From Dietzia lutea (GTDB lineage: Bacteria > Actinomycetota > Actinomycetes > Mycobacteriales > Mycobacteriaceae): a stretch of DNA of 64,000 nt. A model generated the notes under the pieces. The model was not told the origin of the DNA. It ran no database searches and was given only the letters and a program-made list of their open reading frames with translations. Position 1 is the first letter of the stretch. Every line of letters begins with the position of its first letter. Location of the stretch: positions 2,163,001-2,227,000 of the forward strand of contig NZ_CP015449.1 in the NCBI RefSeq assembly GCF_003096075.1. The letters run 5' to 3'. Below are positions 1-64,000 of this stretch, in pieces. The translations under genes were made by a program, and so were the position numbers.

Positions 1-1
1 C

Positions 2-109
2 GAGGACAACATCGTCTACATGCCCGCGGACACCTACACCAACGAGAGCATCCAGACGTACACCGAGTTCCTCAACACTCTGGCCGACAAGCTCGAGGCG
101 AAGAACTGA
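2..109 (+). CDS. C-terminal end of a ferric-siderophore ABC substrate-binding protein (partial)
   Basis: The window opens inside this reading frame, so only the last 35 codons before TGA are visible. The peptide (NIVYMPADTYTNESIQTY, then a helix with TLADKLEAKN) resembles the closing helix of Fe3+-siderophore periplasmic-binding lipoproteins, where a final amphipathic helix packs against the C-terminal lobe. Two FecCD permeases and an ATPase follow, so a role as the extracellular receptor of that importer is inferred mainly from context. The start, signal peptide and any iron-regulator box lie outside the window. Confidence 0.6.
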   Translation, partial: EDNIVYMPADTYTNESIQTYTEFLNTLADKLEAKN

Positions 110-130
110 TCACCCGACACCCGTCGGAGG

Positions 131-164
131 AGGGTGGGACCACCGTCTACGGTGGCCCCACCCT
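131..164 (+). terminator. Strong hairpin between binding-protein and permease genes
   Basis: An almost perfect stem: AGGGTGGG, then CCACCG, a TCTA loop, CGGTGG and CCCACCCT, with one opposed A/C pair. No clear T-run follows, so it may be a partial terminator or an mRNA-stabilising stem that lowers expression of the membrane components relative to the abundant binding protein. Confidence 0.55.
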
Positions 165-228
165 CGTCGTCGTCTCCCGGGGCGCTCCCGGCACAGACGG
201 CACCCCGCCCTGCCCGTGACGACACCGA

Positions 229-1254
229 TTGACGACCGACGTGACGACCTCTTCCACCGCTCCCCCGCCCGGAGCCGGTACGCCCCCCGCCCGCGCCCGA
301 TCGAAGGGCCGGCTCTTCGACTGGAAACTCCTGATCGGGTTCCTCGTGGTGGCCGCCCTCCTGGCGCTCTCCCTGTTCACCGGCGTCTATGACGTCTTCG
401 GCGCCGACGACGGCGGCGAGATGTTCGGCATCACCCGGGTCCCCCGCACCATCGCCCTCGTCCTCGCCGGCGCCGCGATGGCCATGTCCGGACTCGTGAT
501 GCAGTTGCTCACCCAGAACCGCTTCGTCGAACCGACCACCACCGGGACCACCGAGTGGGCCGGGCTGGGCCTGCTCGCCGTCCTGATCCTCTACCCCGAG
601 GCGGACATCCTCACGCGCATGGTCGCGGCCGTCATCGCCGCCTTCATCGGGACGATGGTGTTCTTCCTGTTCCTGCGCCGCGTCTCGCTGCGGTCCTCGC
701 TCATCGTCCCGATCGTCGGCATCATGCTCGGCGCCGTGGTCGGCTCGGTCTCCACCTTCATCGCCCTGCAGACCGACATGCTGCAGAGCCTCGGCATCTG
801 GTTCGCGGGGAGCTTCACATCCGTCATCCGCGGCCAGTACGAGGTCCTGTGGATCGTCGCCCTCGTCGGGCTCGCGGTGTTCATCGTCGCCGACCGCTTC
901 ACCGTGGCCGGCCTCGGCGAGGAGATCTCGACCAACGTCGGCCTCAACTACAACCGCATCCTGCTCGTCGGCACCGCCCTGATCTCCGTCGCCACCGGCG
1001 TCGTCACCGTCGTGGTGGGCAACCTGCCCTTCCTCGGACTCATCGTGCCCAACATCGTCTCCCTCATCCGGGGCGACGACCTGCGGTCCAACCTCCCCTG
1101 GGTGTGCCTGCTCGGCATCGGGATCGTGACCGTCTGCGACCTCGTCGGGCGGACCGTGATCATGCCGTTCGAGGTCCCCGTCTCGCTCATCCTGGGCATC
1201 GTCGGCTCGATCGTGTTCGTCTCCCTCCTGCTGAGGCAGCGCAGCAATGGATAG
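229..1254 (+). CDS. FecCD-family iron-siderophore ABC permease, first subunit
   Basis: A 341-residue integral membrane protein with a short polar N-terminus (about 35 residues) followed by roughly nine or ten hydrophobic segments, the usual size and shape of FecCD permeases. The motif GNLPFLGLIVPNIVSLIRG near residue 265 is the family's coupling region that contacts the ATPase. It should form the heteromeric channel with the next gene and import an Fe3+-siderophore across the membrane. The frame opens at TTG 229, with an in-frame GTG at 241 as an alternative. It overlaps the next gene by 8 bp. With the ATPase, it most resembles the YclN/YclO/YclP type of catecholate-siderophore importer; the substrate itself is inferred. 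Confidence 0.85.
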   Translation: MTTDVTTSSTAPPPGAGTPPARARSKGRLFDWKLLIGFLVVAALLALSLFTGVYDVFGADDGGEMFGITRVPRTIALVLAGAAMAMSGLVMQLLTQNRFVEPTTTGTTEWAGLGLLAVLILYPEADILTRMVAAVIAAFIGTMVFFLFLRRVSLRSSLIVPIVGIMLGAVVGSVSTFIALQTDMLQSLGIWFAGSFTSVIRGQYEVLWIVALVGLAVFIVADRFTVAGLGEEISTNVGLNYNRILLVGTALISVATGVVTVVVGNLPFLGLIVPNIVSLIRGDDLRSNLPWVCLLGIGIVTVCDLVGRTVIMPFEVPVSLILGIVGSIVFVSLLLRQRSNG

Positions 1255-2308
1255 CCGCGACGCCGCGGTGGACCCCGGGGCGATGCCCGGGTCGTCCTCC
1301 GCATCCCATCGGGAGAGCGGCCCGCTGCCTACCCCCCGCTCCCGCCGTCGCTACTGGATCGTGCTGGCCGCCCTGATCCTGCTGGCGGTGGGGTTCGGGT
1401 TCGGCATCCTCGCCTGGGACAACCCCATGCCGATCGGTTCCACCGGCTTCTGGCGCGTGGCCGAACTCCGCACCACCACCGTCGTGGTCATGGTGATCGT
1501 CGCACTCTGCCAGGCCCTCGCCACGGTGAGCTTCCAGACCGTCGCCAACAACCGCATCGTGACCCCGTCGATCATGGGGTTCGAGGCCCTGTACGTCGCG
1601 GTCCAGACCTCGGCCATCTACTTCCTCGGCGCCGCCGGCCTCATGGCGCTGACGGGCCTTCCGCAGTTCGTCCTGCAGGTGGCGCTCATGGTGGGGCTGT
1701 CCGTGGCGCTCTACGGCTGGCTGCTCTCCGGTCGCTACGCCAACATCCAGGTCATGCTGCTCATCGGCATCGTGATCGGCGGCGGGCTCGGATCGATCTC
1801 GACGTTCATGCAGCGCCTGCTCACCCCCAGCGACTTCGACATCCTCACCGCCCGGCTGTTCGGCTCGATGGCCAACGCGGAGGTGTCCTACTTCCCGGTG
1901 GCCATCCCGCTGTGCCTGTTCGCGGCCGTCATGCTGGTGCTCAGCGCCAAGCGGCTCAACGTGGTCTCACTGGGCAAGGACATCACCCAGAACCTCGGGC
2001 TCGACCACCGCCGCGAGGTGATGCGGACGCTGTTCTTCGTCTCGATCCTCATGGCGGTGTCCACCGCCCTGGTCGGCCCGATGACGTTCCTCGGCTTCCT
2101 CGTGGCCACGCTGGCGTACCAGTTCGCCGACAGCTATGACCACCGCTACATCTTCCCCGTCGCCGCCCTGCTCGGCTTCGTCGTCCTCTCCGGCGCGTAC
2201 TTCATCATGAAGCACGTCTTCTACGCGCAGGGCGTCGTCTCGATCATCATCGAGGTGATCGGCGGCTCGGTCTTCCTCTTCGTCATCCTCAGAAAGGGAC
2301 GCCTGTGA
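1247..2308 (+). CDS. FecCD-family iron-siderophore ABC permease, second subunit
   Basis: A 353-residue polytopic protein. After a proline- and serine-rich cytoplasmic tail of about 35 residues come about nine hydrophobic segments. The coupling region reads VGPMTFLGFLVATLAYQF, the degenerate counterpart of the GLIVPN motif in the first subunit, which is typical of the second partner of heteromeric FecCD pairs. It starts with ATG inside the end of the upstream gene and its stop overlaps the ATPase start, so the three genes are translationally coupled. Role: second half of the ferric-siderophore translocation pore. Assignment to the family is firm; the siderophore is not determined. Confidence 0.85.
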   Translation: MDSRDAAVDPGAMPGSSSASHRESGPLPTPRSRRRYWIVLAALILLAVGFGFGILAWDNPMPIGSTGFWRVAELRTTTVVVMVIVALCQALATVSFQTVANNRIVTPSIMGFEALYVAVQTSAIYFLGAAGLMALTGLPQFVLQVALMVGLSVALYGWLLSGRYANIQVMLLIGIVIGGGLGSISTFMQRLLTPSDFDILTARLFGSMANAEVSYFPVAIPLCLFAAVMLVLSAKRLNVVSLGKDITQNLGLDHRREVMRTLFFVSILMAVSTALVGPMTFLGFLVATLAYQFADSYDHRYIFPVAALLGFVVLSGAYFIMKHVFYAQGVVSIIIEVIGGSVFLFVILRKGRL

Positions 2309-3060
2309 TCACCCTCGAGAAGGTCTCCAAGAACTACTCCGACGCGGTCACCATCGGCCCCGTCGACCTCGAGATCCCCCGCGGTGGCATCACGGCGCTC
2401 GTCGGCCCGAACGGGGCCGGCAAGTCCACCATGCTCACCATGATCGGGCGCCTGATGGGACTCGACGAGGGCGTGATCGAGGTCGCCGGTTACGACGTGA
2501 GCACCACCAGGTCCAAGGACCTGGCGCGGATCGTGTCGATCCTGCGCCAGGAGAACCACTTCATCACCAGGCTCACCGTGCGTCAGCTCGTGGGCTTCGG
2601 CCGGTTCCCCCACTCCAAGGGCCGGCTCACGGTGGCCGACGAGGAGATCATCTCCCAGGCGATCGACTTCCTCGACCTGGCCGACCTCGAGAACCGGTAC
2701 CTGGACCAGCTGTCGGGCGGGCAGCGCCAGCGCGCCTACGTGGCGATGGTCCTGAGCCAGCAGACCGACTACGTCCTGCTGGACGAGCCGCTGAACAACC
2801 TCGACATGCGGCACTCGGTCCAGATGATGAAGCACCTGCGCAACGCCGCGGAGGAGCTGGGCCGCACCATCGTGATCGTGCTGCACGACATCAACTTCGC
2901 CTCGCACTACGCGGATCACATCTGCGCCATGAAGAACGGCGCGGTGGTCGAGTTCGGCCCGCCGGCCGAGATCATGACCGACCAGGTCCTGAGCAGGGTC
3001 TTCGACACCCCGGTGACGGTCATCGACGGGCCCGACGGCAAGCTCGCCTGCTACTACTGA
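2305..3060 (+). CDS. Iron-siderophore ABC transporter ATPase (FepC/YclP-like)
   Basis: A 251-residue nucleotide-binding subunit. Walker A is GPNGAGKST (residues 34-42), the signature is LSGGQRQRAYVAM, Walker B is YVLLDEP and the H-loop is VLHD. It powers the two adjacent FecCD permeases from the cytoplasmic face. The start GTG overlaps the permease stop by 4 bp. The wording of the protein, with RLTVRQLVGFGRFP in the Q-loop region and HDINFASHYAD at the H-loop, is close to the YclP/CeuD branch that handles catecholate siderophores. The operon ends here; 52 bp separate it from the next ATG. Confidence 0.92.
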   Translation: MITLEKVSKNYSDAVTIGPVDLEIPRGGITALVGPNGAGKSTMLTMIGRLMGLDEGVIEVAGYDVSTTRSKDLARIVSILRQENHFITRLTVRQLVGFGRFPHSKGRLTVADEEIISQAIDFLDLADLENRYLDQLSGGQRQRAYVAMVLSQQTDYVLLDEPLNNLDMRHSVQMMKHLRNAAEELGRTIVIVLHDINFASHYADHICAMKNGAVVEFGPPAEIMTDQVLSRVFDTPVTVIDGPDGKLACYY

Positions 3061-3112
3061 GACTCCTGGCGACCGGATGCGGGAACGCACCGGATTCAGG
3101 ACAATCGGGGGC

Positions 3113-3409
3113 ATGACCGAACGACAGTACGACCAGGACACCGACGGTGACTACGACGAGAACACGCTGGACGGTAGCGAGGGGCTCGACGCCGACGTCA
3201 TCACGAACGACAACGAGGACCTGACCGTCGACGCGCCGGAGACGTGGAAGCCGATCGAGGAGAACGACGACCTCGACGACAAGCTCGCGGCCGAGCGCCC
3301 GGACGTCGACAGCCCGGAGCCGGAGGACGAGGGGGTCTCCCCCGAGCCCCGCGACGAGATCGACGATCTCGACCCGGACGGCGAGAGCCGCGTCCTAGGC
3401 GAGGCCTGA
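3113..3409 (+). CDS. Small acidic protein, DUF5709-like
   Basis: A 98-residue, strongly acidic, apparently disordered protein with no membrane segment. Its blocks (LDGSEGLDADVITNDN, then a W-containing segment, then DDLDDKLAAERPDV) resemble the actinobacterial DUF5709 family, whose function is unknown. I chose ATG 3113 over an upstream in-frame ATG at 3077 because the upstream extension (MRERTGFRTIGG) does not look like the family and lies in promoter-like DNA. It is followed 37 bp later by the methyltransferase gene, with which it may be co-transcribed. Confidence 0.6.
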   Translation: MTERQYDQDTDGDYDENTLDGSEGLDADVITNDNEDLTVDAPETWKPIEENDDLDDKLAAERPDVDSPEPEDEGVSPEPRDEIDDLDPDGESRVLGEA

Positions 3410-3446
3410 CCGGCTCGTCCGGACCCGGCGGGAAGGAGGTGTCGCA

Positions 3447-4013
3447 GTGAGCGTCCCGGACATCGCGGAGGCGATGCGTGCGCAGGACCGCCGCCGCTTC
3501 CTCCCGCCGGAGGTCGTCGGGGACCACATCCTCGACGCCCCGCTGCCCATCGGGCACGGGCAGACCAACTCCCAGCCGTCCACCGTGGCGGCCATGCTGG
3601 CGCTCCTCGAACCGTTCCCCGGTATGCGGGTGCTCGACGTGGGCTCCGGCAGCGGATGGACCTCCGCGATCCTCGGCGAGCTCGGCGGGCCCGACTCGGA
3701 AGTCCACGCAGTCGAGCTCGTCCCGGAGCTTGTGGAACGCTCCCGCGAGGCGATCGACCAACCGTGGGTCCACGTCCACCACGCCGAGCCGGGGGTCCTC
3801 GGTCTCCCGGGGCACGCGCCGTTCGACCGCATCCTCGTCTCCGCGATGGCCGACGACCTCCCACACGACCTCGTCGGCCAACTCGCCGAGAACGGGGTCA
3901 TGGTCGCGCCGTGGGCGGACCGGATGCACCGGGTCCGGCGGTCGGGTGCCGACCTCGAGATCAGCTCGCACGGCGGCTACCGGTTCGTGCCCTTGATCCA
4001 CACCCGATTCTGA
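3447..4013 (+). CDS. Protein-L-isoaspartate O-methyltransferase-like SAM methyltransferase
   Basis: A 188-residue class I methyltransferase. The SAM-binding loop is VLDVGSGSGWTSAIL (about residues 61-75), the upstream element NSQPSTVAAMLALL is the PCMT-type substrate loop (normally SQPYxVAxM), and the post-II motif AVELVPEL follows. PCMT enzymes methylate isoaspartyl residues in damaged proteins to start their repair. The start is GTG preceded by the good ribosome-binding site GGAAGGAGGT seven bases upstream. At 188 residues it is slightly shorter than classical Pcm (about 210), and the C-terminal strand is minimal, so substrate specificity could differ. Confidence 0.75.
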   Translation: MSVPDIAEAMRAQDRRRFLPPEVVGDHILDAPLPIGHGQTNSQPSTVAAMLALLEPFPGMRVLDVGSGSGWTSAILGELGGPDSEVHAVELVPELVERSREAIDQPWVHVHHAEPGVLGLPGHAPFDRILVSAMADDLPHDLVGQLAENGVMVAPWADRMHRVRRSGADLEISSHGGYRFVPLIHTRF

Positions 4014-4031
4014 CCAGCATGATCCGGCAAC

Positions 4032-4037
4032 TATCCT
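4032..4037 (+). promoter_or_regulatory. -10 hexamer (TATCCT) for the fumarase gene
   Basis: TATCCT fits TANNNT. A start about seven bases later would give a leader of roughly 33 nt carrying the CAGGAG ribosome-binding site before ATG 4077. No clear -35 is seen. Confidence 0.4.
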
Positions 4038-4076
4038 GGGGCGCAGTTCATCCACCTGCAGACCCAGGAGCCGTCG

Positions 4077-5774
<1,698 letters not shown>

Positions 5775-5795
5775 CCGCCGCCGGCGACGGGCGAC

Positions 5796-5801
5796 TAGGA
5801 T
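5796..5801 (+). promoter_or_regulatory. -10 hexamer (TAGGAT), leaderless start for LGFP lipoprotein
   Basis: TAGGAT lies 7 nt before ATG 5809, so transcription is expected to begin at or within a base of the start codon. Confidence 0.45.
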
Positions 5802-5808
5802 CGGCGCC

Positions 5809-6330
5809 ATGGACAGGATCACGCGTGTCCTCGCCCCTCTCGCCCTGGCCGTGTTCACCGGTGCCGGCCTGGTGGCCTGTTCGTCCGACGACGGCCCCAC
5901 CGCGGGGGACTCCGCCGCGCCGGCGTCGCCGAGCGCGGTGACGCCGGCGGAGACGGCGACGACGACGAGCTCGACCCCCGTACCCGGGCCCGCCGGTTCC
6001 CCGGTCGACATCCCGGCGGCGGTGGCTCAGCGCTGGGAGGAACTCGGTGGCGAGCAGGGCACGCTCGGCCGGGTGACGGGGCCCGCGACGGAGGTGGCGG
6101 GTGGTTCGGTCGTCGATTTCGAGCGGGGCGCGATCGTCCTGACGCCACGGGGTCGCCCGTTCGTCGTCCAGGGCGAGATCCTCGCCGCCTACCGCGAGGC
6201 GGGCGGCCCGGCGGGCGATCTCGGCTTCCCCACGGCGGACGAGGCCACCACGGATGGCGGCTGGATCTCCACGTTCGAGGGCGGCGTCATCACCTACCTC
6301 GACGGGGTCGCCGAGGTGGAGACCGACTGA
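5809..6330 (+). CDS. LGFP-repeat lipoprotein
   Basis: A 173-residue secreted lipoprotein. A positively charged start and hydrophobic stretch end in the lipobox LVAC (Cys about residue 24), followed by a Ser/Thr/Pro-rich linker to about residue 62. The mature domain holds two LGFP-type repeats: WEELGGEQGTLGRVTGPATE and a second unit with GGPAGDLGFPTADEATT. LGFP repeats bind or decorate the mycolyl-arabinogalactan cell wall in corynebacteria and relatives. It is probably anchored in the membrane and facing the wall. Its own leaderless promoter suggests independent expression. Exact ligand unknown. Confidence 0.85.
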   Translation: MDRITRVLAPLALAVFTGAGLVACSSDDGPTAGDSAAPASPSAVTPAETATTTSSTPVPGPAGSPVDIPAAVAQRWEELGGEQGTLGRVTGPATEVAGGSVVDFERGAIVLTPRGRPFVVQGEILAAYREAGGPAGDLGFPTADEATTDGGWISTFEGGVITYLDGVAEVETD

Positions 6331-6360
6331 CCCGGCCGGGCCCGGCGGTCACGGCGGCGA

Positions 6361-6366
6361 TATCGT
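6361..6366 (+). promoter_or_regulatory. -10 hexamer (TATCGT), leaderless start for MFS exporter
   Basis: TATCGT is 6 nt upstream of GTG 6373, matching the leaderless spacing seen at several other genes in this window. Confidence 0.4.
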
Positions 6367-6372
6367 CCAGTC

Positions 6373-7608
6373 GTGACCTCCACCCCCTCCCCGACACCGC
6401 CTCCGACCGCCGGCACCGTCCCGGCCACGACGCTCGTCGCGCTGGCGCTGACCGGGGCGATCGGCCCCTTCGCCACCGACACCTACCTGCCGGCGCTGCC
6501 GCTGGTCGTCGACGAGTTCGGGGTCACCGCCTCGACCGCGCAACTCACGCTCACGGCGTTCATGGTGTCGCTGGCGCTGGGCCAGCTGGTGATCGGCCCG
6601 CTCTCGGACCGGACGGGCCGCCGGGCCCTCCTCCTGGCGGGCGCGATCGGGACCGCACTCGCGGCCGTCGTCTGCGCGCTCGCGCCGTCCATCTGGGTGC
6701 TGCTGGCCGGGCGGGTGGCCCAGGGCTTCTTCGGCGCCGCCGGCGTCGTGCTGGCCAAGGCCGTGGTCGTCGACGTGGGCCGGGGCGCCGGGGTGGCCAA
6801 GGCGTTCGCCACGCTCATGGCCATCCAGTCCGTCGCCCCGGTGCTCGCCCCGCTCGTCGGCGGCGCGGTGGTGCCGTTCGGCGGCTGGCGGGGCGTGTTC
6901 TGGTTGCTCGCCGCGCTGGCCGCCGTCACGGCCGTCGGCGTGGCCGTGGCCGTGCCCGAGTCGCTGCCGGCCGCGGACCGACGCCCCGGCGGCGTGCGCG
7001 CGACCGTCTCCGGCATGCGGGCGGTGGCCACGCGCGGGGCGTTCGCCGCACGCGTGTCGGTGTTCGTGTTCACCTTCGGCGTCCTGTTCGCCTACATCTC
7101 GGCCAGCCCGTTCATCTACCAGGACATGGTCGGCCTGTCGCCCACCGCCTACGCGATCGCCTTCACCGTCAACGCACTGGGCATCCTCGTGTCGAACCTC
7201 GCGGGTGCGCGGCTGGTGGGCAGGTTCGCCCCGGAGAGGCTCATGGGCACCGGGGTGGCGGGCATGGTCGTGGCGATCGTGTTCCTCGTCGTCGTCGTCG
7301 CCCTCTCCCCCGCCGGCACCCTCGCGCTGGCACCGGTCACGGTCGGGTTCATCCTGCTCACGCTGTCGATCGGTACGGTCCTGCCCAACGCGGTGGCCCT
7401 GGCCATGCAGGCCACGCGCGGTAACTCCGGCGCCGGGTCGGCGCTGCTCGGCGCCGCGCAGTTCAGCCTGGCCGCGCTGGTCTCGCCGCTGACCGGCCTC
7501 GCCGGACCGCACTCGGCCGTCCCGATGCTCGCGGTGATGGGCACGTGCGCGGCGGTCGCCGTGGTGGCCGCGTGGGCGGTGCTCAGCCGGCCAGTGCGCG
7601 CCACGTGA
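6373..7608 (+). CDS. Bcr/CflA-family MFS multidrug exporter
   Basis: A 411-residue protein with about twelve hydrophobic segments. The first helix carries GPFATDTYLPALPLV, the hallmark of the Bcr/CflA (DHA1) drug:H+ antiporters, followed by the MFS A-motif GPLSDRTGRR between helices 2 and 3. It should export amphiphilic drugs or metabolites across the inner membrane using the proton gradient. The GTG start follows a TANNNT box directly, with no ribosome-binding site. Its 3' end overlaps the convergent CPBP protease gene by 26 bp. Substrate cannot be inferred. Confidence 0.88.
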   Translation: MTSTPSPTPPPTAGTVPATTLVALALTGAIGPFATDTYLPALPLVVDEFGVTASTAQLTLTAFMVSLALGQLVIGPLSDRTGRRALLLAGAIGTALAAVVCALAPSIWVLLAGRVAQGFFGAAGVVLAKAVVVDVGRGAGVAKAFATLMAIQSVAPVLAPLVGGAVVPFGGWRGVFWLLAALAAVTAVGVAVAVPESLPAADRRPGGVRATVSGMRAVATRGAFAARVSVFVFTFGVLFAYISASPFIYQDMVGLSPTAYAIAFTVNALGILVSNLAGARLVGRFAPERLMGTGVAGMVVAIVFLVVVVALSPAGTLALAPVTVGFILLTLSIGTVLPNAVALAMQATRGNSGAGSALLGAAQFSLAALVSPLTGLAGPHSAVPMLAVMGTCAAVAVVAAWAVLSRPVRAT

Positions 7609-8320
7609 GCGCCGCGGCCAGCGCGCCGACGGCGTTGAACGCCCAGTGCAGGCCGATCGGTGCCAGCAGACTCCGGCTGCGGCGGCGGATCCAGATGAAC
7701 CCCGCGCCCGCCACGGACGTCGCGGCCACCGCCAGGCCGATCCCGGCGAGCTGACCGACCAGCCCCGTCCCCAGGACCTCCGCCAGCCCGGCGTTGCCGG
7801 CCGTCAGGCCCAACGACGACGTGACGTGCCACAGACCGAACGCCAGCGAACCGATCACGAAGACCCCTGTGGTGCCGAAGGACCGCTCGAGGGCGCCCTG
7901 CAGGACGCCGCGGAACGCGAATTCCTCCGGCAGGACGGTCATCAACGGGATGAGCACGAGCGCGGAGAACACCGCCATCCGCAGATCCGAGTAGCGCTCG
8001 GAGAGGAAGAACGGGCTGGTCGCCGGGATCAGACACCCGGCCGTCACCACCACGGCCACGGCCACGGTCGCGGCGAGGCCGTACGCCAGTCCGCGCGGCA
8101 TGTGTCGCAGGGACAGGCCCAACTCGGCCCAGTGCATGCCGCGGATCTTGACGACCACGACCATCGCGAGCACGGCCAACGGCACGACCCACTCGCGGTA
8201 CGGCAGCTCCGCCAGGTTCGCGGTGAGGTTGATGGCCACCAACGTCCCCAGGACCCCGACGACCCCGGCCACCTCCCGGAGGCGAGAGCGGTCGAACAGG
8301 ACGCGGTCGTGCGGAGACAT
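7583..8320 (-). CDS. CPBP-family intramembrane metalloprotease
   Basis: A 245-residue membrane protein with about six to eight hydrophobic segments. The Abi/CPBP motifs are in order: EEFAFRGVLQG (EExxxR), FGLWHV (FxxxH) and HWAFNAVGA (HxxxN). These residues form the glutamate/histidine active site of type II CAAX-like proteases. I start it at the ATG whose product begins MSPHDRVLF, because longer in-frame extensions run through the divergent oxygenase gene and are compositionally unlike protein. Function in bacteria ranges from peptide processing to bacteriocin self-immunity; no bacteriocin genes are adjacent here. Confidence 0.85.
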   Translation of the reverse strand: MSPHDRVLFDRSRLREVAGVVGVLGTLVAINLTANLAELPYREWVVPLAVLAMVVVVKIRGMHWAELGLSLRHMPRGLAYGLAATVAVAVVVTAGCLIPATSPFFLSERYSDLRMAVFSALVLIPLMTVLPEEFAFRGVLQGALERSFGTTGVFVIGSLAFGLWHVTSSLGLTAGNAGLAEVLGTGLVGQLAGIGLAVAATSVAGAGFIWIRRRSRSLLAPIGLHWAFNAVGALAAALTWRALAG

Positions 8321-8423
8321 CACCCGCGACGATACCTCGCGCCGGGTCCGTACCGGGGGTATGGTGACGCGGACAACCGCTTTCGTCCCACGACGACCGC
8401 TCCGGCACAAGGTGGTGTCCGCC

Positions 8424-9299
8424 ATGACCACGGTGACGACGACCGCGTCCCGCGCCCTGACCGGCGCCCGACGCAGGGTGGGCCTGGTGGTCCGCTCGAG
8501 GATCGCCGGCGACGACGCCGACGCCCGCCGGCACCAGATCTGGCTCTCCGAGGGCGAGCGGTGGAACTCCCCCGACGACGCCATCAGCCGCGTCAACGGC
8601 GACGCCTCGATGTTCGCCGCCGGTCTCACCGCGCTCCTGCTCCAGTCCCTGCACCCCGGCGCCATGGCCGGCGTCGCCGAACACAGCGACTACCGCGGTG
8701 ACCCGTGGGGCCGCCTGCAGCGCACGTCCCAGTTCATCGCGACCACCACCTTCGGCACCATCTCCGACGCCTCCGCCCTCATCCGCGCCATCAACGGCGC
8801 GCACCGCACGGTCGTGGGCACCGATCACCGCGGGCGCCCCTACGACGCCCGCGACCCCCACCTGCTGCGGTGGGTGCACGTGGCCGAGATCTGGAGCTTC
8901 CTCGAGTGCCACCGCCTCTACGGGCGCGAGAAGCTGTTCGCCTCCGACCGGGACGAGTACGTGCGCCAGGCCGCGCGGACCGGCCTCATGCTCGGCGCCA
9001 GGTACGTGCCCCTGAGCGTCCGCGAGCTCGAGGACGCCCTCGAGTCCTACCGTCCCGAGCTGGAGGCCTCCCCCGCCGCGCTCGACGCCCGCCGCTTCCT
9101 GCTCGACGGTCCTCCGATGGCGTGGACCGACAAGCCCGCGTACGCACTCCTGCGCGAGGGCGCCGTCGCGGCACTGCCCGGGTGGGCGCGCGCGATGCTC
9201 GAGCTGCCCGCCGGGCCGCTCGGTTCCCGCGACCTGGGGCTCGCGGCCGGACGCACCGGCGTGTCCACGCTGCGCTGGGTCCTCGACGCCCTGGACTGA
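8424..9299 (+). CDS. MpaB/rubber-oxygenase-like DUF2236 oxygenase
   Basis: A 291-residue protein of the DUF2236 family (ER-bound oxygenase MpaB / latex-clearing protein catalytic domain), likely a haem-dependent oxygenase. Family-type elements are SLHPGAMAGVAEHSDY, TTTFGTISDA, LLRWVHVAEIWSFL with a conserved His, and YGREKLF. I use ATG 8424 because AAGGTGG sits at ribosome-binding-site distance; an in-frame ATG at 8361 would add 21 residues. Actinobacteria carry many such paralogues and most have no known substrate. It is divergent from the CPBP gene and not in an evident operon. Confidence 0.75.
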   Translation: MTTVTTTASRALTGARRRVGLVVRSRIAGDDADARRHQIWLSEGERWNSPDDAISRVNGDASMFAAGLTALLLQSLHPGAMAGVAEHSDYRGDPWGRLQRTSQFIATTTFGTISDASALIRAINGAHRTVVGTDHRGRPYDARDPHLLRWVHVAEIWSFLECHRLYGREKLFASDRDEYVRQAARTGLMLGARYVPLSVRELEDALESYRPELEASPAALDARRFLLDGPPMAWTDKPAYALLREGAVAALPGWARAMLELPAGPLGSRDLGLAAGRTGVSTLRWVLDALD

Positions 9300-9406
9300 G
9301 CGCCGGGCCGCGTCCCGCCCGGGTCCGGCGATACCCTGGGACGACCCGACCACGCAGTCGGACCCGTCCGCGGGGTCACGCCCGCCCACCCGAAATGAGG
9401 TCTTCC

Positions 9407-10489
9407 ATGGCCGGTGGACTCGCCGCCCTGCTCGACGACGTCGCGGTACTCGCACGAATGGCCGCCGCCAGCGCCGACGATGTCGCGGCCGCCGCGGGAC
9501 GGGCCAGCGTCAAGGCCGCCGGAGTCGTGGTCGACGACACCGCCGTCACGCCCCAGTACGTGCGCGATGTCGACCCGTCGCGCGAACTGCCCATCATCCG
9601 GAAGATCGCGCTCGGATCGCTGGGCAACAAGGCGATCATCATCGTCTTCGCGCTCCTGCTCAGCCAGTTCGTCCCGTGGCTTCTCACCCCGATCCTCATG
9701 CTCGGCGGCCTCTACCTCTGCTACGAGGGCGCCGAAAAGGTGTGGGAACGCGTCTCGGGACACCACGAAGAGGCCGCGCCCGTCGTGGACAAGGGACCCG
9801 AGGCCGAAGCGCGGATGGTGCGCAGCGCGGTGACCACCGATTTCATCCTCAGCGCCGAGATCATGGTGATCGCCCTCAACGAGGTCGCGACCGAGTCGTT
9901 CTGGTCGCGGGCGATCATCCTCGTGGTGGTGGGCCTGGGGATCACCGCGCTCGTCTACGGCGTCGTCGCGGTGATCGTGAAGATGGACGACGTCGGGCTG
10001 CACCTCGCGGGTAGGGACTCCCCCGGCGTCCAGCGGTTCGGCCGCGGCCTGGTCAAGGCGATGCCGACCGTGCTCGAGGTGATCTCGTTCGTCGGGATGC
10101 TCGCGATGCTGTGGGTCGGCGGACACATCCTCCTCGTGGGCCTCGACGAGCTCGGCGTGACCGCGCCGTACCACCTCGTGCACGTCCTGGCGGAACCCGC
10201 GACCGGCGTCGCCGGCGTCGGCGCCGTGCTCGCATGGCTGGTCGACACGGCGTGCGCCCTCGTCTTCGGCCTCGCCGTGGGCGCGGTCATCGTCGCGGTC
10301 ATGCACCTGATCCCCCGGCGGGGGTCCGGAGACGGACACGGCGGCGAGGGAGCCGACGGCGATTCCGCGCACGGCGATGCGGCTCGTGGCGGCGACGTCG
10401 GCGGCGGCGATGCCACGCGCAGCGGCGGCATTGCTGGCGCCGGCCACCCGCGGGCGCCCGAGGGGACGGGCCGGGAGACCGATCGCTGA
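9407..10489 (+). CDS. DUF808 family membrane protein
   Basis: A 360-residue protein matching DUF808 (YedI-like). The N-terminal cytoplasmic segment (MAGGLAALLDDVAVLARMAAAS, then DDVAAAAGRASVKAAGVVVDDTAVTPQYV in two runs) is the family signature, followed by about six or seven membrane segments and VRSAVTTDFILSAEIM. The function of the family is unknown. An odd feature is the last 55 residues, a Gly/Asp/His-rich low-complexity tail (GDGHGGEGADGDSAHGDAAR) absent from typical members. Its stop overlaps the DUF488 ATG by 1 bp, so the two are probably co-translated. Confidence 0.85.
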   Translation: MAGGLAALLDDVAVLARMAAASADDVAAAAGRASVKAAGVVVDDTAVTPQYVRDVDPSRELPIIRKIALGSLGNKAIIIVFALLLSQFVPWLLTPILMLGGLYLCYEGAEKVWERVSGHHEEAAPVVDKGPEAEARMVRSAVTTDFILSAEIMVIALNEVATESFWSRAIILVVVGLGITALVYGVVAVIVKMDDVGLHLAGRDSPGVQRFGRGLVKAMPTVLEVISFVGMLAMLWVGGHILLVGLDELGVTAPYHLVHVLAEPATGVAGVGAVLAWLVDTACALVFGLAVGAVIVAVMHLIPRRGSGDGHGGEGADGDSAHGDAARGGDVGGGDATRSGGIAGAGHPRAPEGTGRETDR

Positions 10490-11016
10490 TGCTGCTCACC
10501 GTCGGACACGGCCGACTCGACCGCGACGAACTCGTCCGCCTGCTCCGCGGCGCCGGAGTCGAGCTCCTCGTGGACATCCGGCGGTTCCCCGGTAGCCGGG
10601 CGAACGAGGCGGCGGCCAAGGGCGCCGTGCCCGAGATCGTCGGCGAGGCCGGCATCGACTACCGCTGGGAGGAGGACCTCGGCGGGCGCCGACATCTCAA
10701 CGCCGAACAACGACGCCGGTCGCCCGACACATGGTGGCGCGTGGAGGCGTTCCGGGCGTACAGCGCCTGGACCCGCGATCCCGCCTTCCGCGAGGCCCTC
10801 GCCCGCATCGTCGCGGACGCGCGCGAGCGGCGGGTTGCGGTGATGTGCTCGGAGTCGGTGTGGTGGCGCTGCCACCGCAGGATCGTGGCGGACGTGGCGG
10901 CGACCGTCCACGAGCTGCCGGTGGGCCACCTGATGCACTCGGGATCGATCACCGAGCACACCCCGAGCGAGGGCCTGCGGCTGGACGAGGACGGCGACCC
11001 GGTCTGGGACGGCTGA
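10489..11016 (+). CDS. DUF488 family protein
   Basis: A 175-residue soluble protein of the DUF488 family. It opens with LLTVGHGRLDRDELVRLL and VDIRRFPGSRAN, and carries the late cysteine/histidine motif MCSESVWWRCHRRIVA (about residues 118-133), both typical of the family. The biochemical role is unknown. The motif with paired cysteines and histidine suggests metal or nucleic-acid contact, which is inference. ATG overlaps the TGA of the DUF808 gene. Confidence 0.85.
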   Translation: MLLTVGHGRLDRDELVRLLRGAGVELLVDIRRFPGSRANEAAAKGAVPEIVGEAGIDYRWEEDLGGRRHLNAEQRRRSPDTWWRVEAFRAYSAWTRDPAFREALARIVADARERRVAVMCSESVWWRCHRRIVADVAATVHELPVGHLMHSGSITEHTPSEGLRLDEDGDPVWDG

Positions 11017-11106
11017 CCAGCGGGCGCCGGGAGCTCGGCGAGCGCACCCGGCACCGGGAGCGGCTCCAGCACGACGTCGGAGATCGCCGCATCCCCGGCC
11101 GTGGCC

Positions 11107-11112
11107 TAGTCT
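11107..11112 (+). promoter_or_regulatory. -10 hexamer (TAGTCT), leaderless start for nitrobindin-like gene
   Basis: TAGTCT ends 7 nt before ATG 11120, giving a leaderless transcript. Confidence 0.45.
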
Positions 11113-11119
11113 CACGGCC

Positions 11120-11602
11120 ATGGACCCCGCATCGACGCTCGCCCCGAACCTCACGCCCCTGGCGGCACTTCTCGGGACCTGGAAGGGCGACGGCGCGGGG
11201 ACGTACCCGACGATTGACGACTTCTCCTACACCGAGGAGCTCACGTTCACGGATGTGGGGAAGCCCTTCCTGCACTACATACAGCGGACGTGGGCACCGA
11301 ACGGCTCGCCCATGCACACCGAGACGGGGTACCTCCGCGCGCCTCGCGACGGCGTGGCCGAGTTCGTCCTGGCCCAGCCCACCGGGCAGACCGAACTGGG
11401 CGAGGGCACGGTCGTCGCGGAGGCCGACACCGTGGTGTTGGAGTTCGACTCGCGCGTCGTGGGCAGTGCCACCGCCAAGGAGGTCGTCACCACCCGTCGG
11501 CGATACGAGATCGCCGGCGACCGATTGGTGACGACATTCGCGATGGCGGCCGTGGGCGTGCCCCTCACGCACCACCTGCGCGCGGAGCTGCGCCGGTTGT
11601 AA
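11120..11602 (+). CDS. Nitrobindin-like haem beta-barrel protein (FABP family / THAP4 domain)
   Basis: A 160-residue, all-beta protein. GTWKGDGAGTYPTI at residues 19-32 is the hallmark of the nitrobindin family (related to M. tuberculosis Rv2717c), and the C-terminal LTHHLRAELRRL contains the histidine that axially ligates ferric haem (H151 or H152). Such proteins bind haem b in an exposed barrel and can react with NO or isomerise peroxynitrite. It is transcribed alone from a leaderless promoter and converges with the ABC operon on the other strand. Confidence 0.85.
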   Translation: MDPASTLAPNLTPLAALLGTWKGDGAGTYPTIDDFSYTEELTFTDVGKPFLHYIQRTWAPNGSPMHTETGYLRAPRDGVAEFVLAQPTGQTELGEGTVVAEADTVVLEFDSRVVGSATAKEVVTTRRRYEIAGDRLVTTFAMAAVGVPLTHHLRAELRRL

Positions 11603-11652
11603 CCCCCCGCGCCCGCACCTGCACCTGCACCGTCCATCGACGGGTCCGCGCG

Positions 11653-12576
11653 TCACCGCGCGGTGCGCTCCCGCAGGATGAGCCGGGACAGAGAATCCAG
11701 CGCGAACCCCAGCACGCCGATGACCAGGATGACCGCCATGACCTGGTCGTAGGCCAACTGATCGCGGGCGTTGAGGATCTGATAGCCCAACCCCGACCGG
11801 ACGCCGAGCATCTCTGCGGGCACCAACACGATCCAGGCCGTCCCGAGCGCGAGTCGGATACCCCCGAGGATCGCCGGTCGCACCGCCGGGATGACCACCC
11901 GCGTCAGTCGCTCCCACCCGCTGGCGCCCATCGTGCGGGCCACGTCGATATAACCCGGATCCATCGCGTGGACGCCGGACGACGTGGAGAGCATGATCGG
12001 CCAGATCGCCGCCGCGGCGACGAGGAAGATCACCGGCTCATTGCCGATCCCGAAGACGGCGATCGCGACAGGCGCCCACGACAACGGCGAGATCATCCGG
12101 AGGAACTGTACGAGCGGACCCGCGACCGCCTCGGCGCGCCGACGCAGACCGAGCCACAGCCCGAGTGGGACACCGAGCAGAGCGGCCACCGCGAGCCCCG
12201 CCACCAGCCGGTACAGGCTGACCGCGGCATCCGAGAGCAACACCCCGCGGTCGAGCAGGTCGCCGAAGCCGGACCATGTCTCCGCCGGGGACATGCCTCC
12301 GATCACCGGGTCGTCTGTGACGAGGCCGGAGGTGAGCAGCGCCCAGACCGCGAGCCCCAGGAGCAGTCCCACCAGACCGGCGCCCCAGCGAGCGGCGAGA
12401 CCGCCTCCGCCGGTACCCCGGCGGCCCCGGCGAACGCTCGGGACCGCCGGTTCGTCCGATGCCCGGTCCGCGGCGGCGCTGGTGGCTCCGGTCTCGGGGG
12501 CACCGGGCCCGGCGATCATCGGGTCGGCCGCCACCGGGTCGGTGCCCGGGTCCGGGGTGGGGTCGGTGCGCGTCAT
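11653..12576 (-). CDS. ABC importer permease (SsuC/TauC/NrtB type)
   Basis: A 307-residue membrane protein with a disordered, Pro/Ala/Asp-rich cytoplasmic N-terminus of about 60 residues and about six hydrophobic segments. The binding-protein-dependent transport motif is VARTMGASGWERLTRVVIPAVRPAILGGIRLALGTAW around residues 208-244, the loop docking on the ATPase. It belongs to the sulfonate/nitrate/taurine permease group. Its ATG directly follows the TAG of the binding-protein gene, so translation is coupled. It is the last gene of a five-gene minus-strand operon. Confidence 0.88.
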   Translation of the reverse strand: MTRTDPTPDPGTDPVAADPMIAGPGAPETGATSAAADRASDEPAVPSVRRGRRGTGGGGLAARWGAGLVGLLLGLAVWALLTSGLVTDDPVIGGMSPAETWSGFGDLLDRGVLLSDAAVSLYRLVAGLAVAALLGVPLGLWLGLRRRAEAVAGPLVQFLRMISPLSWAPVAIAVFGIGNEPVIFLVAAAAIWPIMLSTSSGVHAMDPGYIDVARTMGASGWERLTRVVIPAVRPAILGGIRLALGTAWIVLVPAEMLGVRSGLGYQILNARDQLAYDQVMAVILVIGVLGFALDSLSRLILRERTAR

Positions 12577-13764
12577 CTAGATCAGCCGTTCGTGTCGGGT
12601 CAGCGAGGCGGGGAGGCCGAGGGCGGCGGGCCCGCCGTGGCGGGCGATCGCGGTGCGGACGAACCTGTCGTCGACGAGTTCGTGATGAATACCCGCGGGG
12701 TCGAGGCCGTCGAGGAAGCGGGTCTCCCCGTCGACGACCGTCGTCCGCATCTGCCTCACCAGCTCGGCGGTGAAACTGGGGAACGGATACGGGTGGAAGT
12801 CGATCCGGTTGCGCGGTGGCCCGCCGCCCGGGTCGGGCACGGTTCCGGTCATGGCGACGTCGACCGCCCTGGGCGGCTGCGGCAGATAGTTCTTCCCGGA
12901 CAGGATCGCGGCGGCCGCCGAGCGATCCGCGGTGATCCCGAGCTGCGCCGCCACGGCGGCGTCGACGAGAGCCTGGACGGTGTCCGGACGACTGTCGATG
13001 AGCTCCTGGTGGACGACCGTGACGCAGCAGGCATGATCCCGCCATACCTGATCGAGCAGCATGTGCAATGAGCCGACGCCCTGGGCGACCGCACCGGCGT
13101 TGAACGGGTCGGCGACGGTGAAGGCCGAGATGGAACCGGTGGCCAGCGCCGGGATCATGTCCGACGGCCCCATGACGACCAACTCGACGGTGCCCTCCGA
13201 CCGGCTCGGGGCCCGTCGCGCCACGGGAGTGAGACCATTCGCGCGCAGGACCCGCTGCAGCAGGATGTTGTGGATCGACCACCACCCGGGGATCGCCACC
13301 TGCGTGCCGGCGAGTTGACCGACCTCGGTCACGTCCGGAGCGACGGTGATGGCCCCGCCGCCTGTGTGGTTCCAGCTCACCACCTTGACGTCCGCGCCGA
13401 TCACGTACCGGAGCTGGACGGCCGAGGGCATGAGGAGGTGGATGAGGTCCACCTGACGGGTGAGGAACGCCTCCATCAGCGACGACCAGGACCGGAACAA
13501 CACCGGTCGACCGACGAGGAGTTCCTGCCGCTCGAAGTACCCGTCTCCGTGTGCGACGAGCAGAGGGGCGGCATCGGTGATCGGCAGGTAGCCGATCCGG
13601 ATGTCGTCGGTGGCCGCACCCCGCGGCGCGGTCGCCGACGTGACCAGCGAGCCGAGCGCGGCGGCACCGCCGACTGCCCCCGCTCCGACGGCGAGTGCGC
13701 CTCCGGCCCTGAGCAGGGCCCGCCGGTCGAGAAGGGGGCCCCGGGCCCCGGGAGAATCAGACAT
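12577..13764 (-). CDS. ABC importer substrate-binding protein, NrtA/SsuA-like, Tat-exported
   Basis: A 395-residue exported protein. The signal has twin arginines (LLDRRALLR), a hydrophobic Ala/Gly core and an Ala-rich cleavage region near residue 46. The mature part has the NMT1/NrtA-CmpA-SsuA fold; DIRIGYLPITDAAPLLVAHGDGYF and DLIHLLMPSAVQLRYVIGADVKVVSWNH mark this subgroup. It would capture the ligand outside the membrane for the adjacent permease. I start at MSDSPGARG; a longer frame upstream has no signal-peptide logic and runs into the ATPase gene. Ligand unknown; an organosulfur compound is suggested by the flavoprotein in the operon. Confidence 0.85.
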   Translation of the reverse strand: MSDSPGARGPLLDRRALLRAGGALAVGAGAVGGAAALGSLVTSATAPRGAATDDIRIGYLPITDAAPLLVAHGDGYFERQELLVGRPVLFRSWSSLMEAFLTRQVDLIHLLMPSAVQLRYVIGADVKVVSWNHTGGGAITVAPDVTEVGQLAGTQVAIPGWWSIHNILLQRVLRANGLTPVARRAPSRSEGTVELVVMGPSDMIPALATGSISAFTVADPFNAGAVAQGVGSLHMLLDQVWRDHACCVTVVHQELIDSRPDTVQALVDAAVAAQLGITADRSAAAAILSGKNYLPQPPRAVDVAMTGTVPDPGGGPPRNRIDFHPYPFPSFTAELVRQMRTTVVDGETRFLDGLDPAGIHHELVDDRFVRTAIARHGGPAALGLPASLTRHERLI

Positions 13765-13775
13765 CGCCGCGGTGG

Positions 13776-14522
13776 TCAGGCGGTCCGGTAGGCGGCGAGA
13801 ATGCTCTCGCGCAGGGCCGGATCCGAGTCGGTCGTGCCGTGAGAGGGGTTCGTCCATTCCTGCTGCACGCGGCCCGACGAGCCGAGCAGGGCGATGCGGG
13901 AGCCCACGACGAGCGCCTCGTCCACGTCGTGCGTCACCATCACCGTGGTGACCCCGAGGTCGGCCGTCACACCGACGAGCCACCGCTGCGAGTCAGCCCG
14001 GGTGACCGGGTCGAGTGCGCTGAAGGGCTCGTCCAGGAGCAGGATCTCCGGGCGCGTCGCGGCGGCACGGACGACCGCGACACGCTGCGCCTGCCCGCCC
14101 GAGATCTGATCGGGGCGGGAGTCGGCGAGCTCGGCGATGCCGAAATGGTCGAGAAGACCGTCGACGTGTCGGGCGTCGACGCGGCCGCGCAGCGCGCGGA
14201 ACCGGCCGCCCAGCGCCACGTTCTCCCGCACCGTCAGCCACGGGTACAGCAGCGGCTTCTGGAAGACCACGGCGTATGAGTGGCCCCCGCCGCCGGTGCT
14301 GCCCGACCCGACGCGGAGTTCCCCCCCGGCCGGTTCCTCCAGCCCCGCCAGGAGCCGGAGGAGAGTGGACTTACCGACGCCGGACGGGCCGAGGAGCACG
14401 AGCGACTCACCGGACCGGACCTGCAGCTCCAGGTCGGTGAACAACGGTCGACCACCGGGCAGCCGGTGCTGGAGGCCCGTGACGCTGACGGCCACGGGCT
14501 TCTCGAGCACTCCGGCCGTCAC
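13776..14522 (-). CDS. ABC importer ATPase (SsuB/TauB/NrtD type)
   Basis: A 248-residue ATPase with Walker A GPSGVGKST, signature ISGGQAQRVAVVRA, Walker B ILLLDEPFSALD and H-loop VTHDVDEAL. It energises the neighbouring permease. I place the start at the GTG whose last bases overlap the stop of the upstream flavoprotein gene (GTGA, 4 bp); a longer frame is possible but loses this coupling. The C-terminus contains the short regulatory extension common to sulfonate/nitrate ATPases. Eleven bp separate it from the binding-protein gene. Confidence 0.9.
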   Translation of the reverse strand: MTAGVLEKPVAVSVTGLQHRLPGGRPLFTDLELQVRSGESLVLLGPSGVGKSTLLRLLAGLEEPAGGELRVGSGSTGGGGHSYAVVFQKPLLYPWLTVRENVALGGRFRALRGRVDARHVDGLLDHFGIAELADSRPDQISGGQAQRVAVVRAAATRPEILLLDEPFSALDPVTRADSQRWLVGVTADLGVTTVMVTHDVDEALVVGSRIALLGSSGRVQQEWTNPSHGTTDSDPALRESILAAYRTA

Positions 14523-15637
14523 GGCGCGACCCCGAGCCGGTCGAGCTCCCACCGCAGCTGGGACTGGGAGGGCGACTGCACGGGAAGGAACGCCGCCTCC
14601 CGCATGCGACGGTTGGCCGGGGACGCCTGGGCGTACCCCATTCCCCCGCAGAGGACGGCATCGAGCCGCGTCGCCGCCGGCGCGATCTCGGCCCCGTCGA
14701 GCCGCAGGAGCAGTAGATCCTTCAGCGACGCCTCGTGCGGTGCCGCACCGAGTCGATGCAGTTCGGAATGCATGTGCGTGTGCCGCGCGGCGAGATCGGC
14801 GTGCTCATCCGAGTAGAAGGCTCCGAGTCCCTCGAGCCGCCCCTCGGCCTCGGTCAGCGACCGTGCGGCGACGCCCGAGCAGAACGCGGCCTGGAGGACC
14901 AGGAACTGGGGGCGCACGCCGGAAAGGAAGTCGGCGAGATCCTCGCCGAGCACCTGCTCGTCGGGGACGACCACGCCGTCCAGCCCGATCATCGTCGAGG
15001 CGGTCGCGTTGAGTGCCAGGAGGTCCGGAGCGTTGCGGATCTCCACGCCGGGCGCGGAGGCGTCGAAGGCGACGACCAGGCTGCGCCCGTCCTCGGTGTT
15101 GGCCGCGAGAACGATCGTGCTGTCCGGATAGACGTTGGACGCCCACGCGATCGGCCCGTCGATCCGGTAACCACCGTCGACCTTCGTCGCGGAGATCGGG
15201 ACGTTGCCCAGTCCGACGACCTGTCGCTGGGCGGCCGCCATCCCGGTGACGCCGGGGCGGTCGCCGTCCGCGACGGCCCGGTAGGTCCGGGCCGCCGCGT
15301 CGGAGCGGTCGGCCGAGTGCCGCAGGTAGGCGGCGGTCATCCGCTGCGCCCACGCGCCGAACGCGACGGCGAGGCTCTCCGTGGCCACCGCCTCGATGAC
15401 CGCCGCGGCGACGGAGACCGGCGTGCGGTCCACGTCGAAGAGGCCGAGATCGGCGAGTGCGGCGATGTCCTGACGCAGATCCGCCTCGTTCCGGTCCAGC
15501 GCGGAGGCGCGTGCGGCGACGGAGTCGATCACCGCGACGAGACCCTCCACGTCGACGCTGCCGAACTCACCGGCGGTGAGACGGGCCCTGGGCGCCCCGA
15601 GGTCGTGGGTGATGGTGTCGGTCGCGGGTGTGCTCAT
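14519..15637 (-). CDS. Acyl-CoA-dehydrogenase-fold flavoprotein, possibly a reduced-flavin monooxygenase
   Basis: A 372-residue soluble protein of the acyl-CoA dehydrogenase superfamily: N-terminal helical domain (1-120), middle beta domain with VDGGYRIDGPIAWASN, and a helical C-terminal domain. It lacks a recognisable catalytic glutamate motif of true acyl-CoA dehydrogenases and resembles the SfnB/DszC branch, which uses FMNH2 and O2 to cleave organosulfur compounds. Its place in one operon with a sulfonate/nitrate-type importer fits import and oxidation of a small sulfur or nitrogen compound, which is inference. Its start overlaps the DUF4242 gene by 4 bp. Confidence 0.7.
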   Translation of the reverse strand: MSTPATDTITHDLGAPRARLTAGEFGSVDVEGLVAVIDSVAARASALDRNEADLRQDIAALADLGLFDVDRTPVSVAAAVIEAVATESLAVAFGAWAQRMTAAYLRHSADRSDAAARTYRAVADGDRPGVTGMAAAQRQVVGLGNVPISATKVDGGYRIDGPIAWASNVYPDSTIVLAANTEDGRSLVVAFDASAPGVEIRNAPDLLALNATASTMIGLDGVVVPDEQVLGEDLADFLSGVRPQFLVLQAAFCSGVAARSLTEAEGRLEGLGAFYSDEHADLAARHTHMHSELHRLGAAPHEASLKDLLLLRLDGAEIAPAATRLDAVLCGGMGYAQASPANRRMREAAFLPVQSPSQSQLRWELDRLGVAP

Positions 15638-16176
15638 GCCAGCTCGTGCAGACGCGAGATGGGGGTGGACACGATCTCACGCGCGCGGACCACCGCATCG
15701 GTGTCCGGGGCGTTGTAGAAGCACAGGCACTTGTCCGTGTCCTCACGGACGTAGGTGCGCAGGAAGGAGACCTCGGGGATCTCCGCGTACTTCGGGGACT
15801 TCTCCTTCTTGCGCGTGAGGTAGGTGTCCATGTCGATCTCGGCGGGGATGTCCCATTCGACCAGGTAGCCGGCCTCGGGACGGGCCGCCTTGATGGTCTC
15901 GAGGTCGGTGCCCACGAGGCGCACCTGCGCCGGCTCGGTCACCTCGGCCGCACCGATCGCGGACGCGTCCAGAGCGGGCGCCTCGACGGCGCAGGCCCCG
16001 TTCTCGTCGTCGGGGAGTTCGATGACGGTGAAGACTCGGGAGGCGCCCTTGGTCACCTGGGTCTCGATGACCTCCGCGTCGGACCCGGCGAGGGTCGAGG
16101 CGATGGAATCGATCAGAGCGGACGGGTCGGCCTGCTGCTCCGTCGAGGGGGTGATCTCGTAGAGGAAGAGAGTCAT
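15634..16176 (-). CDS. DUF4242-domain protein (SCO4226-like), operon leader
   Basis: A 180-residue protein with a C-terminal DUF4242 domain: SFLRTYVREDTDKCLCFYNAPDTDAVVRAREI. This ferredoxin-like alpha-beta barrel is typified by Streptomyces SCO4226, a nickel-binding protein. The N-terminal half (FLYEITPS, FTVIELPDD, VRLVGTDL) looks like a second diverged copy of the same fold. It is the first gene after a well-defined promoter/operator and overlaps the flavoprotein gene by 4 bp. GGAAAGGAAC upstream is the ribosome-binding site. A metal-binding or small-ligand role in the pathway is inferred. Confidence 0.7.
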   Translation of the reverse strand: MTLFLYEITPSTEQQADPSALIDSIASTLAGSDAEVIETQVTKGASRVFTVIELPDDENGACAVEAPALDASAIGAAEVTEPAQVRLVGTDLETIKAARPEAGYLVEWDIPAEIDMDTYLTRKKEKSPKYAEIPEVSFLRTYVREDTDKCLCFYNAPDTDAVVRAREIVSTPISRLHELA

Positions 16177-16220
16177 TGGGGGTGTTCCTTTCCGGGGGCG
16201 TCGTCTCGTCGTCTCGCCCC

Positions 16221-16250
16221 ACGCTAGAGAGAACAGACTGTTCTGTCTAA
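16221..16250 (-). promoter_or_regulatory. Promoter with palindromic operator for the DUF4242-ABC operon
   Basis: On the minus strand, TTAGAC (plus 16250-16245) and TAGCGT (16226-16221) form -35 and -10 boxes with an 18-bp spacer. The spacer region is a palindrome with 11-bp arms, one mismatch and a single central base: 16226-16236 and 16238-16248, containing AGAACAG-A-CTGTTCT. Size and symmetry fit a TetR-family operator. A repressor bound here would block RNA polymerase directly. No regulator gene is adjacent. Confidence 0.65.
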
Positions 16251-16334
16251 CTATTCCGCGGCGGGCTCCCCCTTTCCGGAGAGCAGCGCGGTGAACACTG
16301 GGAAAACGGAGAGCCGGGGCCTCGGCGGCGCCAC

Positions 16335-16340
16335 TACAGT
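16335..16340 (+). promoter_or_regulatory. -10 hexamer (TACAGT), leaderless start for phoU
   Basis: TACAGT ends 6 nt before ATG 16347. No Shine-Dalgarno sequence is present. Confidence 0.45.
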
Positions 16341-16346
16341 CATGTC

Positions 16347-17033
16347 ATGCGTACTGTCTTCCGATCCAAGCTCGACGAGTTCGAGGACCAGCTGATCCGC
16401 TTCTGCGAGACGAACACCCGGCTGCTCGAGCGCGCCACCGCCGCCCTGCTCGACGCCGACGAGGTCGCCGCCACGGAAGTGATCGATGGCGCCGCCGAAC
16501 TGGAGGACCTCCGCGAGGTGAGCGAGCAGCACGCCTTCGAACTCCTCCTCCTCGAGGCTCCCGTCGCCGGTGACCTCCGCCGGGTCGTCTCGGGCATCTA
16601 CATCGTCGAACACTTCACCCGGATGTCCGCGCTCGCCGGCCACATCGCACGAGTGGCCCGCCGTCGGCACCCGCACACGGTCGTCCCCGAGCCCGTCGTC
16701 TCCCTCATCCGCGAGATGGCCCGCCGCGACGGTGAGATGGCCCGACAGCTCACGACGCTGCTCACCGACCACGACGCCGACAAGGCGCGGACCCTCGACG
16801 ACGAGGACGACGCCGTCGACCAACTCCACGCCGACCTCATGAAGGAGATCTCGTCGGAGGACTGGCCGCACGGATCGGTCAGCGCAGTCGACCTGGCACT
16901 GCTGGCCCGCTACTACGAGCGCTTCGCCGACCACACGGTGAGCATCGCCAACCGGATCGTCTATCTCGCCACCGGAGAGCGCCCTGACTGCGGCTCACTC
17001 TCCCACCTCGAGGACGGCACCGTCCTCGACTGA
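16347..17033 (+). CDS. phoU: PhoU-family phosphate signalling protein
   Basis: A 228-residue all-helical protein with two PhoU three-helix repeats (about residues 15-105 and 115-205). The metal-binding type motifs are ISGIYIVEHFTRM in the first repeat (SG in place of the usual helix text) and LARYYERFADHTVSIANRIVYL in the second, the classical RxxERxxDH pattern. PhoU restrains phosphate import and links the Pst transporter to the PhoR sensor. No pst or phoR gene is adjacent, as is common in Mycobacteriales with multiple PhoU paralogues. Leaderless promoter. Confidence 0.9.
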   Translation: MRTVFRSKLDEFEDQLIRFCETNTRLLERATAALLDADEVAATEVIDGAAELEDLREVSEQHAFELLLLEAPVAGDLRRVVSGIYIVEHFTRMSALAGHIARVARRRHPHTVVPEPVVSLIREMARRDGEMARQLTTLLTDHDADKARTLDDEDDAVDQLHADLMKEISSEDWPHGSVSAVDLALLARYYERFADHTVSIANRIVYLATGERPDCGSLSHLEDGTVLD

Positions 17034-17098
17034 GCCACACCGCCTCGCGCCGGGTCGCGATCGTCGCCCGCGCCGGACCAACGGACAGGAGACTTCGC

Positions 17099-17941
17099 GT
17101 GAATCAGAGCGCGATCATCACCGGCGGCACCGGCGGGATGGGCCTGGCGACCGCCGCGATACTGGGCCGCGATCACCGGATCCTCCTCGCGGATCTCGAT
17201 GACGCCAGGCTCGCCGACGCAGTGGACCGCCTGGGCGCCCTGGGGGTCGAGGCGGAGGGCGCGGTCTGCGACATCACCGACCGCGAGTCCGTGAACGCGG
17301 CCTTCGCCCGTGCGCAGACGTCGGGCCGGCTCCGCGCGGTGGTGCACGCGGCCGGTGTGAGCCCCCTGATGGGTGACGCGGAGAAGATCGTCCGGATCAA
17401 CGCCCTAGGGACCGTCCACGTCACGGAGACGGCACTGTCCGTGGCGGCCCCCGGCTCGGCTCTGGTCAACGTGTCCTCCATCGCCGGGCACCTGTTGCCG
17501 TCGTTCCTGCGGCCCTTGCCCGCCTTCCGCTGGGCGATGAGCGACCCGACGCGCATGGTTTCGGCCCTGACCCGCATGGCGACCCTGGCGCCGGGCCGGG
17601 GCGCTCCCGGCGCCGCCTACACGCTGAGCAAGGCGTTCGTCATCTGGTACTCCCAGTTCATGGCGGCGACGTTCGGCGAGAAGGACGCCCGCGTCCTCTC
17701 GGTCTCCCCCGGCAGCTTCGACACCGAGATGGGCCGCCTCGAGACGAAGAGCGGATCGGAGCGCATGGTCGGCCTGGCCGCACTCAAGCGGTTCGGTACC
17801 CCAGAGGAGATCGCCGAACTCCTCGCCTTCTGTGCTTCCGAGAAGCCCGGCTACCTCACCGGGACCGACATCCTGTGCGACGGCGGGAACAGGGCCGGCC
17901 TCACCCTGGCCGGGATGCTCTCCATGGCCAGGGGCGGCTGA
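17099..17941 (+). CDS. Short-chain dehydrogenase/reductase
   Basis: A 280-residue SDR oxidoreductase. The cofactor loop is TGGTGGMGLATA (residues 8-19), followed by LLADLDD at the strand-2 end, whose acidic residue favours NAD(H). The catalytic Ser lies in ALVNVSSIAGH and the YxxxK pair in AAYTLSKAF. An insert of about 35 residues between Ser and Tyr (PSFLRPLPAFRWAMSDPTRMV) makes a larger substrate lid, as seen in hydroxysteroid-type members. The C-terminus has GYLTGTDILCDGG. GTG start preceded by GGACAGGAGA. Substrate unknown; the neighbours give no clue. Confidence 0.85.
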   Translation: MNQSAIITGGTGGMGLATAAILGRDHRILLADLDDARLADAVDRLGALGVEAEGAVCDITDRESVNAAFARAQTSGRLRAVVHAAGVSPLMGDAEKIVRINALGTVHVTETALSVAAPGSALVNVSSIAGHLLPSFLRPLPAFRWAMSDPTRMVSALTRMATLAPGRGAPGAAYTLSKAFVIWYSQFMAATFGEKDARVLSVSPGSFDTEMGRLETKSGSERMVGLAALKRFGTPEEIAELLAFCASEKPGYLTGTDILCDGGNRAGLTLAGMLSMARGG

Positions 17942-17986
17942 CCGACGGCGCGTCACCAGGCGGTGAGGTCCGCCGGGTGGGCCGCC

Positions 17987-19726
17987 TCAGCGGCAGATGG
18001 CGCCCGTCGAGGCGGACTGCACCAACTTCGAGTACTTGGCGAGGACGCCGCGGGTGTAGCGCGGCGGCAGGGGCTCCCACCCCTCGCGCCGGGACTGCAG
18101 CTCCGACTCGTCCACCAGCAGCTCGAGGGTCCCCTGCGAGACGTCCAGTCGGATCCGGTCGCCGTTCCGCACGAACGCGATCGGTCCCCCGTCCACGGCC
18201 TCCGGGGCGATGTGCCCCACACACAGACCGGTGGTGCCACCCGAGAAGCGCCCGTCGGTCATGAGCAGGACGTCCTTGCCCAGGCCCGCGCCCTTGATCG
18301 CACCGGTGATGGCGAGCATCTCCCGCATGCCGGGCCCGCCCTTGGGACCCTCGTAGCGGATCACCACGACGTCTCCGGCGGTGATGGTCCCGTCCTCGAG
18401 GGCGTCCATCGCCGCGCGCTCGCGCTCGAAGACCCGGGCGGTGCCTTCGAAGACATCGGAATCGAAGCCCGCGGACTTGACCACCGCACCCTCCGGAGCG
18501 AGTGACCCGCGCAGGATCGTGATGCCGCCGGTCGGGTGGATCGGGGACTCCATCGCGCGCAGCACGAGGCCGTCCGGGTCCGGCGGGGCGATGTCCGCGA
18601 GGTTCTCGGCGACGGTGCGCCCGGTGACCGTGAGGCAGTCGCCGTGCAGCAGCCCGGCGTCGAGCAGGGCCCTCATCACCACGGGCACCCCGCCGATCCG
18701 GTCGACGTCCGTCATCACGTGCGCGCCGAAGGGCTTGACGTCCGCCAGGTGCGGCACCGTCGCACCGATGCGGGCGAAATCCTCGAGGGTCAGCTCGACC
18801 TCGGCCTCGCTGGCGATCGCGAGCAGGTGCAGCACGGCATTGGTGGACCCACCGAAGGCCATGACCACGGCGATGGCGTTCTCGAACGCCTCCTTGGTCA
18901 TGATGTCGCGGGCGGTGATCCCGCGGCGCAGCAGTTCGACCACGGCCTCACCGCTCGCCGTCGCGTAGTCGTCGCGCCGACGATCGGGGGCCGGGGGGGA
19001 CGCGCTGCCCGGGAGGGACATCCCCAGGGCCTCGGCCGCGCTCGCCATGGTGTTGGCGGTGTACATCCCGCCGCAGGCGCCCTCGCCCGGGCAGATGGAC
19101 CGCTCGATGGTGTCGACGTCCTCGCGGCTCATGAGACCGCGCGAGCAGGCTCCGACGGCCTCGAAGGCGTCGATGATGGTGACCTGTTTCTCCGTTCCGT
19201 CGGAGAGCTTGGCGAAGCCGGGCAGAGTGGACCCGGCGTAGAGGAACACGCTCGCCAGATCGAGGCGCGCGGCGGCCATGAGCATCCCCGGCAGGGACTT
19301 GTCGCACCCGGCGAGCAGCACGGAGCCGTCGAGCCGCTCGGCGCTCATGACCGTCTCCACGCTGTCGGCGATCACCTCGCGGGAGACCAGCGAGAAGTGC
19401 ATGCCCTCGTGACCCATCGAGATACCGTCCGACACCGAGATGGTGCCGAACTCCAGCGGGTACCCGCCCCCCGCGTGCGTGCCCTCCTTGACCTTCTTGG
19501 CCAGCCGGTCCAGCGAGAGGTTGCACGGGGTGATCTCGTTCCACGACGACGCGACGCCGATCTGCGGCTTGACCCAGTCGTCGTCCCCCATCCCCACCGC
19601 CCGGAGCATCCCGCGCGCCGCGGTCTTCTCGAGACCGTCGGTGACGTCGCGACTCCGGGGCTTGACGTCGGCCTCGCGGCCGGTGGCCGCGTGTCCTGGG
19701 CTACGCATGTCGGTTCCGGAACTCAT
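17987..19726 (-). CDS. ilvD: Dihydroxy-acid dehydratase
   Basis: A 579-residue enzyme of valine, isoleucine and pantothenate synthesis that dehydrates 2,3-dihydroxy-3-methyl acids to 2-keto acids with an iron-sulfur cluster. Visible family signatures are CDKSLPGM (cluster cysteine and PS00886), a second cysteine in [12 protein letters not shown], and [22 protein letters not shown] near the C-terminus. The Cys at NEITPCNLS is also conserved. Length is typical for the long actinobacterial form. I start at ATG 19726 because a TANNNT box ends six bases upstream; an in-frame GTG two codons earlier is possible. It stands apart from other ilv genes. Confidence 0.97.
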
Positions 19727-19732
19727 GCGCAC

Positions 19733-19738
19733 AGCCTA
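19733..19738 (-). promoter_or_regulatory. -10 hexamer (TAGGCT), leaderless start for ilvD
   Basis: Read on the minus strand, TAGGCT ends 6 nt before the ilvD ATG. Confidence 0.4.
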
Positions 19739-19883
19739 GGCATTGTCCGCCCCACCGCGCGGTCGGACCCTCCGCCGCGGCCCGACTGTCCGCCGATCGG
19801 GGCGGGGATTCCGGCGAGGGGTCCTCCACGAGCCGACAGGATGGCGGCATGACCCCCGCCACCGCTTCCCCCTCCGCGGTGGG

Positions 19884-20179
19884 CTGAACGCTCTGTGCTT
19901 CGAGATGCTCGAGTGCCGATCGGTGCTGTGCGGCGACTGGAAACTGCTGTGGATGGCGCCCCCGTACGGCGGGGCAACCGATGGCAGCTGTTCAACCCCG
20001 CGGAGGATCCGCGCGAACTGGTCGACCTGGCCGACCGCTACCCGGGGAAGGTGGCGCAGCTGGAGGGCCAGTGGCGGGCCTACGCCGAGTACGTCGGCTA
20101 CATCCGGTCGGACGGCACCTCCGCCGCGGCCGAGTTGGGGATCGACCGGTTCTTCGAGTTCCGGCTCGCGGACGACTGA
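19884..20179 (+). pseudogene. Remnant of an arylsulfatase C-terminus, frameshifted
   Basis: Two successive reading frames spell the closing domain of a type I sulfatase. The first gives GDWKLLWMAPPYGG; the second gives RWQLFNPAEDPRELVDLADR and YPGKVAQLEGQWRAYAEYVG, ending at TGA 20179. In arylsulfatases these are contiguous (a GDWKLLW strand, then W-x-LFNL-xxDP-xE-xxDLA). The frame switch falls at GGCGGGGC around 19968-19974, where one missing base would restore continuity. The catalytic N-terminal domain is absent, as ilvD lies immediately upstream. This is a dead 3' fragment. Confidence 0.7.
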
Positions 20180-20201
20180 CCGCCGCCCGCAGCCCGCCCG
20201 C

Positions 20202-21601
20202 TCAGCGGGAGCGGTTCCTGACGAGGTCGTACCGGCGCAGCGCCTCGAGCCGCTCCTCGGCGTGGTCCACGATCCGCTCGGGGTACCCGTGGTCGTGCCC
20301 GTCGGGCCACCGCCAGGGCTCGTGCGCGGCCGCCCCGGGTAGATGCCGCAGTTCCGGGACCCACCGGCGGATGTAGTCCCCGTCCGGGTCGAAGCGCTGC
20401 CCCTGGGTGACCGGGTTAAGACACGGAAGAACGGGGAGGCGTCCGTCCCGGTGCCGGCCACCCACTGCCATCCGTGTTTGTTGGAGGCGAGGTCGCCGTC
20501 GAGCAGCTGGTCGAGGAAGTGCCGGGCGCCGACCGGCCACCACACGTGCAGGTCCTTGACCAGGAAACTCGCGGTGACCATCCGGACGCGGTTGTGCATC
20601 CACCCCTGCGCGAGGAGCTGACGCATGCCCGCGTCGACGAACGGGAAGCCCGTCCGGCCCCGTCGCCAGGCCTCGACGAGGTCGTCCACCTCGGGACCCC
20701 GGTCGTACGGCATCCCGGCGAGAACGTCGCGCAGGTCTCGCCAGGCGGACCGGGGCTGGTGCCACAGGACGTCGGCGTAGAACTCCCGCCACGCGAGTTC
20801 GGTGACGAAGCGGCGGGCCCCCTCGCCGTCGGCGGCGGGGTGCGCCGCGAGGTCGGCCAGAATCGTGCGAGGGTGGATCTCTCCGTACTTCAGCGGCGCG
20901 GACAGGCGACTCGTGGTGTCCAGATCGGGGCGGTCGCGCTGCTGTCCGTAGTGCTCGAGGTCGTCCTCGAGGAAGCCCCGCCACCGGGCGAGGGCCGCGG
21001 CCTCCCCCGCGTCACCGGCCGCACCGCGAACCGCGGCACCCGCCGCGTCGCGTCCCCAGCCGTCACCGTCGTCTCCGGGGAGCTCCCCGGCGGGCGTAGC
21101 CGCCCAGGGGACGTCCCGGGGCCGCTGCCCGGGCTCGGGCGACCCGTGTTCGCGCCACGCGCGTGAGAACGGGGTGAACACCTGGTACGGGCGGCCGCTG
21201 CCGTTGAGGACGCGGCCGGGCCCGACGGCGTACGGCGAGCCCGTCTCGACCAGCCGGCGGCCGTCGGCCTCGAGCGCGGCCCGCACCCGTTCGTCCCGGC
21301 GGCGTCCGTAGTGCGTGGACTCGCGGCTGACGTGCACCTCGCGAGCACCGGTGAGCGCGGCCAGTCCGGGGATGACGTGGGTTGGATCGCCGGTTCGCAG
21401 GACCAGCGCTCCGCCGGTGTCGGCCGACAGCGCCGCGACCGAGGCCGCCAGTCGGTCGGCTCGCGCGCCGGCCCGGGACAGCAGGGCGGGATCGCGGACG
21501 AAGACGGGCAGCACCTCGTCCCCGGCCCCCACTGCCTCGAGCAGCGCCGGATGGTCGGACAGGCGCAGGTCGCGGCGGAACCACAGTATCGAGATCCCCA
21601 C
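20202..21601 (-). pseudogene. phr: Deoxyribodipyrimidine photolyase with a single-base frameshift
   Basis: Class I CPD photolyase/cryptochrome. The N-terminal antenna-binding Rossmann domain begins GISILWFRRDLRLSDHPALL. The FAD domain has LKYGEIHPRTIL, TELAWREFYADVLWH, GFPFVDAGMRQL, GWMHNRVRM and ASNKHGWQWVAGTG. After DASPFFRV the frame shifts: the expected continuation NPVTQGQRFDPDGDYIRRWV is in another frame and runs to TGA at 20202. One base missing between 20417 and 20418 (TTAA instead of TTGAA on the plus strand) explains it. Repaired, the protein would be 466 residues, the normal length. GTG 21601 has GGGAGG upstream. The lesion removes the last 70 or so residues of the FAD/DNA-binding domain, so either the gene is dead or the base is a sequencing error. 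Confidence 0.85.
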
Positions 21602-21766
21602 GGGGGCCTCCCTCGTCGGCAATCACGGCGGATCGACCGGGACCCGCCGCCGTGACCCCGAGTGTGGCAGAAGCGCGGTCCCTCGTCGGGCCGGCAGACG
21701 TGCGGCCCCTCGTCGGGCCCCGCGGTCACGGCGCACCTCCGCTCACGGAACCGCGGCGTCGAACTG

Positions 21767-21826
21767 CCGCACCGTCGACCGCACCGCCCGCCGCACCGCC
21801 CGCCGCGCCGTCGACCGCGCCGTCGA
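21767..21826. repeat. Five tandem 12-bp units
   Basis: CCGCACCGTCGA, CCGCACCGCCCG twice, then CCGCGCCGTCGA twice, end to end in the spacer between the photolyase and LLM genes. Upstream (about 21677-21722) a 20-bp unit around CGGCCCCTCGTCGGG is also partly duplicated. Low-complexity GC-rich spacer DNA; no coding or regulatory role is visible. Confidence 0.8.
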
Positions 21827-21847
21827 CCGCTTCGGCGTGCGGTGACC

Positions 21848-22918
21848 CTAGGGCGCGAGGGCCGGGAAGTGCGGCACCACGTGCTCGGCCAGCTCGGCGA
21901 TCACCTCGCCGACCGGGCGGCGGCAGGCCCCCAGACCCAGCTGCACGTGGTTGACCCCGATCCCCCTCAGGTCCTCGAGGTGGTCGACCAGCCTGCGCCG
22001 GCCGATCCGGAAACCGAAGGTGATCGGGGAGGCGGACTCGTCCGGGTCCTCCGCGAGGTCGATCTGCAGCGACTGCGCGAAGGGCTTGAACACCTCGCCG
22101 TCGTTCCCCTCGCCGCCGTCCCGCGCACCGCGCTGCGCGTCGCCACCCTCGGCCCCGCCACCCGCGCTGTGGCCGCCTTCCGCGGCGGCGGCCACCGCCT
22201 CCCTCCACTGCGCGGCGGTGCGCCGCTGGGCGTCGAAGTCGCGCGGGTAGGTCATCCACCCGTCCCCGTACGCGGCGAGGTAGGCCACGCTCTGCTGACA
22301 CGACCCGATCATGATCACCGGAACCGACGCGGCGGTGGGCTTGGGCACCACGTCCGCGCTGTGCATCCACCCGCCGGACCACCGGATCCCGCGCATCTCG
22401 GTGGTCAGCGCGTGCGTCATCACGCGGAGGTTCTCGCGGAACCGTTCACCACGCTCGCCCTGCTCGAGGCCGAACGCGCGGAACTCCTCGGGCCTGTCCC
22501 CCGACGCCAGTCCCAACAGGAGCCGGCCGCCCGAGAGCCGGTCGACGCTGGCCGCGGACTTGGCCACGTGCAGCGGATGCCGCACCGGCAGGACCATGCC
22601 CGCGGTGCCCAGCGCGATCCGCGAGGTGTGGGCGGCGATGTGGGTGAGGTAGACCCACGGGTCGTAGACCTGACCGACGTCGCCGAAGGACGGCACCCGC
22701 AGCGGGATGTCACGGACGTAGAGGGCCGCGAACCCGCCGGCCTCGGCGGCCCGGGCCAGCCGCACCTGGGCCGCCGGGTCGTGGACGTCGTCGCCGTCGG
22801 CCCGGCTCCGCAGCGGGAACCCGAGGCCCAGCGTGAGGCGGCCGGGCGCGTAGGTGCGGCGGAACCCCGGCAGGGCGCGGGGGTCACCGTCGGAGCGGGT
22901 GCACGGCGAGGAGGTCAT
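21848..22918 (-). CDS. LLM-class flavin-dependent oxidoreductase (luciferase-like)
   Basis: A 356-residue TIM-barrel flavoprotein of the bacterial-luciferase superfamily, probably using reduced FMN or F420. Seen motifs: TLGLGFPLRS strand 1, DIPLRVPSFGDVGQVYDPWVYL, RIALGTAGMVLPVRHPLHVAKSAASVDRLSGGRLLLGLASGDRPEEF, and PVIMIGSCQQSVAYLA. This matches the TIGR03571-like subgroup. An insertion of about 35 residues (roughly 230-265), rich in Gly, Glu and Asp (GGHSAGGGAEGGDAQRG), interrupts the barrel and is probably a disordered loop grown from repeat-like DNA. I start at the ATG giving MTSSPC. Substrate unknown. Confidence 0.82.
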   Translation of the reverse strand: MTSSPCTRSDGDPRALPGFRRTYAPGRLTLGLGFPLRSRADGDDVHDPAAQVRLARAAEAGGFAALYVRDIPLRVPSFGDVGQVYDPWVYLTHIAAHTSRIALGTAGMVLPVRHPLHVAKSAASVDRLSGGRLLLGLASGDRPEEFRAFGLEQGERGERFRENLRVMTHALTTEMRGIRWSGGWMHSADVVPKPTAASVPVIMIGSCQQSVAYLAAYGDGWMTYPRDFDAQRRTAAQWREAVAAAAEGGHSAGGGAEGGDAQRGARDGGEGNDGEVFKPFAQSLQIDLAEDPDESASPITFGFRIGRRRLVDHLEDLRGIGVNHVQLGLGACRRPVGEVIAELAEHVVPHFPALAP

Positions 22919-23055
22919 GGCCTCCACCCTGGCACGGGCGGCACGACGCCCCGCACACCCGCGGTCCTCCGTCGCCCCACGCCGGGCGACACCGCACGCC
23001 GGCCCGGCGGCTGGACTAAGCTCCCTCTCATCTGTCGACGCGGAAAGGCCGGATC

Positions 23056-24327
23056 GTGACCACCACCCTCCTGGCCGCGGAACCCTCCTCGACCGAACTG
23101 GTCTCCCTGTTCTGGATCGCCCTGGTGGTGTGGGCCGCGCCCCTGCTGTCCGGCCTCACGCGCTCGCTGGTGCCCGGCGTGGTGCTGCTGCTCGTCGGCG
23201 GGATGCTCATCGGCCCCGACGGGCTGGGCCTGGCGGTGGAGTCCGGCGGTGTGGCGTTGCTCGCGGAGATCGGTCTGGGGCTGTTGTTCCTGCTGGCCGG
23301 GTTCGAACTGGAGGTGTCGTCGCTCACCGGCCGGCCGGGCCGCCGCGCGATGCTCAGCTGGCTGGTCGGAGTGGTCCTGGCGACAGGGGTCGGCTGGCTG
23401 GTCTCGGGCCGCTGGGAGACCGCGGTGGCGATCGGCCTGCTGCTCACCTCCACCGCGATCGGGACCCTGCTGCCGATCCTCAAGGGCGCCGGCCACGACA
23501 CCACCCCGGTCGGGCGGGCGGTGCTCACGCACGGCGCGGTCGGCGAGCTGGGACCGGTGCTGGTCATGGCGTTGCTGCTGGGAACGCGCGACGTCGTGTC
23601 GTCGGCCGTGGCCGTGGGCCTGTTCGTGGTGGCGGCACTAATGATCCTGGCCGTGCCCGCGCGGCTGCTGCACATCCCGGCGCTGGGCCGCGCGATGGTC
23701 CGCGGCACCACGTCGACGAGCCAGCTGGCGATGCGGACGGTGATCCTGTTGCTGGCCTCGATGATGGTGGTGGCCACGGTGTTCGGGCTCGACGTGGTCC
23801 TGGGCGCGTTCGCGGCGGGGATGATCCTGCGACGCCTGGTCGCCGGGTTCGACGTGCGGGTGCCGCGCCCGACCGGCGGCCCGGCCGACGGCCCCCGCCG
23901 CGATCTGTCGGAGATCCTGCTGTCCCAGCTCGAGACGGTCGGCTACACGGTGTTCATCCCCGTGTTCTTCGTGGTGTCGGGCATGGGGATCAGCGTGGGT
24001 GCGGTGGCCGACGCGCCGTGGCTGCTGCTGTCCGCGGTGGCGAGCATGCTGGTCCTGCGCGGCGGCGGGGTGTGGCTGGGCGAGGCCGTGCTGCACTCCC
24101 ATCCCGACCTCGTGTCGCCCCGGGACCGGGCCCGGGTGGGGCTCTACGCCGCCACGGGCCTGCCCATCATCGTGGCGGTCACGCAGGTCGCCGTGGACAA
24201 CGGCTTGATGACCGCGGAGATCGCGTCGGTCCTCGTGGCGGCCGGCGCGGTCACCGTGCTGGCCTTCCCGGTCCTCGCCGAGGTGGTCCGCGCGGGGGAC
24301 GACCGTCGCGGCGTCGCCCGGGGCTGA
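23056..24327 (+). CDS. CPA2-family cation:proton antiporter (KefB-like)
   Basis: A 423-residue polytopic protein with about 12-13 hydrophobic segments. LVGGMLIGPDGLGL, LGLLFLLAGFELEV and TSTAIGTLLPILKGAG are CPA2 landmarks, the last matching the discontinuous-helix region of NhaA/NapA folds. It would exchange Na+ or K+ for H+. There is no C-terminal RCK/TrkA-N nucleotide-binding domain, unlike KefB/KefC, so direct NADH or glutathione gating is not expected. The GTG start has GGAAAGG upstream and a TAAGCT -10 candidate at 23017-23022. Confidence 0.88.
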   Translation: MTTTLLAAEPSSTELVSLFWIALVVWAAPLLSGLTRSLVPGVVLLLVGGMLIGPDGLGLAVESGGVALLAEIGLGLLFLLAGFELEVSSLTGRPGRRAMLSWLVGVVLATGVGWLVSGRWETAVAIGLLLTSTAIGTLLPILKGAGHDTTPVGRAVLTHGAVGELGPVLVMALLLGTRDVVSSAVAVGLFVVAALMILAVPARLLHIPALGRAMVRGTTSTSQLAMRTVILLLASMMVVATVFGLDVVLGAFAAGMILRRLVAGFDVRVPRPTGGPADGPRRDLSEILLSQLETVGYTVFIPVFFVVSGMGISVGAVADAPWLLLSAVASMLVLRGGGVWLGEAVLHSHPDLVSPRDRARVGLYAATGLPIIVAVTQVAVDNGLMTAEIASVLVAAGAVTVLAFPVLAEVVRAGDDRRGVARG

Positions 24328-24428
24328 GCTCCGCGAGCGGCCTCGCGCCCGCGCGGATACGGCGACGACGACGAGGCCACCCCTCGGGCGTGACGGGCCC
24401 GTCTCCCCGGGCGCGGGCGGACCGAGAT

Positions 24429-25049
24429 CTACCGGTGCCGGGAGGTGGGCGCCGGCCGGGCGGGCGCCGTGGCCGCGGGGAGCAGCAGCCCGGGGCCACG
24501 GGCCATGAGCACGCCGGCGAGCAGTGCGCCGAGTCCGCCCGCCGCCAGGTCGCCGACGGTGTCCTCGTAGGTCACGTAGATGTCGTCGGTGAGGTAGGCG
24601 TATCCGAACCACTCGACCATTTCCCACATCGCGCCCAGCGCGAGCCCGAACGCGGTGGTGAGCACGACGGCGCCGGTGACGGTGAACCGGCGGGAGCCGG
24701 GCACCCGCACGATCCCGCGGTGGGCACAGAACAGGTACGCCACCACCGACAGGGCCCCGGCCAGGAGGAAGTGGATCAGGATGTCCCACCACCAGATGGT
24801 GCGGTAGAGGTCCACGACGTTGCTCCACGCGGCGACGAGCAGGGTGGCCGACACGGCGGCGTCCGCCCAGGCACGCATGCCGAGGAACCGGGGCAGCATG
24901 AGTCCGGGCAGGGCGAAGGCCATGATGGCGGCGTCGGTGAGTCCGTGGAAGAGCAGGGCCGAGACCACGGTGAGGACGCCCAGCACGCGCAGGGCGTCCG
25001 CCACCCTCTGGGCTGCGCTCCCGGCGGGTCGCAGGAAGTTGTCGATCAC
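24429..25049 (-). CDS. YjdF-like (DUF2238-type) membrane protein
   Basis: A 206-residue membrane protein with about six hydrophobic segments. IWWWDILIHFLLAGALS, ALGAMWEMVEWFGYAYL and YEDTVGDLAAGGLGALLAG match the DUF2238/YjdF pattern (WD..H, WEM.EW, DT..DL), where conserved acidic and histidine residues within membranes suggest ion or metal handling. Function unknown. Its GTG start overlaps the TGA of the upstream endonuclease/phosphatase gene by 4 bp, so the two are translationally coupled. Confidence 0.75.
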   Translation of the reverse strand: MIDNFLRPAGSAAQRVADALRVLGVLTVVSALLFHGLTDAAIMAFALPGLMLPRFLGMRAWADAAVSATLLVAAWSNVVDLYRTIWWWDILIHFLLAGALSVVAYLFCAHRGIVRVPGSRRFTVTGAVVLTTAFGLALGAMWEMVEWFGYAYLTDDIYVTYEDTVGDLAAGGLGALLAGVLMARGPGLLLPAATAPARPAPTSRHR

Positions 25050-26050
25050 GTCCGCCGGGCTCCTCCCTCTCCTCGCGTTTCGCCTCGCACCCCATTGTGC
25101 GCCTCATCGTCCGGGCCGGCCGGGCCATCCGGGCCATCCGGGCCAGCGGGGCCATCCGGGCCGACCGGGTGCACCACGGCGTGCACCGGCAGATGGTCCG
25201 ACGGCCACCCGCCCTCGTGACGGAGCGGATTGATCGCGGCGTCGATGACCGTGAGACCGGGCGTGGTGAGGATCCAGTCGATCCGGGCGCCGTCCCGGCG
25301 CGGCCGCCGATAGTCGGCGTAGGTGCCCCACTGCTCGCTGCGCCGGGCCCGGGCGACCCGCCAACTGTCCACCAGTGTCCCGTCCGAGAGGAGTTCCCGC
25401 ACGGCCGGGCTCGACGATCCCGCGTTGAGATCCCCGGTCACGACGGCCGGCAGGTCCCGTTCGGCCACCACCTCCAGAAGGGCACGGGCGGAGCGCAGGC
25501 GGGACCGGGCCGAGAGCGGGTCGAGGTGAGTGTTGACCACGAGCAGCTCGTGCCCGGTGACCCGGTCGCGAAGCCGAACCTCGACCACCACCCGCGGGAA
25601 CAGATTGCCCCAGGACACCGATCCCGCGCGGTGCGGCGTGTCCGACAGGGCGGACTGTTCCCAGCCCAGCAGCTCGAGGCGGGTCGTGTCGAAGAAGACC
25701 GGGCACGCCTCTCCCCCGCCGTCCGCCGAGCGACCACGACCGACGTGGTCGTAGCCCGGGCCGAGACCCTCGAGCACCGTGGGGACCTGTTCGGCGACGA
25801 CCTCCTGCGCGCAGAGCACGGTCGGCCGCTCGGAGGCGAGCAGGGCGCGCACGCGCGGGGTCCGGTGGCGCCATCGATCCGCCGCGCGGGTCAACGCGGC
25901 TGGCACCGGCCGCCGGACATTCCACGTCATGACGTGCAGGCCCGGCGCGGGCACAGGGCCGATGAGGGGCGGGGTCCACGGCGACGGGTCGGCTGCTCCG
26001 ACGGACGCGGAGCCGGACGCAAAGCCGCGTCGGGGCTCACGCTGTGCCAT
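25046..26050 (-). CDS. Endonuclease/exonuclease/phosphatase (EEP) family protein with collagen-like tail
   Basis: A 334-residue protein with the EEP hydrolase fold: MTWNVRR (metal-binding Asn), VLCAQEVVAEQ (Glu), NTHLDPLSARSR, GDLNAGSS and SDHLPVHAVV in order. This is the DNase I / sphingomyelinase / inositol phosphatase superfamily, so it should be a Mg2+-dependent phosphodiesterase. There is no signal peptide. After the last motif the protein continues into a Gly-Pro-Asp/Ala collagen-like repeat (GPDGPAGPDGPDGPAGPDD). Start at ATG 26050. It overlaps the membrane-protein gene downstream. Confidence 0.85.
   Translation of the reverse strand: MAQREPRRGFASGSASVGAADPSPWTPPLIGPVPAPGLHVMTWNVRRPVPAALTRAADRWRHRTPRVRALLASERPTVLCAQEVVAEQVPTVLEGLGPGYDHVGRGRSADGGGEACPVFFDTTRLELLGWEQSALSDTPHRAGSVSWGNLFPRVVVEVRLRDRVTGHELLVVNTHLDPLSARSRLRSARALLEVVAERDLPAVVTGDLNAGSSSPAVRELLSDGTLVDSWRVARARRSEQWGTYADYRRPRRDGARIDWILTTPGLTVIDAAINPLRHEGGWPSDHLPVHAVVHPVGPDGPAGPDGPDGPAGPDDEAHNGVRGETRGEGGARRT
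25111..25164. repeat. Tandem 9-bp repeats encoding Gly-Pro-x triplets
   Basis: Six near-identical 9-bp units of the CCGGGCCAT type lie end to end inside the 3' part of the EEP gene and encode, on the minus strand, the PDG/PAG collagen-like tail. The array is probably prone to slippage and length variation. Confidence 0.85.
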
Positions 26051-26196
26051 GTCCACGCTCCTGCCGTTCTCGCCGCCGCGTCGCTACTGCCGGGCGACCT
26101 CCACCCTATTCGGCGCGCGAGCCGGAGTGGACGGCCCCGATACTCGCCGGGGCCCGGTCGACGCGCGGCACCCGGCGGCGCCACCGCGGTGGGAGA

Positions 26197-27189
26197 ATGG
26201 TCACCGTGCCCATGCCCCCGCCCCTACCGGTCCGGGACGGCGTCAGCCCCACCCGCCTGCGCGTGCCCGCCGACGGCCCGTGGGCGAGCATCGCCGAGTA
26301 CATCGAGGCGAGGTTCGACCACCTCGACCCGGGCGAGCTGCGGCGCCGGATCTCCGCCGGCGAGATCGTCGGCGCCGAGGGCCGGGCGATCGACCACGAC
26401 ACCCCGCTGGGCACCCACGAGTTCGTCTGGTACCACCGCGATCTGCCCGACGAGCTCGTTCTGCCCTACCGGGAGGAGATCCTGTACCGGGACGACCACC
26501 TCGTCGTCGTCGACAAACCACACTTCCTCCCCACCACGCCCTCCGGCCACTTCCTCCGCGAGACCGCACTGGTCCGGCTGCGCACCCGCCTGGGCAACGA
26601 CGACATCACGCCGATCCACCGCCTCGACCGCGAGACCGCCGGGGTGGTCATGTTCTCCGCCCGCGGCGACACCCGCGGCGCCTACCAGTCCATGTTCGAG
26701 CGGCGAGAGGTCACCAAGGTCTACGAGGCCGTCTCCGCGCGTCCGCCCGGATGGGACCCGGCCGCGCCGACACTCGGCGGCCGCCCGGTGCCCGTCACCC
26801 ACGGCGAGCACATCCGGTCGCGGCGCGGCGAGCTGCGCGTCACCCTCCACCCCGACCTACCGCCCAACTCCGAGACCCTCGTCGACGTGCTCAGGACCGG
26901 GCACAGCGAGTCCGGGCGGCCCGTCGTCCACACGCTCCTGCGGCCCCGCACGGGGCGGCTCCACCAACTGCGCGTGCACCTCGCCGCGCTGGGGATCCCC
27001 ATCCTCGGCGACCGGCGCTACCCCGACCTGCTGCCGGAGGCCCCCGACGACCCCGACCTGCCGCTGCAGCTCCTCGCCCGCGAGCTCAGGTTCACCGACC
27101 CCGTCACCGGCGGGCCCCGGCGGTTCGTCACGCGCCGGGCCCTGGCGCACGCCCCCGTCAGCGGCGCCGCTGGAACGTCAGGTGAGTGA
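26197..27189 (+). CDS. RluA-family 23S rRNA/tRNA pseudouridine synthase
   Basis: A 330-residue pseudouridine synthase. The catalytic motif HRLDRETAG contains the nucleophilic Asp, DDHLVVVDKPHFLPTTP precedes it, and RTGRLHQLRVHLAALGIPILGDRRYP is the C-terminal RNA-binding motif of the family. An S4-like N-terminal stretch (ISAGEIVGAEGRAIDHDTPL) is also seen. The enzyme isomerises uridine to pseudouridine in rRNA or tRNA; position specificity cannot be read from the sequence. ATG 26197 is used; GTG 26206 and ATG 26212 are alternatives. Confidence 0.9.
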   Translation: MVTVPMPPPLPVRDGVSPTRLRVPADGPWASIAEYIEARFDHLDPGELRRRISAGEIVGAEGRAIDHDTPLGTHEFVWYHRDLPDELVLPYREEILYRDDHLVVVDKPHFLPTTPSGHFLRETALVRLRTRLGNDDITPIHRLDRETAGVVMFSARGDTRGAYQSMFERREVTKVYEAVSARPPGWDPAAPTLGGRPVPVTHGEHIRSRRGELRVTLHPDLPPNSETLVDVLRTGHSESGRPVVHTLLRPRTGRLHQLRVHLAALGIPILGDRRYPDLLPEAPDDPDLPLQLLARELRFTDPVTGGPRRFVTRRALAHAPVSGAAGTSGE

Positions 27190-27202
27190 CGCCGCTGGGC
27201 GG

Positions 27203-28960
27203 TCAGCAGGTCGGCGTGGGCGCCGCGCCGGCCCAGCGGTCGAGGGTCCACTGCACCAACTGCGGCGTGAGCGGTGAGTCGGCGGCGACCAGCCCCATGT
27301 GGTCGAGCCCCGGGTAGGTGCGGAAGTCGATCGGATCGCCCGCCGCGCACCGACCGGCGACCCAGTTCTCCTGCATCGTCGGCGTCACGAGCGGATCGGC
27401 CAGGCCCTGCGCGACGAGGACGGGCGCCGGCCACGGGCCGGTCGGCGAGTTCTCCCGCAGTCGGTCGCCGAGCCCGCCCTCGAGGACGGAGTCCGGGAAG
27501 ACCTGCTCGGGGATCTGCGTCCCGCGCAGGAGTGCGGCGATGACGTCCTTCTCGTTGAAGCACAGGTCGGAGATCTTCTCCACGCCGTGCGCCGTGCCCG
27601 GGTTGAGGTGGCCGGACAGGTCGAGGTCGGGGTAGATCTCGTTCCACGACGTGGCGATGTAGGCCGAGACGGTCTTGCCGCCGACGCTGTCCTTGTCCTC
27701 GTCGGCCAGCCGGTACAGGTCGCTGGCCGGAGCCATGCCCGCGATACCGCGCAGCGTCAGCTCCGGCGCGTAGTCGCCGGCGATCTGCCCGGTCCAGAGC
27801 GCACCGTGGCCGCCCTGCGAGTGGCCCCACACGACGGTGTCGGTGCTCAGGTCGAGCCCGTCGAGCTGCTGCGCGGCGCGGGAGGCGTCGAGCACGTTGC
27901 GCGCCTCGGCCCGCCCCACCAGGTACGGGTGCATGCCGGCCGTGCCCAGGCCCACGTAGTCGGAGATGACGCCTGCCCACCCGTGCTCGGTGACCATCTG
28001 CTCGAGGGCGGCGGCGGCGCCGTCCGCGAACGGGGTGGGGCTCAGGGACGGGGCGCAGCGGGGCACGATGCCCGTCGTCCCGTGGGCGATGCTCAGCAGG
28101 GGCAGCTCGTCGCCGCCCCGGTCGGCCGGCGCGATCGCCACACCGCTCGACACGGTCACCGTGTCGTCCGGCCGGGTGGTCGTGTAGAGGATCCGCCAGG
28201 CGTCGGCGCCGTCCGGCACGCCCGCGGTGAGGGTCTCGGCGCGCAGGAGCACCCCGGGCTCGTCGGGCAGCGGCTCTACCGCCGTGTAGAAGGCGTCGGG
28301 CTCGGGCCGGTCGTCGCCCCTGAGCAGGACCACGCTGCCGATCGCCAGCGCGAGCACGAGCAGGAACACCACGACCGCCGCCGCCGTCCTCGCCCACCTG
28401 CCTACACGCTCGCGGCCCGCGCGCATGCGGGCGCGGGGCCGCTCCACGACGAGCTCGATCAGCGCGCGCAGGCCGACGAACACCAGCCACGCACCCACCG
28501 CGTACCGGATCAGTTCGATCGCGAGCACCGGCCACACCAGGCACAGCAGGCCCAGCAGGATGGCCGCGGCGCCGCTGAACAGGCCGGCCACCCGACGGTC
28601 GGTGCCGCCGCGCCACGCCCCGACGACAGTGTGGACCCCGTGCGCCACCAGGGCGGCGACCATCACCCACAGCAGGGTGCGGATGCTCGCCGTGCGCCAC
28701 GCGAGCACCACGACGCCGGCCGCGACGGCGGCGAGTCCGACCGCGATGCGCGTCCACCGCCCGGAGCGGCCGGCACCGTCGACGCCGGTGACCGTGGCCA
28801 GTCCGACGACGACGAGTCCCGCCCCTGCCAGCGTGACCATCACCGGCATACCGAGGTGGACCAGGATCAACACCACGCCCAGGGCGACGGACGCCAGGGC
28901 CAGAAGGGCGCCGAGTACCCGCCGTCCGCGGTCGGTGTGCTTATCGGCCGTGTCGTGCAA
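27203..28960 (-). CDS. Fusion of an HdeD-like membrane domain to a secreted-type lipase
   Basis: A 585-residue protein in two parts. Residues 1-215 hold about seven hydrophobic segments arranged like DUF308/HdeD membrane domains, ending in a strong helix (VVFLLVLALAIGSVVLL). Residues 220-585 are an alpha/beta hydrolase of the fungal-type LIP (secretory lipase) family: oxyanion region SIAHGTTG, nucleophile elbow WGHSQGG, and the acid/histidine near VAQGLADPLV and TYPGLDHMG. The lipase part should lie outside the membrane, tethered by the domain before it. TTG start with GAGGAG upstream. Possible roles in envelope or storage lipid turnover are inferred. Confidence 0.8.
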   Translation of the reverse strand: MHDTADKHTDRGRRVLGALLALASVALGVVLILVHLGMPVMVTLAGAGLVVVGLATVTGVDGAGRSGRWTRIAVGLAAVAAGVVVLAWRTASIRTLLWVMVAALVAHGVHTVVGAWRGGTDRRVAGLFSGAAAILLGLLCLVWPVLAIELIRYAVGAWLVFVGLRALIELVVERPRARMRAGRERVGRWARTAAAVVVFLLVLALAIGSVVLLRGDDRPEPDAFYTAVEPLPDEPGVLLRAETLTAGVPDGADAWRILYTTTRPDDTVTVSSGVAIAPADRGGDELPLLSIAHGTTGIVPRCAPSLSPTPFADGAAAALEQMVTEHGWAGVISDYVGLGTAGMHPYLVGRAEARNVLDASRAAQQLDGLDLSTDTVVWGHSQGGHGALWTGQIAGDYAPELTLRGIAGMAPASDLYRLADEDKDSVGGKTVSAYIATSWNEIYPDLDLSGHLNPGTAHGVEKISDLCFNEKDVIAALLRGTQIPEQVFPDSVLEGGLGDRLRENSPTGPWPAPVLVAQGLADPLVTPTMQENWVAGRCAAGDPIDFRTYPGLDHMGLVAADSPLTPQLVQWTLDRWAGAAPTPTC

Positions 28961-29064
28961 GATCTGTCTCCTCGGGTGCGTCCTCGGGCCGACCTCTACC
29001 GGCGTATACGGCCTCCGGTAATGAAACTATCCCGAGGCCCCGCGCGGGAGACTCCGAACCGCGC

Positions 29065-29106
29065 GTTCTCACCCGTCGACGTCGGCTGTTCTCACCCGTC
29101 GACGTC
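29065..29106. repeat. 19-bp direct repeat at the end of the DinB gene
   Basis: GTTCTCACCCGTCGACGTC occurs at 29065-29083 and again at 29088-29106 (period 23 bp). The second copy includes the stop of the restored DinB frame. It is a short local duplication. Confidence 0.85.
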
Positions 29107-29618
29107 ACCCAGATGGTGTTCGACGTCGTGCACGATGTACTGGCACAAGGAGGCGTGGTGAACACGTAGCCGTCGCCGCGTCGACCGGTCCCGTCCTGGT
29201 CCGCGGGGCCGACGCGGTCGAGAACCTCCAGCGTCCGAGCGGTGGCGGCGTCGAGACGGCGGGCGAGGTCGTCCGGGTCGCTACGCCAGTACGCGTGCTC
29301 GACGACCGCCGCCTCGCCGTCGAAATCGTCGTACGTCGGCTCGGCACGGTCGAGCATCGCCGCTATGCGGTCCCCCAGGACCTCGATGAGGTCACGGCAG
29401 TGGCCCGCGTACTCCAGCGGTGACCACACCCGCGGGGCCGGTCGCCGCTCGACCCCGGGCCGCCCCAGAACGGCGAGCCACCGGTCGCGGGCGGAGGCCA
29501 GGCGGTCGCTCGTGGTGGCCGGATCGTGAGGCCGGTAGCCGCACTCGTCGCAGCCCGACTCGAGTACGGTCGTCCAGTCCTTGGTGTCCGGCAGCGAGGG
29601 TTCGGGAGGCGTGTCCAT
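29092..29618 (-). pseudogene. DinB-family protein gene with a single-base frameshift near its 3' end
   Basis: The first 155 residues read as a DinB/DUF664 four-helix protein: EYAGHCRDLIEVLGDRI supplies the first metal-ligand histidine. After YVFTT the open frame turns to nonsense (PPCASTSCTT), while another frame supplies SLCQYIVHDVEHHLGDVDG and a stop at 29092. HDVEHH is the expected second metal-binding helix. One missing base between 29153 and 29154 accounts for it. Restored length is 175 residues. DinB-fold proteins include mycothiol- or bacillithiol-dependent transferases. It may be inactive or carry a sequence error. Confidence 0.75.
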
Positions 29619-29676
29619 ACACCCACCGTCTCACCGTCCCGGCGGGCCCGCGGCCGGATCGGCCCGGTCTGCGACG

Positions 29677-30453
29677 TCAGCCGTTCGCGGGGAGCCAGTC
29701 GGCGAACCGGTCGGTGGAGACCTCGGCGAGCCACATCTGCCAGAGCGGGCCGAAGGACACCCGGCGCACGCCGAGCTTCTTGAGGGTCGCCAGGTCGCCG
29801 GCGCCGTGTCCCTTCACCGGATGGGCGGTCGCGTTGACGGGGATCGTTACCGCCTGGACGAGACGCGTCAGCTGGTCGGCGCTCGTCACGCCCACCGGGT
29901 ACACCGATCGTGCTCCGGCATCCTCCATGAGCGTGATGCGGGCCTCGGCCTCCGCCACCGGGTCCGGGAAGACGTCCGTCCCCAGCTTGACGGCATCGGT
30001 ACGTCCGTTGATGACGAACGGGATCCCGGCGTCATCGGCCGCGCGGCGGGCGCCGGCGATGTAGTCGGCGTGCTCCTGACGGTCCCGGACCCGCTTGCCC
30101 TCGCGGTGCACGACGTCCTCGATGTTCGCGCCGACGGCGCCGGCCTCGAGCAGGCGGGCGATCAACTCGGCCGGGTCGAGACCGTAGCCGGACTCGACGT
30201 CCGCGCTGACGGGGACGGGCACCGCGTCGGTGATGCGCTTGACCACGCGCAGGTACTCGGAGAAGTCCATCTTCTCCCCGTCCGCGCTGCCGATGGCGTC
30301 GGCGACAGGGTGGCTACCCACCGTCAGGCCCTTGAAGCCGGCGTCGGCGGCGACCCTCGCGCTCCAGGTGTCCCACACGGTCGGCAGGACGGCCAGTTCA
30401 CCCGATTGATGGAGCTCGGCCAGCGTGGTTGCTCGTGCGCGTACGTCGGGCAT
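29677..30453 (-). CDS. Isocitrate lyase/PEP mutase superfamily enzyme
   Basis: A 258-residue TIM-barrel enzyme of the ICL/PEPM superfamily. It has LPTVWDTWSARVAADAGF, GSHPVADAIGSADGE, the Mg-binding ADVESGYG, GAVGANIEDVVHREG, and FVINGRTDAV. Members cleave or form C-C or P-C bonds beside a carboxylate (2-methylisocitrate lyase, oxaloacetate hydrolase, phosphonopyruvate enzymes). The KKCGH catalytic motif of true isocitrate lyase is absent, so it is not AceA. Reaction unknown. Monocistronic on the minus strand. Confidence 0.85.
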   Translation of the reverse strand: MPDVRARATTLAELHQSGELAVLPTVWDTWSARVAADAGFKGLTVGSHPVADAIGSADGEKMDFSEYLRVVKRITDAVPVPVSADVESGYGLDPAELIARLLEAGAVGANIEDVVHREGKRVRDRQEHADYIAGARRAADDAGIPFVINGRTDAVKLGTDVFPDPVAEAEARITLMEDAGARSVYPVGVTSADQLTRLVQAVTIPVNATAHPVKGHGAGDLATLKKLGVRRVSFGPLWQMWLAEVSTDRFADWLPANG

Positions 30454-30569
30454 CTCGATCCTCCTCAGAGCGTGGCTTTCGTCTCCCGACCCTACGCCGG
30501 TGGCCCGGCCCGCGGATCACCGTAGAGTGACGCGTATCACACAACGGCACGCGTACCCCGGAGGCCACC

Positions 30570-30776
30570 ATGAACCACGTCTACAGCGTCACCGAGATCG
30601 TCGGCTCCTCGCCGGACGGAACCGACCAGGCCATCGCCAACGCGGTCGCGGAGGCGTCGAAGACCCTGCGGAACCTCGAGTGGTTCGAGGTCCAGTCCGT
30701 CCGCGGCAAGCTCGACGGCGGCGCGGTCGCCCACTGGCAGGTGACCATCAAGGTGGGATTCCGCCACGAGTCCTGA
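30570..30776 (+). CDS. Dodecin, flavin-storage protein
   Basis: A 68-residue protein with the dodecin layout: VYSVTEIVGSSPDG, then a helix DQAIANAVAEASKTLRN, then LEWFEVQSVRGKL and HWQVTIKVGF. Dodecins assemble as dodecamers and bind flavin or CoA between aromatic side chains (W36 here in LEWFEV). They buffer free FMN/riboflavin. A TAGAGT -10 candidate sits at 30523-30528 and GGAGG at 30560, giving an ordinary leader about 35 nt long. Confidence 0.93.
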   Translation: MNHVYSVTEIVGSSPDGTDQAIANAVAEASKTLRNLEWFEVQSVRGKLDGGAVAHWQVTIKVGFRHES

Positions 30777-30897
30777 CCAGACGCCTCTGGCCGCCTCCGG
30801 GTTCCCGCCGATCGCGCTGTCCACAGGGCGTTCCGGCGGCTCCACAGAACGCCCCGCGGGGCTGTCGCCGAAGGTCGGGCCTACCGAGACTCGAGGC

Positions 30898-31326
30898 ATG
30901 AGATTCGAGGACCTCCCCGACAACTGGAACACACTTCCGCTCGACGACGCCCCGCTGGCCGCCGGCGTGATCGACCTCGTCATCGGTCACCACGACCGCG
31001 GCCGGAACACGATGCTCATCCTCCCGTGCGACGAACACGACGTCGGCCTCCCCGCCCCCATCCTCATCAGCGACATGGACTGGCTCTGCGCATCGCACGA
31101 GCGCCGCGACGCGATGGCCGTCCTGCCCGCGATCGCCTCGCCCGGGTTCGTCGTCGGACTGTCCGCCAGGCGCCGCCTCCCCGACAAGGTGGTGCGGGGT
31201 TGGCTACGGACGATCGAGGATGAGCTGGACGCCACGGGACAGGCGCTCCTGGCGCTGGGGGTGGCGGATGTGGACACCGTGGAGATCGTCGGCGGCCGCG
31301 CCGCGCGCAACGGCAGCCGCGCCTGA
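30898..31326 (+). CDS. Hypothetical protein, function not recognised
   Basis: A 142-residue soluble protein with no signal or membrane segment that I do not recognise. It alternates strands and helices (LVIGHHDRGRNTMLILPCDE, LPAPILISDMDW, GLSARRRLPDKVVRGWLRTIEDEL). Codon use matches the neighbours, with strong GC3. The start ATG lies 121 bp after dodecin. It could be a small alpha-beta domain found across Corynebacteriales; no function can be offered. Confidence 0.6.
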   Translation: MRFEDLPDNWNTLPLDDAPLAAGVIDLVIGHHDRGRNTMLILPCDEHDVGLPAPILISDMDWLCASHERRDAMAVLPAIASPGFVVGLSARRRLPDKVVRGWLRTIEDELDATGQALLALGVADVDTVEIVGGRAARNGSRA

Positions 31327-31399
31327 GCGGGCGGGGCGCGGCCGGGTGAGCCGCCTCTGACCACCGCTCGCGGATGACGGGACCCCGGCGTCCCGGCGG

Positions 31400-31405
31400 T
31401 AACAT
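31400..31405 (+). promoter_or_regulatory. -10 hexamer (TAACAT), leaderless start for ABC exporter pair
   Basis: TAACAT ends 8 nt before the GTG at 31414 and would serve both coupled exporter genes. Confidence 0.4.
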
Positions 31406-31413
31406 CGACCCTC

Positions 31414-33006
31414 GTGCCCGACCACTCACAGACCCCGGGAACGGGCAGCATCGTCGACTACTCGGCGCTTCCCGGGCCGGGGGGCCGCCGATCGAAGCTG
31501 CCCGCCGTCGACTCACCGCGGTGGACCCTCAAGGTGGCGCTGTCCCAGCGTCCCTGGAGCTTCATCGCCTCTGGCGGCATGGCCGTGGGATTCCTCTGCA
31601 ACGGGCTCACCCCGGTCGTCGTGGGCCGTGCGGTCGACGACGCGATCGCCACCGGCCGTCTGAACCGGCTCTGGCTCTGGATCGGCGTGCTTGCCTGCGT
31701 GTTCCTGGTGGCGATGGTCGCCAACTGGACCGCCCGCTTCATGTTGGTCCGCAGCCAGCAGCTCGTCAGCCATGACCTGCGCACCGCGGTCACCGACCGC
31801 ATACAGGACCCGCGCGGGTTCGCGGGCCGGGAACGCACCGCGGGCGGCCTGCTGTCCATCGCCTCGTCGGACACCACGCGCGTCGGGGACATCGTCATGA
31901 TGACCGTGATGCCCGTCGCCGAGGCGGCGGCCATCACGTACGGCGCGGCGATGATGTTCACGATCAACCCGTGGCTGAGCCTGGCCACCCTGGTCGGCGG
32001 CCCGGTGCTGGTCATCGTGGCGCTCCGGGTGGCGCGGCCGCTGCAGCGCCGGTCGGTGGCGCGCCAGCAGGCCATCGCGCAGGCCGCCGCCACCGCGACC
32101 GACGTGGTGCAGGGGTTGCGGATCCTCAAGGGCCTGGGCGCCATCGTCACCGTCCGGAGGCGCTACGACGAGGTGTCGGACGACGCCTACCGCAAGACCG
32201 TTCACGCCGACGCCGCCGAGGCACGACTCAACGGCGCCACCGAGGCGACGGGGGCCGTCTTCGTCTCCACGCTCGGTCTCGCGGCGGGCGCGTTGGCGCT
32301 CGCCGGGCACGTCACCATCGGCGAGCTGATCACGGTGGTCGGCCTCACCCAGTTCCTCGTGGTCCCCATGACCATGTTCGGCCGCAACATCGCCTCCCGA
32401 TGGGCGTCGGCGGAGGCATCCGGCCGGCGGATACGCGAGGTGCTCGGCGCGGACTTCGAGCGCGTCTCCGAGGCCGACGCCGCCACCACGGAGAGGTTCA
32501 TCCGCGCCCTGCCGTCAGGCCTGACGGTCGTCGACGGCACCGACCCCGAGCTGATCCGTCTCCTCGAGTCACTGCCCCGCACGCGGGTGGCGGTCGTGCC
32601 CCACGCCGCCGACCTGTTCGACGGCAGCGTGGCGGACAACGTCCACCCCGATCGCGCGACGGCCGAGCACGCCCTGCGGGTCGCCTGCTGCGATGACATC
32701 CCCGACAGCCCGGACAAGCGGGTCGGCGAGAGCGGGCGGATGCTCTCGGGAGGCCAGCGGCAGCGCGTCGCTCTCGCACGCGCGATCGCGTTCGACCCCG
32801 AGGTGCTCGTGTTGCAGGACCCCACCACCGCGGTCGACTCGGTGACCGAACAGAACCTCGCGGACAACATCGCCCGCGAGCGGGCCGGGAAGACCACGAT
32901 CGTCGTCAATCAGGCGCCGGCGTGGAACGCCGTCGCGGACGCCCGCCTGACCGCACGGCGACTGCGCGAGACCGCCGAGGGGCTGCTCGTGGGGGTCGAG
33001 GGATGA
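31414..33006 (+). CDS. ABC exporter half-transporter with a Walker A-less nucleotide-binding domain
   Basis: A 530-residue type IV (multidrug/lipid) exporter half: six hydrophobic segments between about residues 45 and 340, then a shortened ATPase domain. The signature LSGGQRQRVALARA (from residue 444) and D-loop VLVLQDPTTAVD are intact in form, but no Walker A exists, since the region where it should be (about 355-400) is replaced by a short segment. The catalytic Glu after Walker B is Pro470, and the H-loop His is missing (VVNQAP). It cannot bind ATP in the canonical way and must work with the next gene, whose ATG overlaps its stop (ATGA). Leaderless GTG start. Confidence 0.85.
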   Translation: MPDHSQTPGTGSIVDYSALPGPGGRRSKLPAVDSPRWTLKVALSQRPWSFIASGGMAVGFLCNGLTPVVVGRAVDDAIATGRLNRLWLWIGVLACVFLVAMVANWTARFMLVRSQQLVSHDLRTAVTDRIQDPRGFAGRERTAGGLLSIASSDTTRVGDIVMMTVMPVAEAAAITYGAAMMFTINPWLSLATLVGGPVLVIVALRVARPLQRRSVARQQAIAQAAATATDVVQGLRILKGLGAIVTVRRRYDEVSDDAYRKTVHADAAEARLNGATEATGAVFVSTLGLAAGALALAGHVTIGELITVVGLTQFLVVPMTMFGRNIASRWASAEASGRRIREVLGADFERVSEADAATTERFIRALPSGLTVVDGTDPELIRLLESLPRTRVAVVPHAADLFDGSVADNVHPDRATAEHALRVACCDDIPDSPDKRVGESGRMLSGGQRQRVALARAIAFDPEVLVLQDPTTAVDSVTEQNLADNIARERAGKTTIVVNQAPAWNAVADARLTARRLRETAEGLLVGVEG

Positions 33007-34826
33007 CGACGACGAGCTCGACACCACCCGTGAAGACCGACACCGCCCTCCGGTTCCCGGTCGCCTCTGCAGGCCAGGTCCGTCGCGAGGTGGCCCGGCA
33101 GCTCGCCCGGGTCCGCCATGCCCGGCGGTGGCTGGTGGTGGCGTTGATCCTGCTGAGCCTCGGAGCGACCGCGGGGGTGCTCATCCCCCAGCTGATGGGT
33201 CGGATCGTGGACCTGGTGTCCGGCGAGACCGCGGGGTCGCTGTGGCAGATCGGCGCGTTGTTGCTGGCCGCGGCCATTGGCGGCGCGGCACTCAGCGCAT
33301 CCGGTTTCTACCTGGTGGCCCGGTTGTCCGAGCGGGTGATCGCCAACCTGCGCCAGGACATGGTCGGCACCGCGCTCGGACTGCCGACCCACCGGGTGGA
33401 GGACGCGGGCTCCGGAGACCTCGTCAGCCGGTCCACCGATGACGTGGCCGAGCTGTCCTCGGCGGTCACCGAGACCGTCCCGACGCTGTCCACCTCCGCC
33501 CTGACGGTCGTGGCGACCGTGATCGCGCTGTTCGCCCTGGACTGGCAGTTCCTCGTCGTCCCCCTCGTCGTCGCGCCCCTCTACTACGTCGCCGCGCGCC
33601 GGTACCTCGCCAAGGCCCCGGGCCGCTACGCCTCGGAGCGCGCGGCGATGGCCGAGCGGGCGCGACGGGTCCTCGAGGCCATCCGCGGCCGGGCGACCGT
33701 ACGCGCGTTCTCGCTCGAGGGCCGCATGCACACCCGGATCGGCAACGCCTCCTGGTACGTGGTGCGCAAGGGCATCCGGGCCCGCACGACGATGCTCGTG
33801 CTCAACGTCTGGATGCTGGTGGGCGAGTTCCTGATGCTCGCGATCGCCCTGACGGTGGGTTACCACCTGGTCGCCACCGGCGCCCTCACGGTGGGCGCGG
33901 TGACCGGGGCGGTCCTCATGATCATCCGGCTGCGCGGCCCGCTCATGACCTTCATGCGCATCCTGGACGTGGTCCAGTCGGGCTACGCGTCGCTGTCCCG
34001 GATCGTCGGCGTGGTGGTGGACCCACCCGTGCCGGTGCCCGACAGCGGCGTCGAGCCACCGCAGGGCCGGGTCGAGCTGCGCGACGTCAGCTTCAGCTAC
34101 GGCGGCTCGTGGGCCGTGCGCGACATCAGCTTCACCATCGCGCCCGGGCGGACCGTCGCGATCGTCGGCGCATCCGGAGCCGGCAAGACGACGGTCGCCG
34201 CTCTGCTCGCGGGCCTGCTGGTCCCGGACGCCGGCGAGGTCCTCGTCGACGGCCACCCGGTGTCGTCGCTGTCCGACCGGGAGCGCATCGCCCGTCTGGC
34301 CACCGTGAGCCAGGAGGTCCACGTGTTCTCGGGAACCCTGCGCCAGGATCTCACCCTGGCCAGACCGGAGGCCACCGACGGCGAGCTGCTCGACGCGCTG
34401 CGCCGTGTCAACGCCACCGCGTGGTTCGAGCGACTGCCGGAGGGGCTCGACACCGTCGTCGGGGCGCGCGGGCTCCAACTGGATCCGGTCGCCGCGCAGC
34501 AGTTGGCCCTGGCCCGCGTCCTCCTCCTCGACCCGGCCGTCATCGTCATGGACGAGGCCACCGCCGAGGCTGGCTCCGCGGGCGCGGAGGCGCTGGAGCG
34601 TGCGGCCGACGAGGTCACCCGCGACAGGTCCGCCCTCGTGATCGCCCACCGGCTCGACCAGGCCTCTCGCGCGGACATCATCCTCGTCATGGACTCCGGA
34701 CGTATCGTCGAACGCGGAACCCACGACGACCTCGTCGCCCACGGCGGGATCTACCACCGGCTGTGGGCCGCCTGGTCCGCCGGCCGGCGGGCGACCGCCG
34801 TGGACGGGGCCCCGGACCCGGCCTAG
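33003..34826 (+). CDS. ABC exporter half-transporter with intact Walker motifs but degenerate signature
   Basis: A 607-residue partner of the preceding gene: transmembrane domain about 40-340, NBD about 365-600. Walker A is GASGAGKTT (residues 389-397), Walker B with catalytic Glu is VIVMDEATA, and the H-loop is VIAHR. The signature LSGGQ is replaced by LDPVA (493-497), followed by [11 protein letters not shown]. Together with the partner, which has LSGGQ but no Walker A, one and only one composite ATP site can form. Likely an exporter of a lipid, peptide or drug from the inner membrane; the substrate is unknown. Confidence 0.88.
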
Positions 34827-35058
34827 GACGGGCCCGACCGGGGTGGGCGACGCCGCGAAACCCGGCGAGCGGGCGCGAGTTGGACCACACTGCATGGGAG
34901 GCCGCCTCGGTCGCCGGGACGTACGCGCGGAACGGGGCGCCCATCGTCCCGCCGGGGGCTCCGACACCGTCGGTCCGACCTGGGGGATGATGGTGGGCGG
35001 CCAGATGGCGCAGTTCCACAAGAACACGATCAGCCCGAAACGAGAAGAGTCGACATCC

Positions 35059-37293
<2,235 letters not shown>

Positions 37294-37310
37294 GTTCCAC
37301 ACCGCACCAG

Positions 37311-37343
37311 CGCCGCACCCCGGGCCCGACCCGGGGTGCGGCG
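37311..37343 (+). terminator. Intrinsic terminator after icd
   Basis: Perfect 14-bp arms (CGCCGCACCCCGGG / CCCGGGGTGCGGCG) with a 5-nt loop, followed by a short ATTT run. Confidence 0.8.
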
Positions 37344-37364
37344 CGCCATTTCCCGGAGGATCGG

Positions 37365-37847
37365 GTGACCAGCGTGTCCTACCGTTCGGCCCCACGACAC
37401 GTGTGGCCACTCCTGCTCGCCGCCGTGGAGGATCTCCACGAACGCGGCCTCACCGGTATCCGCGCCCTGCCGCACTTCGGCCCTGTCGGCCACTGGCGAC
37501 TGTCGGTCACCACCGCCGACAACCTCCCGAACGGGGCCCATCTCCCGTTCAGGGACGACGACGCGGTGTTCCGGGCCACCGAGGGAGCCTTCCCACGCGT
37601 CGGGGACCTCACCATCTCGACGCGCACGAGCGCACGGGACGTGGCGGACGAGATCCTGCGCGGCCTCGGCTCCCCGCGAGAGGTGCGGTACTTCAACGAT
37701 GCCGACTACTGCCGCTGGTTCACCGCCATGAGGCAACGTGCTGAGGAGATCGGCGCTCCCCCGTCGGCCTTCGAGGACTTCCACTCCGGCTGGCGCTGCG
37801 GCACGACGGAGATCGACCCGCCGCCGGGGTGGGCGGACGCTGTGTGA
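37365..37847 (+). CDS. Hypothetical protein, function not recognised
   Basis: A 160-residue soluble protein. GTG start with GGAGG at 37354-37358. Notable segments: GHWRLSVTTADN, VGDLTISTRTSARDVADEIL and YFNDADYCRWFTAM, suggesting a mixed alpha-beta fold with a conserved W/Y/C patch. It contains no catalytic motif I can name. It sits just upstream of the junction with the beheaded MFS gene. Confidence 0.6.
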   Translation: MTSVSYRSAPRHVWPLLLAAVEDLHERGLTGIRALPHFGPVGHWRLSVTTADNLPNGAHLPFRDDDAVFRATEGAFPRVGDLTISTRTSARDVADEILRGLGSPREVRYFNDADYCRWFTAMRQRAEEIGAPPSAFEDFHSGWRCGTTEIDPPPGWADAV

Positions 37848-37889
37848 GCCGTCCGGCGTATGTCCTCGTCTGGCTTACGACTGCTCTTT

Positions 37890-37970
37890 CCCAGGGCCGC
37901 GATGTCCGCGCGGTCCCAGACGAGCGTGCCGATCTTCGAGCGGTAGTTGCCGTCCATCACCCAGGTCGGG
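37890..37970 (-). pseudogene. Scrap of a FlaR/adenylate-kinase-like P-loop kinase
   Basis: On the minus strand about 27 codons read PTWVMDGNYRSKIG and LVWDRADIAALG, the central WVxDGNYRS...LVWxRADxxxxL motif of the DNA-topology-modulation / adenylate-kinase-like family. Neither the P-loop before it nor the lid after it is present. The fragment abuts and overlaps the first codons of the MFS frame on the other strand, marking a recombination scar. Confidence 0.55.
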
Positions 37971-39569
37971 ACGGGTCTGCTCACCCCGATCGGCATGAAC
38001 ATCACCCTGGCGGTCTCGCCTCGCGACAAGCTCGGGCTGACCATGGGCATCATGGCCGCGATGACCACGCTGGGGCCGTCATTGGCGATCCTGCTCTCCG
38101 GCGTCCTGCTGACGGTCGCCCCGTGGACCACCCTCATGTGGGTCTTCGGCGCCATGACCCTCTTCCTCCTGATCGCCGGTGGGATCGTGCTGCGCACGGT
38201 CGTTGACCTGGGCAGGCCGGTCCTCGACATCCCGTCGTTCCTCATCGTCGCCGTCGGTCTGGTCGGCATCCTCTACGGCGTGTCCGCCGCGTTCGGCGGA
38301 GCCGCTCTCTACTCCGGCATCTCCGGCGTCGTCGGACTGATCGCGATGTGGCTGTTCGTTATCCGCCAGCGTCGCATCGAACACCCCCTGATCGACATGC
38401 GGCCGTTCACGAACCGCGCCTTCGTGCTCGGCGTCCTGATGACCATGCTCGGCCTGGTCTTCATGTTCGCCATGAACGTCGTCATCCCGCTGTTCCTACA
38501 GTCCGCACGCGAGATCTCGCCGCTGGGCGCGTCGCTCACGCTCGCGCCCGGAATCCTCCTCACCGTGGTGGCGGGCCCCGTCGCCGGCCGCCTGTTCGAC
38601 CGGCACGGCGGCCGCTGGTCGATCCCGCTCGGCTTCCTCGTCATGGCGATCTTCGTCACGCTCGTCGGCGTGGCGGCCGGCTACTCATCGATCCTCCTCT
38701 TCGGCCTGCTCTACGTCCCGGCGGTGTCGGCCACCGCACTGGTGATCGGGCCCTCGCAGACCTTCGCGCTGTCCAGTCTCGATCGCGAGTCCGCCCCGCA
38801 CGGGGTGACGGTGGTGTCCACCAGCTTCCAGATCGCGGGCTGCGTGGGCACCTCCCTGGCGGCCGGCGTCTACGGCGCCGTGTCGACCGCGAACGTCCGC
38901 GCCGGACACAGCGAGGTCGACGCGCTGCTCTCCGGCTTCCGCGGCGCCGTCGCCATCGTGGTCGTCACCTCGCTGGTCGGTATCGCCCTGGCGATCGCCG
39001 CGTACCGCGCAGTGCGCGCCCAGCGGTCGGCCGGATCCGTCGCGGATGGTCAGAACGCGCAGGCCGACCACCCGGCGAACACCGTGGAGTCGATCATGAA
39101 GTCCGATGTCTACGCGCTGACCTCGGACGACACGGTCCTCGACGCGATCACGATGTTCGGGCGCCGAGGCATCTCCGGAGCACCGGTTCTGGACGCCGAC
39201 GGCTCCCTGGCGGGATTCCTCTCGGACGGGGTCGTCATGCGCTACCTGTCCGCGGCACACCCGTCGTCGACGTCGATCTACTCCTACGCGATCGGTGCCG
39301 ATGAGGACCTCGAGCAGGCCATGGCCGACCTGGCGGACCTGAACGTCATGAGGCTGGCCACGCACGATGTGATCACGATCGACGCCGACGCCTCGATCGC
39401 CGACGCTGTCGCCGCGCTCTCGGACGCCCATTTCAAGAAGGTGCCCGTGGTCGGCGCTGACGGACATCTGGTCGGCATCGTCAGCCGATCCGCGATCAAC
39501 CGTCTGGCGATCGCCGGTTACCTCGACAAGCGTGCCGCCACCCTTGAGCCGGTGGGCGCACATGCCTGA
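37947..39569 (+). pseudogene. N-terminally truncated DHA2-type MFS transporter fused to a CBS-domain pair
   Basis: The open frame encodes 540 residues. It begins at what should be helix 4 of an EmrB/QacA-type transporter (VGTGLLTPIGMNITLAV, then RDKLGLTMGIMAAMTTLGPSLA) and continues through the remaining helices. Helices 1-3 and the A-motif (about 100-110 residues) are missing, replaced upstream by kinase scrap. From residue about 375 a pair of CBS domains follows (ESIMKSDVYALTSDDTVLDAI and VITIDADASIADAVAAL), which bind adenine nucleotides. TTG 37947 and ATG 37995 are the only nearby starts. A transporter without helices 1-3 is unlikely to work, although the CBS part is intact. Confidence 0.7.
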
Positions 39570-39595
39570 TCTGGTGTGAGAACACCACGTCGATG

Positions 39596-39635
39596 AACGA
39601 GTAGGCCGGGTCCCGCGGGACCCGGCCTACTCGTT
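39596..39635. terminator. 40-bp perfect palindrome, bidirectional terminator
   Basis: AACGAGTAGGCCGGGTCCCG is followed immediately by its exact complement, 20 bp per arm, ending CTCGTTT. It lies between the convergent MFS-CBS gene and the Mug gene and contains the Mug stop codon. T-runs on both sides fit a two-way terminator. Confidence 0.85.
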
Positions 39636-40268
39636 TCGTCCCTCGACCGCGCTCCACACCCGGCGCCAGTGCGCGGCCAGGGAGTCGAGGGTCTCGTGCG
39701 CGTTCAAGCCGCTCGGTTGGGGCACCACCCACAGGTCGACTCCGTCCGGCCAGTCCGGAATCCCCGAGGAATCCTGCTGCCCGATGCCCGCCTTGGGCAG
39801 AGCGAAGGCCGTGCGGAAGGCGGTGATCCCCGCGATGGCGACGACCGACGGACGGAGCTGGTCGGCCATGGTCACCAGACGCCGCGCGCCAACTCGCAGC
39901 TCCTCGCGCGTGAGCTCGTCGGCCCGCGCCGTGGCCCGCCCGACGAGGTTCGTCATCCCGATGCCGCGGGAGAGAAGCTGCTCCTCGTCTTCCGGCGAGA
40001 AGCCGGCCGCCGCGTCCACGACGTGGTCGGTGAGCCCCGCCCGGTGCAACGACGGCCAGAACCGGTTACCGGGCCGAGCGAACGGCGCGTTGACGGCAGC
40101 GGTCCACAGACCCGGGTTGACGCCGACGATGAGCAGACAAAGCCGTCCCGGGTCTTCGGGTATGACGTCGTCGACCCCGTTCGGGTCGTCCGTCGCGAAC
40201 CGGGCGAGCTCGTCGCGTCTGGGGCGGCGCCCACCTAACGGCGAGGGGCGCCGGGGCCGGGCCGTCAG
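39627..40268 (-). CDS. mug: G/U mismatch-specific uracil-DNA glycosylase
   Basis: A protein of about 213 residues in the Mug/TDG branch of uracil-DNA glycosylases, which excises uracil or ethenocytosine from mismatches. The catalytic loop is VGVNPGLWTAAVNAPFARPGNRFWPSL (Asn in GVNPG) and the intercalation motif is VPQPSGLNAH. No ATG, GTG or TTG exists in this frame near the expected start. I use a CTG that overlaps the stop of the preceding gene (CTGA), giving coupling. Alternatively one base is missing near 40228, in which case GTG 40234 would start VGRRPRRDELARF, like other family members. Confidence 0.75.
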   Translation of the reverse strand: MTARPRRPSPLGGRRPRRDELARFATDDPNGVDDVIPEDPGRLCLLIVGVNPGLWTAAVNAPFARPGNRFWPSLHRAGLTDHVVDAAAGFSPEDEEQLLSRGIGMTNLVGRATARADELTREELRVGARRLVTMADQLRPSVVAIAGITAFRTAFALPKAGIGQQDSSGIPDWPDGVDLWVVPQPSGLNAHETLDSLAAHWRRVWSAVEGRNE

Positions 40269-40594
40269 CGCTTCGCCCGCTCGTCGTTCAGATCGAGGCC
40301 GCCGAAGTAATGCGCGAGGTAGAACGCCATCGCCACACCTCCGCCGACCGCCGCGATCCTGTTCGCCGGCGAGCCCGACCGCCCGCGTGCCAACACACTC
40401 CCCGCCGCGAGGTTGAGCACTCCCCAGGCGACGTTGTGCAGGGGCGGGGACGGCCCGACACCCGGAGGGCTGGCGAAGGGGGTCGGAAACCTCTGCCGGG
40501 TCATCCCCTTGACCGTGTGCGGTACGGCGTTCGCGAGCAGCGCGCCGGAGACCCCGGCAGCGATCGCGCCGGTCCTGTCGCGTAGTCCTGTCAC
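40265..40594 (-). CDS. Small conserved membrane protein
   Basis: A 109-residue protein with three or four hydrophobic segments. LLANAVPHTVKGMTRQRFPTPF, then ASPPGVGPSPPLHNVAWGVLN, is a recurring pattern (PH..KG...FPTPF..PPG.G.S.P..N..WG..N) I associate with small uncharacterised bacterial membrane proteins. GTG start with GGGGAGAGAG upstream. It is directly followed by the mug frame with a 4-bp overlap. Function unknown. Confidence 0.65.
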   Translation of the reverse strand: MTGLRDRTGAIAAGVSGALLANAVPHTVKGMTRQRFPTPFASPPGVGPSPPLHNVAWGVLNLAAGSVLARGRSGSPANRIAAVGGGVAMAFYLAHYFGGLDLNDERAKR

Positions 40595-40680
40595 ACTCTC
40601 TCCCCTCCGTCGGCACGACCGGAACCGTGCGGTCCGGCGGCGCCCACCGCCTTCGCTGCCGCCTGTGGTCCGAGCCGACC

Positions 40681-41217
40681 TCACGAGTCTGTCAGAGGTC
40701 CCCGGACGTCGTACCGGGCTACCACGAAGTCCCGGTTCCGCGCGCAGTCCTTCAACTCGAGGTCGTACGCGCCGCCGAACAGCGGTTTACCCGACCCCAG
40801 GGTCACCGGGGCGATCGAGACCACCACTTCGTCGAGCATCCCCGCCCCGGCGAACTCGGCTGCGAGCCCGCCGCCTCCCATCACCCACACGTCGAGGCCG
40901 GCAGCGGCGGACTCGAGCGTTGCGCGATGATCGGACGGGGCGCCCGCGACAAAGGAGACGTGGTCGTCCGCGGCCTCCAGCTCGCGGTGGGTGAACACGA
41001 AGGTGGGGATCTCGGGCAGCCAGTCACGGTCGTGTTCGAGGACCCACGTGTACGTGGACGACCCCATGACCTGGGCTCCCACCTCCGCGAGGAAGGCGGT
41101 GGTGTTGCCCGGCCCGTTCTCGTCGATGTCCTGCTTGAAGAGCCAGGACAGGGAGTGGTCGTCGTCCGCGAGGAATCCGTCAAGGGTCGTGGCGGTGTAG
41201 TAGCGGTAGCGGGTCAT
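40681..41217 (-). CDS. RibD C-terminal/dihydrofolate-reductase-like oxidoreductase
   Basis: A 178-residue DHFR-fold protein of the RibD_C group (YwjB/YyaP type). RYYTATTLDGFLADDD opens the Rossmann-like sheet, VMGSSTYTWVLEH and DVWVMGGGGLAAEFAGAGMLDEVVVSIAPVTLGSGKPLF follow. It should reduce a small substrate with NADPH; these stand-alone members have no established role. Its ATG overlaps the stop of the AraC-family gene by 4 bp, so the two form an operon and the regulator may control it. Confidence 0.85.
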   Translation of the reverse strand: MTRYRYYTATTLDGFLADDDHSLSWLFKQDIDENGPGNTTAFLAEVGAQVMGSSTYTWVLEHDRDWLPEIPTFVFTHRELEAADDHVSFVAGAPSDHRATLESAAAGLDVWVMGGGGLAAEFAGAGMLDEVVVSIAPVTLGSGKPLFGGAYDLELKDCARNRDFVVARYDVRGPLTDS

Positions 41218-42158
41218 GACAGTCCTCCTGAGGCGCGGCGGTGCCACATGATCGGGTCGGGATCGAGATGCCTGATGTCGGCGCCGGCCTGCGCCAGCAT
41301 CCAGCGCGCGAGCTGACGACGATGGGCCGAGAACGTCAGGTCGTGGGCGACGATCTGGGACAGCAGGAACGACTCGGGTGGGTCACAGAGCGCGTCGATC
41401 ACCCGGTCGCCCCATGCCCCACGGCGTTCCACATCGCGCGTCATGGCCAGCCACCGCGCAGCGATCTCGGAGTGTCGCCGGCGCAGACTCTCGACGTCGT
41501 CCTCCACACTTAGGTCGGGCTCATCCTCTCCCTCGATGCACGCGAGCCACGGCAGCTTGTCCAGGGCCAGATGGCGCAGGACGTCCGCGAGCGACGTCTC
41601 GTCACCCGACCACTCGAGCACCCTGTGTCCCGGCATCCTCTCGCGTCGGTACTCGTCGTCGTCGACCCCCTCGGCGGCGGCGAGCACCGCGGCGGTGTCC
41701 TCGAGGTCGTGCCGGATCATCAGGGCGACGACGTCGCCGGCCGATATCTCCTGCCCCGCGTCGACGTAGAGCACCGTCGGAGAGTGGAAATGGATGCCGT
41801 TCGGTGCAGGCAGCCAGTGGCCTCGGTCGTGTCGCTGCCGCATCGCGCTAGGAGGACACCCGAACGCCCGTGAGAACGCGCGCGAGAAGCCCTCGACCGA
41901 GTCGTACCCCGCCGCGAACGCCGCGTCGGTGACGCTGCGTCCCCCTTGGATCTCCCAGGCCGAGCGCTCGAGGAGGACACGCCGCCGCATCGCCGCCGGC
42001 GCTTCCCCGGCCGCCCGGCTGACCTGGCGACTGAAGTGGAACGACGACGAGTGGGCGTCCGCCGCGAGCGTGTTCAGGACTGCGCCGCCTTCGTGCTCGG
42101 CGAGAACGGCGTCGAGCAACTCGCGGATGCGATCTCGTCCCGGGCGCCGTGCGGTCAT
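41214..42158 (-). CDS. AraC-family regulator with a DinB-like C-terminal domain
   Basis: A 314-residue protein. Residues 1-110 form the AraC double helix-turn-helix (VTDAAFAAGYDSVEGFSRAFSRAFGCPPSAMR), placed unusually at the N-terminus. The rest (VVALMIRHDLEDTAAVLAAAEGV, ETSLADVLRHLALDKLPWLACIEG, HDLTFSAHRRQLARWML) resembles a DinB-type helical bundle with histidines that could bind metal or thiol. It probably senses a ligand through this domain. It is translationally coupled to the reductase gene. The element boundary lies 118 bp upstream of its start. Confidence 0.8.
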   Translation of the reverse strand: MTARRPGRDRIRELLDAVLAEHEGGAVLNTLAADAHSSSFHFSRQVSRAAGEAPAAMRRRVLLERSAWEIQGGRSVTDAAFAAGYDSVEGFSRAFSRAFGCPPSAMRQRHDRGHWLPAPNGIHFHSPTVLYVDAGQEISAGDVVALMIRHDLEDTAAVLAAAEGVDDDEYRRERMPGHRVLEWSGDETSLADVLRHLALDKLPWLACIEGEDEPDLSVEDDVESLRRRHSEIAARWLAMTRDVERRGAWGDRVIDALCDPPESFLLSQIVAHDLTFSAHRRQLARWMLAQAGADIRHLDPDPIMWHRRASGGLS

Positions 42159-42275
42159 GCCTTGATTGTCAGTGGAGCGGGGCGCCTTCGGCTTGACCGT
42201 TCTTGCTCGATGCTCGGCCGGCCGGAATTTGCCCGTGGGCCGTACCGGCCGCCGTCGCGTCTGCGCCGCAGCGCC

Positions 42276-42299
42276 GGCCTAGACGTTGAAGCGGAACTC
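42276..42299. repeat. attL, 24-bp core direct repeat
   Basis: Identical to 53970-53993, beginning GGCCTAGACGTTGAAGCGGA. At this end it is only a duplicate of the ychF 3' tail without the rest of the gene, as expected for the distal att site after integration. Confidence 0.9.
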
Positions 42300-42355
42300 T
42301 AGGCTACACCTCGAAATCCGCTCCTACCTGCGGAGATAGCCCTGCCCACGGTCAG

Positions 42356-42379
42356 CTTAGTCCCGTTCTAGTCCCGTTT
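42356..42379. repeat. Two tandem integrase arm-type sites near attL
   Basis: CTTAGTCCCGTT and CTAGTCCCGTTT lie head to tail 57 bp inside the core. The same motif occurs as a tandem pair near attR (53828-53850), a pattern expected for arm-binding sites of a lambda-type integrase. Confidence 0.65.
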
Positions 42380-42383
42380 GCGC

Positions 42384-43220
42384 CTAAGGAACCTTGTAAA
42401 CGACAGGCGACTCGCGATGTGCTTGCACCAGCGCCACAGCTATCGCCACCACAGATCTTGCCTCCGCTGCTGTCGGGGGCCTTCCCGAGCCGCCGCCGTG
42501 GCGGTTCGAATTGGGCCAGACCGCTTCGAGCGCGCCCACCACGGGGGTGACCGAGTTATTTAATTCTCGTCCTGGAAAAATTGACCGCCACTTGTTCCCG
42601 CTATTGGCCTTAAGTTCACCCAGCGCAGTTCCCAGATTCGACCTCGGCTTGTTAGGAACGACGAGATCAATAAATAGGTGCTCAAGCGCAACGACTGCAT
42701 GATTCCAGGCGTGGGATGGACTCCCGTGAAGCCCATACGCATGGGCCCATGCAAGCTTCAATTCGTCTGAGATTGGATCAGGCACAAAGACGGCAGAATC
42801 CAGCATGGACGCCATCTCGTCGGTCACTCGACGCTCCAGACCAGCGCCTTCTCGGTTGACACACCAAACCGAAGCTCCCGCACCCAATATCTCATCGAGG
42901 CCGCTAGATAAACCGGGGTCCCGAGTTTGATCTAGCGTTGCGTCAATCAAGTCCAAGAAGAACGCAGGCTCCGCAAACGCACGTGCGAGTAGCTGATCTT
43001 TGATTTGGCGACCGTTCGATCTGTGGCCAACTTCTAACCGCATTCTCAGGGCCATATAATGCTGAGGGGCATCCGGGTAGTAACCCAGAGGAGGATTCTC
43101 GTCAAAAGCAGACTCGTACCACTTCGCCAATATGGACTGCAGATGACCCGGGACTCCTTCATACGGTCCGTCGGGTCCGGCCCGTGCCGTTCGCCGCGAG
43201 AGGGGCACCCATTTCTCCAT
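42384..43220 (-). CDS. Possible abortive-infection-type protein (element cargo)
   Basis: A 278-residue soluble protein without a clear family. The C-terminal half (HAWNHAVVALEHLFIDLVVP, LNNSVTPVVGALEAVW, NRHGGGSGRPPTAAEARSVVAIAVALV) has the look of Abi C-terminal/HEPN-like helical domains, where a conserved RHG followed by a long helix closes the protein. GC and codon use are clearly lower than the host genes, indicating recent arrival. It is between the integrase and attL, a usual place for satellite and prophage defence cargo, and probably shares the integrase transcript (28-bp gap). A defence role is inference only. Confidence 0.5.
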   Translation of the reverse strand: MEKWVPLSRRTARAGPDGPYEGVPGHLQSILAKWYESAFDENPPLGYYPDAPQHYMALRMRLEVGHRSNGRQIKDQLLARAFAEPAFFLDLIDATLDQTRDPGLSSGLDEILGAGASVWCVNREGAGLERRVTDEMASMLDSAVFVPDPISDELKLAWAHAYGLHGSPSHAWNHAVVALEHLFIDLVVPNKPRSNLGTALGELKANSGNKWRSIFPGRELNNSVTPVVGALEAVWPNSNRHGGGSGRPPTAAEARSVVAIAVALVQAHRESPVVYKVP

Positions 43221-43248
43221 GCGAGCAGCGTACCCAGGGTCTACGACA

Positions 43249-44562
43249 TCAACGACGTATTTGTCGCACGTTCGTAGGTTCCGCCGGGGCGGCGAAGGCG
43301 TTCGCCATCGCCCCCGACACGAGGTCGGTTGCGTCCGAGTACAGATGTCCGTAGGTGTCCATCGTGATCTTGAAGGACGAATGGCCTAGGTGGGCCTGGA
43401 TTGCCTTGGCAGGGACGTTCGCCGCGATAAGCAGTGCCGCGCAGGTGTGGCGGAGGTCGTGGAACCGGAGGGAGTCCGGTAGCGCCGCCCGAGCCGCCGC
43501 CCGCTTCCAGTACCGCAGGTAGAAGTCCCTCCCCCAGTGCATCGGGAGCTCGTCTCCGTCGTCCCCCGGCCACACGTAGTCCGCCGACTGCGGTCCTCGC
43601 GCCTCGAAGACCGCCCGAAGCTCCTCGGCCATGTCTGGCGTCATCGACACCCACCGCGACTGCCCATTCTTTGGCGGGACGACGTGGAACTCGTCGGCGC
43701 TGAGGGTTGAGATCGACTCGGCGACGTTCACCCGCCCGCGCAGCAGGTCGACGTTCTCCCACCGCAGCCCGCACACCTCTCCCGCCCGGAGGCCGGTCTG
43801 TGCCGCGAACCGGACCATCCGCCCGAAGCTCGCTGCCCTGTCGCTGGGCCGGTACCCCTCCGGGCGATCGCCCTCAACCCCATCCACGACCTCCTCGACC
43901 GCCGAGGCGAGGCGGGCGACCTGTGGTGCGGAGAGAAACGCGACCTCTTCCCGGCGGTGTTTGGGTAAGTCCTCCCGCGTAAGTCCGTCGCAGGGGTTGC
44001 CCCGGAGGTACCGGGAGCGGACCGCCGCGCCGAGAACCTGGTTCATGACCCGAACGGCGTTGTGGACTGTGCCGGGTGCGAGGCCACCCTTGGGCGATTC
44101 GCCGTCGCGCTCAGCCTTGCGCTCGCGATACCTAGCGTCCCGAGTCGTGCGTGACTTCGCGGGGTCGGCGTCCCCCTTGTTGTTGTGGCCGACGCGCTTC
44201 CCCTCGGTCGAGAGGTAGGTAATCCATGCGACGATGTCGAGGGTCGTGATCCCGCCGATGGGACGGCCCCCGAACGTCGGGTAGATGCGTTGGTCGAGAA
44301 TTGTGCGGTAGGCCTGATTGGTCTTAGGGCGGAGGTTCCGCGACTCCAGCCACAGCTCCCCCATCTCCCGCACGGTCCGCCGGGAGTCGGCAGGATCGAT
44401 GTACTCGCCCCGGTCGATGTCAGCCTTCACGCCGTTGAGAAACCGCTTCGCCTCGGTGCGCGAACCGAAGGTCTTGGAGCGGCGTTTGCTGGCGTCGTCG
44501 TACCACCGCACCCGGAATCTCCCTGGTGTCTGCTCCTGGATTGAGTAGCGGTTCGCTCCCAT
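43249..44562 (-). CDS. int: Tyrosine-recombinase integrase
   Basis: A 437-residue phage-type integrase. An AP2-like arm-binding N-terminus (FRVRWYDDASKRRSKTFGSRTEAKRFL) is followed by a SAM-like core-binding domain and the catalytic domain with R259 (TGLRAGEV), H368 and R371 (HDLRHT), H394 (LGHSS) and nucleophile Y404 (MDTYGH). The arm-binding domain agrees with the tandem arm sites found near both ends of the element. It should integrate and excise at the 24-bp ychF core. An insert near residues 120-155, rich in Lys/Arg/Asp, is unusual. ATG 44562 follows the 100-residue gene's stop by one base. Confidence 0.95.
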   Translation of the reverse strand: MGANRYSIQEQTPGRFRVRWYDDASKRRSKTFGSRTEAKRFLNGVKADIDRGEYIDPADSRRTVREMGELWLESRNLRPKTNQAYRTILDQRIYPTFGGRPIGGITTLDIVAWITYLSTEGKRVGHNNKGDADPAKSRTTRDARYRERKAERDGESPKGGLAPGTVHNAVRVMNQVLGAAVRSRYLRGNPCDGLTREDLPKHRREEVAFLSAPQVARLASAVEEVVDGVEGDRPEGYRPSDRAASFGRMVRFAAQTGLRAGEVCGLRWENVDLLRGRVNVAESISTLSADEFHVVPPKNGQSRWVSMTPDMAEELRAVFEARGPQSADYVWPGDDGDELPMHWGRDFYLRYWKRAAARAALPDSLRFHDLRHTCAALLIAANVPAKAIQAHLGHSSFKITMDTYGHLYSDATDLVSGAMANAFAAPAEPTNVRQIRR

Positions 44563-44563
44563 C

Positions 44564-44866
44564 TCAATGCCTCCCTGGGTACGCAACACGGCCGGTGGCT
44601 CGGTGGGTGATGCGGACGATCCTCGTCGCCTTAGGGTGCCCGTTGAGCTTCATCTGCTCTCGCGCCGCTCTCCGCAAGTCCTTGACGATCTGGCCTCGCT
44701 TAGCCCGAGGTTCATCCCACGGCATGAAGTAGTGGACAAACTCACAAGTGGTGGGGAGGTCACTCTCAACCGGAGGTTCGAGCTCAGCGACCCAATGGAA
44801 CTTGGGGTCACGTTCAGTCAGCCCACCGAATGGGGACGCCAACTCCATCGGGTTCTCGTCGTCCAT
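44564..44866 (-). CDS. Hypothetical 100-residue protein between resolvase and integrase
   Basis: A small, charged protein: ENPMELASPFGGLTERDPKF, then a segment with EFVHYFMPWDEP, then a basic helix AKRGQIVKDLRRAAREQMKL and RIVRITHRATGRVAYP. The basic C-terminal half could bind DNA. It is separated by one base from both the resolvase stop and the integrase start, so the three are translated as a block. An accessory role in recombination (directionality factor) is possible, but no excisionase fold is recognisable. Confidence 0.6.
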   Translation of the reverse strand: MDDENPMELASPFGGLTERDPKFHWVAELEPPVESDLPTTCEFVHYFMPWDEPRAKRGQIVKDLRRAAREQMKLNGHPKATRIVRITHRATGRVAYPGRH

Positions 44867-44867
44867 C

Positions 44868-45602
44868 TCAGGCCACCGCCTCTCGCTTGGCCTCGGCCCG
44901 CTCAGCGTTGAGGTACACCCTCCGTACGGTCGAGTGCGCCCAGATCTCGCTGCCTCCCGGCGTGGGCACGCCCTCGTTCGTGAGGCGCTGTGCGATGGCG
45001 ACCGCCGACTTCCCTTCCCTCCGCATGGCCACGATCCGTTCCGCGACCTCGGGCGGCACGCTCGACGGACGACCCAGCCGAACACCGCGAGCTTTCGCAG
45101 CCGCCAGCCCTTCCCGCGTGCGCTCCGAAATTTTGCGCCTCTCCTCAGCCGCCACGGCGAGACGGATGTCCGCGAGGAGTCGCTGGGAGGGGTCGCCGCT
45201 GTCGGCCTTGTCGGTGTCCATGAGTCTCCAGCCCCCGCGCTCGGCTCGTTTGAACAAGCGGGCCGCGTCTTCCTGGTCTCGGGTCGCCCGGTCGAGAGAC
45301 CGCACCAACAGTGCATCCGCTACCCCGGCCTCTACTGCAGCGATAGCGACCTCCCGCCCGTACATCGCCTCGGTCTTCGCCCCGGACACGATGTCGGTCG
45401 TGATCGTCAGCAGCTCGTGCCCGTTCGCCTCGCAGTACCGCTCCAGCGTCGCGCGCTGAGCGTCGAGGCCGTACCCGCTCTCACCCTGGCGAGCGGTAGA
45501 CACCCGGACGTACCCCACGACACGCAACGCCCGCGTGGTCGGTGCGCCAGGTTCCGGGGTCGTGATGGCCGGGGCGGGTCGAGTATCCGGTGGTCGACTC
45601 AT
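44868..45602 (-). CDS. Serine recombinase (resolvase/invertase type)
   Basis: A 244-residue small serine recombinase. The catalytic domain has VGYVRVSTARQGESGYGLDA with Ser35, VRSLDRATRDQEDAARLF and AAEERRKISERTREGL (E-helix), then a C-terminal helix-turn-helix RLGRPSSVPPEVAERIVAMRREGKSAVAIAQRL. It is of resolvase size, not the large integrase type, so it more likely resolves multimers or inverts a segment than integrates the element. ATG preceded by GGAAAG. First gene of the resolvase-100aa-int-cargo block. Confidence 0.9.
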   Translation of the reverse strand: MSRPPDTRPAPAITTPEPGAPTTRALRVVGYVRVSTARQGESGYGLDAQRATLERYCEANGHELLTITTDIVSGAKTEAMYGREVAIAAVEAGVADALLVRSLDRATRDQEDAARLFKRAERGGWRLMDTDKADSGDPSQRLLADIRLAVAAEERRKISERTREGLAAAKARGVRLGRPSSVPPEVAERIVAMRREGKSAVAIAQRLTNEGVPTPGGSEIWAHSTVRRVYLNAERAEAKREAVA

Positions 45603-46135
45603 GTTTTCTTTCCTGCCTTTCTTGAATCCTCCGCGGTGCATTCCCGCCATTCCCAGATCGGAAACGTCGGAACCTTCCGTATACGAACTTTCTACCCGAC
45701 TTTTCGACGCGCCGCTAATTACCTAATCCGACTAAACATTGCATTCCAGACAGGGAAATCAGACCTTCTCAGCGGCACGGACAGTTCGGCCACTTTCGCC
45801 CACTTATTCGCCATTCTCCGGCTGCGGATTCACCTTCCTGAGCCGTCGTTCCGAACCCGGGCCTCAGGCCGGGACAGTTGGCGCTAGAGGGTGACAATTG
45901 TCGCTCCCGACTAGCTCGACTCCCGAGGGTTCCGCGAGAAGGAGCGAGCGCGACAGGCGCCGTGGCGGATGCTCGCCGCCCCCACTTCCGCTCCCAGCCG
46001 CGCTAGCGCCACACCGGACGTCCGGACCTGCCTGCCTGACCTGCTCCTACCTCGCAGATCAGCGCAGCCGATCAGGGGCACCTGGATCCTGACGCTGGAC
46101 GCGCCCACGCGCATGAACCAGGCCCCTCCTCCTAC
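45603..46135. other. Intergenic region between resolvase operon and origin
   Basis: About 530 bp without a credible gene. The right part before the resolvase (45620-45780) is comparatively AT-rich and should hold the promoter for the recombinase operon. GACAATTGTC at 45893-45902 is a perfect 10-bp palindrome within a wider imperfect dyad, a possible operator. The remainder shows no coding pattern. Confidence 0.5.
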
Positions 46136-46279
46136 AGCGGGGAAGCGGGGAGCGTTCCCCGCTTTCGGTTCGCGACTCCCTATACCCGCGATTGATATTT
46201 TGAGATTTACCTTGTTTTATAAGAATCGAGTTACGGCGCGGTCGCGGGAGAAGCGGGGAAGAGTTCCCCGCTCCCCGCT
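46136..46279. other. Candidate replication origin: six symmetric iterons around an AT-rich core
   Basis: The 8-bp unit AGCGGGGA occurs at 46136-46143 and 46144-46151, inverted (TCCCCGCT) at 46156-46163; then direct at 46252-46259 and inverted at 46265-46272 and 46272-46279. The two triplets are mirror images (++- and +--). Between them 46177-46233 is strikingly AT-rich for this genome (GATATTTTGAGATTTACCTT and TTTTATAAG). The array starts right at the stop codon of the prim-pol gene. SaPI origins have the same plan: iteron sets flanking an AT-rich segment next to the primase/helicase gene. Confidence 0.7.
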
Positions 46280-48623
46280 ATTTCTCCGGGCCGTCTCGAA
46301 CGATCCGACAACGCTTTACTAACCTGCCATTTCCCGCTTTCCCCTCTTCGGATTCGACTTGGCCTGAAGAAATTAGAGATTGGAGCACCTCCTCCGCCTT
46401 AGACTGCTTCGAACTGTGAAATAGCTTGATTAATGCACGCCACTGAATCCAGCCCTCGCCGCTATCTGATTCCTCGGCGAGTTTGGCCAGGAGCTTCCTA
46501 GCTACCCTCCCCCGCAGTTCCTTCTCCTCGTCCGTGGCGGCTGCTCGTGCTGCCTCGCGCCTGCCTCGCGCGCGGTCGCTCTGCTTCTGCGCTTGGCGGA
46601 GCGCGTCCTGAGTCGCGCGTCGAGTCTCCTCGCTTTTCGCCATCACCGCCCCGGCGAGCTCCCAGTCCTCCTCCGTGATCTCGCGCTCCCGGCCCGCCAG
46701 AAACATCAACCCCGCCGAGACTTTGAGCTGGACTTGGTAGCGGTGGCCGTCGAGGGGGTCTAGCTGGCCTTGTGCAGATCGCAGTCGATGGTCTCGGATC
46801 TCTTTTCGTACCCGTTCGGGTATGCGGAGGGGGCGAAAGTCGCCTTCCCCCATCGGTCGCGTGACGTCGAACTCCGCGTCGCTCGGGCTGGTTCCCATCG
46901 CGCCGTTCGGTCGTCTGCCCCACCGCCATTCCCGGCAGTCCAGCGGTTCGGGTAGTTCGGGAAGGTCGGCCTCCGATTCGAAGCGCTGCTGGAGCATGGC
47001 CGGCATCCACAGGAACCTCTGTGGGGTGCCTCCGTCCGCGTCCGCGAACATCGCTTCCGCGCGTGCCTCCTGTACGCCCATGACGAGGCAAAGGCGATAG
47101 CGGTGAGGTTGGACGGGGATGTCTTTGGTGCGATCTGCGTAGGCCTTTCCGAGCCGCTCACCGGACCACGCTTTGCGTAGCTCGGGCATCAGCGTCGCAC
47201 CCGACCTCCCGGCCACGGCGGTGAGATTGTCGATTTCGTCGACTGAGAACAGCACTCGATCCCGTTGCGGGACGAGCACCAACTTCTTGTCGACGGTTTT
47301 GTAGTAGGCGTACTGCTTAGCGATGCCCTCGCCGGACCCCAGTTCGTGCTCGTGGGTCTGTCGGTTAGTCCGGAGGAAGTCGTCCGCCGACCGCATCGCG
47401 GTTCCCTTGCCGGAGCCGGACGGACCGACGATGTTCACGAAGAGGTTGAGCGAGCCGTAGCCCCCCACGGTTGGCGGTAGCACCACATCGGGCGGCACCA
47501 TCGCGAGTGTTCGCGCGAGCACCGCCCCGAGCACGGCCCACGGCTCCGCGATCCTCGCTAGCGCATAGTCACGCAGCTTCTCCAGCTCCGGGCGCGCGGC
47601 CCAAAATTCCTCCTCTAGCCGCCGGTCGTCGCGCCCGACTTTCGCGCGGGTCTCCTCGGAGTCCGATGCGACGGCTTGCGCTGCGGCGTAGCGGGCTGCG
47701 CGGTCGAACTCGATTTCCGGGACGTCCCGACCCTCGGCAACCTCTCCCTCTGCGAAGCGCTCGATAAACACTGCTCTCAAGGAGTCGTAGACCTGGCGGG
47801 CCGGGTACAACCCGGCGTACGCCTCTCGAAAGCCCCAACACAGTGCCTCGACGACGGCTTCATGGCGAGAGCGGCTTCCTCCGCCGCATTGCCCATCTCG
47901 CCGTGCGTGCGAGTCGAACCACCCCAGTGGACCCCCGACAGCCTCAGGCCGATCAGCGGTGGTGAAGGAGTCCAGGAAGGTTTCCAGCTCCTCGGCGGTA
48001 GTTGCCGTGGCGCTCTGAACCTTGGGCGTACTGAGGCACTCTCGAAGTTTCGTGGGCAGCGGCGGCACCGCGCCGAACCGCGCCCACGAGTAGCAACCTC
48101 CCTGTTCGGCGTCCCTATGGATCGTCGGGGCGACGACGATGACGCCATTCTGACCACGGACCTCACCGTAAGGACTGAACGCCCCGGCACTGTTGGAGAA
48201 TCTATCGTTCGGATCGGTCGCGAAAATGTAGTGGCCTCGGGAACCTTCTCTGCGGGTGTGCTGAAACGAGCCGACCCGTAGGTCTGCGGCGAACTTCCCG
48301 GGCAGTTCGTCTTGGTCTAGGTCGAACGCCACCGCGCCCGACCGTCCGACGTGGAGCGCGATTCCGCGATCCGGGTAATCTGCGAACCAGTCACAGATCA
48401 CCTCCGGGTCCCGGCTCGACTCCTCCGTCCACTTCCCAACAATCGAACCGGGATTCTTCTCGCCAGAAGCAAGCGGAAGTACGTACCACCCCGCCTCGGC
48501 GTATTCGAGTGCGGCTTCTAGTACACCCAGACGGGACACATCGGGGATTAGTAGCTGCGTGGCGGGACGACACTCGGCGAGAACCGGCATCTTGCCGGAT
48601 CGGTTACGTTTATTCGGGGACAC
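46278..48623 (-). CDS. Primase-polymerase with C-terminal P-loop domain, satellite replication protein
   Basis: A 781-residue protein. The N-terminal bifunctional primase/polymerase domain (about 30-200) has GWYVLPLASGEKNP, the metal-binding AFDLDQ (D101, D103) and GHYIFA with a conserved His. The C-terminal half has a Walker A, GPSGSGKGT (400-408), and Walker B, VLFSVDEID (457-465), as in DUF3987/superfamily 3-like helicase domains. The last 100 residues are charged helical and end with a winged-helix-like segment that could bind the adjacent iterons. It should initiate replication of the excised element. GTG start with AAAGGA upstream. Confidence 0.85.
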   Translation of the reverse strand: MSPNKRNRSGKMPVLAECRPATQLLIPDVSRLGVLEAALEYAEAGWYVLPLASGEKNPGSIVGKWTEESSRDPEVICDWFADYPDRGIALHVGRSGAVAFDLDQDELPGKFAADLRVGSFQHTRREGSRGHYIFATDPNDRFSNSAGAFSPYGEVRGQNGVIVVAPTIHRDAEQGGCYSWARFGAVPPLPTKLRECLSTPKVQSATATTAEELETFLDSFTTADRPEAVGGPLGWFDSHARRDGQCGGGSRSRHEAVVEALCWGFREAYAGLYPARQVYDSLRAVFIERFAEGEVAEGRDVPEIEFDRAARYAAAQAVASDSEETRAKVGRDDRRLEEEFWAARPELEKLRDYALARIAEPWAVLGAVLARTLAMVPPDVVLPPTVGGYGSLNLFVNIVGPSGSGKGTAMRSADDFLRTNRQTHEHELGSGEGIAKQYAYYKTVDKKLVLVPQRDRVLFSVDEIDNLTAVAGRSGATLMPELRKAWSGERLGKAYADRTKDIPVQPHRYRLCLVMGVQEARAEAMFADADGGTPQRFLWMPAMLQQRFESEADLPELPEPLDCREWRWGRRPNGAMGTSPSDAEFDVTRPMGEGDFRPLRIPERVRKEIRDHRLRSAQGQLDPLDGHRYQVQLKVSAGLMFLAGREREITEEDWELAGAVMAKSEETRRATQDALRQAQKQSDRARGRREAARAAATDEEKELRGRVARKLLAKLAEESDSGEGWIQWRALIKLFHSSKQSKAEEVLQSLISSGQVESEEGKAGNGRLVKRCRIVRDGPEK

Positions 48624-48737
48624 AGCGAGTCCTTTCGGCAGCGCGATACCCCGCCGCCAGCCAAGTCGGGACCAATGGGCGGCGGGGTCGCGTGTCTTAC
48701 GAGGGATGTGGCGGAGTTCGCCAGAAGGGAGCGGCGG

Positions 48738-49148
48738 CTACTCGTCGTCCAGCTCGCTCAGCGGCGGGACTTCGGTGAGCTCCACGCCCGCCTCGTCGGC
48801 CTCGTGGCGGAGAATGGCGGCGTGCCGGTTACACAGGACGACCGGGATATGGACCATCCCCACGGACACCACGAACAACGGGGCGTCGAGAACGACGGGT
48901 CGCCGATGGTCTCCCCCGACGTGTTCGAACGGCCCCGGCGATACGCACCGGTCACACGCCACGATGCAGCCTCGGTCTCGTGCCAGTCGCCAGGTCTCGC
49001 GCTCCACCAACCGGGCGAACCTCAAGGAATTCATCCCGTGTGGGATGACGAGGTGGTGTATCTCGTCGCGAATGTCGGTGTCCGAGCGCCCGTACTCCTC
49101 CACGAGCGTCTCGTCCCCATCGGCAAAGCCGGTCAGTCGAGCCTTCAC
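48738..49148 (-). CDS. Hypothetical element protein with cysteine pairs
   Basis: A 136-residue protein not recognised. It has an R-rich helix RFARLVERETWRLARDRG followed by ACDRC and later LCNRHAAIL, so a zinc-binding knuckle is possible. The acidic end (ELTEVPPLSELDDE) precedes a 114-bp gap to prim-pol. GTG start overlaps the previous stop by 4 bp. Probably part of the replication/excision operon. Confidence 0.6.
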   Translation of the reverse strand: MKARLTGFADGDETLVEEYGRSDTDIRDEIHHLVIPHGMNSLRFARLVERETWRLARDRGCIVACDRCVSPGPFEHVGGDHRRPVVLDAPLFVVSVGMVHIPVVLCNRHAAILRHEADEAGVELTEVPPLSELDDE

Positions 49149-49477
49149 ATACGGACGGTGAACCAGCAGGCAAGGCTGCGACGGGTCCCCTCAGCAGATT
49201 CCGCGAGCAGACTTTGGACCGCCAACGAGTCACGGGCGTTCCAGTCGGGCACGAACTCTCCCGGAGGAGGAGAGACACGCGCACCCAACCCGCCCGCGCG
49301 GGCCACACCCGCGAACCACGCGAACCATTCCATCCGGCGAAATCCCGGCGAATAGCTCGGAGCGGCGAGTTGATCCGCGAGCGCAGACGTCAGCGGTTCA
49401 CCCAGCTTCGAGTGGTGGTCGATGCCCACGCTGTACTCATGCGCCAGCTCATCAGGATTTATCCGGTCGTTGCTCAT
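49145..49477 (-). CDS. Hypothetical element protein
   Basis: A 110-residue protein not recognised. MSNDRINPDELAHEYSVGID and EWFAWFAGVARAGGL suggest a helical aromatic-rich core. It overlaps both neighbours by 4 bp (ATGA upstream, GTGA downstream), so expression is tied to the Xis-like gene before it. No function proposed. Confidence 0.6.
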   Translation of the reverse strand: MSNDRINPDELAHEYSVGIDHHSKLGEPLTSALADQLAAPSYSPGFRRMEWFAWFAGVARAGGLGARVSPPPGEFVPDWNARDSLAVQSLLAESAEGTRRSLACWFTVRM

Positions 49478-49758
49478 GCGGCGTCACCACCCGTACCGCC
49501 CTCGACTCGGAACGACGCAACCCAGGCCAGCACATCATTCTCCGAATAAACGTTTGAGTTGCCAATTCGGTGGGCGACGAGCTTGCCGGCCCAGGTTTGA
49601 TGCTTGATGAACCGTTCAGTGATGCCAGGGATGCCGAGCCCATCGCAGAAGGTCACTACCTCGGGGCGCAGCATTGTCGGTACGTCACGGCGCACTTCTT
49701 CTGGAACATCGCCAGCGGCTACCGCGAGCGCTAGCGGGACTTTCGTCTGTCGGGACAT
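49474..49758 (-). CDS. Xis/AlpA-like small DNA-binding protein
   Basis: A 94-residue protein with a winged-helix segment PGITERFIKHQTWAGKL, VAHRIGNSNVYSENDVLAWV, the arrangement of MerR/Xis/AlpA-type domains (helix, wing with an arginine, closing helix). Proteins of this kind act as excisionases or as activators of integrase and satellite genes. It is first in the leftward operon Xis-110aa-136aa-prim-pol, preceded by the strong ribosome-binding site GGAGGAG and by a terminator-like hairpin in its leader. Role as recombination directionality factor is inferred. Confidence 0.65.
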   Translation of the reverse strand: MSRQTKVPLALAVAAGDVPEEVRRDVPTMLRPEVVTFCDGLGIPGITERFIKHQTWAGKLVAHRIGNSNVYSENDVLAWVASFRVEGGTGGDAA

Positions 49759-50300
49759 GATTCACGCTCCTCCTGGAGCAGTACCCAGAAACGCAAAAAG
49801 CCGCACTAGGACACCGCTCCACGTTTGTGGATTGGATGTCCCGTCCGGCTTCACGTCTGGTGGTCCCAAGCCTCTGAAGAGGCCCCGCAGCGTCCGGATA
49901 CTTCGCTCCCGCCGCTAACGGCGAGTCACTACTACCTATCTCGGGTTACCACTGCGCGATTCGCGTGCCACTGTGCAGTCCGCTCGGGCGACCGGCTACA
50001 CAGACGGGTTCTTCTTAGGATGAAGGTCGCCGAAGCGACCCTTCTTAAACGATACTACCCGATCTCGCGACGGCTTCGATCCGGTCGCGGTCGCCGCGTG
50101 AGACGCTTCTAGATTAGGGCTGTGGCCTGGAGAAACGGGACCGCCCGTCCCCTCCCGCCGCAGGCGTATCGTCCCCCCCGTCGGCGTCGGGGACGCCGCA
50201 GGAACTACCGCCGACCGCGCAGCCAGGGGCAGCCAAGACAGGGCGGATCAACGAAATCTGCAGCCGACCCGGCTACCCAATCTTGATTCGAGGCTCACCT
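49759..50300. other. Divergent control region with several small hairpins
   Basis: About 540 bp between the leftward replication operon and the rightward capsid gene, with no credible protein gene. It holds compact hairpins CCTC-TGAA-GAGG (49871-49882), CGCCG-CTAA-CGGCG (49910-49923) and GGTCGC-CGAA-GCGACC (50025-50040), plus a repeated CTTCTTA on each side of the last. The tetraloop-like form suggests structured RNA. Promoters for both directions must lie here but I cannot place them confidently. Confidence 0.5.
49795..49851 (-). terminator. Terminator-like hairpin in the leader of the Xis/prim-pol operon
   Basis: On the minus strand AAGCCG pairs with CGGCTT and GGACA with TGTCC across an internal loop, and TTTTT follows at once. 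It stands about 37 nt before the Xis ATG, so it would stop leftward transcripts before the operon unless read through. It may end a small leader RNA. Confidence 0.5.
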
Positions 50301-51452
50301 ATGAACACCTACCGCTACCCCCAACTGACCGGCAGCGACGGCACCGCCCCCGGCGGCTACGTCACCGAGGGCGACGTCCTCGTCAACTCCACCGCCGACG
50401 GCGTAGGCCTCAACGCGATCTACGCCGAGTACCGCGAGTCGCTGGAGCTGTACAACGCCGAACGGTCCGCGCTCGTGTCGCTACTGTCGTTCTCGACCAC
50501 GCGGGCATTCGACACCGTGCCGCAGGGTGCTCTGTCGGAGGGGTTCGAACTGGCGTCAGAGTTCGGCGTGCCGAAGGCAGCCGGGGTGCCGGTCGATGAA
50601 CTCCGCCTCGGCTACACCTTCCAGGACTACGATCGCGCATCTCGTCTCACTTGGCGGGCGTTGCGGGATATGACGCAAGAACAGGTCGATTCGGTCCACC
50701 GCGGGATCCTGGAGGCGAGCAACCGTCTCGTCACGACCTCGATCCTGGCGCGGCTGTTCGACCCGACCCAGGACCTGTCCCCCGAGGGCAACGCGGTCTA
50801 CGGCCTCTTTAACGCCGACGGGACCCACATTCCGGACTTTATGGGCCGGTCGTGGGACCCGGCGGCCACGAGCCACTACCTCACTTCCGGCTCCGCGACC
50901 ATCGACCCTTCCGACGTGGAGAGCCTCATTCGGATGGTCAAGCTCAAGGGCCACACAGCCTCCGGGCAGCGCCTCCTGCTGCTGGTGAACCCGAGCGAGT
51001 CCGAGACCATCGCCTCATTCCGCGTGGGCGTCGAGTCCGCCGACCTCACCCGCGCCCGGTACGACTTCGTGCCTTCCGGGACCGCCCCAGCGAGGTACGT
51101 GACCGAGCGGCTAGAGGGCGCGGCCCCGCCGGTCGAGTACGGCGGGCTGCCAGTGATCGGGTCCTACGGGGATGCGCTCGTGATCGAGTCGATGTTCGTT
51201 CCCTCCGGGTACGTGGCGATGGTCGCCAGCGGCGGACCCAACTCCGAACGCAACGTCGTCGGACTCCGGGAGCATCCCAACCCCGCCTATCGAGGCTTGC
51301 GGCTCATTCCCGGCAACCAGCAGCGGTACCCGCTAGTGGAGAGCTTCTACGCCCAGTCGTTCGGCGTCGGTGTTCGACGCCGAGGCGCGGCCGCCGTCGT
51401 GCAGCTCACCCCCGACGCGACGTACACCGCGCCGTCGGACCGGAAGTGGTGA
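50301..51452 (+). CDS. Major-capsid-like protein (probable HK97 fold)
   Basis: A 383-residue protein. After an N-terminal stretch comes a helix AIYAEYRESLELYNAERSALVSLL, then a beta-rich middle (FDTVPQGALSEGFELASEFG), a mid-protein LVNPSESETIASFR and a C-terminal block with RLIPGNQQRYPLVESFYAQSFGVGVRRRGAAAVVQ; the last block is what I associate with actinobacteriophage capsid proteins. Size fits a HK97-type major capsid subunit without a scaffold-like delta domain. No protease, portal or terminase gene is near. ATG 50301 is chosen over TTG 50283. Assignment is by pattern, not by search. Confidence 0.65.
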   Translation: MNTYRYPQLTGSDGTAPGGYVTEGDVLVNSTADGVGLNAIYAEYRESLELYNAERSALVSLLSFSTTRAFDTVPQGALSEGFELASEFGVPKAAGVPVDELRLGYTFQDYDRASRLTWRALRDMTQEQVDSVHRGILEASNRLVTTSILARLFDPTQDLSPEGNAVYGLFNADGTHIPDFMGRSWDPAATSHYLTSGSATIDPSDVESLIRMVKLKGHTASGQRLLLLVNPSESETIASFRVGVESADLTRARYDFVPSGTAPARYVTERLEGAAPPVEYGGLPVIGSYGDALVIESMFVPSGYVAMVASGGPNSERNVVGLREHPNPAYRGLRLIPGNQQRYPLVESFYAQSFGVGVRRRGAAAVVQLTPDATYTAPSDRKW

Positions 51453-51643
51453 CCGCGATGCTCGGCGGCGACTTCCGCAAGCAATCGACCGAGGCTCAGC
51501 GCGCTCCCGCCGGGACGCTCGAACCCGGCGCGGGCGAGTTCTCCTGGGGGCCGGGGCTGGCTCCTCCGGGCGTTGCGCCCTACCGGGGCCGCGAGGCCTC
51601 TGCCACGCTCAACGCAGCGCCTCGCCGCAAGCGCACGAGCTAA
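51449..51643 (+). CDS. Small protein coupled to the capsid gene
   Basis: A 64-residue Pro/Gly/Ala-rich basic-ended peptide (MLGGDFRKQSTEAQRAPAG, GEFSWGPGLAPPGVAPYRG, PRRKRTS). Its GTG overlaps the capsid TGA by 4 bp, the best evidence that it is translated. It could decorate or size the capsid, in analogy with satellite size-redirecting proteins, but nothing in the sequence proves this. Confidence 0.5.
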   Translation: MTAMLGGDFRKQSTEAQRAPAGTLEPGAGEFSWGPGLAPPGVAPYRGREASATLNAAPRRKRTS

Positions 51644-51957
51644 CTACCCGCAGACTCCCGGCGCGGCGGCCTCTTGTTCCTCCTGCCGCGCCGAGCGCTC
51701 CGGGCCTGCCTCCCCGGAGCACGCAACCCTCGCCACTGCCTGCTACAGCTACGGGGAGCGACGAAGGGCGGCTGGTCTGTTCGATATGTCACAGCAGCCC
51801 CCAAGCCGGAACTCCGGACTCGAGACCAGTCGACTTGTCCTGGTTCGGGCGGCGAGTCCGGCACGGCCCCACCGTGGTTCACGAGCCACCCGCCGGGGCC
51901 GACCCGGCTCGCTTCCGCACTCGCGTTGTCCGAAGTCCGAGCCACAACAGCGAAAAG
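51644..51957. other. Non-coding stretch after the capsid genes
   Basis: About 310 bp. Several overlapping frames stay open in both strands but none has a ribosome-binding site or protein-like composition. I see nothing in it apart from the terminator that follows. Confidence 0.5.
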
Positions 51958-52005
51958 CCGAGCGCGCTACCAGCACCATTCAGTGCGGGCAGCACGCTCG
52001 GTTTT
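51958..52005. terminator. Terminator between capsid genes and ParB-fold gene
   Basis: CCGAGCGCGCT pairs with AGCACGCTCGG (one mismatch) across a 22-nt loop and is followed by TTTT; AAAA precedes it, so it can work for the convergent genes on both strands. Confidence 0.6.
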
Positions 52006-52010
52006 GCAGC

Positions 52011-52826
52011 TCAGAGCACGATCTTTGTAGTTTCGGAACGCCGTCCCTTATTCCAGGTCTCCACAATCATGTGGTAACAGGTCATCACTCGCCCACCCGT
52101 TCCTGAGTGCTGAGTTCCACCGCTGGTGCTTCGAGCATGGACATCCGCCTTCCACTTCCAGGCAGGATTGCGCTTTCCAAGCTTCTTTGCCAACTCATCG
52201 TCACTGGTGATTTGTTCACCGTGCCGGCCAATGAACTCTCCTAGACCACCCAGCAGCATCCCGTCCCACGTCTCCGCAGTCCTGCCCCAAGCTTCCTCCG
52301 CAACAGCCAAAGTTCGGTCTAGGGTCTCAGCACCGTAGCGATCAGTGATCCGGAGCACTCCATTCACTGCCCCGATTGCATTGACACTGGTGCTGCCCAT
52401 CGAAAGCTTGTGCTTCGTGACGACCTTGTCGGTGTCCACGAAGAGTGGAATTCCACCAGTGAGACCGATGTGATACTCGTCGATGGCGGAGGGACGGCTT
52501 GACTCGCGGTTCTTGATGAGGAAAAGAATTGCTTCCTCGGTCTGGGTGAGTCCCTTATGGACCTCGCAGATCACATGCTGTCGCTCGAGAAGCTGGCTGG
52601 CCCGCCAACGGTGCTGCCCATCGACAATGTATTTCTCGCCCGACTCGCGCTCGGAGACGATGATCGTGCCGACCGCTTCCGGAATGAACGTGTCAGCAAG
52701 CTTCTGTGCCCGCTTCTCATTCAGCGTGCGCTGCGCCTGGGGGTCAATCTTGAGTTCGTCGGTCGGCACCTTGACGCCGTACTCAACCTTGTGGTCGGGC
52801 AGCTTGTACTCATAGCTCTTCGCCAT
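52011..52826 (-). CDS. ParB/sulfiredoxin-fold protein (DUF6551-like)
   Basis: A 271-residue protein. VPTDELKIDPQAQRTLNEKRAQKLADTF followed by KYIVDGQHRWRASQLLE (D69 to S77) is the ParB-N box II motif, here with GQHR in place of GERR, typical of phage-borne ParB-like NTPases/nucleases. A helical C-terminus ends with a basic stretch. The start ATG has AGGAGATCGATC upstream. In satellites and phages such proteins may act in partition, transcription control or DNA modification; which applies here is unknown. Composition is lower in GC than host genes. Confidence 0.75.
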   Translation of the reverse strand: MAKSYEYKLPDHKVEYGVKVPTDELKIDPQAQRTLNEKRAQKLADTFIPEAVGTIIVSERESGEKYIVDGQHRWRASQLLERQHVICEVHKGLTQTEEAILFLIKNRESSRPSAIDEYHIGLTGGIPLFVDTDKVVTKHKLSMGSTSVNAIGAVNGVLRITDRYGAETLDRTLAVAEEAWGRTAETWDGMLLGGLGEFIGRHGEQITSDDELAKKLGKRNPAWKWKADVHARSTSGGTQHSGTGGRVMTCYHMIVETWNKGRRSETTKIVL

Positions 52827-52971
52827 GATCGATCTCCTGTTGTGAAGTGCGCCGGGGGGAATGTGCCTGGATAGCGGCTCTTGGGAGTAGCGCACCAACA
52901 CACTAACTCACGTCGGACCTGATGCGCAAGCTTAGTCCACTTTAGATTCAGATCTCACGTCGCTCCTCGTG

Positions 52972-53721
52972 TCAAATCTCGCGCTGCGGCATAGACCCAA
53001 TGCGGACACCTCGGAGCTCAGCCGGAGTGGTCCAAGGCGTCCGATGAACCATGCGGTGGCAGTTCGAGCAGAGAAGAGCCAAGTCAGAGAGCTTGGTCGT
53101 CGTCTCGCCAGATTCCGAGAGCGGCTTCACGTGGTGGACCTCTATGTAGTCGCGCCCTCGCTCGCCATACGTCGCCTCAAAGTCAAACTCACACACATCA
53201 CAAGCCAGCGGCTTTCCCGCCTTGCGAACGTGCGCGATCTTGGCTCGACGGAGTTTCGGGTCTCGCTCTCGGCGAAGGTGCCTCGCAAGCAAGACTCTCC
53301 CTTCGCTTGCTTCCTCAAGTTCGAAGTCAACGTCATCAACCACGTCCGACATCGGAAAAGCCGAGTGCACTGGCTCCCTCGCCTCAAGTGAGGCTCGGAT
53401 TGAGTCCGCCTTCCGGAGAAAAATCTCAGGGTCAGCCAGCAGCTCTTCTAGGACAAGCCGATCAGTCTTTCCACCACGCGTCGGCTTTCCCGTGTAGTCC
53501 GGCCGATGCGTGGCTACATCAGACATCTTTCGGGCAACCCCATTGGGGTTCCGAAAGTCCTCACCCCGAACCACTAGCGGATGGATGTCAGCGGCGTTGA
53601 GGACCGCCGAGAGTTCCTGGACCTCCACTGTTTCAGGACCCAGATACTTCCATCCAGCCCGGTAGGCGACAGCCGCAGCAATCGCAATTTCGTCATAGGT
53701 CCAATTCGGCGGTCGTACCAT
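52972..53721 (-). CDS. HNH endonuclease, possible restriction cargo
   Basis: A 249-residue protein with a C-terminal HNH nuclease: zinc cysteines C174 and C177 (ACDVC), the HH pair in YIEVHHVKPLSE (196-197), and CSNCHRMVH (C218, C221). The N-terminal 150 residues begin with WTYDEIAIAAAVAYRAGWK and a segment HPLVVRGEDFRNPNGVARKMSDVATHRPDY that resembles the specificity part of McrA-like or other defence HNH enzymes. It stands alone next to attR, outside the replication and capsid blocks, the usual place for cargo. Packaging HNH proteins are smaller, so I favour defence. Confidence 0.75.
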   Translation of the reverse strand: MVRPPNWTYDEIAIAAAVAYRAGWKYLGPETVEVQELSAVLNAADIHPLVVRGEDFRNPNGVARKMSDVATHRPDYTGKPTRGGKTDRLVLEELLADPEIFLRKADSIRASLEAREPVHSAFPMSDVVDDVDFELEEASEGRVLLARHLRRERDPKLRRAKIAHVRKAGKPLACDVCEFDFEATYGERGRDYIEVHHVKPLSESGETTTKLSDLALLCSNCHRMVHRTPWTTPAELRGVRIGSMPQREI

Positions 53722-53827
53722 GCCTCAGACGTTAGCCCGTGGCTACGACATCCCCGCCGGTTCGGGCCTTCGCGAGGCGGGCGCGGGGTTGATTCTTCCC
53801 GGAGTCGGTCCCCTCCTCGCGTGCGGG

Positions 53828-53850
53828 CTTAGTCCCGTCTTAGTCCCGTT
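53828..53850. repeat. Two tandem integrase arm-type sites near attR
   Basis: CTTAGTCCCGT occurs twice head to tail (53828-53838, 53839-53849), 120 bp from the core repeat. It matches the pair at 42356-42379 in the same orientation. In the excised circle the two pairs would flank the core as the P and P' arms. Confidence 0.65.
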
Positions 53851-53969
53851 CGGAGGCGATGCGGAGGCGTCCGACCCCGGACCGGAACCGACTCAAAGGA
53901 AACCGAAACCGGCTGGTCAAAGCCAGGTTTTGGAGCGTCGTTAGCCTGTCTTCGCAGGTCGCAGAATCG

Positions 53970-53993
53970 GGCCTAGACGTTGAAGCGGAACTC
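53970..53993. repeat. attR, 24-bp core direct repeat within the ychF 3' end
   Basis: Identical to attL (42276-42299). It contains the ychF stop codon and the codons for its final residues (VEFRFNV), so integration leaves the protein unchanged. Confidence 0.9.
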
Positions 53994-55052
53994 CACCACG
54001 TCGCCGTCGGCCATGACGTAGTCCTTGCCCTCCATGCGCACCTTGCCGGCCGCCTTGGCCGCGGCCATCGAGCCGGCCGCGTCGAGGTCCTCGAACGAGA
54101 CGATCTCCGCCTTGATGAAGCCCTTCTCGAAGTCGGTGTGAATGACGCCGGCGGCCTTGGGGGCGGTGTCGCCCTTGCGGATCGTCCAGGCGCGCGACTC
54201 CTTGGGTCCGGCGGTGAGGTAGGTCTGCAGCCCGAGGGTGTGGAAGCCGGCGCGCGCGAGGGCGGCCAGGCCGGGCTCGGTCTGGCCGATCGACTCGAGC
54301 AGCTCCATGGAGTCCTCCTCGTCGAGCTCCTGGAGCTCGGCCTCGACCTTGGCGTCGAGGAACACGGCGTCGGCGGGCGCGACGGCGGCGCTGAGCTCGG
54401 CCTTGCGCTCGTCGCTCGTCAGCACCGACTCGTCGGCGTTGAAGACGTAGAGGAAGGGCTTGGCGGTCATGAGGTGCAGGTCGCGCAGCACGCCGCGGTC
54501 GATCTCGTCCTGGGCCTTGAACAGGGTGCGCCCGTCCTCAAGCACGGCCTGGGCCTTGCGGATCTCCTCGAGCTGGGCCACCAGCGACTTGTCCTTGCGG
54601 GCGTCCTTCTCGATCCGCGGCAGCGCCTTCTCGATGGTCTCGAGGTCGGCGAGGATCAACTCGGTCGCGATCACCTCGATGTCGGCCATCGGGTCGACCC
54701 TGCCGTCGACGTGGATGACGTCGGGGTCGTCGAAGACGCGCACGACCTGGCAGATGGCGTCGGCCTCGCGGATGTTGGCGAGGAACTTGTTGCCCATGCC
54801 CTCGCCGGTGCTGGCGCCTTTGACGATGCCGGCGATGTCGACGAACGACACCACGGCGGGCAGGATCCGCTCGGAGCCGAAGATCTCCGCGAGTCGGTTG
54901 AGGCGGGGATCGGGCAGGTCGACCACGCCGATGTTGGGCTCGATGGTGGCGAACGGGTAGTTCGCCGCGAGGGCGTCGTTGTTCGTCAGGGCGTTGAACA
55001 GGGTCGACTTACCGACGTTGGGCAGTCCGACGATTCCGAGGGTGAGGCTCAC
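53973..55052 (-). CDS. ychF: Redox-regulated ATPase/GTPase YchF
   Basis: A 359-residue OBG-family P-loop protein. G1 is [21 protein letters not shown]3 is [21 protein letters not shown], and the NADE in place of NKxD explains its preference for ATP (YVFNADES). A TGS domain closes the protein ([27 protein letters not shown]). YchF binds ribosomes and tunes the oxidative stress response. GTG start after a leaderless TAGACT box. Its stop lies inside attR of the satellite element; without the element the next gene downstream would be the AraC/reductase operon. Confidence 0.96.
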
Positions 55053-55060
55053 GAGGCCAC

Positions 55061-55066
55061 AGTCTA
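55061..55066 (-). promoter_or_regulatory. -10 hexamer (TAGACT), leaderless start for ychF
   Basis: On the minus strand TAGACT ends 8 nt before the ychF GTG. Confidence 0.4.
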
Positions 55067-55150
55067 CGGACCGCGGACGGCAGCCCGACCCCGCGGCCGT
55101 CGGGCCGCGTCAGGGAGCGCACCGGCGCGGCCTCTGACAAGATGACTGCC

Positions 55151-56686
55151 ATGAGCGACGAGCCGAAGCCGCGTCCCCCCGTCGAGGATCAGGAACAGCA
55201 CGTCGACCGATCCGTACTCATCGGCATGGGTGGGCGATGGGTCACCGACTGGGCCCTGCGCCTGGCCATCCTGTTGGTCGCGGGATGGCTCATCTCGCGG
55301 ATCGGCGGCGCGCTGTGGGTGGGCATCCTGCCGATCCTGTTGGCGCTGATCATCTCGACGGTGCTGTGGCCCGTGACGGGCTGGATGGTGCGGCACAAGG
55401 TGCCCAAGACCCTGGCCGCCTTGCTGTCGATCATCGGCTCCCTGGGGCTGCTGACAGGCGTCATCGCACTGATCGCCCCGTCGATCGTGGAGCAGAGCGT
55501 GCAGCTCGCCGACCAGACGTCCGAGGCGATCACCGAGGTCCAGGACTGGCTGCGGGGGCCGCCGCTCAACATCCGTGACGAGCAGCTGGACGGCTTGCTG
55601 GACCAGCTCAGCTCGACGCTGCAGGACCGGGGCGACCAGATCGCGTCCGGCGTGTTCACCGGCGTCAGCGCGGTGGGATCGTTCGTCGTCACCCTGGTCC
55701 TGGTGTTGGTGCTCACGTTCTTCTTCATCAAGGACGGGCCGCGGTTCCTGCCGTTCGTCCGCCGCAACACCGGCCGCACCGCCGGCCGCCACCTCACCGA
55801 GGTCCTCACCCGGGCGTGGAACACCCTGGGCGGGTACATCCGCGCCCAGGCGATCGTGTCGTTCGTCGACGCGGTGCTCATCGGCCTGGCGCTCGTGATC
55901 CTGGGCGTGCCGCTGGCGTGGGCGCTGGCGGTCATCACGTTCATCGCGGGCTTCATCCCCATCGTCGGTGCGTTCACCGCCGGCGCGCTCGCCGTGCTCA
56001 TCGCGCTCGTGGCCAACGGGTTCACCACCGCGATCATCGTCCTGGTCGTGATTATCGCGGTGCAGCAGCTCGAGGGCAACGTGCTCCAGCCGATCCTGCA
56101 GTCGCGCGCCATGAACCTGCACCCGGGCGTCATCCTCCTGGGTGTGGCCGCGGGCAGTACGCTCTTCGGCATCATCGGTGCGTTCCTCGCCGTGCCGATC
56201 CTCGCCGTGGTCGCCGTGGTCATCCGGTACATCAACGAGCAGATCGATCTGCGCACCGGCGACGTCACCGCCTCCGATCTGGCCTCCGCGACCGACGAGG
56301 GCCGCCTGACGGCCTGGCTCGGGGAGATGTCCAGCTCGCGGTTCGCTCCGCTCCGCAAGAGCAGCAACGCGATCATGGCCGGGATGATCGACGAACGACC
56401 GGACATCGCCCCGCCGGGACCGGGGACGTCCGGAGCGCGCACGGCGGCCGCCGCCGCGTCGGCGCCGGGTGGTGCGGGGGTCGCCGTGACGGGTGACGAC
56501 GACGAGGTGGGCGGTGACGTCAGCAGCGCCGTTCCGCCGTTGTCGGATCAGCTCCCACCCGAACCCGGCTTCGTCGACCCCAAGGCGGTCACCGGCGACC
56601 GGCCCTCCCCGCAGGAGGAGGAGGCGGCCAAGCCCAATCCGCTGCGTCGATTCGGTCGTTTCCTCGCCCGTCGGCTGGGCGGTTAG
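55151..56686 (+). CDS. AI-2E family transporter (Rv1101c-like)
   Basis: A 511-residue membrane protein of the AI-2E/UPF0118 family. Seven or eight hydrophobic segments lie in residues 25-370 with the family motif LEGNVLQPILQSRAMNLHPGVILLGVAAGSTLFG and FFIKDGPRFL. A C-terminal cytoplasmic tail of about 130 residues is Ala/Pro/Asp-rich and likely disordered. Members export small molecules (the quorum signal AI-2 in E. coli TqsA) or act as Na+/H+ antiporters. ATG 55151 is used; ATG 55142 is three codons upstream. Divergent from ychF. Confidence 0.9.
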   Translation: MSDEPKPRPPVEDQEQHVDRSVLIGMGGRWVTDWALRLAILLVAGWLISRIGGALWVGILPILLALIISTVLWPVTGWMVRHKVPKTLAALLSIIGSLGLLTGVIALIAPSIVEQSVQLADQTSEAITEVQDWLRGPPLNIRDEQLDGLLDQLSSTLQDRGDQIASGVFTGVSAVGSFVVTLVLVLVLTFFFIKDGPRFLPFVRRNTGRTAGRHLTEVLTRAWNTLGGYIRAQAIVSFVDAVLIGLALVILGVPLAWALAVITFIAGFIPIVGAFTAGALAVLIALVANGFTTAIIVLVVIIAVQQLEGNVLQPILQSRAMNLHPGVILLGVAAGSTLFGIIGAFLAVPILAVVAVVIRYINEQIDLRTGDVTASDLASATDEGRLTAWLGEMSSSRFAPLRKSSNAIMAGMIDERPDIAPPGPGTSGARTAAAAASAPGGAGVAVTGDDDEVGGDVSSAVPPLSDQLPPEPGFVDPKAVTGDRPSPQEEEAAKPNPLRRFGRFLARRLGG

Positions 56687-56689
56687 AGT
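56684..56689 (+). promoter_or_regulatory. -10 hexamer (TAGAGT) for the DUF6542 gene
   Basis: TAGAGT includes the TAG stop of the preceding gene and ends 8 nt before GTG 56698, so the gene may have its own leaderless transcript. Confidence 0.35.
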
Positions 56690-56697
56690 CTTCTCCC

Positions 56698-57183
56698 GTG
56701 AGTAGACGCAGGAGTGGCCGGGTGCCCGCGGACGAGAGGTCCGTGGTCTCCTCGATGCGCGGGCTGCCCGCCTGGACCGCGGTCCTGCTGGCGGTGGCCA
56801 TCTCGCTGACCGGCGTGGCCATCGACTCGGTCTCGGGCGAGCTCGGCGCCGGGTTCACCGTCGCGTTCGTCCTCGGGTGCGTGGTGTCGGTGCTCGCGAT
56901 CTCGCGGCGCTCGCTGTTCGTCGCCGGGGTCCAGCCGCCGATCATCATGACGCTGCTGGTGCCGCTGGTCTACGTCATCTCCGGGGCGGGCGCGGACGTG
57001 TTCTCGCGGACACAGATCGTCTCGGTCGCCCTGCCGTTGGCCACCCGGTTCCCCCTGATGATCGCCACGACCGTCGTCGTCGTCGCGATCGCGCTGATCC
57101 GGGCGTTCGTGCTGGAGCCCCGGTCCACGCGGCCGGCGGCCCCCTACATCCAGCGCACCGCCCCGGCACACGCCCGCCGCTGA
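56698..57183 (+). CDS. DUF6542 membrane protein (Rv1111c-like)
   Basis: A 161-residue protein with four hydrophobic segments: GLPAWTAVLLAVAISLTGVAID, FTVAFVLGCVVSVLAISRRSLF, VQPPIIMTLLVPLVYVISG and a final anchor. The VQPP motif after the second segment fits the actinobacterial DUF6542 family, found beside ispH and ychF in mycobacteria. Function unknown. Converges with ispH on the other strand. Confidence 0.75.
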   Translation: MSRRRSGRVPADERSVVSSMRGLPAWTAVLLAVAISLTGVAIDSVSGELGAGFTVAFVLGCVVSVLAISRRSLFVAGVQPPIIMTLLVPLVYVISGAGADVFSRTQIVSVALPLATRFPLMIATTVVVVAIALIRAFVLEPRSTRPAAPYIQRTAPAHARR

Positions 57184-57241
57184 GGCGGGGCGTACCGGGG
57201 CGGTGAGTGCCGTCCCGCCCGCTCCGAAGCGGGCGGTCGGG

Positions 57242-58222
57242 TCAGGCCTTCTGGGTGCTGCGCAGCGAGCGGGGCAGCGCGAAGGTGATGGTCTCCTGCG
57301 CGGTCCGCACGGGCGAGACGTCGCTGTAACCGTGGTCGGCGAGCAGGTCCAGCACGCCCCGCACGAGGACCTCGGGGACGGAGGCGCCCGAGGTCACGCC
57401 GACGGTGGTCACGCCGTCGAACCAGGAGGTGTCGACCTCCTTGGCGTAGTCCACGAGGTGCGCGTCGCGGGCGCCGGCCTGCAGCGCCACCTCGACCAGC
57501 CGGACCGAGTTGGACGAGTTCTGCGAGCCCACGACGATCACCAGGTCGCACTGGGGCGCCATCGCCTTGACCGCGGTCTGGCGGTTCTGGGTGGCGTAGC
57601 AGATGTCGTCCGACGGCGGATCGACCAGCGTGGGGTACTTCTGCTTGAGTCGACGCACCGTCTCCATGGTCTCGTCGACGCTCAGTGTGGTCTGGGAGAG
57701 CCAGATGAGCTTCTCGGTGTCGACCGGGATGTCGAGGGCGTCGACGGACTCGGGCCCGTCCACGAGGGTCACCACGTCGGGCGCCTCGCCGGCGGTGCCC
57801 TCGACCTCCTCGTGGCCCTCGTGGCCGACCAGCAGGATCTGGTAGCCCTCTCGGGCGAAGCGCTTGACCTCGGTGTGCACCTTGGTCACGAGCGGGCAGG
57901 TGGCGTCGAAGGTGTTGAGCTGCAGGTTGAGGGCGCTCTCCCGGACGGCCGGAGAGACGCCGTGGGCGGAGAACACGAGGTTCGCGCCGTGCGGCACCTC
58001 GTCGGTCTCGTCGACGAAGATCACGCCCTGGTCGGTGAAGGACTCCACGACGTGCTTGTTGTGGACGATCTCCTTGCGGACGTACAGCGGCGCCCCGTGC
58101 TTCTCCAGGGCTTTCTCGACCGTCTCGACGGCTCGGTCGACGCCGGCACAGTAGCCGCGCGGTTCCGCGAGTAGTACCCGCTTGGTTGCCGGTTCGGCGA
58201 TCATGTCGGTCTGCTCGGTCAT
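57242..58222 (-). CDS. ispH: 4-hydroxy-3-methylbut-2-enyl diphosphate reductase
   Basis: A 326-residue iron-sulfur enzyme for the last step of the MEP isoprenoid pathway, giving IPP and DMAPP. The three cluster cysteines are visible: C25 in EPRGYCAGV, one in [12 protein letters not shown] and one in [25 protein letters not shown] and the catalytic TQTTLS-like loop ([10 protein letters not shown]) are also present. Start at the ATG giving [11 protein letters not shown], six bases after TACCCT; the longer frame upstream crosses this promoter. The gene order with xseA/xseB matches M. tuberculosis lytB2. Confidence 0.96.
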
Positions 58223-58228
58223 GTCCCC

Positions 58229-58234
58229 AGGGTA
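58229..58234 (-). promoter_or_regulatory. -10 hexamer (TACCCT), leaderless start for ispH
   Basis: On the minus strand TACCCT ends 6 nt before the ispH ATG and decides between three in-frame ATG codons. Confidence 0.45.
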
Positions 58235-58295
58235 CGGTTCATACTGGATTTCGACCATTACGCCTCCCTCCACGCCCCCCGGCAGAGAGGTCCGC

Positions 58296-58685
58296 ATGCT
58301 CCGACCACTGTTCCTCACCCGTGCCTCGATCGGTCTGGCCGCCACCGCGGCCGAGCGCGTCGTGGCCCTGCCCGGCCGCGCGATCGAGGCGGTGTCCACG
58401 CTGCCCGGCGTGCCCGTCCGGGTCGCCGGCGGCCTGGTGCAGTCGTACCTGCACGCGGGGCAGACCCTCACCGACCTGGCCGTCAAGGGCGACAGGGTGC
58501 TCGCCTCGGTCTTTCCCGCCCGGTCGGATCAGCCGGAGTGGGCGACGTTCGACGAGGACGAGACCGAGGAGGTCCTCGACGTGTCCTACCGGGTGTACGG
58601 CTCGTCGCGGGCGCCCCGCGACGGTGGTGATGACGGTGACCATCCGGACGTGCCGACGGGGCGCGTCACCCCCCGCGACGAGTGA
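58296..58685 (+). CDS. Conserved actinobacterial protein (Rv1109c-like)
   Basis: A 129-residue protein with an amphipathic first half ([33 protein letters not shown]) that could lie on a membrane or lipid surface and an acidic C-terminus ([18 protein letters not shown]). Its position between ispH and xseA matches Rv1109c of M. tuberculosis. Its stop overlaps the xseA GTG by 4 bp, so it leads the exonuclease VII operon. Lipid-surface association is suggested by the helix and is inference. Confidence 0.65.
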
Positions 58686-60001
58686 GCGCCTCCTCCCCCG
58701 GCACCCCGAGCAGCCCCGAGTCGCCGTGGCCGGTCCGGGTCGTCTCGGACCAGATCGCCGCGTGGATCCACCGCCTGGGCGCGGTGTGGGTCGAGGGTCA
58801 GATCACCCAGCTGAGTCTGCGACCGGGCACCCGCACGGCCTTCCTCACGCTGCGTGACCCGTCCGTCGACAACTCGCTGACGCTGACGTGCCCGCCCCGG
58901 CTGATCTCCGAGTCACCCGTCCCGGTCACGGAGGGCAGCCGGGTCGTGGTCCGCGGCACGCCGCGCTTCTACACGGGCCGCGGCTCGTTCTCGCTTCAGG
59001 TCTCGGAGATCCGCCCGGTCGGCGTGGGCGAGCTGCTGGCGCGCATCGAGCGACTCAAGCAGGCGCTGGCGGCCGAGGGCCTGTTCGATCCCCGCCTCAA
59101 GAGGCCGCCGCCGTTCCTGCCGACGTGCGTGGGTCTGATCACGGGCCGGGCGAGCGCCGCCGAGCGCGACGTGGTCGAGGTGGCTCGTGGTCGCTGGCCG
59201 GACGTGCGCTTCGCCGTGCGCAACACCGCCGTGCAGGGCGTGTCGGCCGTGCCCCAGATCCTCGACGCGCTGGCCGAGCTGGACGCGGACCCCGTCGTCG
59301 ACGTCATCATCCTCGCCCGCGGCGGCGGCTCTGTCGAGGACCTCCTCCCCTTCTCCGACGAGGCGTTGATCCGCGCGATCTCGCGGTGCCGCACGCCGGT
59401 CGTCTCGGCGATCGGACACGAGCCCGACTCCCCCCTGTCGGACCTCGTCGCCGACCTGCGCGCCGCCACCCCCACCGACGCCGCCAAGCGCGTCGTCCCC
59501 GACGTGGTCGAGGAGCGGCGCCGTATCGCCGAGGCGCGCGCCCGCACCGCCCGGGCCCTGCGCGGCTGGGTGGAGCGCGAGCGCAACCAGCTCGCCGCGG
59601 TGCGGTCCCGGCCGTGCATGGCGAACCCCCACGGGATCGTCGACTCGCGCGCGGAGGTCGTCGCCGAGGCGCTGCGGGCGGCGCGGCGGGACATCACCCG
59701 CATCATCGACTCGGAGTCCACGTCGCTCAGCCACCTGTCGGCGCGCCTGACCACCCTCGGCCCGGCGGCCACCCTCGCCCGCGGCTACGCGGTGGTCCAG
59801 TCGGTGGCCGGGGTGCACGACGGTCGGGTGGTGTCGTCGATCGCCGACGCCCCGCCCGGCTCCCAGCTGCGCATCCGCGTCTCCGACGGCGCCCTCTCCG
59901 CGGCGGTGCTCGGGTCGACGCCCGCCGCCGGCCGCACCACCGCCCCCGCGCCGACCGCCACCGACACACCCGAGACCGACACCCCCGAGGAGCAGTCCTG
60001 A
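58682..60001 (+). CDS. xseA: Exodeoxyribonuclease VII large subunit
   Basis: A 439-residue protein: OB-fold DNA-binding domain ([35 protein letters not shown]; residues 15-115), then the catalytic domain with [23 protein letters not shown] and the signature [42 protein letters not shown], then a long coiled coil (about 255-360). With XseB it digests single-stranded DNA from both ends. GTG start overlaps the preceding stop; TGA overlaps the xseB ATG by 1 bp. The disordered Pro/Thr tail is usual for actinobacteria. Confidence 0.96.
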
Positions 60002-60234
60002 TGTCCGACGAGCAGACCCCCGTCTCCGAACTGGGCTACGAGCAGGCCCGCGACGAGCTCATCGAGGTGGTCCGCATCCTCGAGGCCGGCGGTCAGGATC
60101 TGGACGCCTCCCTCGCCCTGTGGGAGCGGGGCGAGGAACTCGCCGCGCGGTGCACCGAGCATCTCGACGGCGCCCGTGCGCGCATCGACGCGGTCCTGGG
60201 CGACGACGACGAGGGCGGCACCGCCCGGGGCTGA
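60001..60234 (+). CDS. xseB: Exodeoxyribonuclease VII small subunit
   Basis: A 77-residue helical protein with [47 protein letters not shown], the standard XseB pattern. Several copies bind the XseA coiled coil. ATG overlaps the xseA stop by one base. It ends the operon. Confidence 0.95.
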
Positions 60235-60281
60235 GCCCGCCGCCCGGTCACGCGGGAGGGCTCACCTCCCCGCGCGGGCGA

Positions 60282-60842
60282 TCACTGCGTGGGGAGCGGC
60301 TCCGCGTCCTGGACGGCGGCGGCGAGCGTCTCGAACTGATCAGTGGGCGCCGAGCCGGTCACGGCCACGCGGACGTCGTCGAGGTCCAGCACCCACACGG
60401 GGCGCACGTCGTCGCCGGTGAGGACGGTCCACTCGCGCCCGGCGATCGGCACCATGGTGCGCTCGGGCCGCGGGCCGCCGTTCAGTGAGCGGAACGCGTC
60501 CTCCGGGGCGTCGGACTGGACGAGCTCGACGTAGCTGCGTTCGCCGGTCACCCAGCCGACGTGGCTGGACGTGGTGCCGGCGAAGCCCTGGACGCGGCCG
60601 GAGTTGGCGGTCCAGTCCGCGGGGACCTCGGGCGAACGGATCGGGTACTCCAGACTGCGGGCATCCTGGCGCAGGGACGCGTCGGCGTCGAACTGCGGGA
60701 TCTGCCCCTGCTCCGGGCCGGACGGGCTGAAGGTGCACAGTCCGGCGACACCGGCGAAGAGTCCGCAGATGACCATGAGCACCACCACCGACCAGAACAT
60801 GTCGCGGTTGCCCTGCAGGATTCTCGGTTTCGCCTCGGCCAC
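60282..60842 (-). CDS. DUF4245 membrane-anchored protein (Rv1100-like)
   Basis: A 186-residue protein: short basic cytoplasmic start (MAEAKPRILQGNRDM), one transmembrane helix (FWSVVVLMVICGLFAGVAGLCTF) and an extracytoplasmic domain (PIRSPEVPADWTANSGRVQG, SHVGWVTGERSYVELVQS, GREWTVLTGDDVRPVWVLDL) typical of DUF4245. Function unknown; the gene lies beside glpX in mycobacteria as well. GTG start at 60842 is set by the family N-terminus and by GATACT seven bases upstream. Divergent from glpX. Confidence 0.85.
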   Translation of the reverse strand: MAEAKPRILQGNRDMFWSVVVLMVICGLFAGVAGLCTFSPSGPEQGQIPQFDADASLRQDARSLEYPIRSPEVPADWTANSGRVQGFAGTTSSHVGWVTGERSYVELVQSDAPEDAFRSLNGGPRPERTMVPIAGREWTVLTGDDVRPVWVLDLDDVRVAVTGSAPTDQFETLAAAVQDAEPLPTQ

Positions 60843-60987
60843 GCCTGTGAGTATCCCACCCACCCGGGGCGACTCCGGCGCGTGGCCCCCGGCCCGGTCG
60901 CGGAGGTGGAACAATGAGCGCCGACAACCCGCCGCGCGCGCGTGACCTCGTCGCGCCCGCGCCCGCCCCCGAGGAGCCAGACCACCT

Positions 60988-61998
60988 ATGTCAGACGCCA
61001 AGCGCCCCGATCGTAACCTCGCCATGGAGCTGGTCCGTGTGACCGAGGCCGCCGCTCTCGCCGCCGGGCGCTGGGTGGGCCGGGGCGACAAGAACGGTGG
61101 CGACGGTGCCGCGGTCGACGCCATGCGCGAGCTCATCTCGACCGTCGACATGGACGGCACCGTGGTGATCGGTGAGGGCGAGAAGGACGAGGCGCCCATG
61201 CTCTACAACGGCGAGAGGGTCGGTACCGGTGACGGGCCGGCGGTCGACGTGGCCGTGGACCCGATCGACGGCACCCGCCTCATGGCGGAGGGTCGCCCCA
61301 ACTCGATCGCCGTGATCGCGGTGGCCGAGCGCGGGGCGATGTTCGACCCGTCGGCGGTGTTCTACATGCGCAAGATCGCGGTCGGCCCGGACGCCGTCGG
61401 CCGGATCGACCTGTCCAAGTCCACCGAGTGGAACATCCGGTCGGTGGCCGAGGCCAAGAACATCGACGTCGGCGACATGACGGTGTGCGTGCTCGACCGG
61501 CCTCGTCACGCCGAGCTCATCTCCGAGATCCGTGCCGCCGGCGCCAAGGTTCGGCTCATCATGGACGGCGACGTCGCGGGCGGCGTGGCGGCGGCCTCCG
61601 ACGACAGCTCGGTGGACATGCTCATGGGTATCGGCGGGACGCCGGAGGGCATCATCACCGCGTGCGCCATGAAGTGCATGGGTGGCGAGATCCAGGGCCA
61701 GCTGTGGCCGCAGGACGACGCGGAGCGTCAGAAGGCCGTCGACGCCGGCCTGGACGTCGACGCCATCCTCGGCACCGACGACCTCGTCAAGGGCGACAAC
61801 TGCTTCTTCGCCGCCACCGGCATCACCAACGGCGACATGGTCCGCGGCGTGAGCTACCGCGCCAACGGCGCCATCACCCGGTCCCTGGTCATGCGGTCCA
61901 AGTCCGGCACGGTCCGCCACGTCGAGGGCCGCCACAAGATGGAGAAGCTCCGCGAGTTCTCGGCCGTCGACTACGGCCAGGCCGCCGACGCCCGCTGA
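60988..61998 (+). CDS. glpX: Class II fructose-1,6-bisphosphatase
   Basis: A 336-residue GlpX-type phosphatase, the gluconeogenic FBPase of actinobacteria. [27 protein letters not shown] opens the protein; metal and phosphate motifs are [27 protein letters not shown] and [13 protein letters not shown], and [20 protein letters not shown] follows. It hydrolyses fructose 1,6-bisphosphate to fructose 6-phosphate, with a Li+-sensitive Mg2+/Mn2+ centre. Start ATG with GAGGAG upstream. Next to fumC as in M. tuberculosis, linking gluconeogenesis and the TCA cycle. Confidence 0.97.
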
Positions 61999-62005
61999 CG
62001 GCACC

Positions 62006-62054
62006 CGCGCCCGCCGGGCCCGCGCCGTAGTTCCTGCACGGCCCGGCGGGCGCG
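62006..62054 (+). terminator. GC-rich hairpin between glpX and fumC
   Basis: Perfect 15-bp arms (CGCGCCCGCCGGGCC / GGCCCGGCGGGCGCG) with a 19-nt loop. No T-run follows; the right arm abuts the fumC -10 box, so it may both attenuate glpX transcripts and shape the fumC promoter. Confidence 0.55.
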
Positions 62055-62056
62055 CC

Positions 62057-62062
62057 TAGTCT
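62057..62062 (+). promoter_or_regulatory. -10 hexamer (TAGTCT), leaderless start for fumC
   Basis: TAGTCT ends 6 nt before ATG 62069. Confidence 0.45.
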
Positions 62063-62068
62063 GGCCCC

Positions 62069-63472
62069 ATGGCCGATCAGACTGAATTCCGTATCGAACA
62101 CGACACGATGGGCGAGGTCCGGGTCCCGGTCGACGCCCTCTGGCGGGCCCAGACCCAGCGCGCCGTGGAGAACTTCCCCGTCTCGGGTCGCGGCCTCGAG
62201 CGGGCGCAGATCCGCGCCCTCGGGTTGCTCAAGTCCGCCTGCGCGACCGTCAACGGGCGGCTCGGGCTGCTCGATCGGGAGAAGGTGAACGCGATCGTCG
62301 CGGCCGCCGGCCGTATCGCCGAGGGCGAGGTCGACGGGCACTTCCCCGTCGACGTGTTCCAGACGGGGTCGGGCACGAGCTCGAACATGAACACCAACGA
62401 GGTCATCGCCTCGCTCTGCGCGGCCGAGGGCGTCACGGTCCACCCGAACGACGACGTGAACATGTCGCAGTCGTCCAATGACACGTTCCCCACGGCCACG
62501 CACGTCGCCGCGACGGAGGTCGTGATCGCCGACCTCGTGCCGGCCCTCGGCGTGCTCGCGGAGTCGTTCGAGGCGAAGGCCGAGCAGTGGCGGGATGTGG
62601 TCAAGCCCGGCCGCACGCACCTCATGGACGCCGTCCCCGTCACGCTCGGTCAGGAGTTCGGCGGCTATGCACGCCAGATCCGAGCCGGCATCGAGCGCGT
62701 CTGCGGCACCCTGCCCCGCGTGGGCGAGCTGCCGATCGGCGGCACCGCCGCGGGCACCGGGCTCAACGCCCCGGACGGGTTCGGCTCCGCCGTCGTCGAG
62801 GAGCTGCGTTCCCTCACCGGGATCGAGGAGCTCCGCCTGGCCGCGGACCCGTTCGAGGCCCAGGCCGCCCGCGACGGGCTGGTCGAGCTGTCGGGTGCGC
62901 TGCGCGCGGTCGCGGTCTCGCTGACCAAGATTGCCAACGACATCCGCTGGATGGGGTCGGGCCCCATGACCGGGCTCTCCGAGGTGCATCTGCCGGACCT
63001 GCAGCCGGGGTCGTCGATCATGCCCGGCAAGGTCAACCCGGTGCTGTGCGAGACGGTCGCGCAGGTCGCCGCCCAGGTCGTCGGCAACGACGCGGCGGTC
63101 GCGTGGGCCGGCGCGAGCGGCGCCTTCGAGTTGAACACCGCCATCCCCGTGATGGCGCGCAACGTGCTGGAGTCGGTCCGGATCCTCGCGAACTCGTCCA
63201 CGCTGTTCGCCGAGCGCTGCATCGACGGGATCGAGCCGGACGTCGACCGCATGCGCCGTCTGGCCGAGTCGTCCCCCTCGATCGTCACGCCGCTGAACTC
63301 GGCGATCGGCTACGAGGAGGCGGCCCGTGTCGCCAAGCACGCCCTCGCCGAGGGGCTGACCATCCGCGAGGCGGTCATCGCGCTGGGCTTCGTCCCCGAC
63401 CCGCTGTCCGAGGAGGAGCTCGACCGTCGTCTCGACGTCCTCGGTATGACCGGCCTCGACCGCGAGCGCTGA
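62069..63472 (+). CDS. fumC: Class II fumarate hydratase (iron-independent)
   Basis: A 467-residue fumarase of the aspartase/fumarase superfamily. [57 protein letters not shown] and the signature [12 protein letters not shown] are all in place, the last containing the catalytic serine loop. It is a homotetramer with no cofactor, working with or instead of the class I enzyme at 4.1 kb under oxidative or iron-poor conditions. Leaderless promoter. Followed by a strong terminator. Confidence 0.97.
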
Positions 63473-63496
63473 CCCGCCGCGGTCCCACCGCTCAAA

Positions 63497-63532
63497 GGGG
63501 AAGGGCCCGGGCGACCGCCCGGGCCCTGCCCC
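63497..63532. terminator. Intrinsic terminator between convergent fumC and phoH2
   Basis: AGGGCCCGGGCG and CGCCCGGGCCCT (63502-63513, 63516-63527) separated by two bases, extended by GGGG/CCCC and followed by TATTT. Confidence 0.8.
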
Positions 63533-63583
63533 TATTTCCGCCGCGCCCGGCCCTGCGCCGCGGCTCGGACGCCCCGCCCCGCC

Positions 63584-64000
63584 TCAGGCGGCCCGGATCC
63601 GGCGGAGCTCGCCGGCCGCGGCGCCGGGGTGGAACTCCTCGAGCATCGTGGTGACGAGCTCGGCGATGGCCGAGCGCTCGGACCTGCTGAGGGTGATGTG
63701 GGCGAACAGCGGGTGGCCCTTGAGCTTCTCCACCACCGCCTGGATCCCGTCGTGCCGACCGACCCGGAGGTTGTCGCGCTGCGCCACGTCATGGGTGAGC
63801 ACGACCCGCGATCCGGTGCCCAGTCGGGACAGCACGGTGAGCAGGACGTTGCGCTCGAGCGACTGCGCCTCGTCGACGATCACGAAGGAGTCGTGGAGGC
63901 TGCGGCCACGGATGTGGGTCAGTGGCAGCACCTCGAGGATGTCGCGATCCATCACCTCGTCGATCACGTTCTCGCTGACCAGTCCCTCGAGGGTGTCGAA
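63584..64000 (-). CDS. PhoH2-type ATPase, C-terminal part (partial)
   Basis: The visible 138 residues are the end of a PhoH-domain protein that continues beyond the window. [52 protein letters not shown] has the Walker B VIVDEAQ and sensor-like elements of the PhoH/RecD-like helicase family. Position next to fumC and glpX matches PhoH2 (Rv1095), where a PIN ribonuclease domain precedes the PhoH domain and the two act as an RNA helicase/RNase. The PIN domain and Walker A are outside the window. Confidence 0.88.

Follow-up and report, generated by a model that had tools for sequence, protein, structure and literature searches.

A segment of DNA bounded by an exact repeat adjoins ychF in Dietzia lutea and carries an integrase gene and a capsid gene, and the question it raises is whether it is a phage satellite, what is left of a prophage, or an island or plasmid of another kind. 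We analyzed the segment within a 64,000-nucleotide stretch of DNA (the window) together with related loci from other genomes. The comparisons of sequence reported here make it highly probable that this is an integrated phage satellite, belonging to a widespread actinobacterial family with a private capsid gene.

Results

The element is flanked by a 24-bp exact direct repeat, GGCCTAGACGTTGAAGCGGAACTC, the two copies lying 11,694 bp apart (Table 1); shuffling 16 kb by triplets 20 times gave longest exact direct repeats of 13–16 bp. The right copy covers the final codons of ychF and its stop. Both the flanking repeat and its overlap with the ychF tail, as described in an earlier note on this DNA, were borne out by coordinates and shuffles. 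Judged from the sequence, the element is integrated at the 3' end of ychF and the gene stays intact. Three related elements from Rhodococcus and Tsukamurella, independently integrated at ychF, have related integrases and the same core, which supports the proposed attachment site, while other relatives are located at tRNA genes. A 15-bp core, GTTCCGCTTCAACGT, is shared by the four ychF elements and repeated 11.7–12.5 kb apart in them. A clean empty ychF site, which the earlier note had hoped for in close relatives, was not found; the two nearest have one ychF core with 528 bp of other DNA beside it. Genome G014 was discarded as a second ychF insertion, as its two contigs overlap inside the ychF tail. 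In pneumococcus, prophage attachment adjoining ychF is known on the upstream side of the gene, according to the text available from two reports (PMC6375853, PMC8637289). A 3'-end ychF attachment site was not found among the literature matches listed.

Table 1. Coordinates of the element's features and of its attachment gene within the window.
Feature	Position	Strand	Evidence
Distal attachment core (24-bp repeat, copy 1)	42276..42299	.	Exact repeat
Possible integrase arm sites near the distal end; GGGACTA twice, 11 bp apart	42355..42378	-	
Cargo, 278-aa protein	42384..43220	-	No family match in Pfam, PHROGs, NCBIfam, PADLOC
Tyrosine integrase, ychF-targeting clade	43249..44589	-	PF00589 9e-23
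Putative small ORF of about 100 aa, between recombinase genes	44564..44866	-	ORF list
Small serine recombinase, resolvase/invertase type, 260 aa	44868..45650	-	PF00239 5e-30
GC-rich imperfect inverted repeats round an AT-rich stretch, beside primase 3' end	46136..46279	.	
Prim-pol/DUF3987 helicase-like replication protein	46278..48623	-	PF09250 2e-22, DUF3987 1e-8
136-aa ORF	48738..49148	-	ORF list; comparison with G003 relative
110-aa ORF	49145..49477	-	ORF list; comparison with G003 relative
Small HTH protein, excisionase-like or regulator	49474..49758	-	phrog_1840 excisionase 0.006; HTH_17 0.003
Major capsid protein	50304..51452	+	phrog_3990 major head protein 4e-101; PDB 8giu 4e-81; also related to 8saj
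61-aa ORF directly 3' of capsid gene	51458..51643	+	In frame matching profile c3
Cargo, ParB-like/DUF6551 protein	52011..52826	-	Profile match
Cargo, HNH nuclease similar to type IV (McrA-type) restriction enzymes	52972..53721	-	Profile and PADLOC
Possible integrase arm sites near the ychF end; GGGACTA twice, 11 bp apart	53827..53850	-	
ychF-side attachment core (24-bp repeat, copy 2)	53970..53993	.	Exact repeat
ychF, intact, 359 aa, host attachment gene	53973..55052	-	ORF and comparison with ychF elements

The integrase named earlier is, by its Pfam match, a tyrosine recombinase. It is 60–64% identical to the three other ychF integrases, and all four are 60–83% identical to one another; on these alignments the ychF integrases are a clade in which sequence follows the attachment site. 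Motif pairs near both ends of the element look like integrase arm sites, and arm-like pairs lie 128–140 bp inside the ychF-side core in all four ychF elements. The element also has a second recombinase, absent from the earlier note, which is a small serine enzyme found in 36/43 family loci; its HTH part contains one weak stretch of similarity to a small-terminase family (0.02). Since the similarity of the serine recombinases is independent of the attachment site and that of the tyrosine integrases tracks it, the serine enzyme was rejected as the one that chooses the site. The window copy in fact combines an integrase of the ychF type with a serine recombinase resembling those of tRNA-site elements. 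The putative small ORF between the two genes gave no tblastn match in 41 loci.

The prim-pol assignment of the replication gene held up, with matches to both a prim-pol and a helicase-like family (Table 1). Origin-like DNA was not established: all that was seen are the imperfect GC-rich inverted repeats and AT-rich stretch beside the primase gene, a candidate terminator or origin. As for the Xis-like protein, the profile matches taken alone are weak, and a related small HTH gene is present in 38/43 loci. The 136-aa and 110-aa ORFs together match a single 254-aa ORF in the G003 relative, and the window copy may therefore be partly worn.

The gene previously called capsid-like encodes a major capsid protein, on far stronger evidence than that wording conveyed; the phrog_3990 profile matched in 0/14 control genomes. 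Homology to the 8giu/8saj-type phage capsid protein spans residues 10–378 of 382, and we infer that both structures belong to Patience/Adjutor-like phages. In a capsid tree, 42 satellite capsids were split from 59 phage capsids by one branch (97/99), and an earlier quick tree likewise gave a single satellite branch. Across eight sister pairs, dN/dS (NG86) was 0.06–0.27, and by this measure the capsid gene is under purifying selection in the family. Profile c3, part of which coincides with other reading frames of the capsid gene, matches 34/43 loci. For phage Zany we set aside the annotation of gp14 as "major capsid pentamer protein" and call it a minor capsid protein, because its PDB relatives 8saj_3 and 8giu_1 bear that name.

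The capsid gene was detected in 47/401 genomes of the host's taxonomic family (52 match rows, 50 loci), and the element family in 12 of its 31 genera. Within the genus its occurrence is sporadic, with 2/23 genomes carrying it, the host's own included; fixation of the same content in all relatives, which would have spoken against the earlier reading, was not observed. Among 25 loci having all four genes, 24 keep the order integrase, serine recombinase, replication gene, capsid.

Searches of Pfam, PHROGs and NCBIfam with ten window proteins gave nothing named as a large terminase or as a portal, tail or lysis gene, in agreement with the earlier note, and no full phage structural gene set was found in the insertion. 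When 420 ORFs from 11 related phage loci were compared with the window element, only capsid ORFs matched. We extended the comparison, using all plus-strand ORFs, to 55 loci (50 from the host's family, four belonging to other families within the class, and the viral contig L118), and found the capsid in 55/55, a small terminase in 23/55 and otherwise one 38-aa match in L106. Other head genes of the related phages were found in none of the 50 family loci, with about 10 kb searched on each side; in 7/55 loci one side of the capsid gene has <7 kb of sequence, and for these the lack of head genes is less fully checked. As a control, the same ORFs were compared with 50 other phage contigs: every one gave 40 or more matching ORFs (median 73.5), including the 44 that had no 90%-identical match.

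With a profile, a small-terminase-like gene was recovered in 30/43 family loci; the same profile matched 10/60 phage contigs, in all ten cases upstream of the large terminase. A six-frame search of the window copy did not find such a gene (best E 0.74), and eight further loci with the serine recombinase also have none. In the satellite loci, searches for a homologue of the phages' minor capsid protein were negative. The host's own genome has no portal of the PF04860 or Zany type, and hence no resident helper of that kind was seen.

These results bear on whether a full prophage could have lost its terminase, portal, tail and lysis genes and kept a capsid gene by chance. Decay is evident in the family: the capsid gene is in two pieces in L204 and L205 and partial in L206–L209, such members being plainly decayed, and the window copy contains the split ORF noted above. 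However, dozens of loci, at tRNA and at ychF sites alike, have this same reduced set of genes, the satellite capsids form one branch instead of being scattered among the sampled phage capsids, selection on them is purifying, and capsid and small terminase are all that was ever found from the related phages. Given the recurring gene set and the single branch, we consider a decayed prophage very unlikely.

Around this conserved part lies variable cargo. Relatives of the 278-aa protein occur in four other loci of 43, and the ParB-like/DUF6551 protein had no tblastn match in 41 loci. PADLOC, applied to nine window proteins, matched none except the HNH nuclease. This McrA-like enzyme and its neighbours are cargo, plausibly for defence against competing phages. 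The nuclease would also suit an island that is domesticated or does not transfer, its capsid protein acting for the host as a decoy against phages or as an encapsulin-like compartment, as would the missing minor capsid homologue and the failure to find a free form: there was no match to the capsid gene in 72,556 plasmid records, and only one of 61 viral contigs carrying it was of satellite type, so that free or packaged forms were not seen in these collections. Against this, movement and packaging are indicated by the integrase, for which there are att cores that match and arm-like pairs, by the replication gene, and by the small terminase of 30/43 loci. An island of this sort appears very unlikely to us, although a mixed role, in which a satellite also harms its helpers, may apply.

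Integrase, prim-pol and resolvase would be enough for an integrating plasmid, and the capsid gene might then be passenger cargo on an element transferred by other means. Yet the capsid gene, with the small terminase in most loci, is conserved in the layout and cargo is not, an argument weakened because the loci were found via the capsid gene. The plasmid records were without a match, and neither Pfam nor NCBIfam recognized a conjugation gene among the ten window proteins. We regard a plasmid-like element of this kind as very unlikely. Together, the 50 related loci in the host's family, the three ychF-integrated relatives and the lack of a packaging motor or tail support the satellite-like reading first made from the window alone.

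Discussion

As a satellite, the element would be excised upon helper phage infection by its integrase and the small HTH protein, and would replicate as a circle through its own prim-pol/helicase, the serine recombinase resolving multimers. Its capsid protein would build the shell, which helper terminase and portal would load with satellite DNA before helper tails are attached. In most relatives packaging would be directed by their own small terminase; lacking one, the window copy would need that of the helper, by means of an imitated packaging site, or else some protein not recognised here. We tentatively go further, in a proposal that we hold to be possible but short of probable: a distinct satellite lineage may build its shell of one dedicated capsid protein, which lies on a branch apart from sampled phage capsids and does without a minor capsid protein. 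This protein alone may set a small capsid, while portal, motor and tail are borrowed from the helper; integrase and attachment site may be exchanged as one module, and the conserved resolvase may reduce replicated multimers to single units ahead of integration or packaging.

What was loosely labelled "integrase plus capsid" becomes a family of elements that share a fixed order of genes and have a capsid branch to themselves. Their attachment sites are identified, there are candidate arm sites for the integrase, and 47 of 401 genomes sampled from a single large bacterial family contain them. Because the satellite has one capsid gene of a structurally solved type and no detectable minor capsid protein, how much of the shell a parasite must own is directly testable. 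Together with its core and arm-like sites, the clade of ychF integrases might also serve for site-specific integration in Rhodococcus and its relatives.

General satellite traits are evident in the element, namely an integrase with att repeats and an incomplete set of particle genes. cfPICIs carry a full head and packaging set, whereas here there is the capsid only, with a small terminase in most relatives. Both encode their own capsid, those of cfPICIs falling into three clades within the phage capsid tree in the available text of PMC11389934. SaPIs and classical PICIs, as outlined in excerpts of PMC6092414, share with the element an integrase, regulator, replication gene, cargo and a size of about 15 kb or less, and with many of its relatives a small terminase; the features listed for classical Gram-positive PICIs include the absence of phage structural genes, whereas the window element and its family keep the major capsid gene. 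MulchRoom and MiniFlayer of Streptomyces are likewise actinobacterial satellites with capsid genes. In the part of PMC10690885 consulted, their packaging and capsid genes form a block, a replicase is not obvious, and the Flayer satellite does not appear to integrate; the window element, in contrast, is integrated and combines a replication gene with a single capsid gene. Patience/Adjutor-like phages use a minor capsid protein together with gp4, which stabilises hexamers (PMC10635136, partial text); the satellite capsid is probably homologous to theirs, whereas a minor-capsid homologue was not detected in satellite loci.

The closest comparison is with Mycobacterium candidate PICIs, which in the accessible portion of PMC10654092 consist of integration machinery and a major capsid gene and include phiRv1 and phiRv2; the earlier view that no family with this combination had been described was therefore mistaken. 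Some of them carry replication and terminase genes, helper induction is not shown in that portion, and those with a tyrosine integrase use tRNA genes, like relatives of the window element. The phiRv1 integrase is a large serine recombinase, going by a reference title in the same source, whereas the window integrase is a tyrosine recombinase and its serine recombinase is small and of resolvase type. An integrase-plus-capsid element is thus already known as a kind, of which the window element is a variant, distinguished, when compared by description, by the ychF site, a small serine recombinase in most loci, and one capsid lineage related to 8giu/8saj that extends across 12 of 31 genera.

The element and its integration site

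The insertion in the window is a genuine and rather well preserved representative of a broad family of satellites, and its integration site, gene set and conservation are established from sequence. The earlier note's claim of a flanking 24-bp direct repeat, whose right copy is the ychF tail with its stop codon, was borne out: the repeat is exact and exceeds the longest exact repeat in shuffled copies (13–16 bp, n=20), and ychF itself is intact (359 aa). The inserted DNA has a G+C content of 63.7%, compared with 71.5% in the flanks taken. Among 23 genus genomes, the capsid gene is present in two, the window's own included, and the ychF end is clear in 22; the remaining genome, G017, gave a weak 38-bp match only. 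The nearest relatives, G004 and G009, each carry a single ychF core and match the left flank (41300-42211). Their ychF sites are element-free, although not perfectly clean, as 528 bp of other DNA separates flank and core in these genomes vs 64 bp in the window. In G009 this DNA lies at L006 973-1500 (contig C71).

Other relatives carry further traces of ychF. In G003 (contig C4; L036 728-748 and 1978-2145), the ychF tail is present a second time as a 21-bp copy ~1.23 kb from ychF, possibly a separate integration there, with what looks by eye like a HigA/RelE-type module between the copies. The ychF end on contig C57 of G007 (L186 8310-8335) continues into TTAGTCCCGT, the motif that forms the putative integrase arm sites in the window element; this may be a scar of imprecise excision or chance. 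Contig C51 of the same genome (L185) holds extra ychF-tail fragments at 9153-9173, 10562-10590 and 13350-13482, one of them 133 bp long with 81% identity and located at a contig end.

Features of the window element, listed from the distal end to the ychF side
Feature	Position	Strand	Placement
Direct repeat, left copy	42276-42299		
278-aa cargo protein	42384-43220	minus	distal end, adjoins integrase
Tyrosine integrase		minus	second from distal end
Small serine recombinase		minus	after tyrosine integrase
Prim-pol/DUF3987 protein		minus	after serine recombinase
Two overlapping ORFs		minus	after prim-pol/DUF3987 gene
Small HTH protein		minus	after two overlapping ORFs
Capsid gene, then 61-aa ORF		plus	after small HTH gene
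ParB/DUF6551 gene, then HNH gene		minus	toward ychF side
Direct repeat, right copy	53970-53993		over ychF end and stop codon

The two overlapping ORFs correspond to one 254-aa ORF in G003, and their split may reflect decay or a sequencing error. The HNH protein is similar to nucleases of the McrA type (PADLOC type IV, 1.5e-7; PDB 6ghc, 9e-6). The 278-aa cargo protein has relatives in four other loci (L089, L100, L106 and L109) and no family match in Pfam, PHROG, NCBIfam or PADLOC.

A capsid lineage shared by satellites

The capsid protein matched phrog_3990 (major head protein, 4e-101) and PDB entries 8giu (4e-81) and 8saj (1e-74). We take these entries to be the structures of phages Patience and Adjutor, because such a major and minor capsid protein is described in PMC10635136. 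Matches to the window capsid were found by tblastn in 152 of 50,697 phage records, every one below 60% identity. In a tree from which the short rows L103, L175 and L176 were excluded, one branch (bootstrap 97, SH-aLRT 99) separates 42 satellite from 59 phage capsids, rows being labelled by gene content and the phage rows coming from one IMG/VR search plus the related phage Zany. The satellite capsids would thus form one clade, with the qualification that the root is a midpoint and that unsampled phages could break the split. Under this rooting L110-L112 branch first; in L110 and L111, contrary to the common arrangement, the capsid gene and a small-terminase-like gene are direct neighbours. Across eight sister pairs capsid dN/dS was 0.06-0.27 (NG86), or 0.02-0.07 by YN00 in the seven pairs that gave a value.

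At 1e-10, capsid matches occurred in 47 of 401 genomes of the host's family and 12 of 31 genera. The 52 match rows comprise 42 loci (the window, G003 and 40 fetched loci) and 10 rows in eight further loci, giving 50 loci. In a sample of the class, 9 of 394 genomes matched, five of them in the host's family; the four loci outside it all carry capsid, small terminase and serine recombinase, with replication and integrase matches in three and two, respectively.

Gene content was compared in 43 loci (42 chromosomal and the satellite-type viral contig L118), where several gaps are cuts by contig ends or the 20-kb limit: the small HTH gene is present in 38, the serine recombinase and a replication protein of any type in 36 each, the small-terminase-like gene in 30 and the integrase in 28. 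The order integrase, serine recombinase, replication gene, capsid holds in 24 of the 25 loci having all four (exception L102), the first three sharing one strand. With the profiles tried, L105 yielded only the capsid and a match to profile c3, which the frame of the 61-aa ORF also matches, and L111 only capsid and small terminase. Among the eight loci examined later, only L202 and L204 retain serine recombinase and replication gene. Capsid genes are broken or partial in L103 and L204-L209, so elements also decay in place.

No other phage head genes found around the capsid gene

None of 13 proteins of phage Zany, among them terminase and portal, matched at 1e-4 in a database of 41 of these loci, which did not include the window, while each of 60 IMG/VR phage contigs matched at least one. 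In a broader comparison, 420 plus-strand ORFs (at least 80 aa; many are not genuine genes) taken from 11 phage loci were run against 55 loci, made up of the 50 family loci, L118 and four loci found in the class outside the host's family. The capsid was matched in 55/55 and the small terminase in 23/55 (21/43, 0/8 among the later loci and 2/4 in the class); beyond these, a single 38-aa stretch matched, in L106 alone. Each of 50 other phage contigs had 40 or more matching ORFs (median 73.5), and this held also for the 44 among them lacking a 90%-identical match. These results apply to ~10 kb in each direction from the capsid gene, with <7 kb in one direction for seven of the 55 loci (L035, L076, L092, L104, L111, L118 and L201), and head genes of quite different phages would escape.

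The small-terminase-like cluster best matched phrog_3678 (unknown function, 1.5e-9), reaching the small-terminase family phrog_10899 only at 2.6e-4 and nothing in Pfam. We use the name because its profile matched ORFs in 10 of 60 phage contigs, some of them near copies of each other (E 3e-20 to 7e-4), and in all ten the ORF precedes the large terminase gene at a distance of 65 to 4,210 bp, both being on the same strand. No such gene was found in the window in six frames with filters off (best E 0.74); the window is one of nine loci that have a serine recombinase and lack it.

Attachment sites and module exchange

An alignment-based scan of genome contigs found close relatives of the ychF integrase in Rhodococcus ruber IEGM 1391, Tsukamurella conjunctivitidis HKU72 and Rhodococcus sp. 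UNC23MFCrub1.1, and two remote matches (25-28% identity). The close ones are L081, L082 and L109, already counted and hence no new cases; each adjoins ychF, and a 15-bp core common to all of them, GTTCCGCTTCAACGT, recurs at a spacing of 12.4-12.5 kb. Among 42 loci searched for flanking repeats, four have the ychF site and eight have repeats of at least 44 bp over a tRNA gene (four Gly, two Leu, one Lys, one Met); no site was assigned in the other 30, including L094, where the repeat is 14 bp long and falls within a tRNA-Leu gene.

In 4/4 ychF elements, the sequences from which the pattern was derived, pairs of GGG[A/G]CTA units spaced 11 bp apart are found 128-140 bp inward of the ychF-side core. 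Distal pairs lie 59-60 bp inside the core in 2/4 by exact pattern; the other two look degenerate. The pattern is expected 0.0125 times per letter-shuffled element, and it has no occurrence outside the elements in the sequence searched. We regard these pairs as putative integrase arm sites.

Across 11 loci, members of the ychF group have integrases that share 60-83% identity with one another and 23-33% with the seven others compared; among the four tRNA-Gly loci the integrases share 52-75%. For the serine recombinase of the window, in contrast, similarity to its counterparts in the four tRNA-Gly loci is 53-63%, and to those in the other ychF loci only 41-43%. Integrase identity follows the site and serine recombinase identity does not; integrase and site therefore travel together, apart from the rest.

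Putative helpers and known systems

The element would excise and replicate, the serine recombinase probably carrying out resolution, and the satellite would use the motor, portal and tails of a helper. The capsid and the small terminase each have counterparts in one and the same phage group, which suggests, but does not prove, that helpers come from that group. The host genome holds neither a PF04860 portal (search positive in 4/14 control genomes) nor a Zany-type portal (a search lacking a dedicated positive control); a resident helper of that kind is therefore not visible.

Other satellite families have been described (PMC10690885, PMC6092414, PMC11389934). In PMC10654092, whose set of Mycobacterium candidate PICIs includes phiRv1/phiRv2, all three of the drawn examples with a tyrosine integrase have tRNA genes as their sites, and helper induction is not demonstrated. 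Among the literature matches listed (subscription papers and supplements outside scope), none reports a 3' ychF site or this capsid lineage. Pneumococcal prophages also lie beside ychF but on the upstream side of the gene (PMC6375853, PMC8637289), whereas the window element occupies its 3' end.
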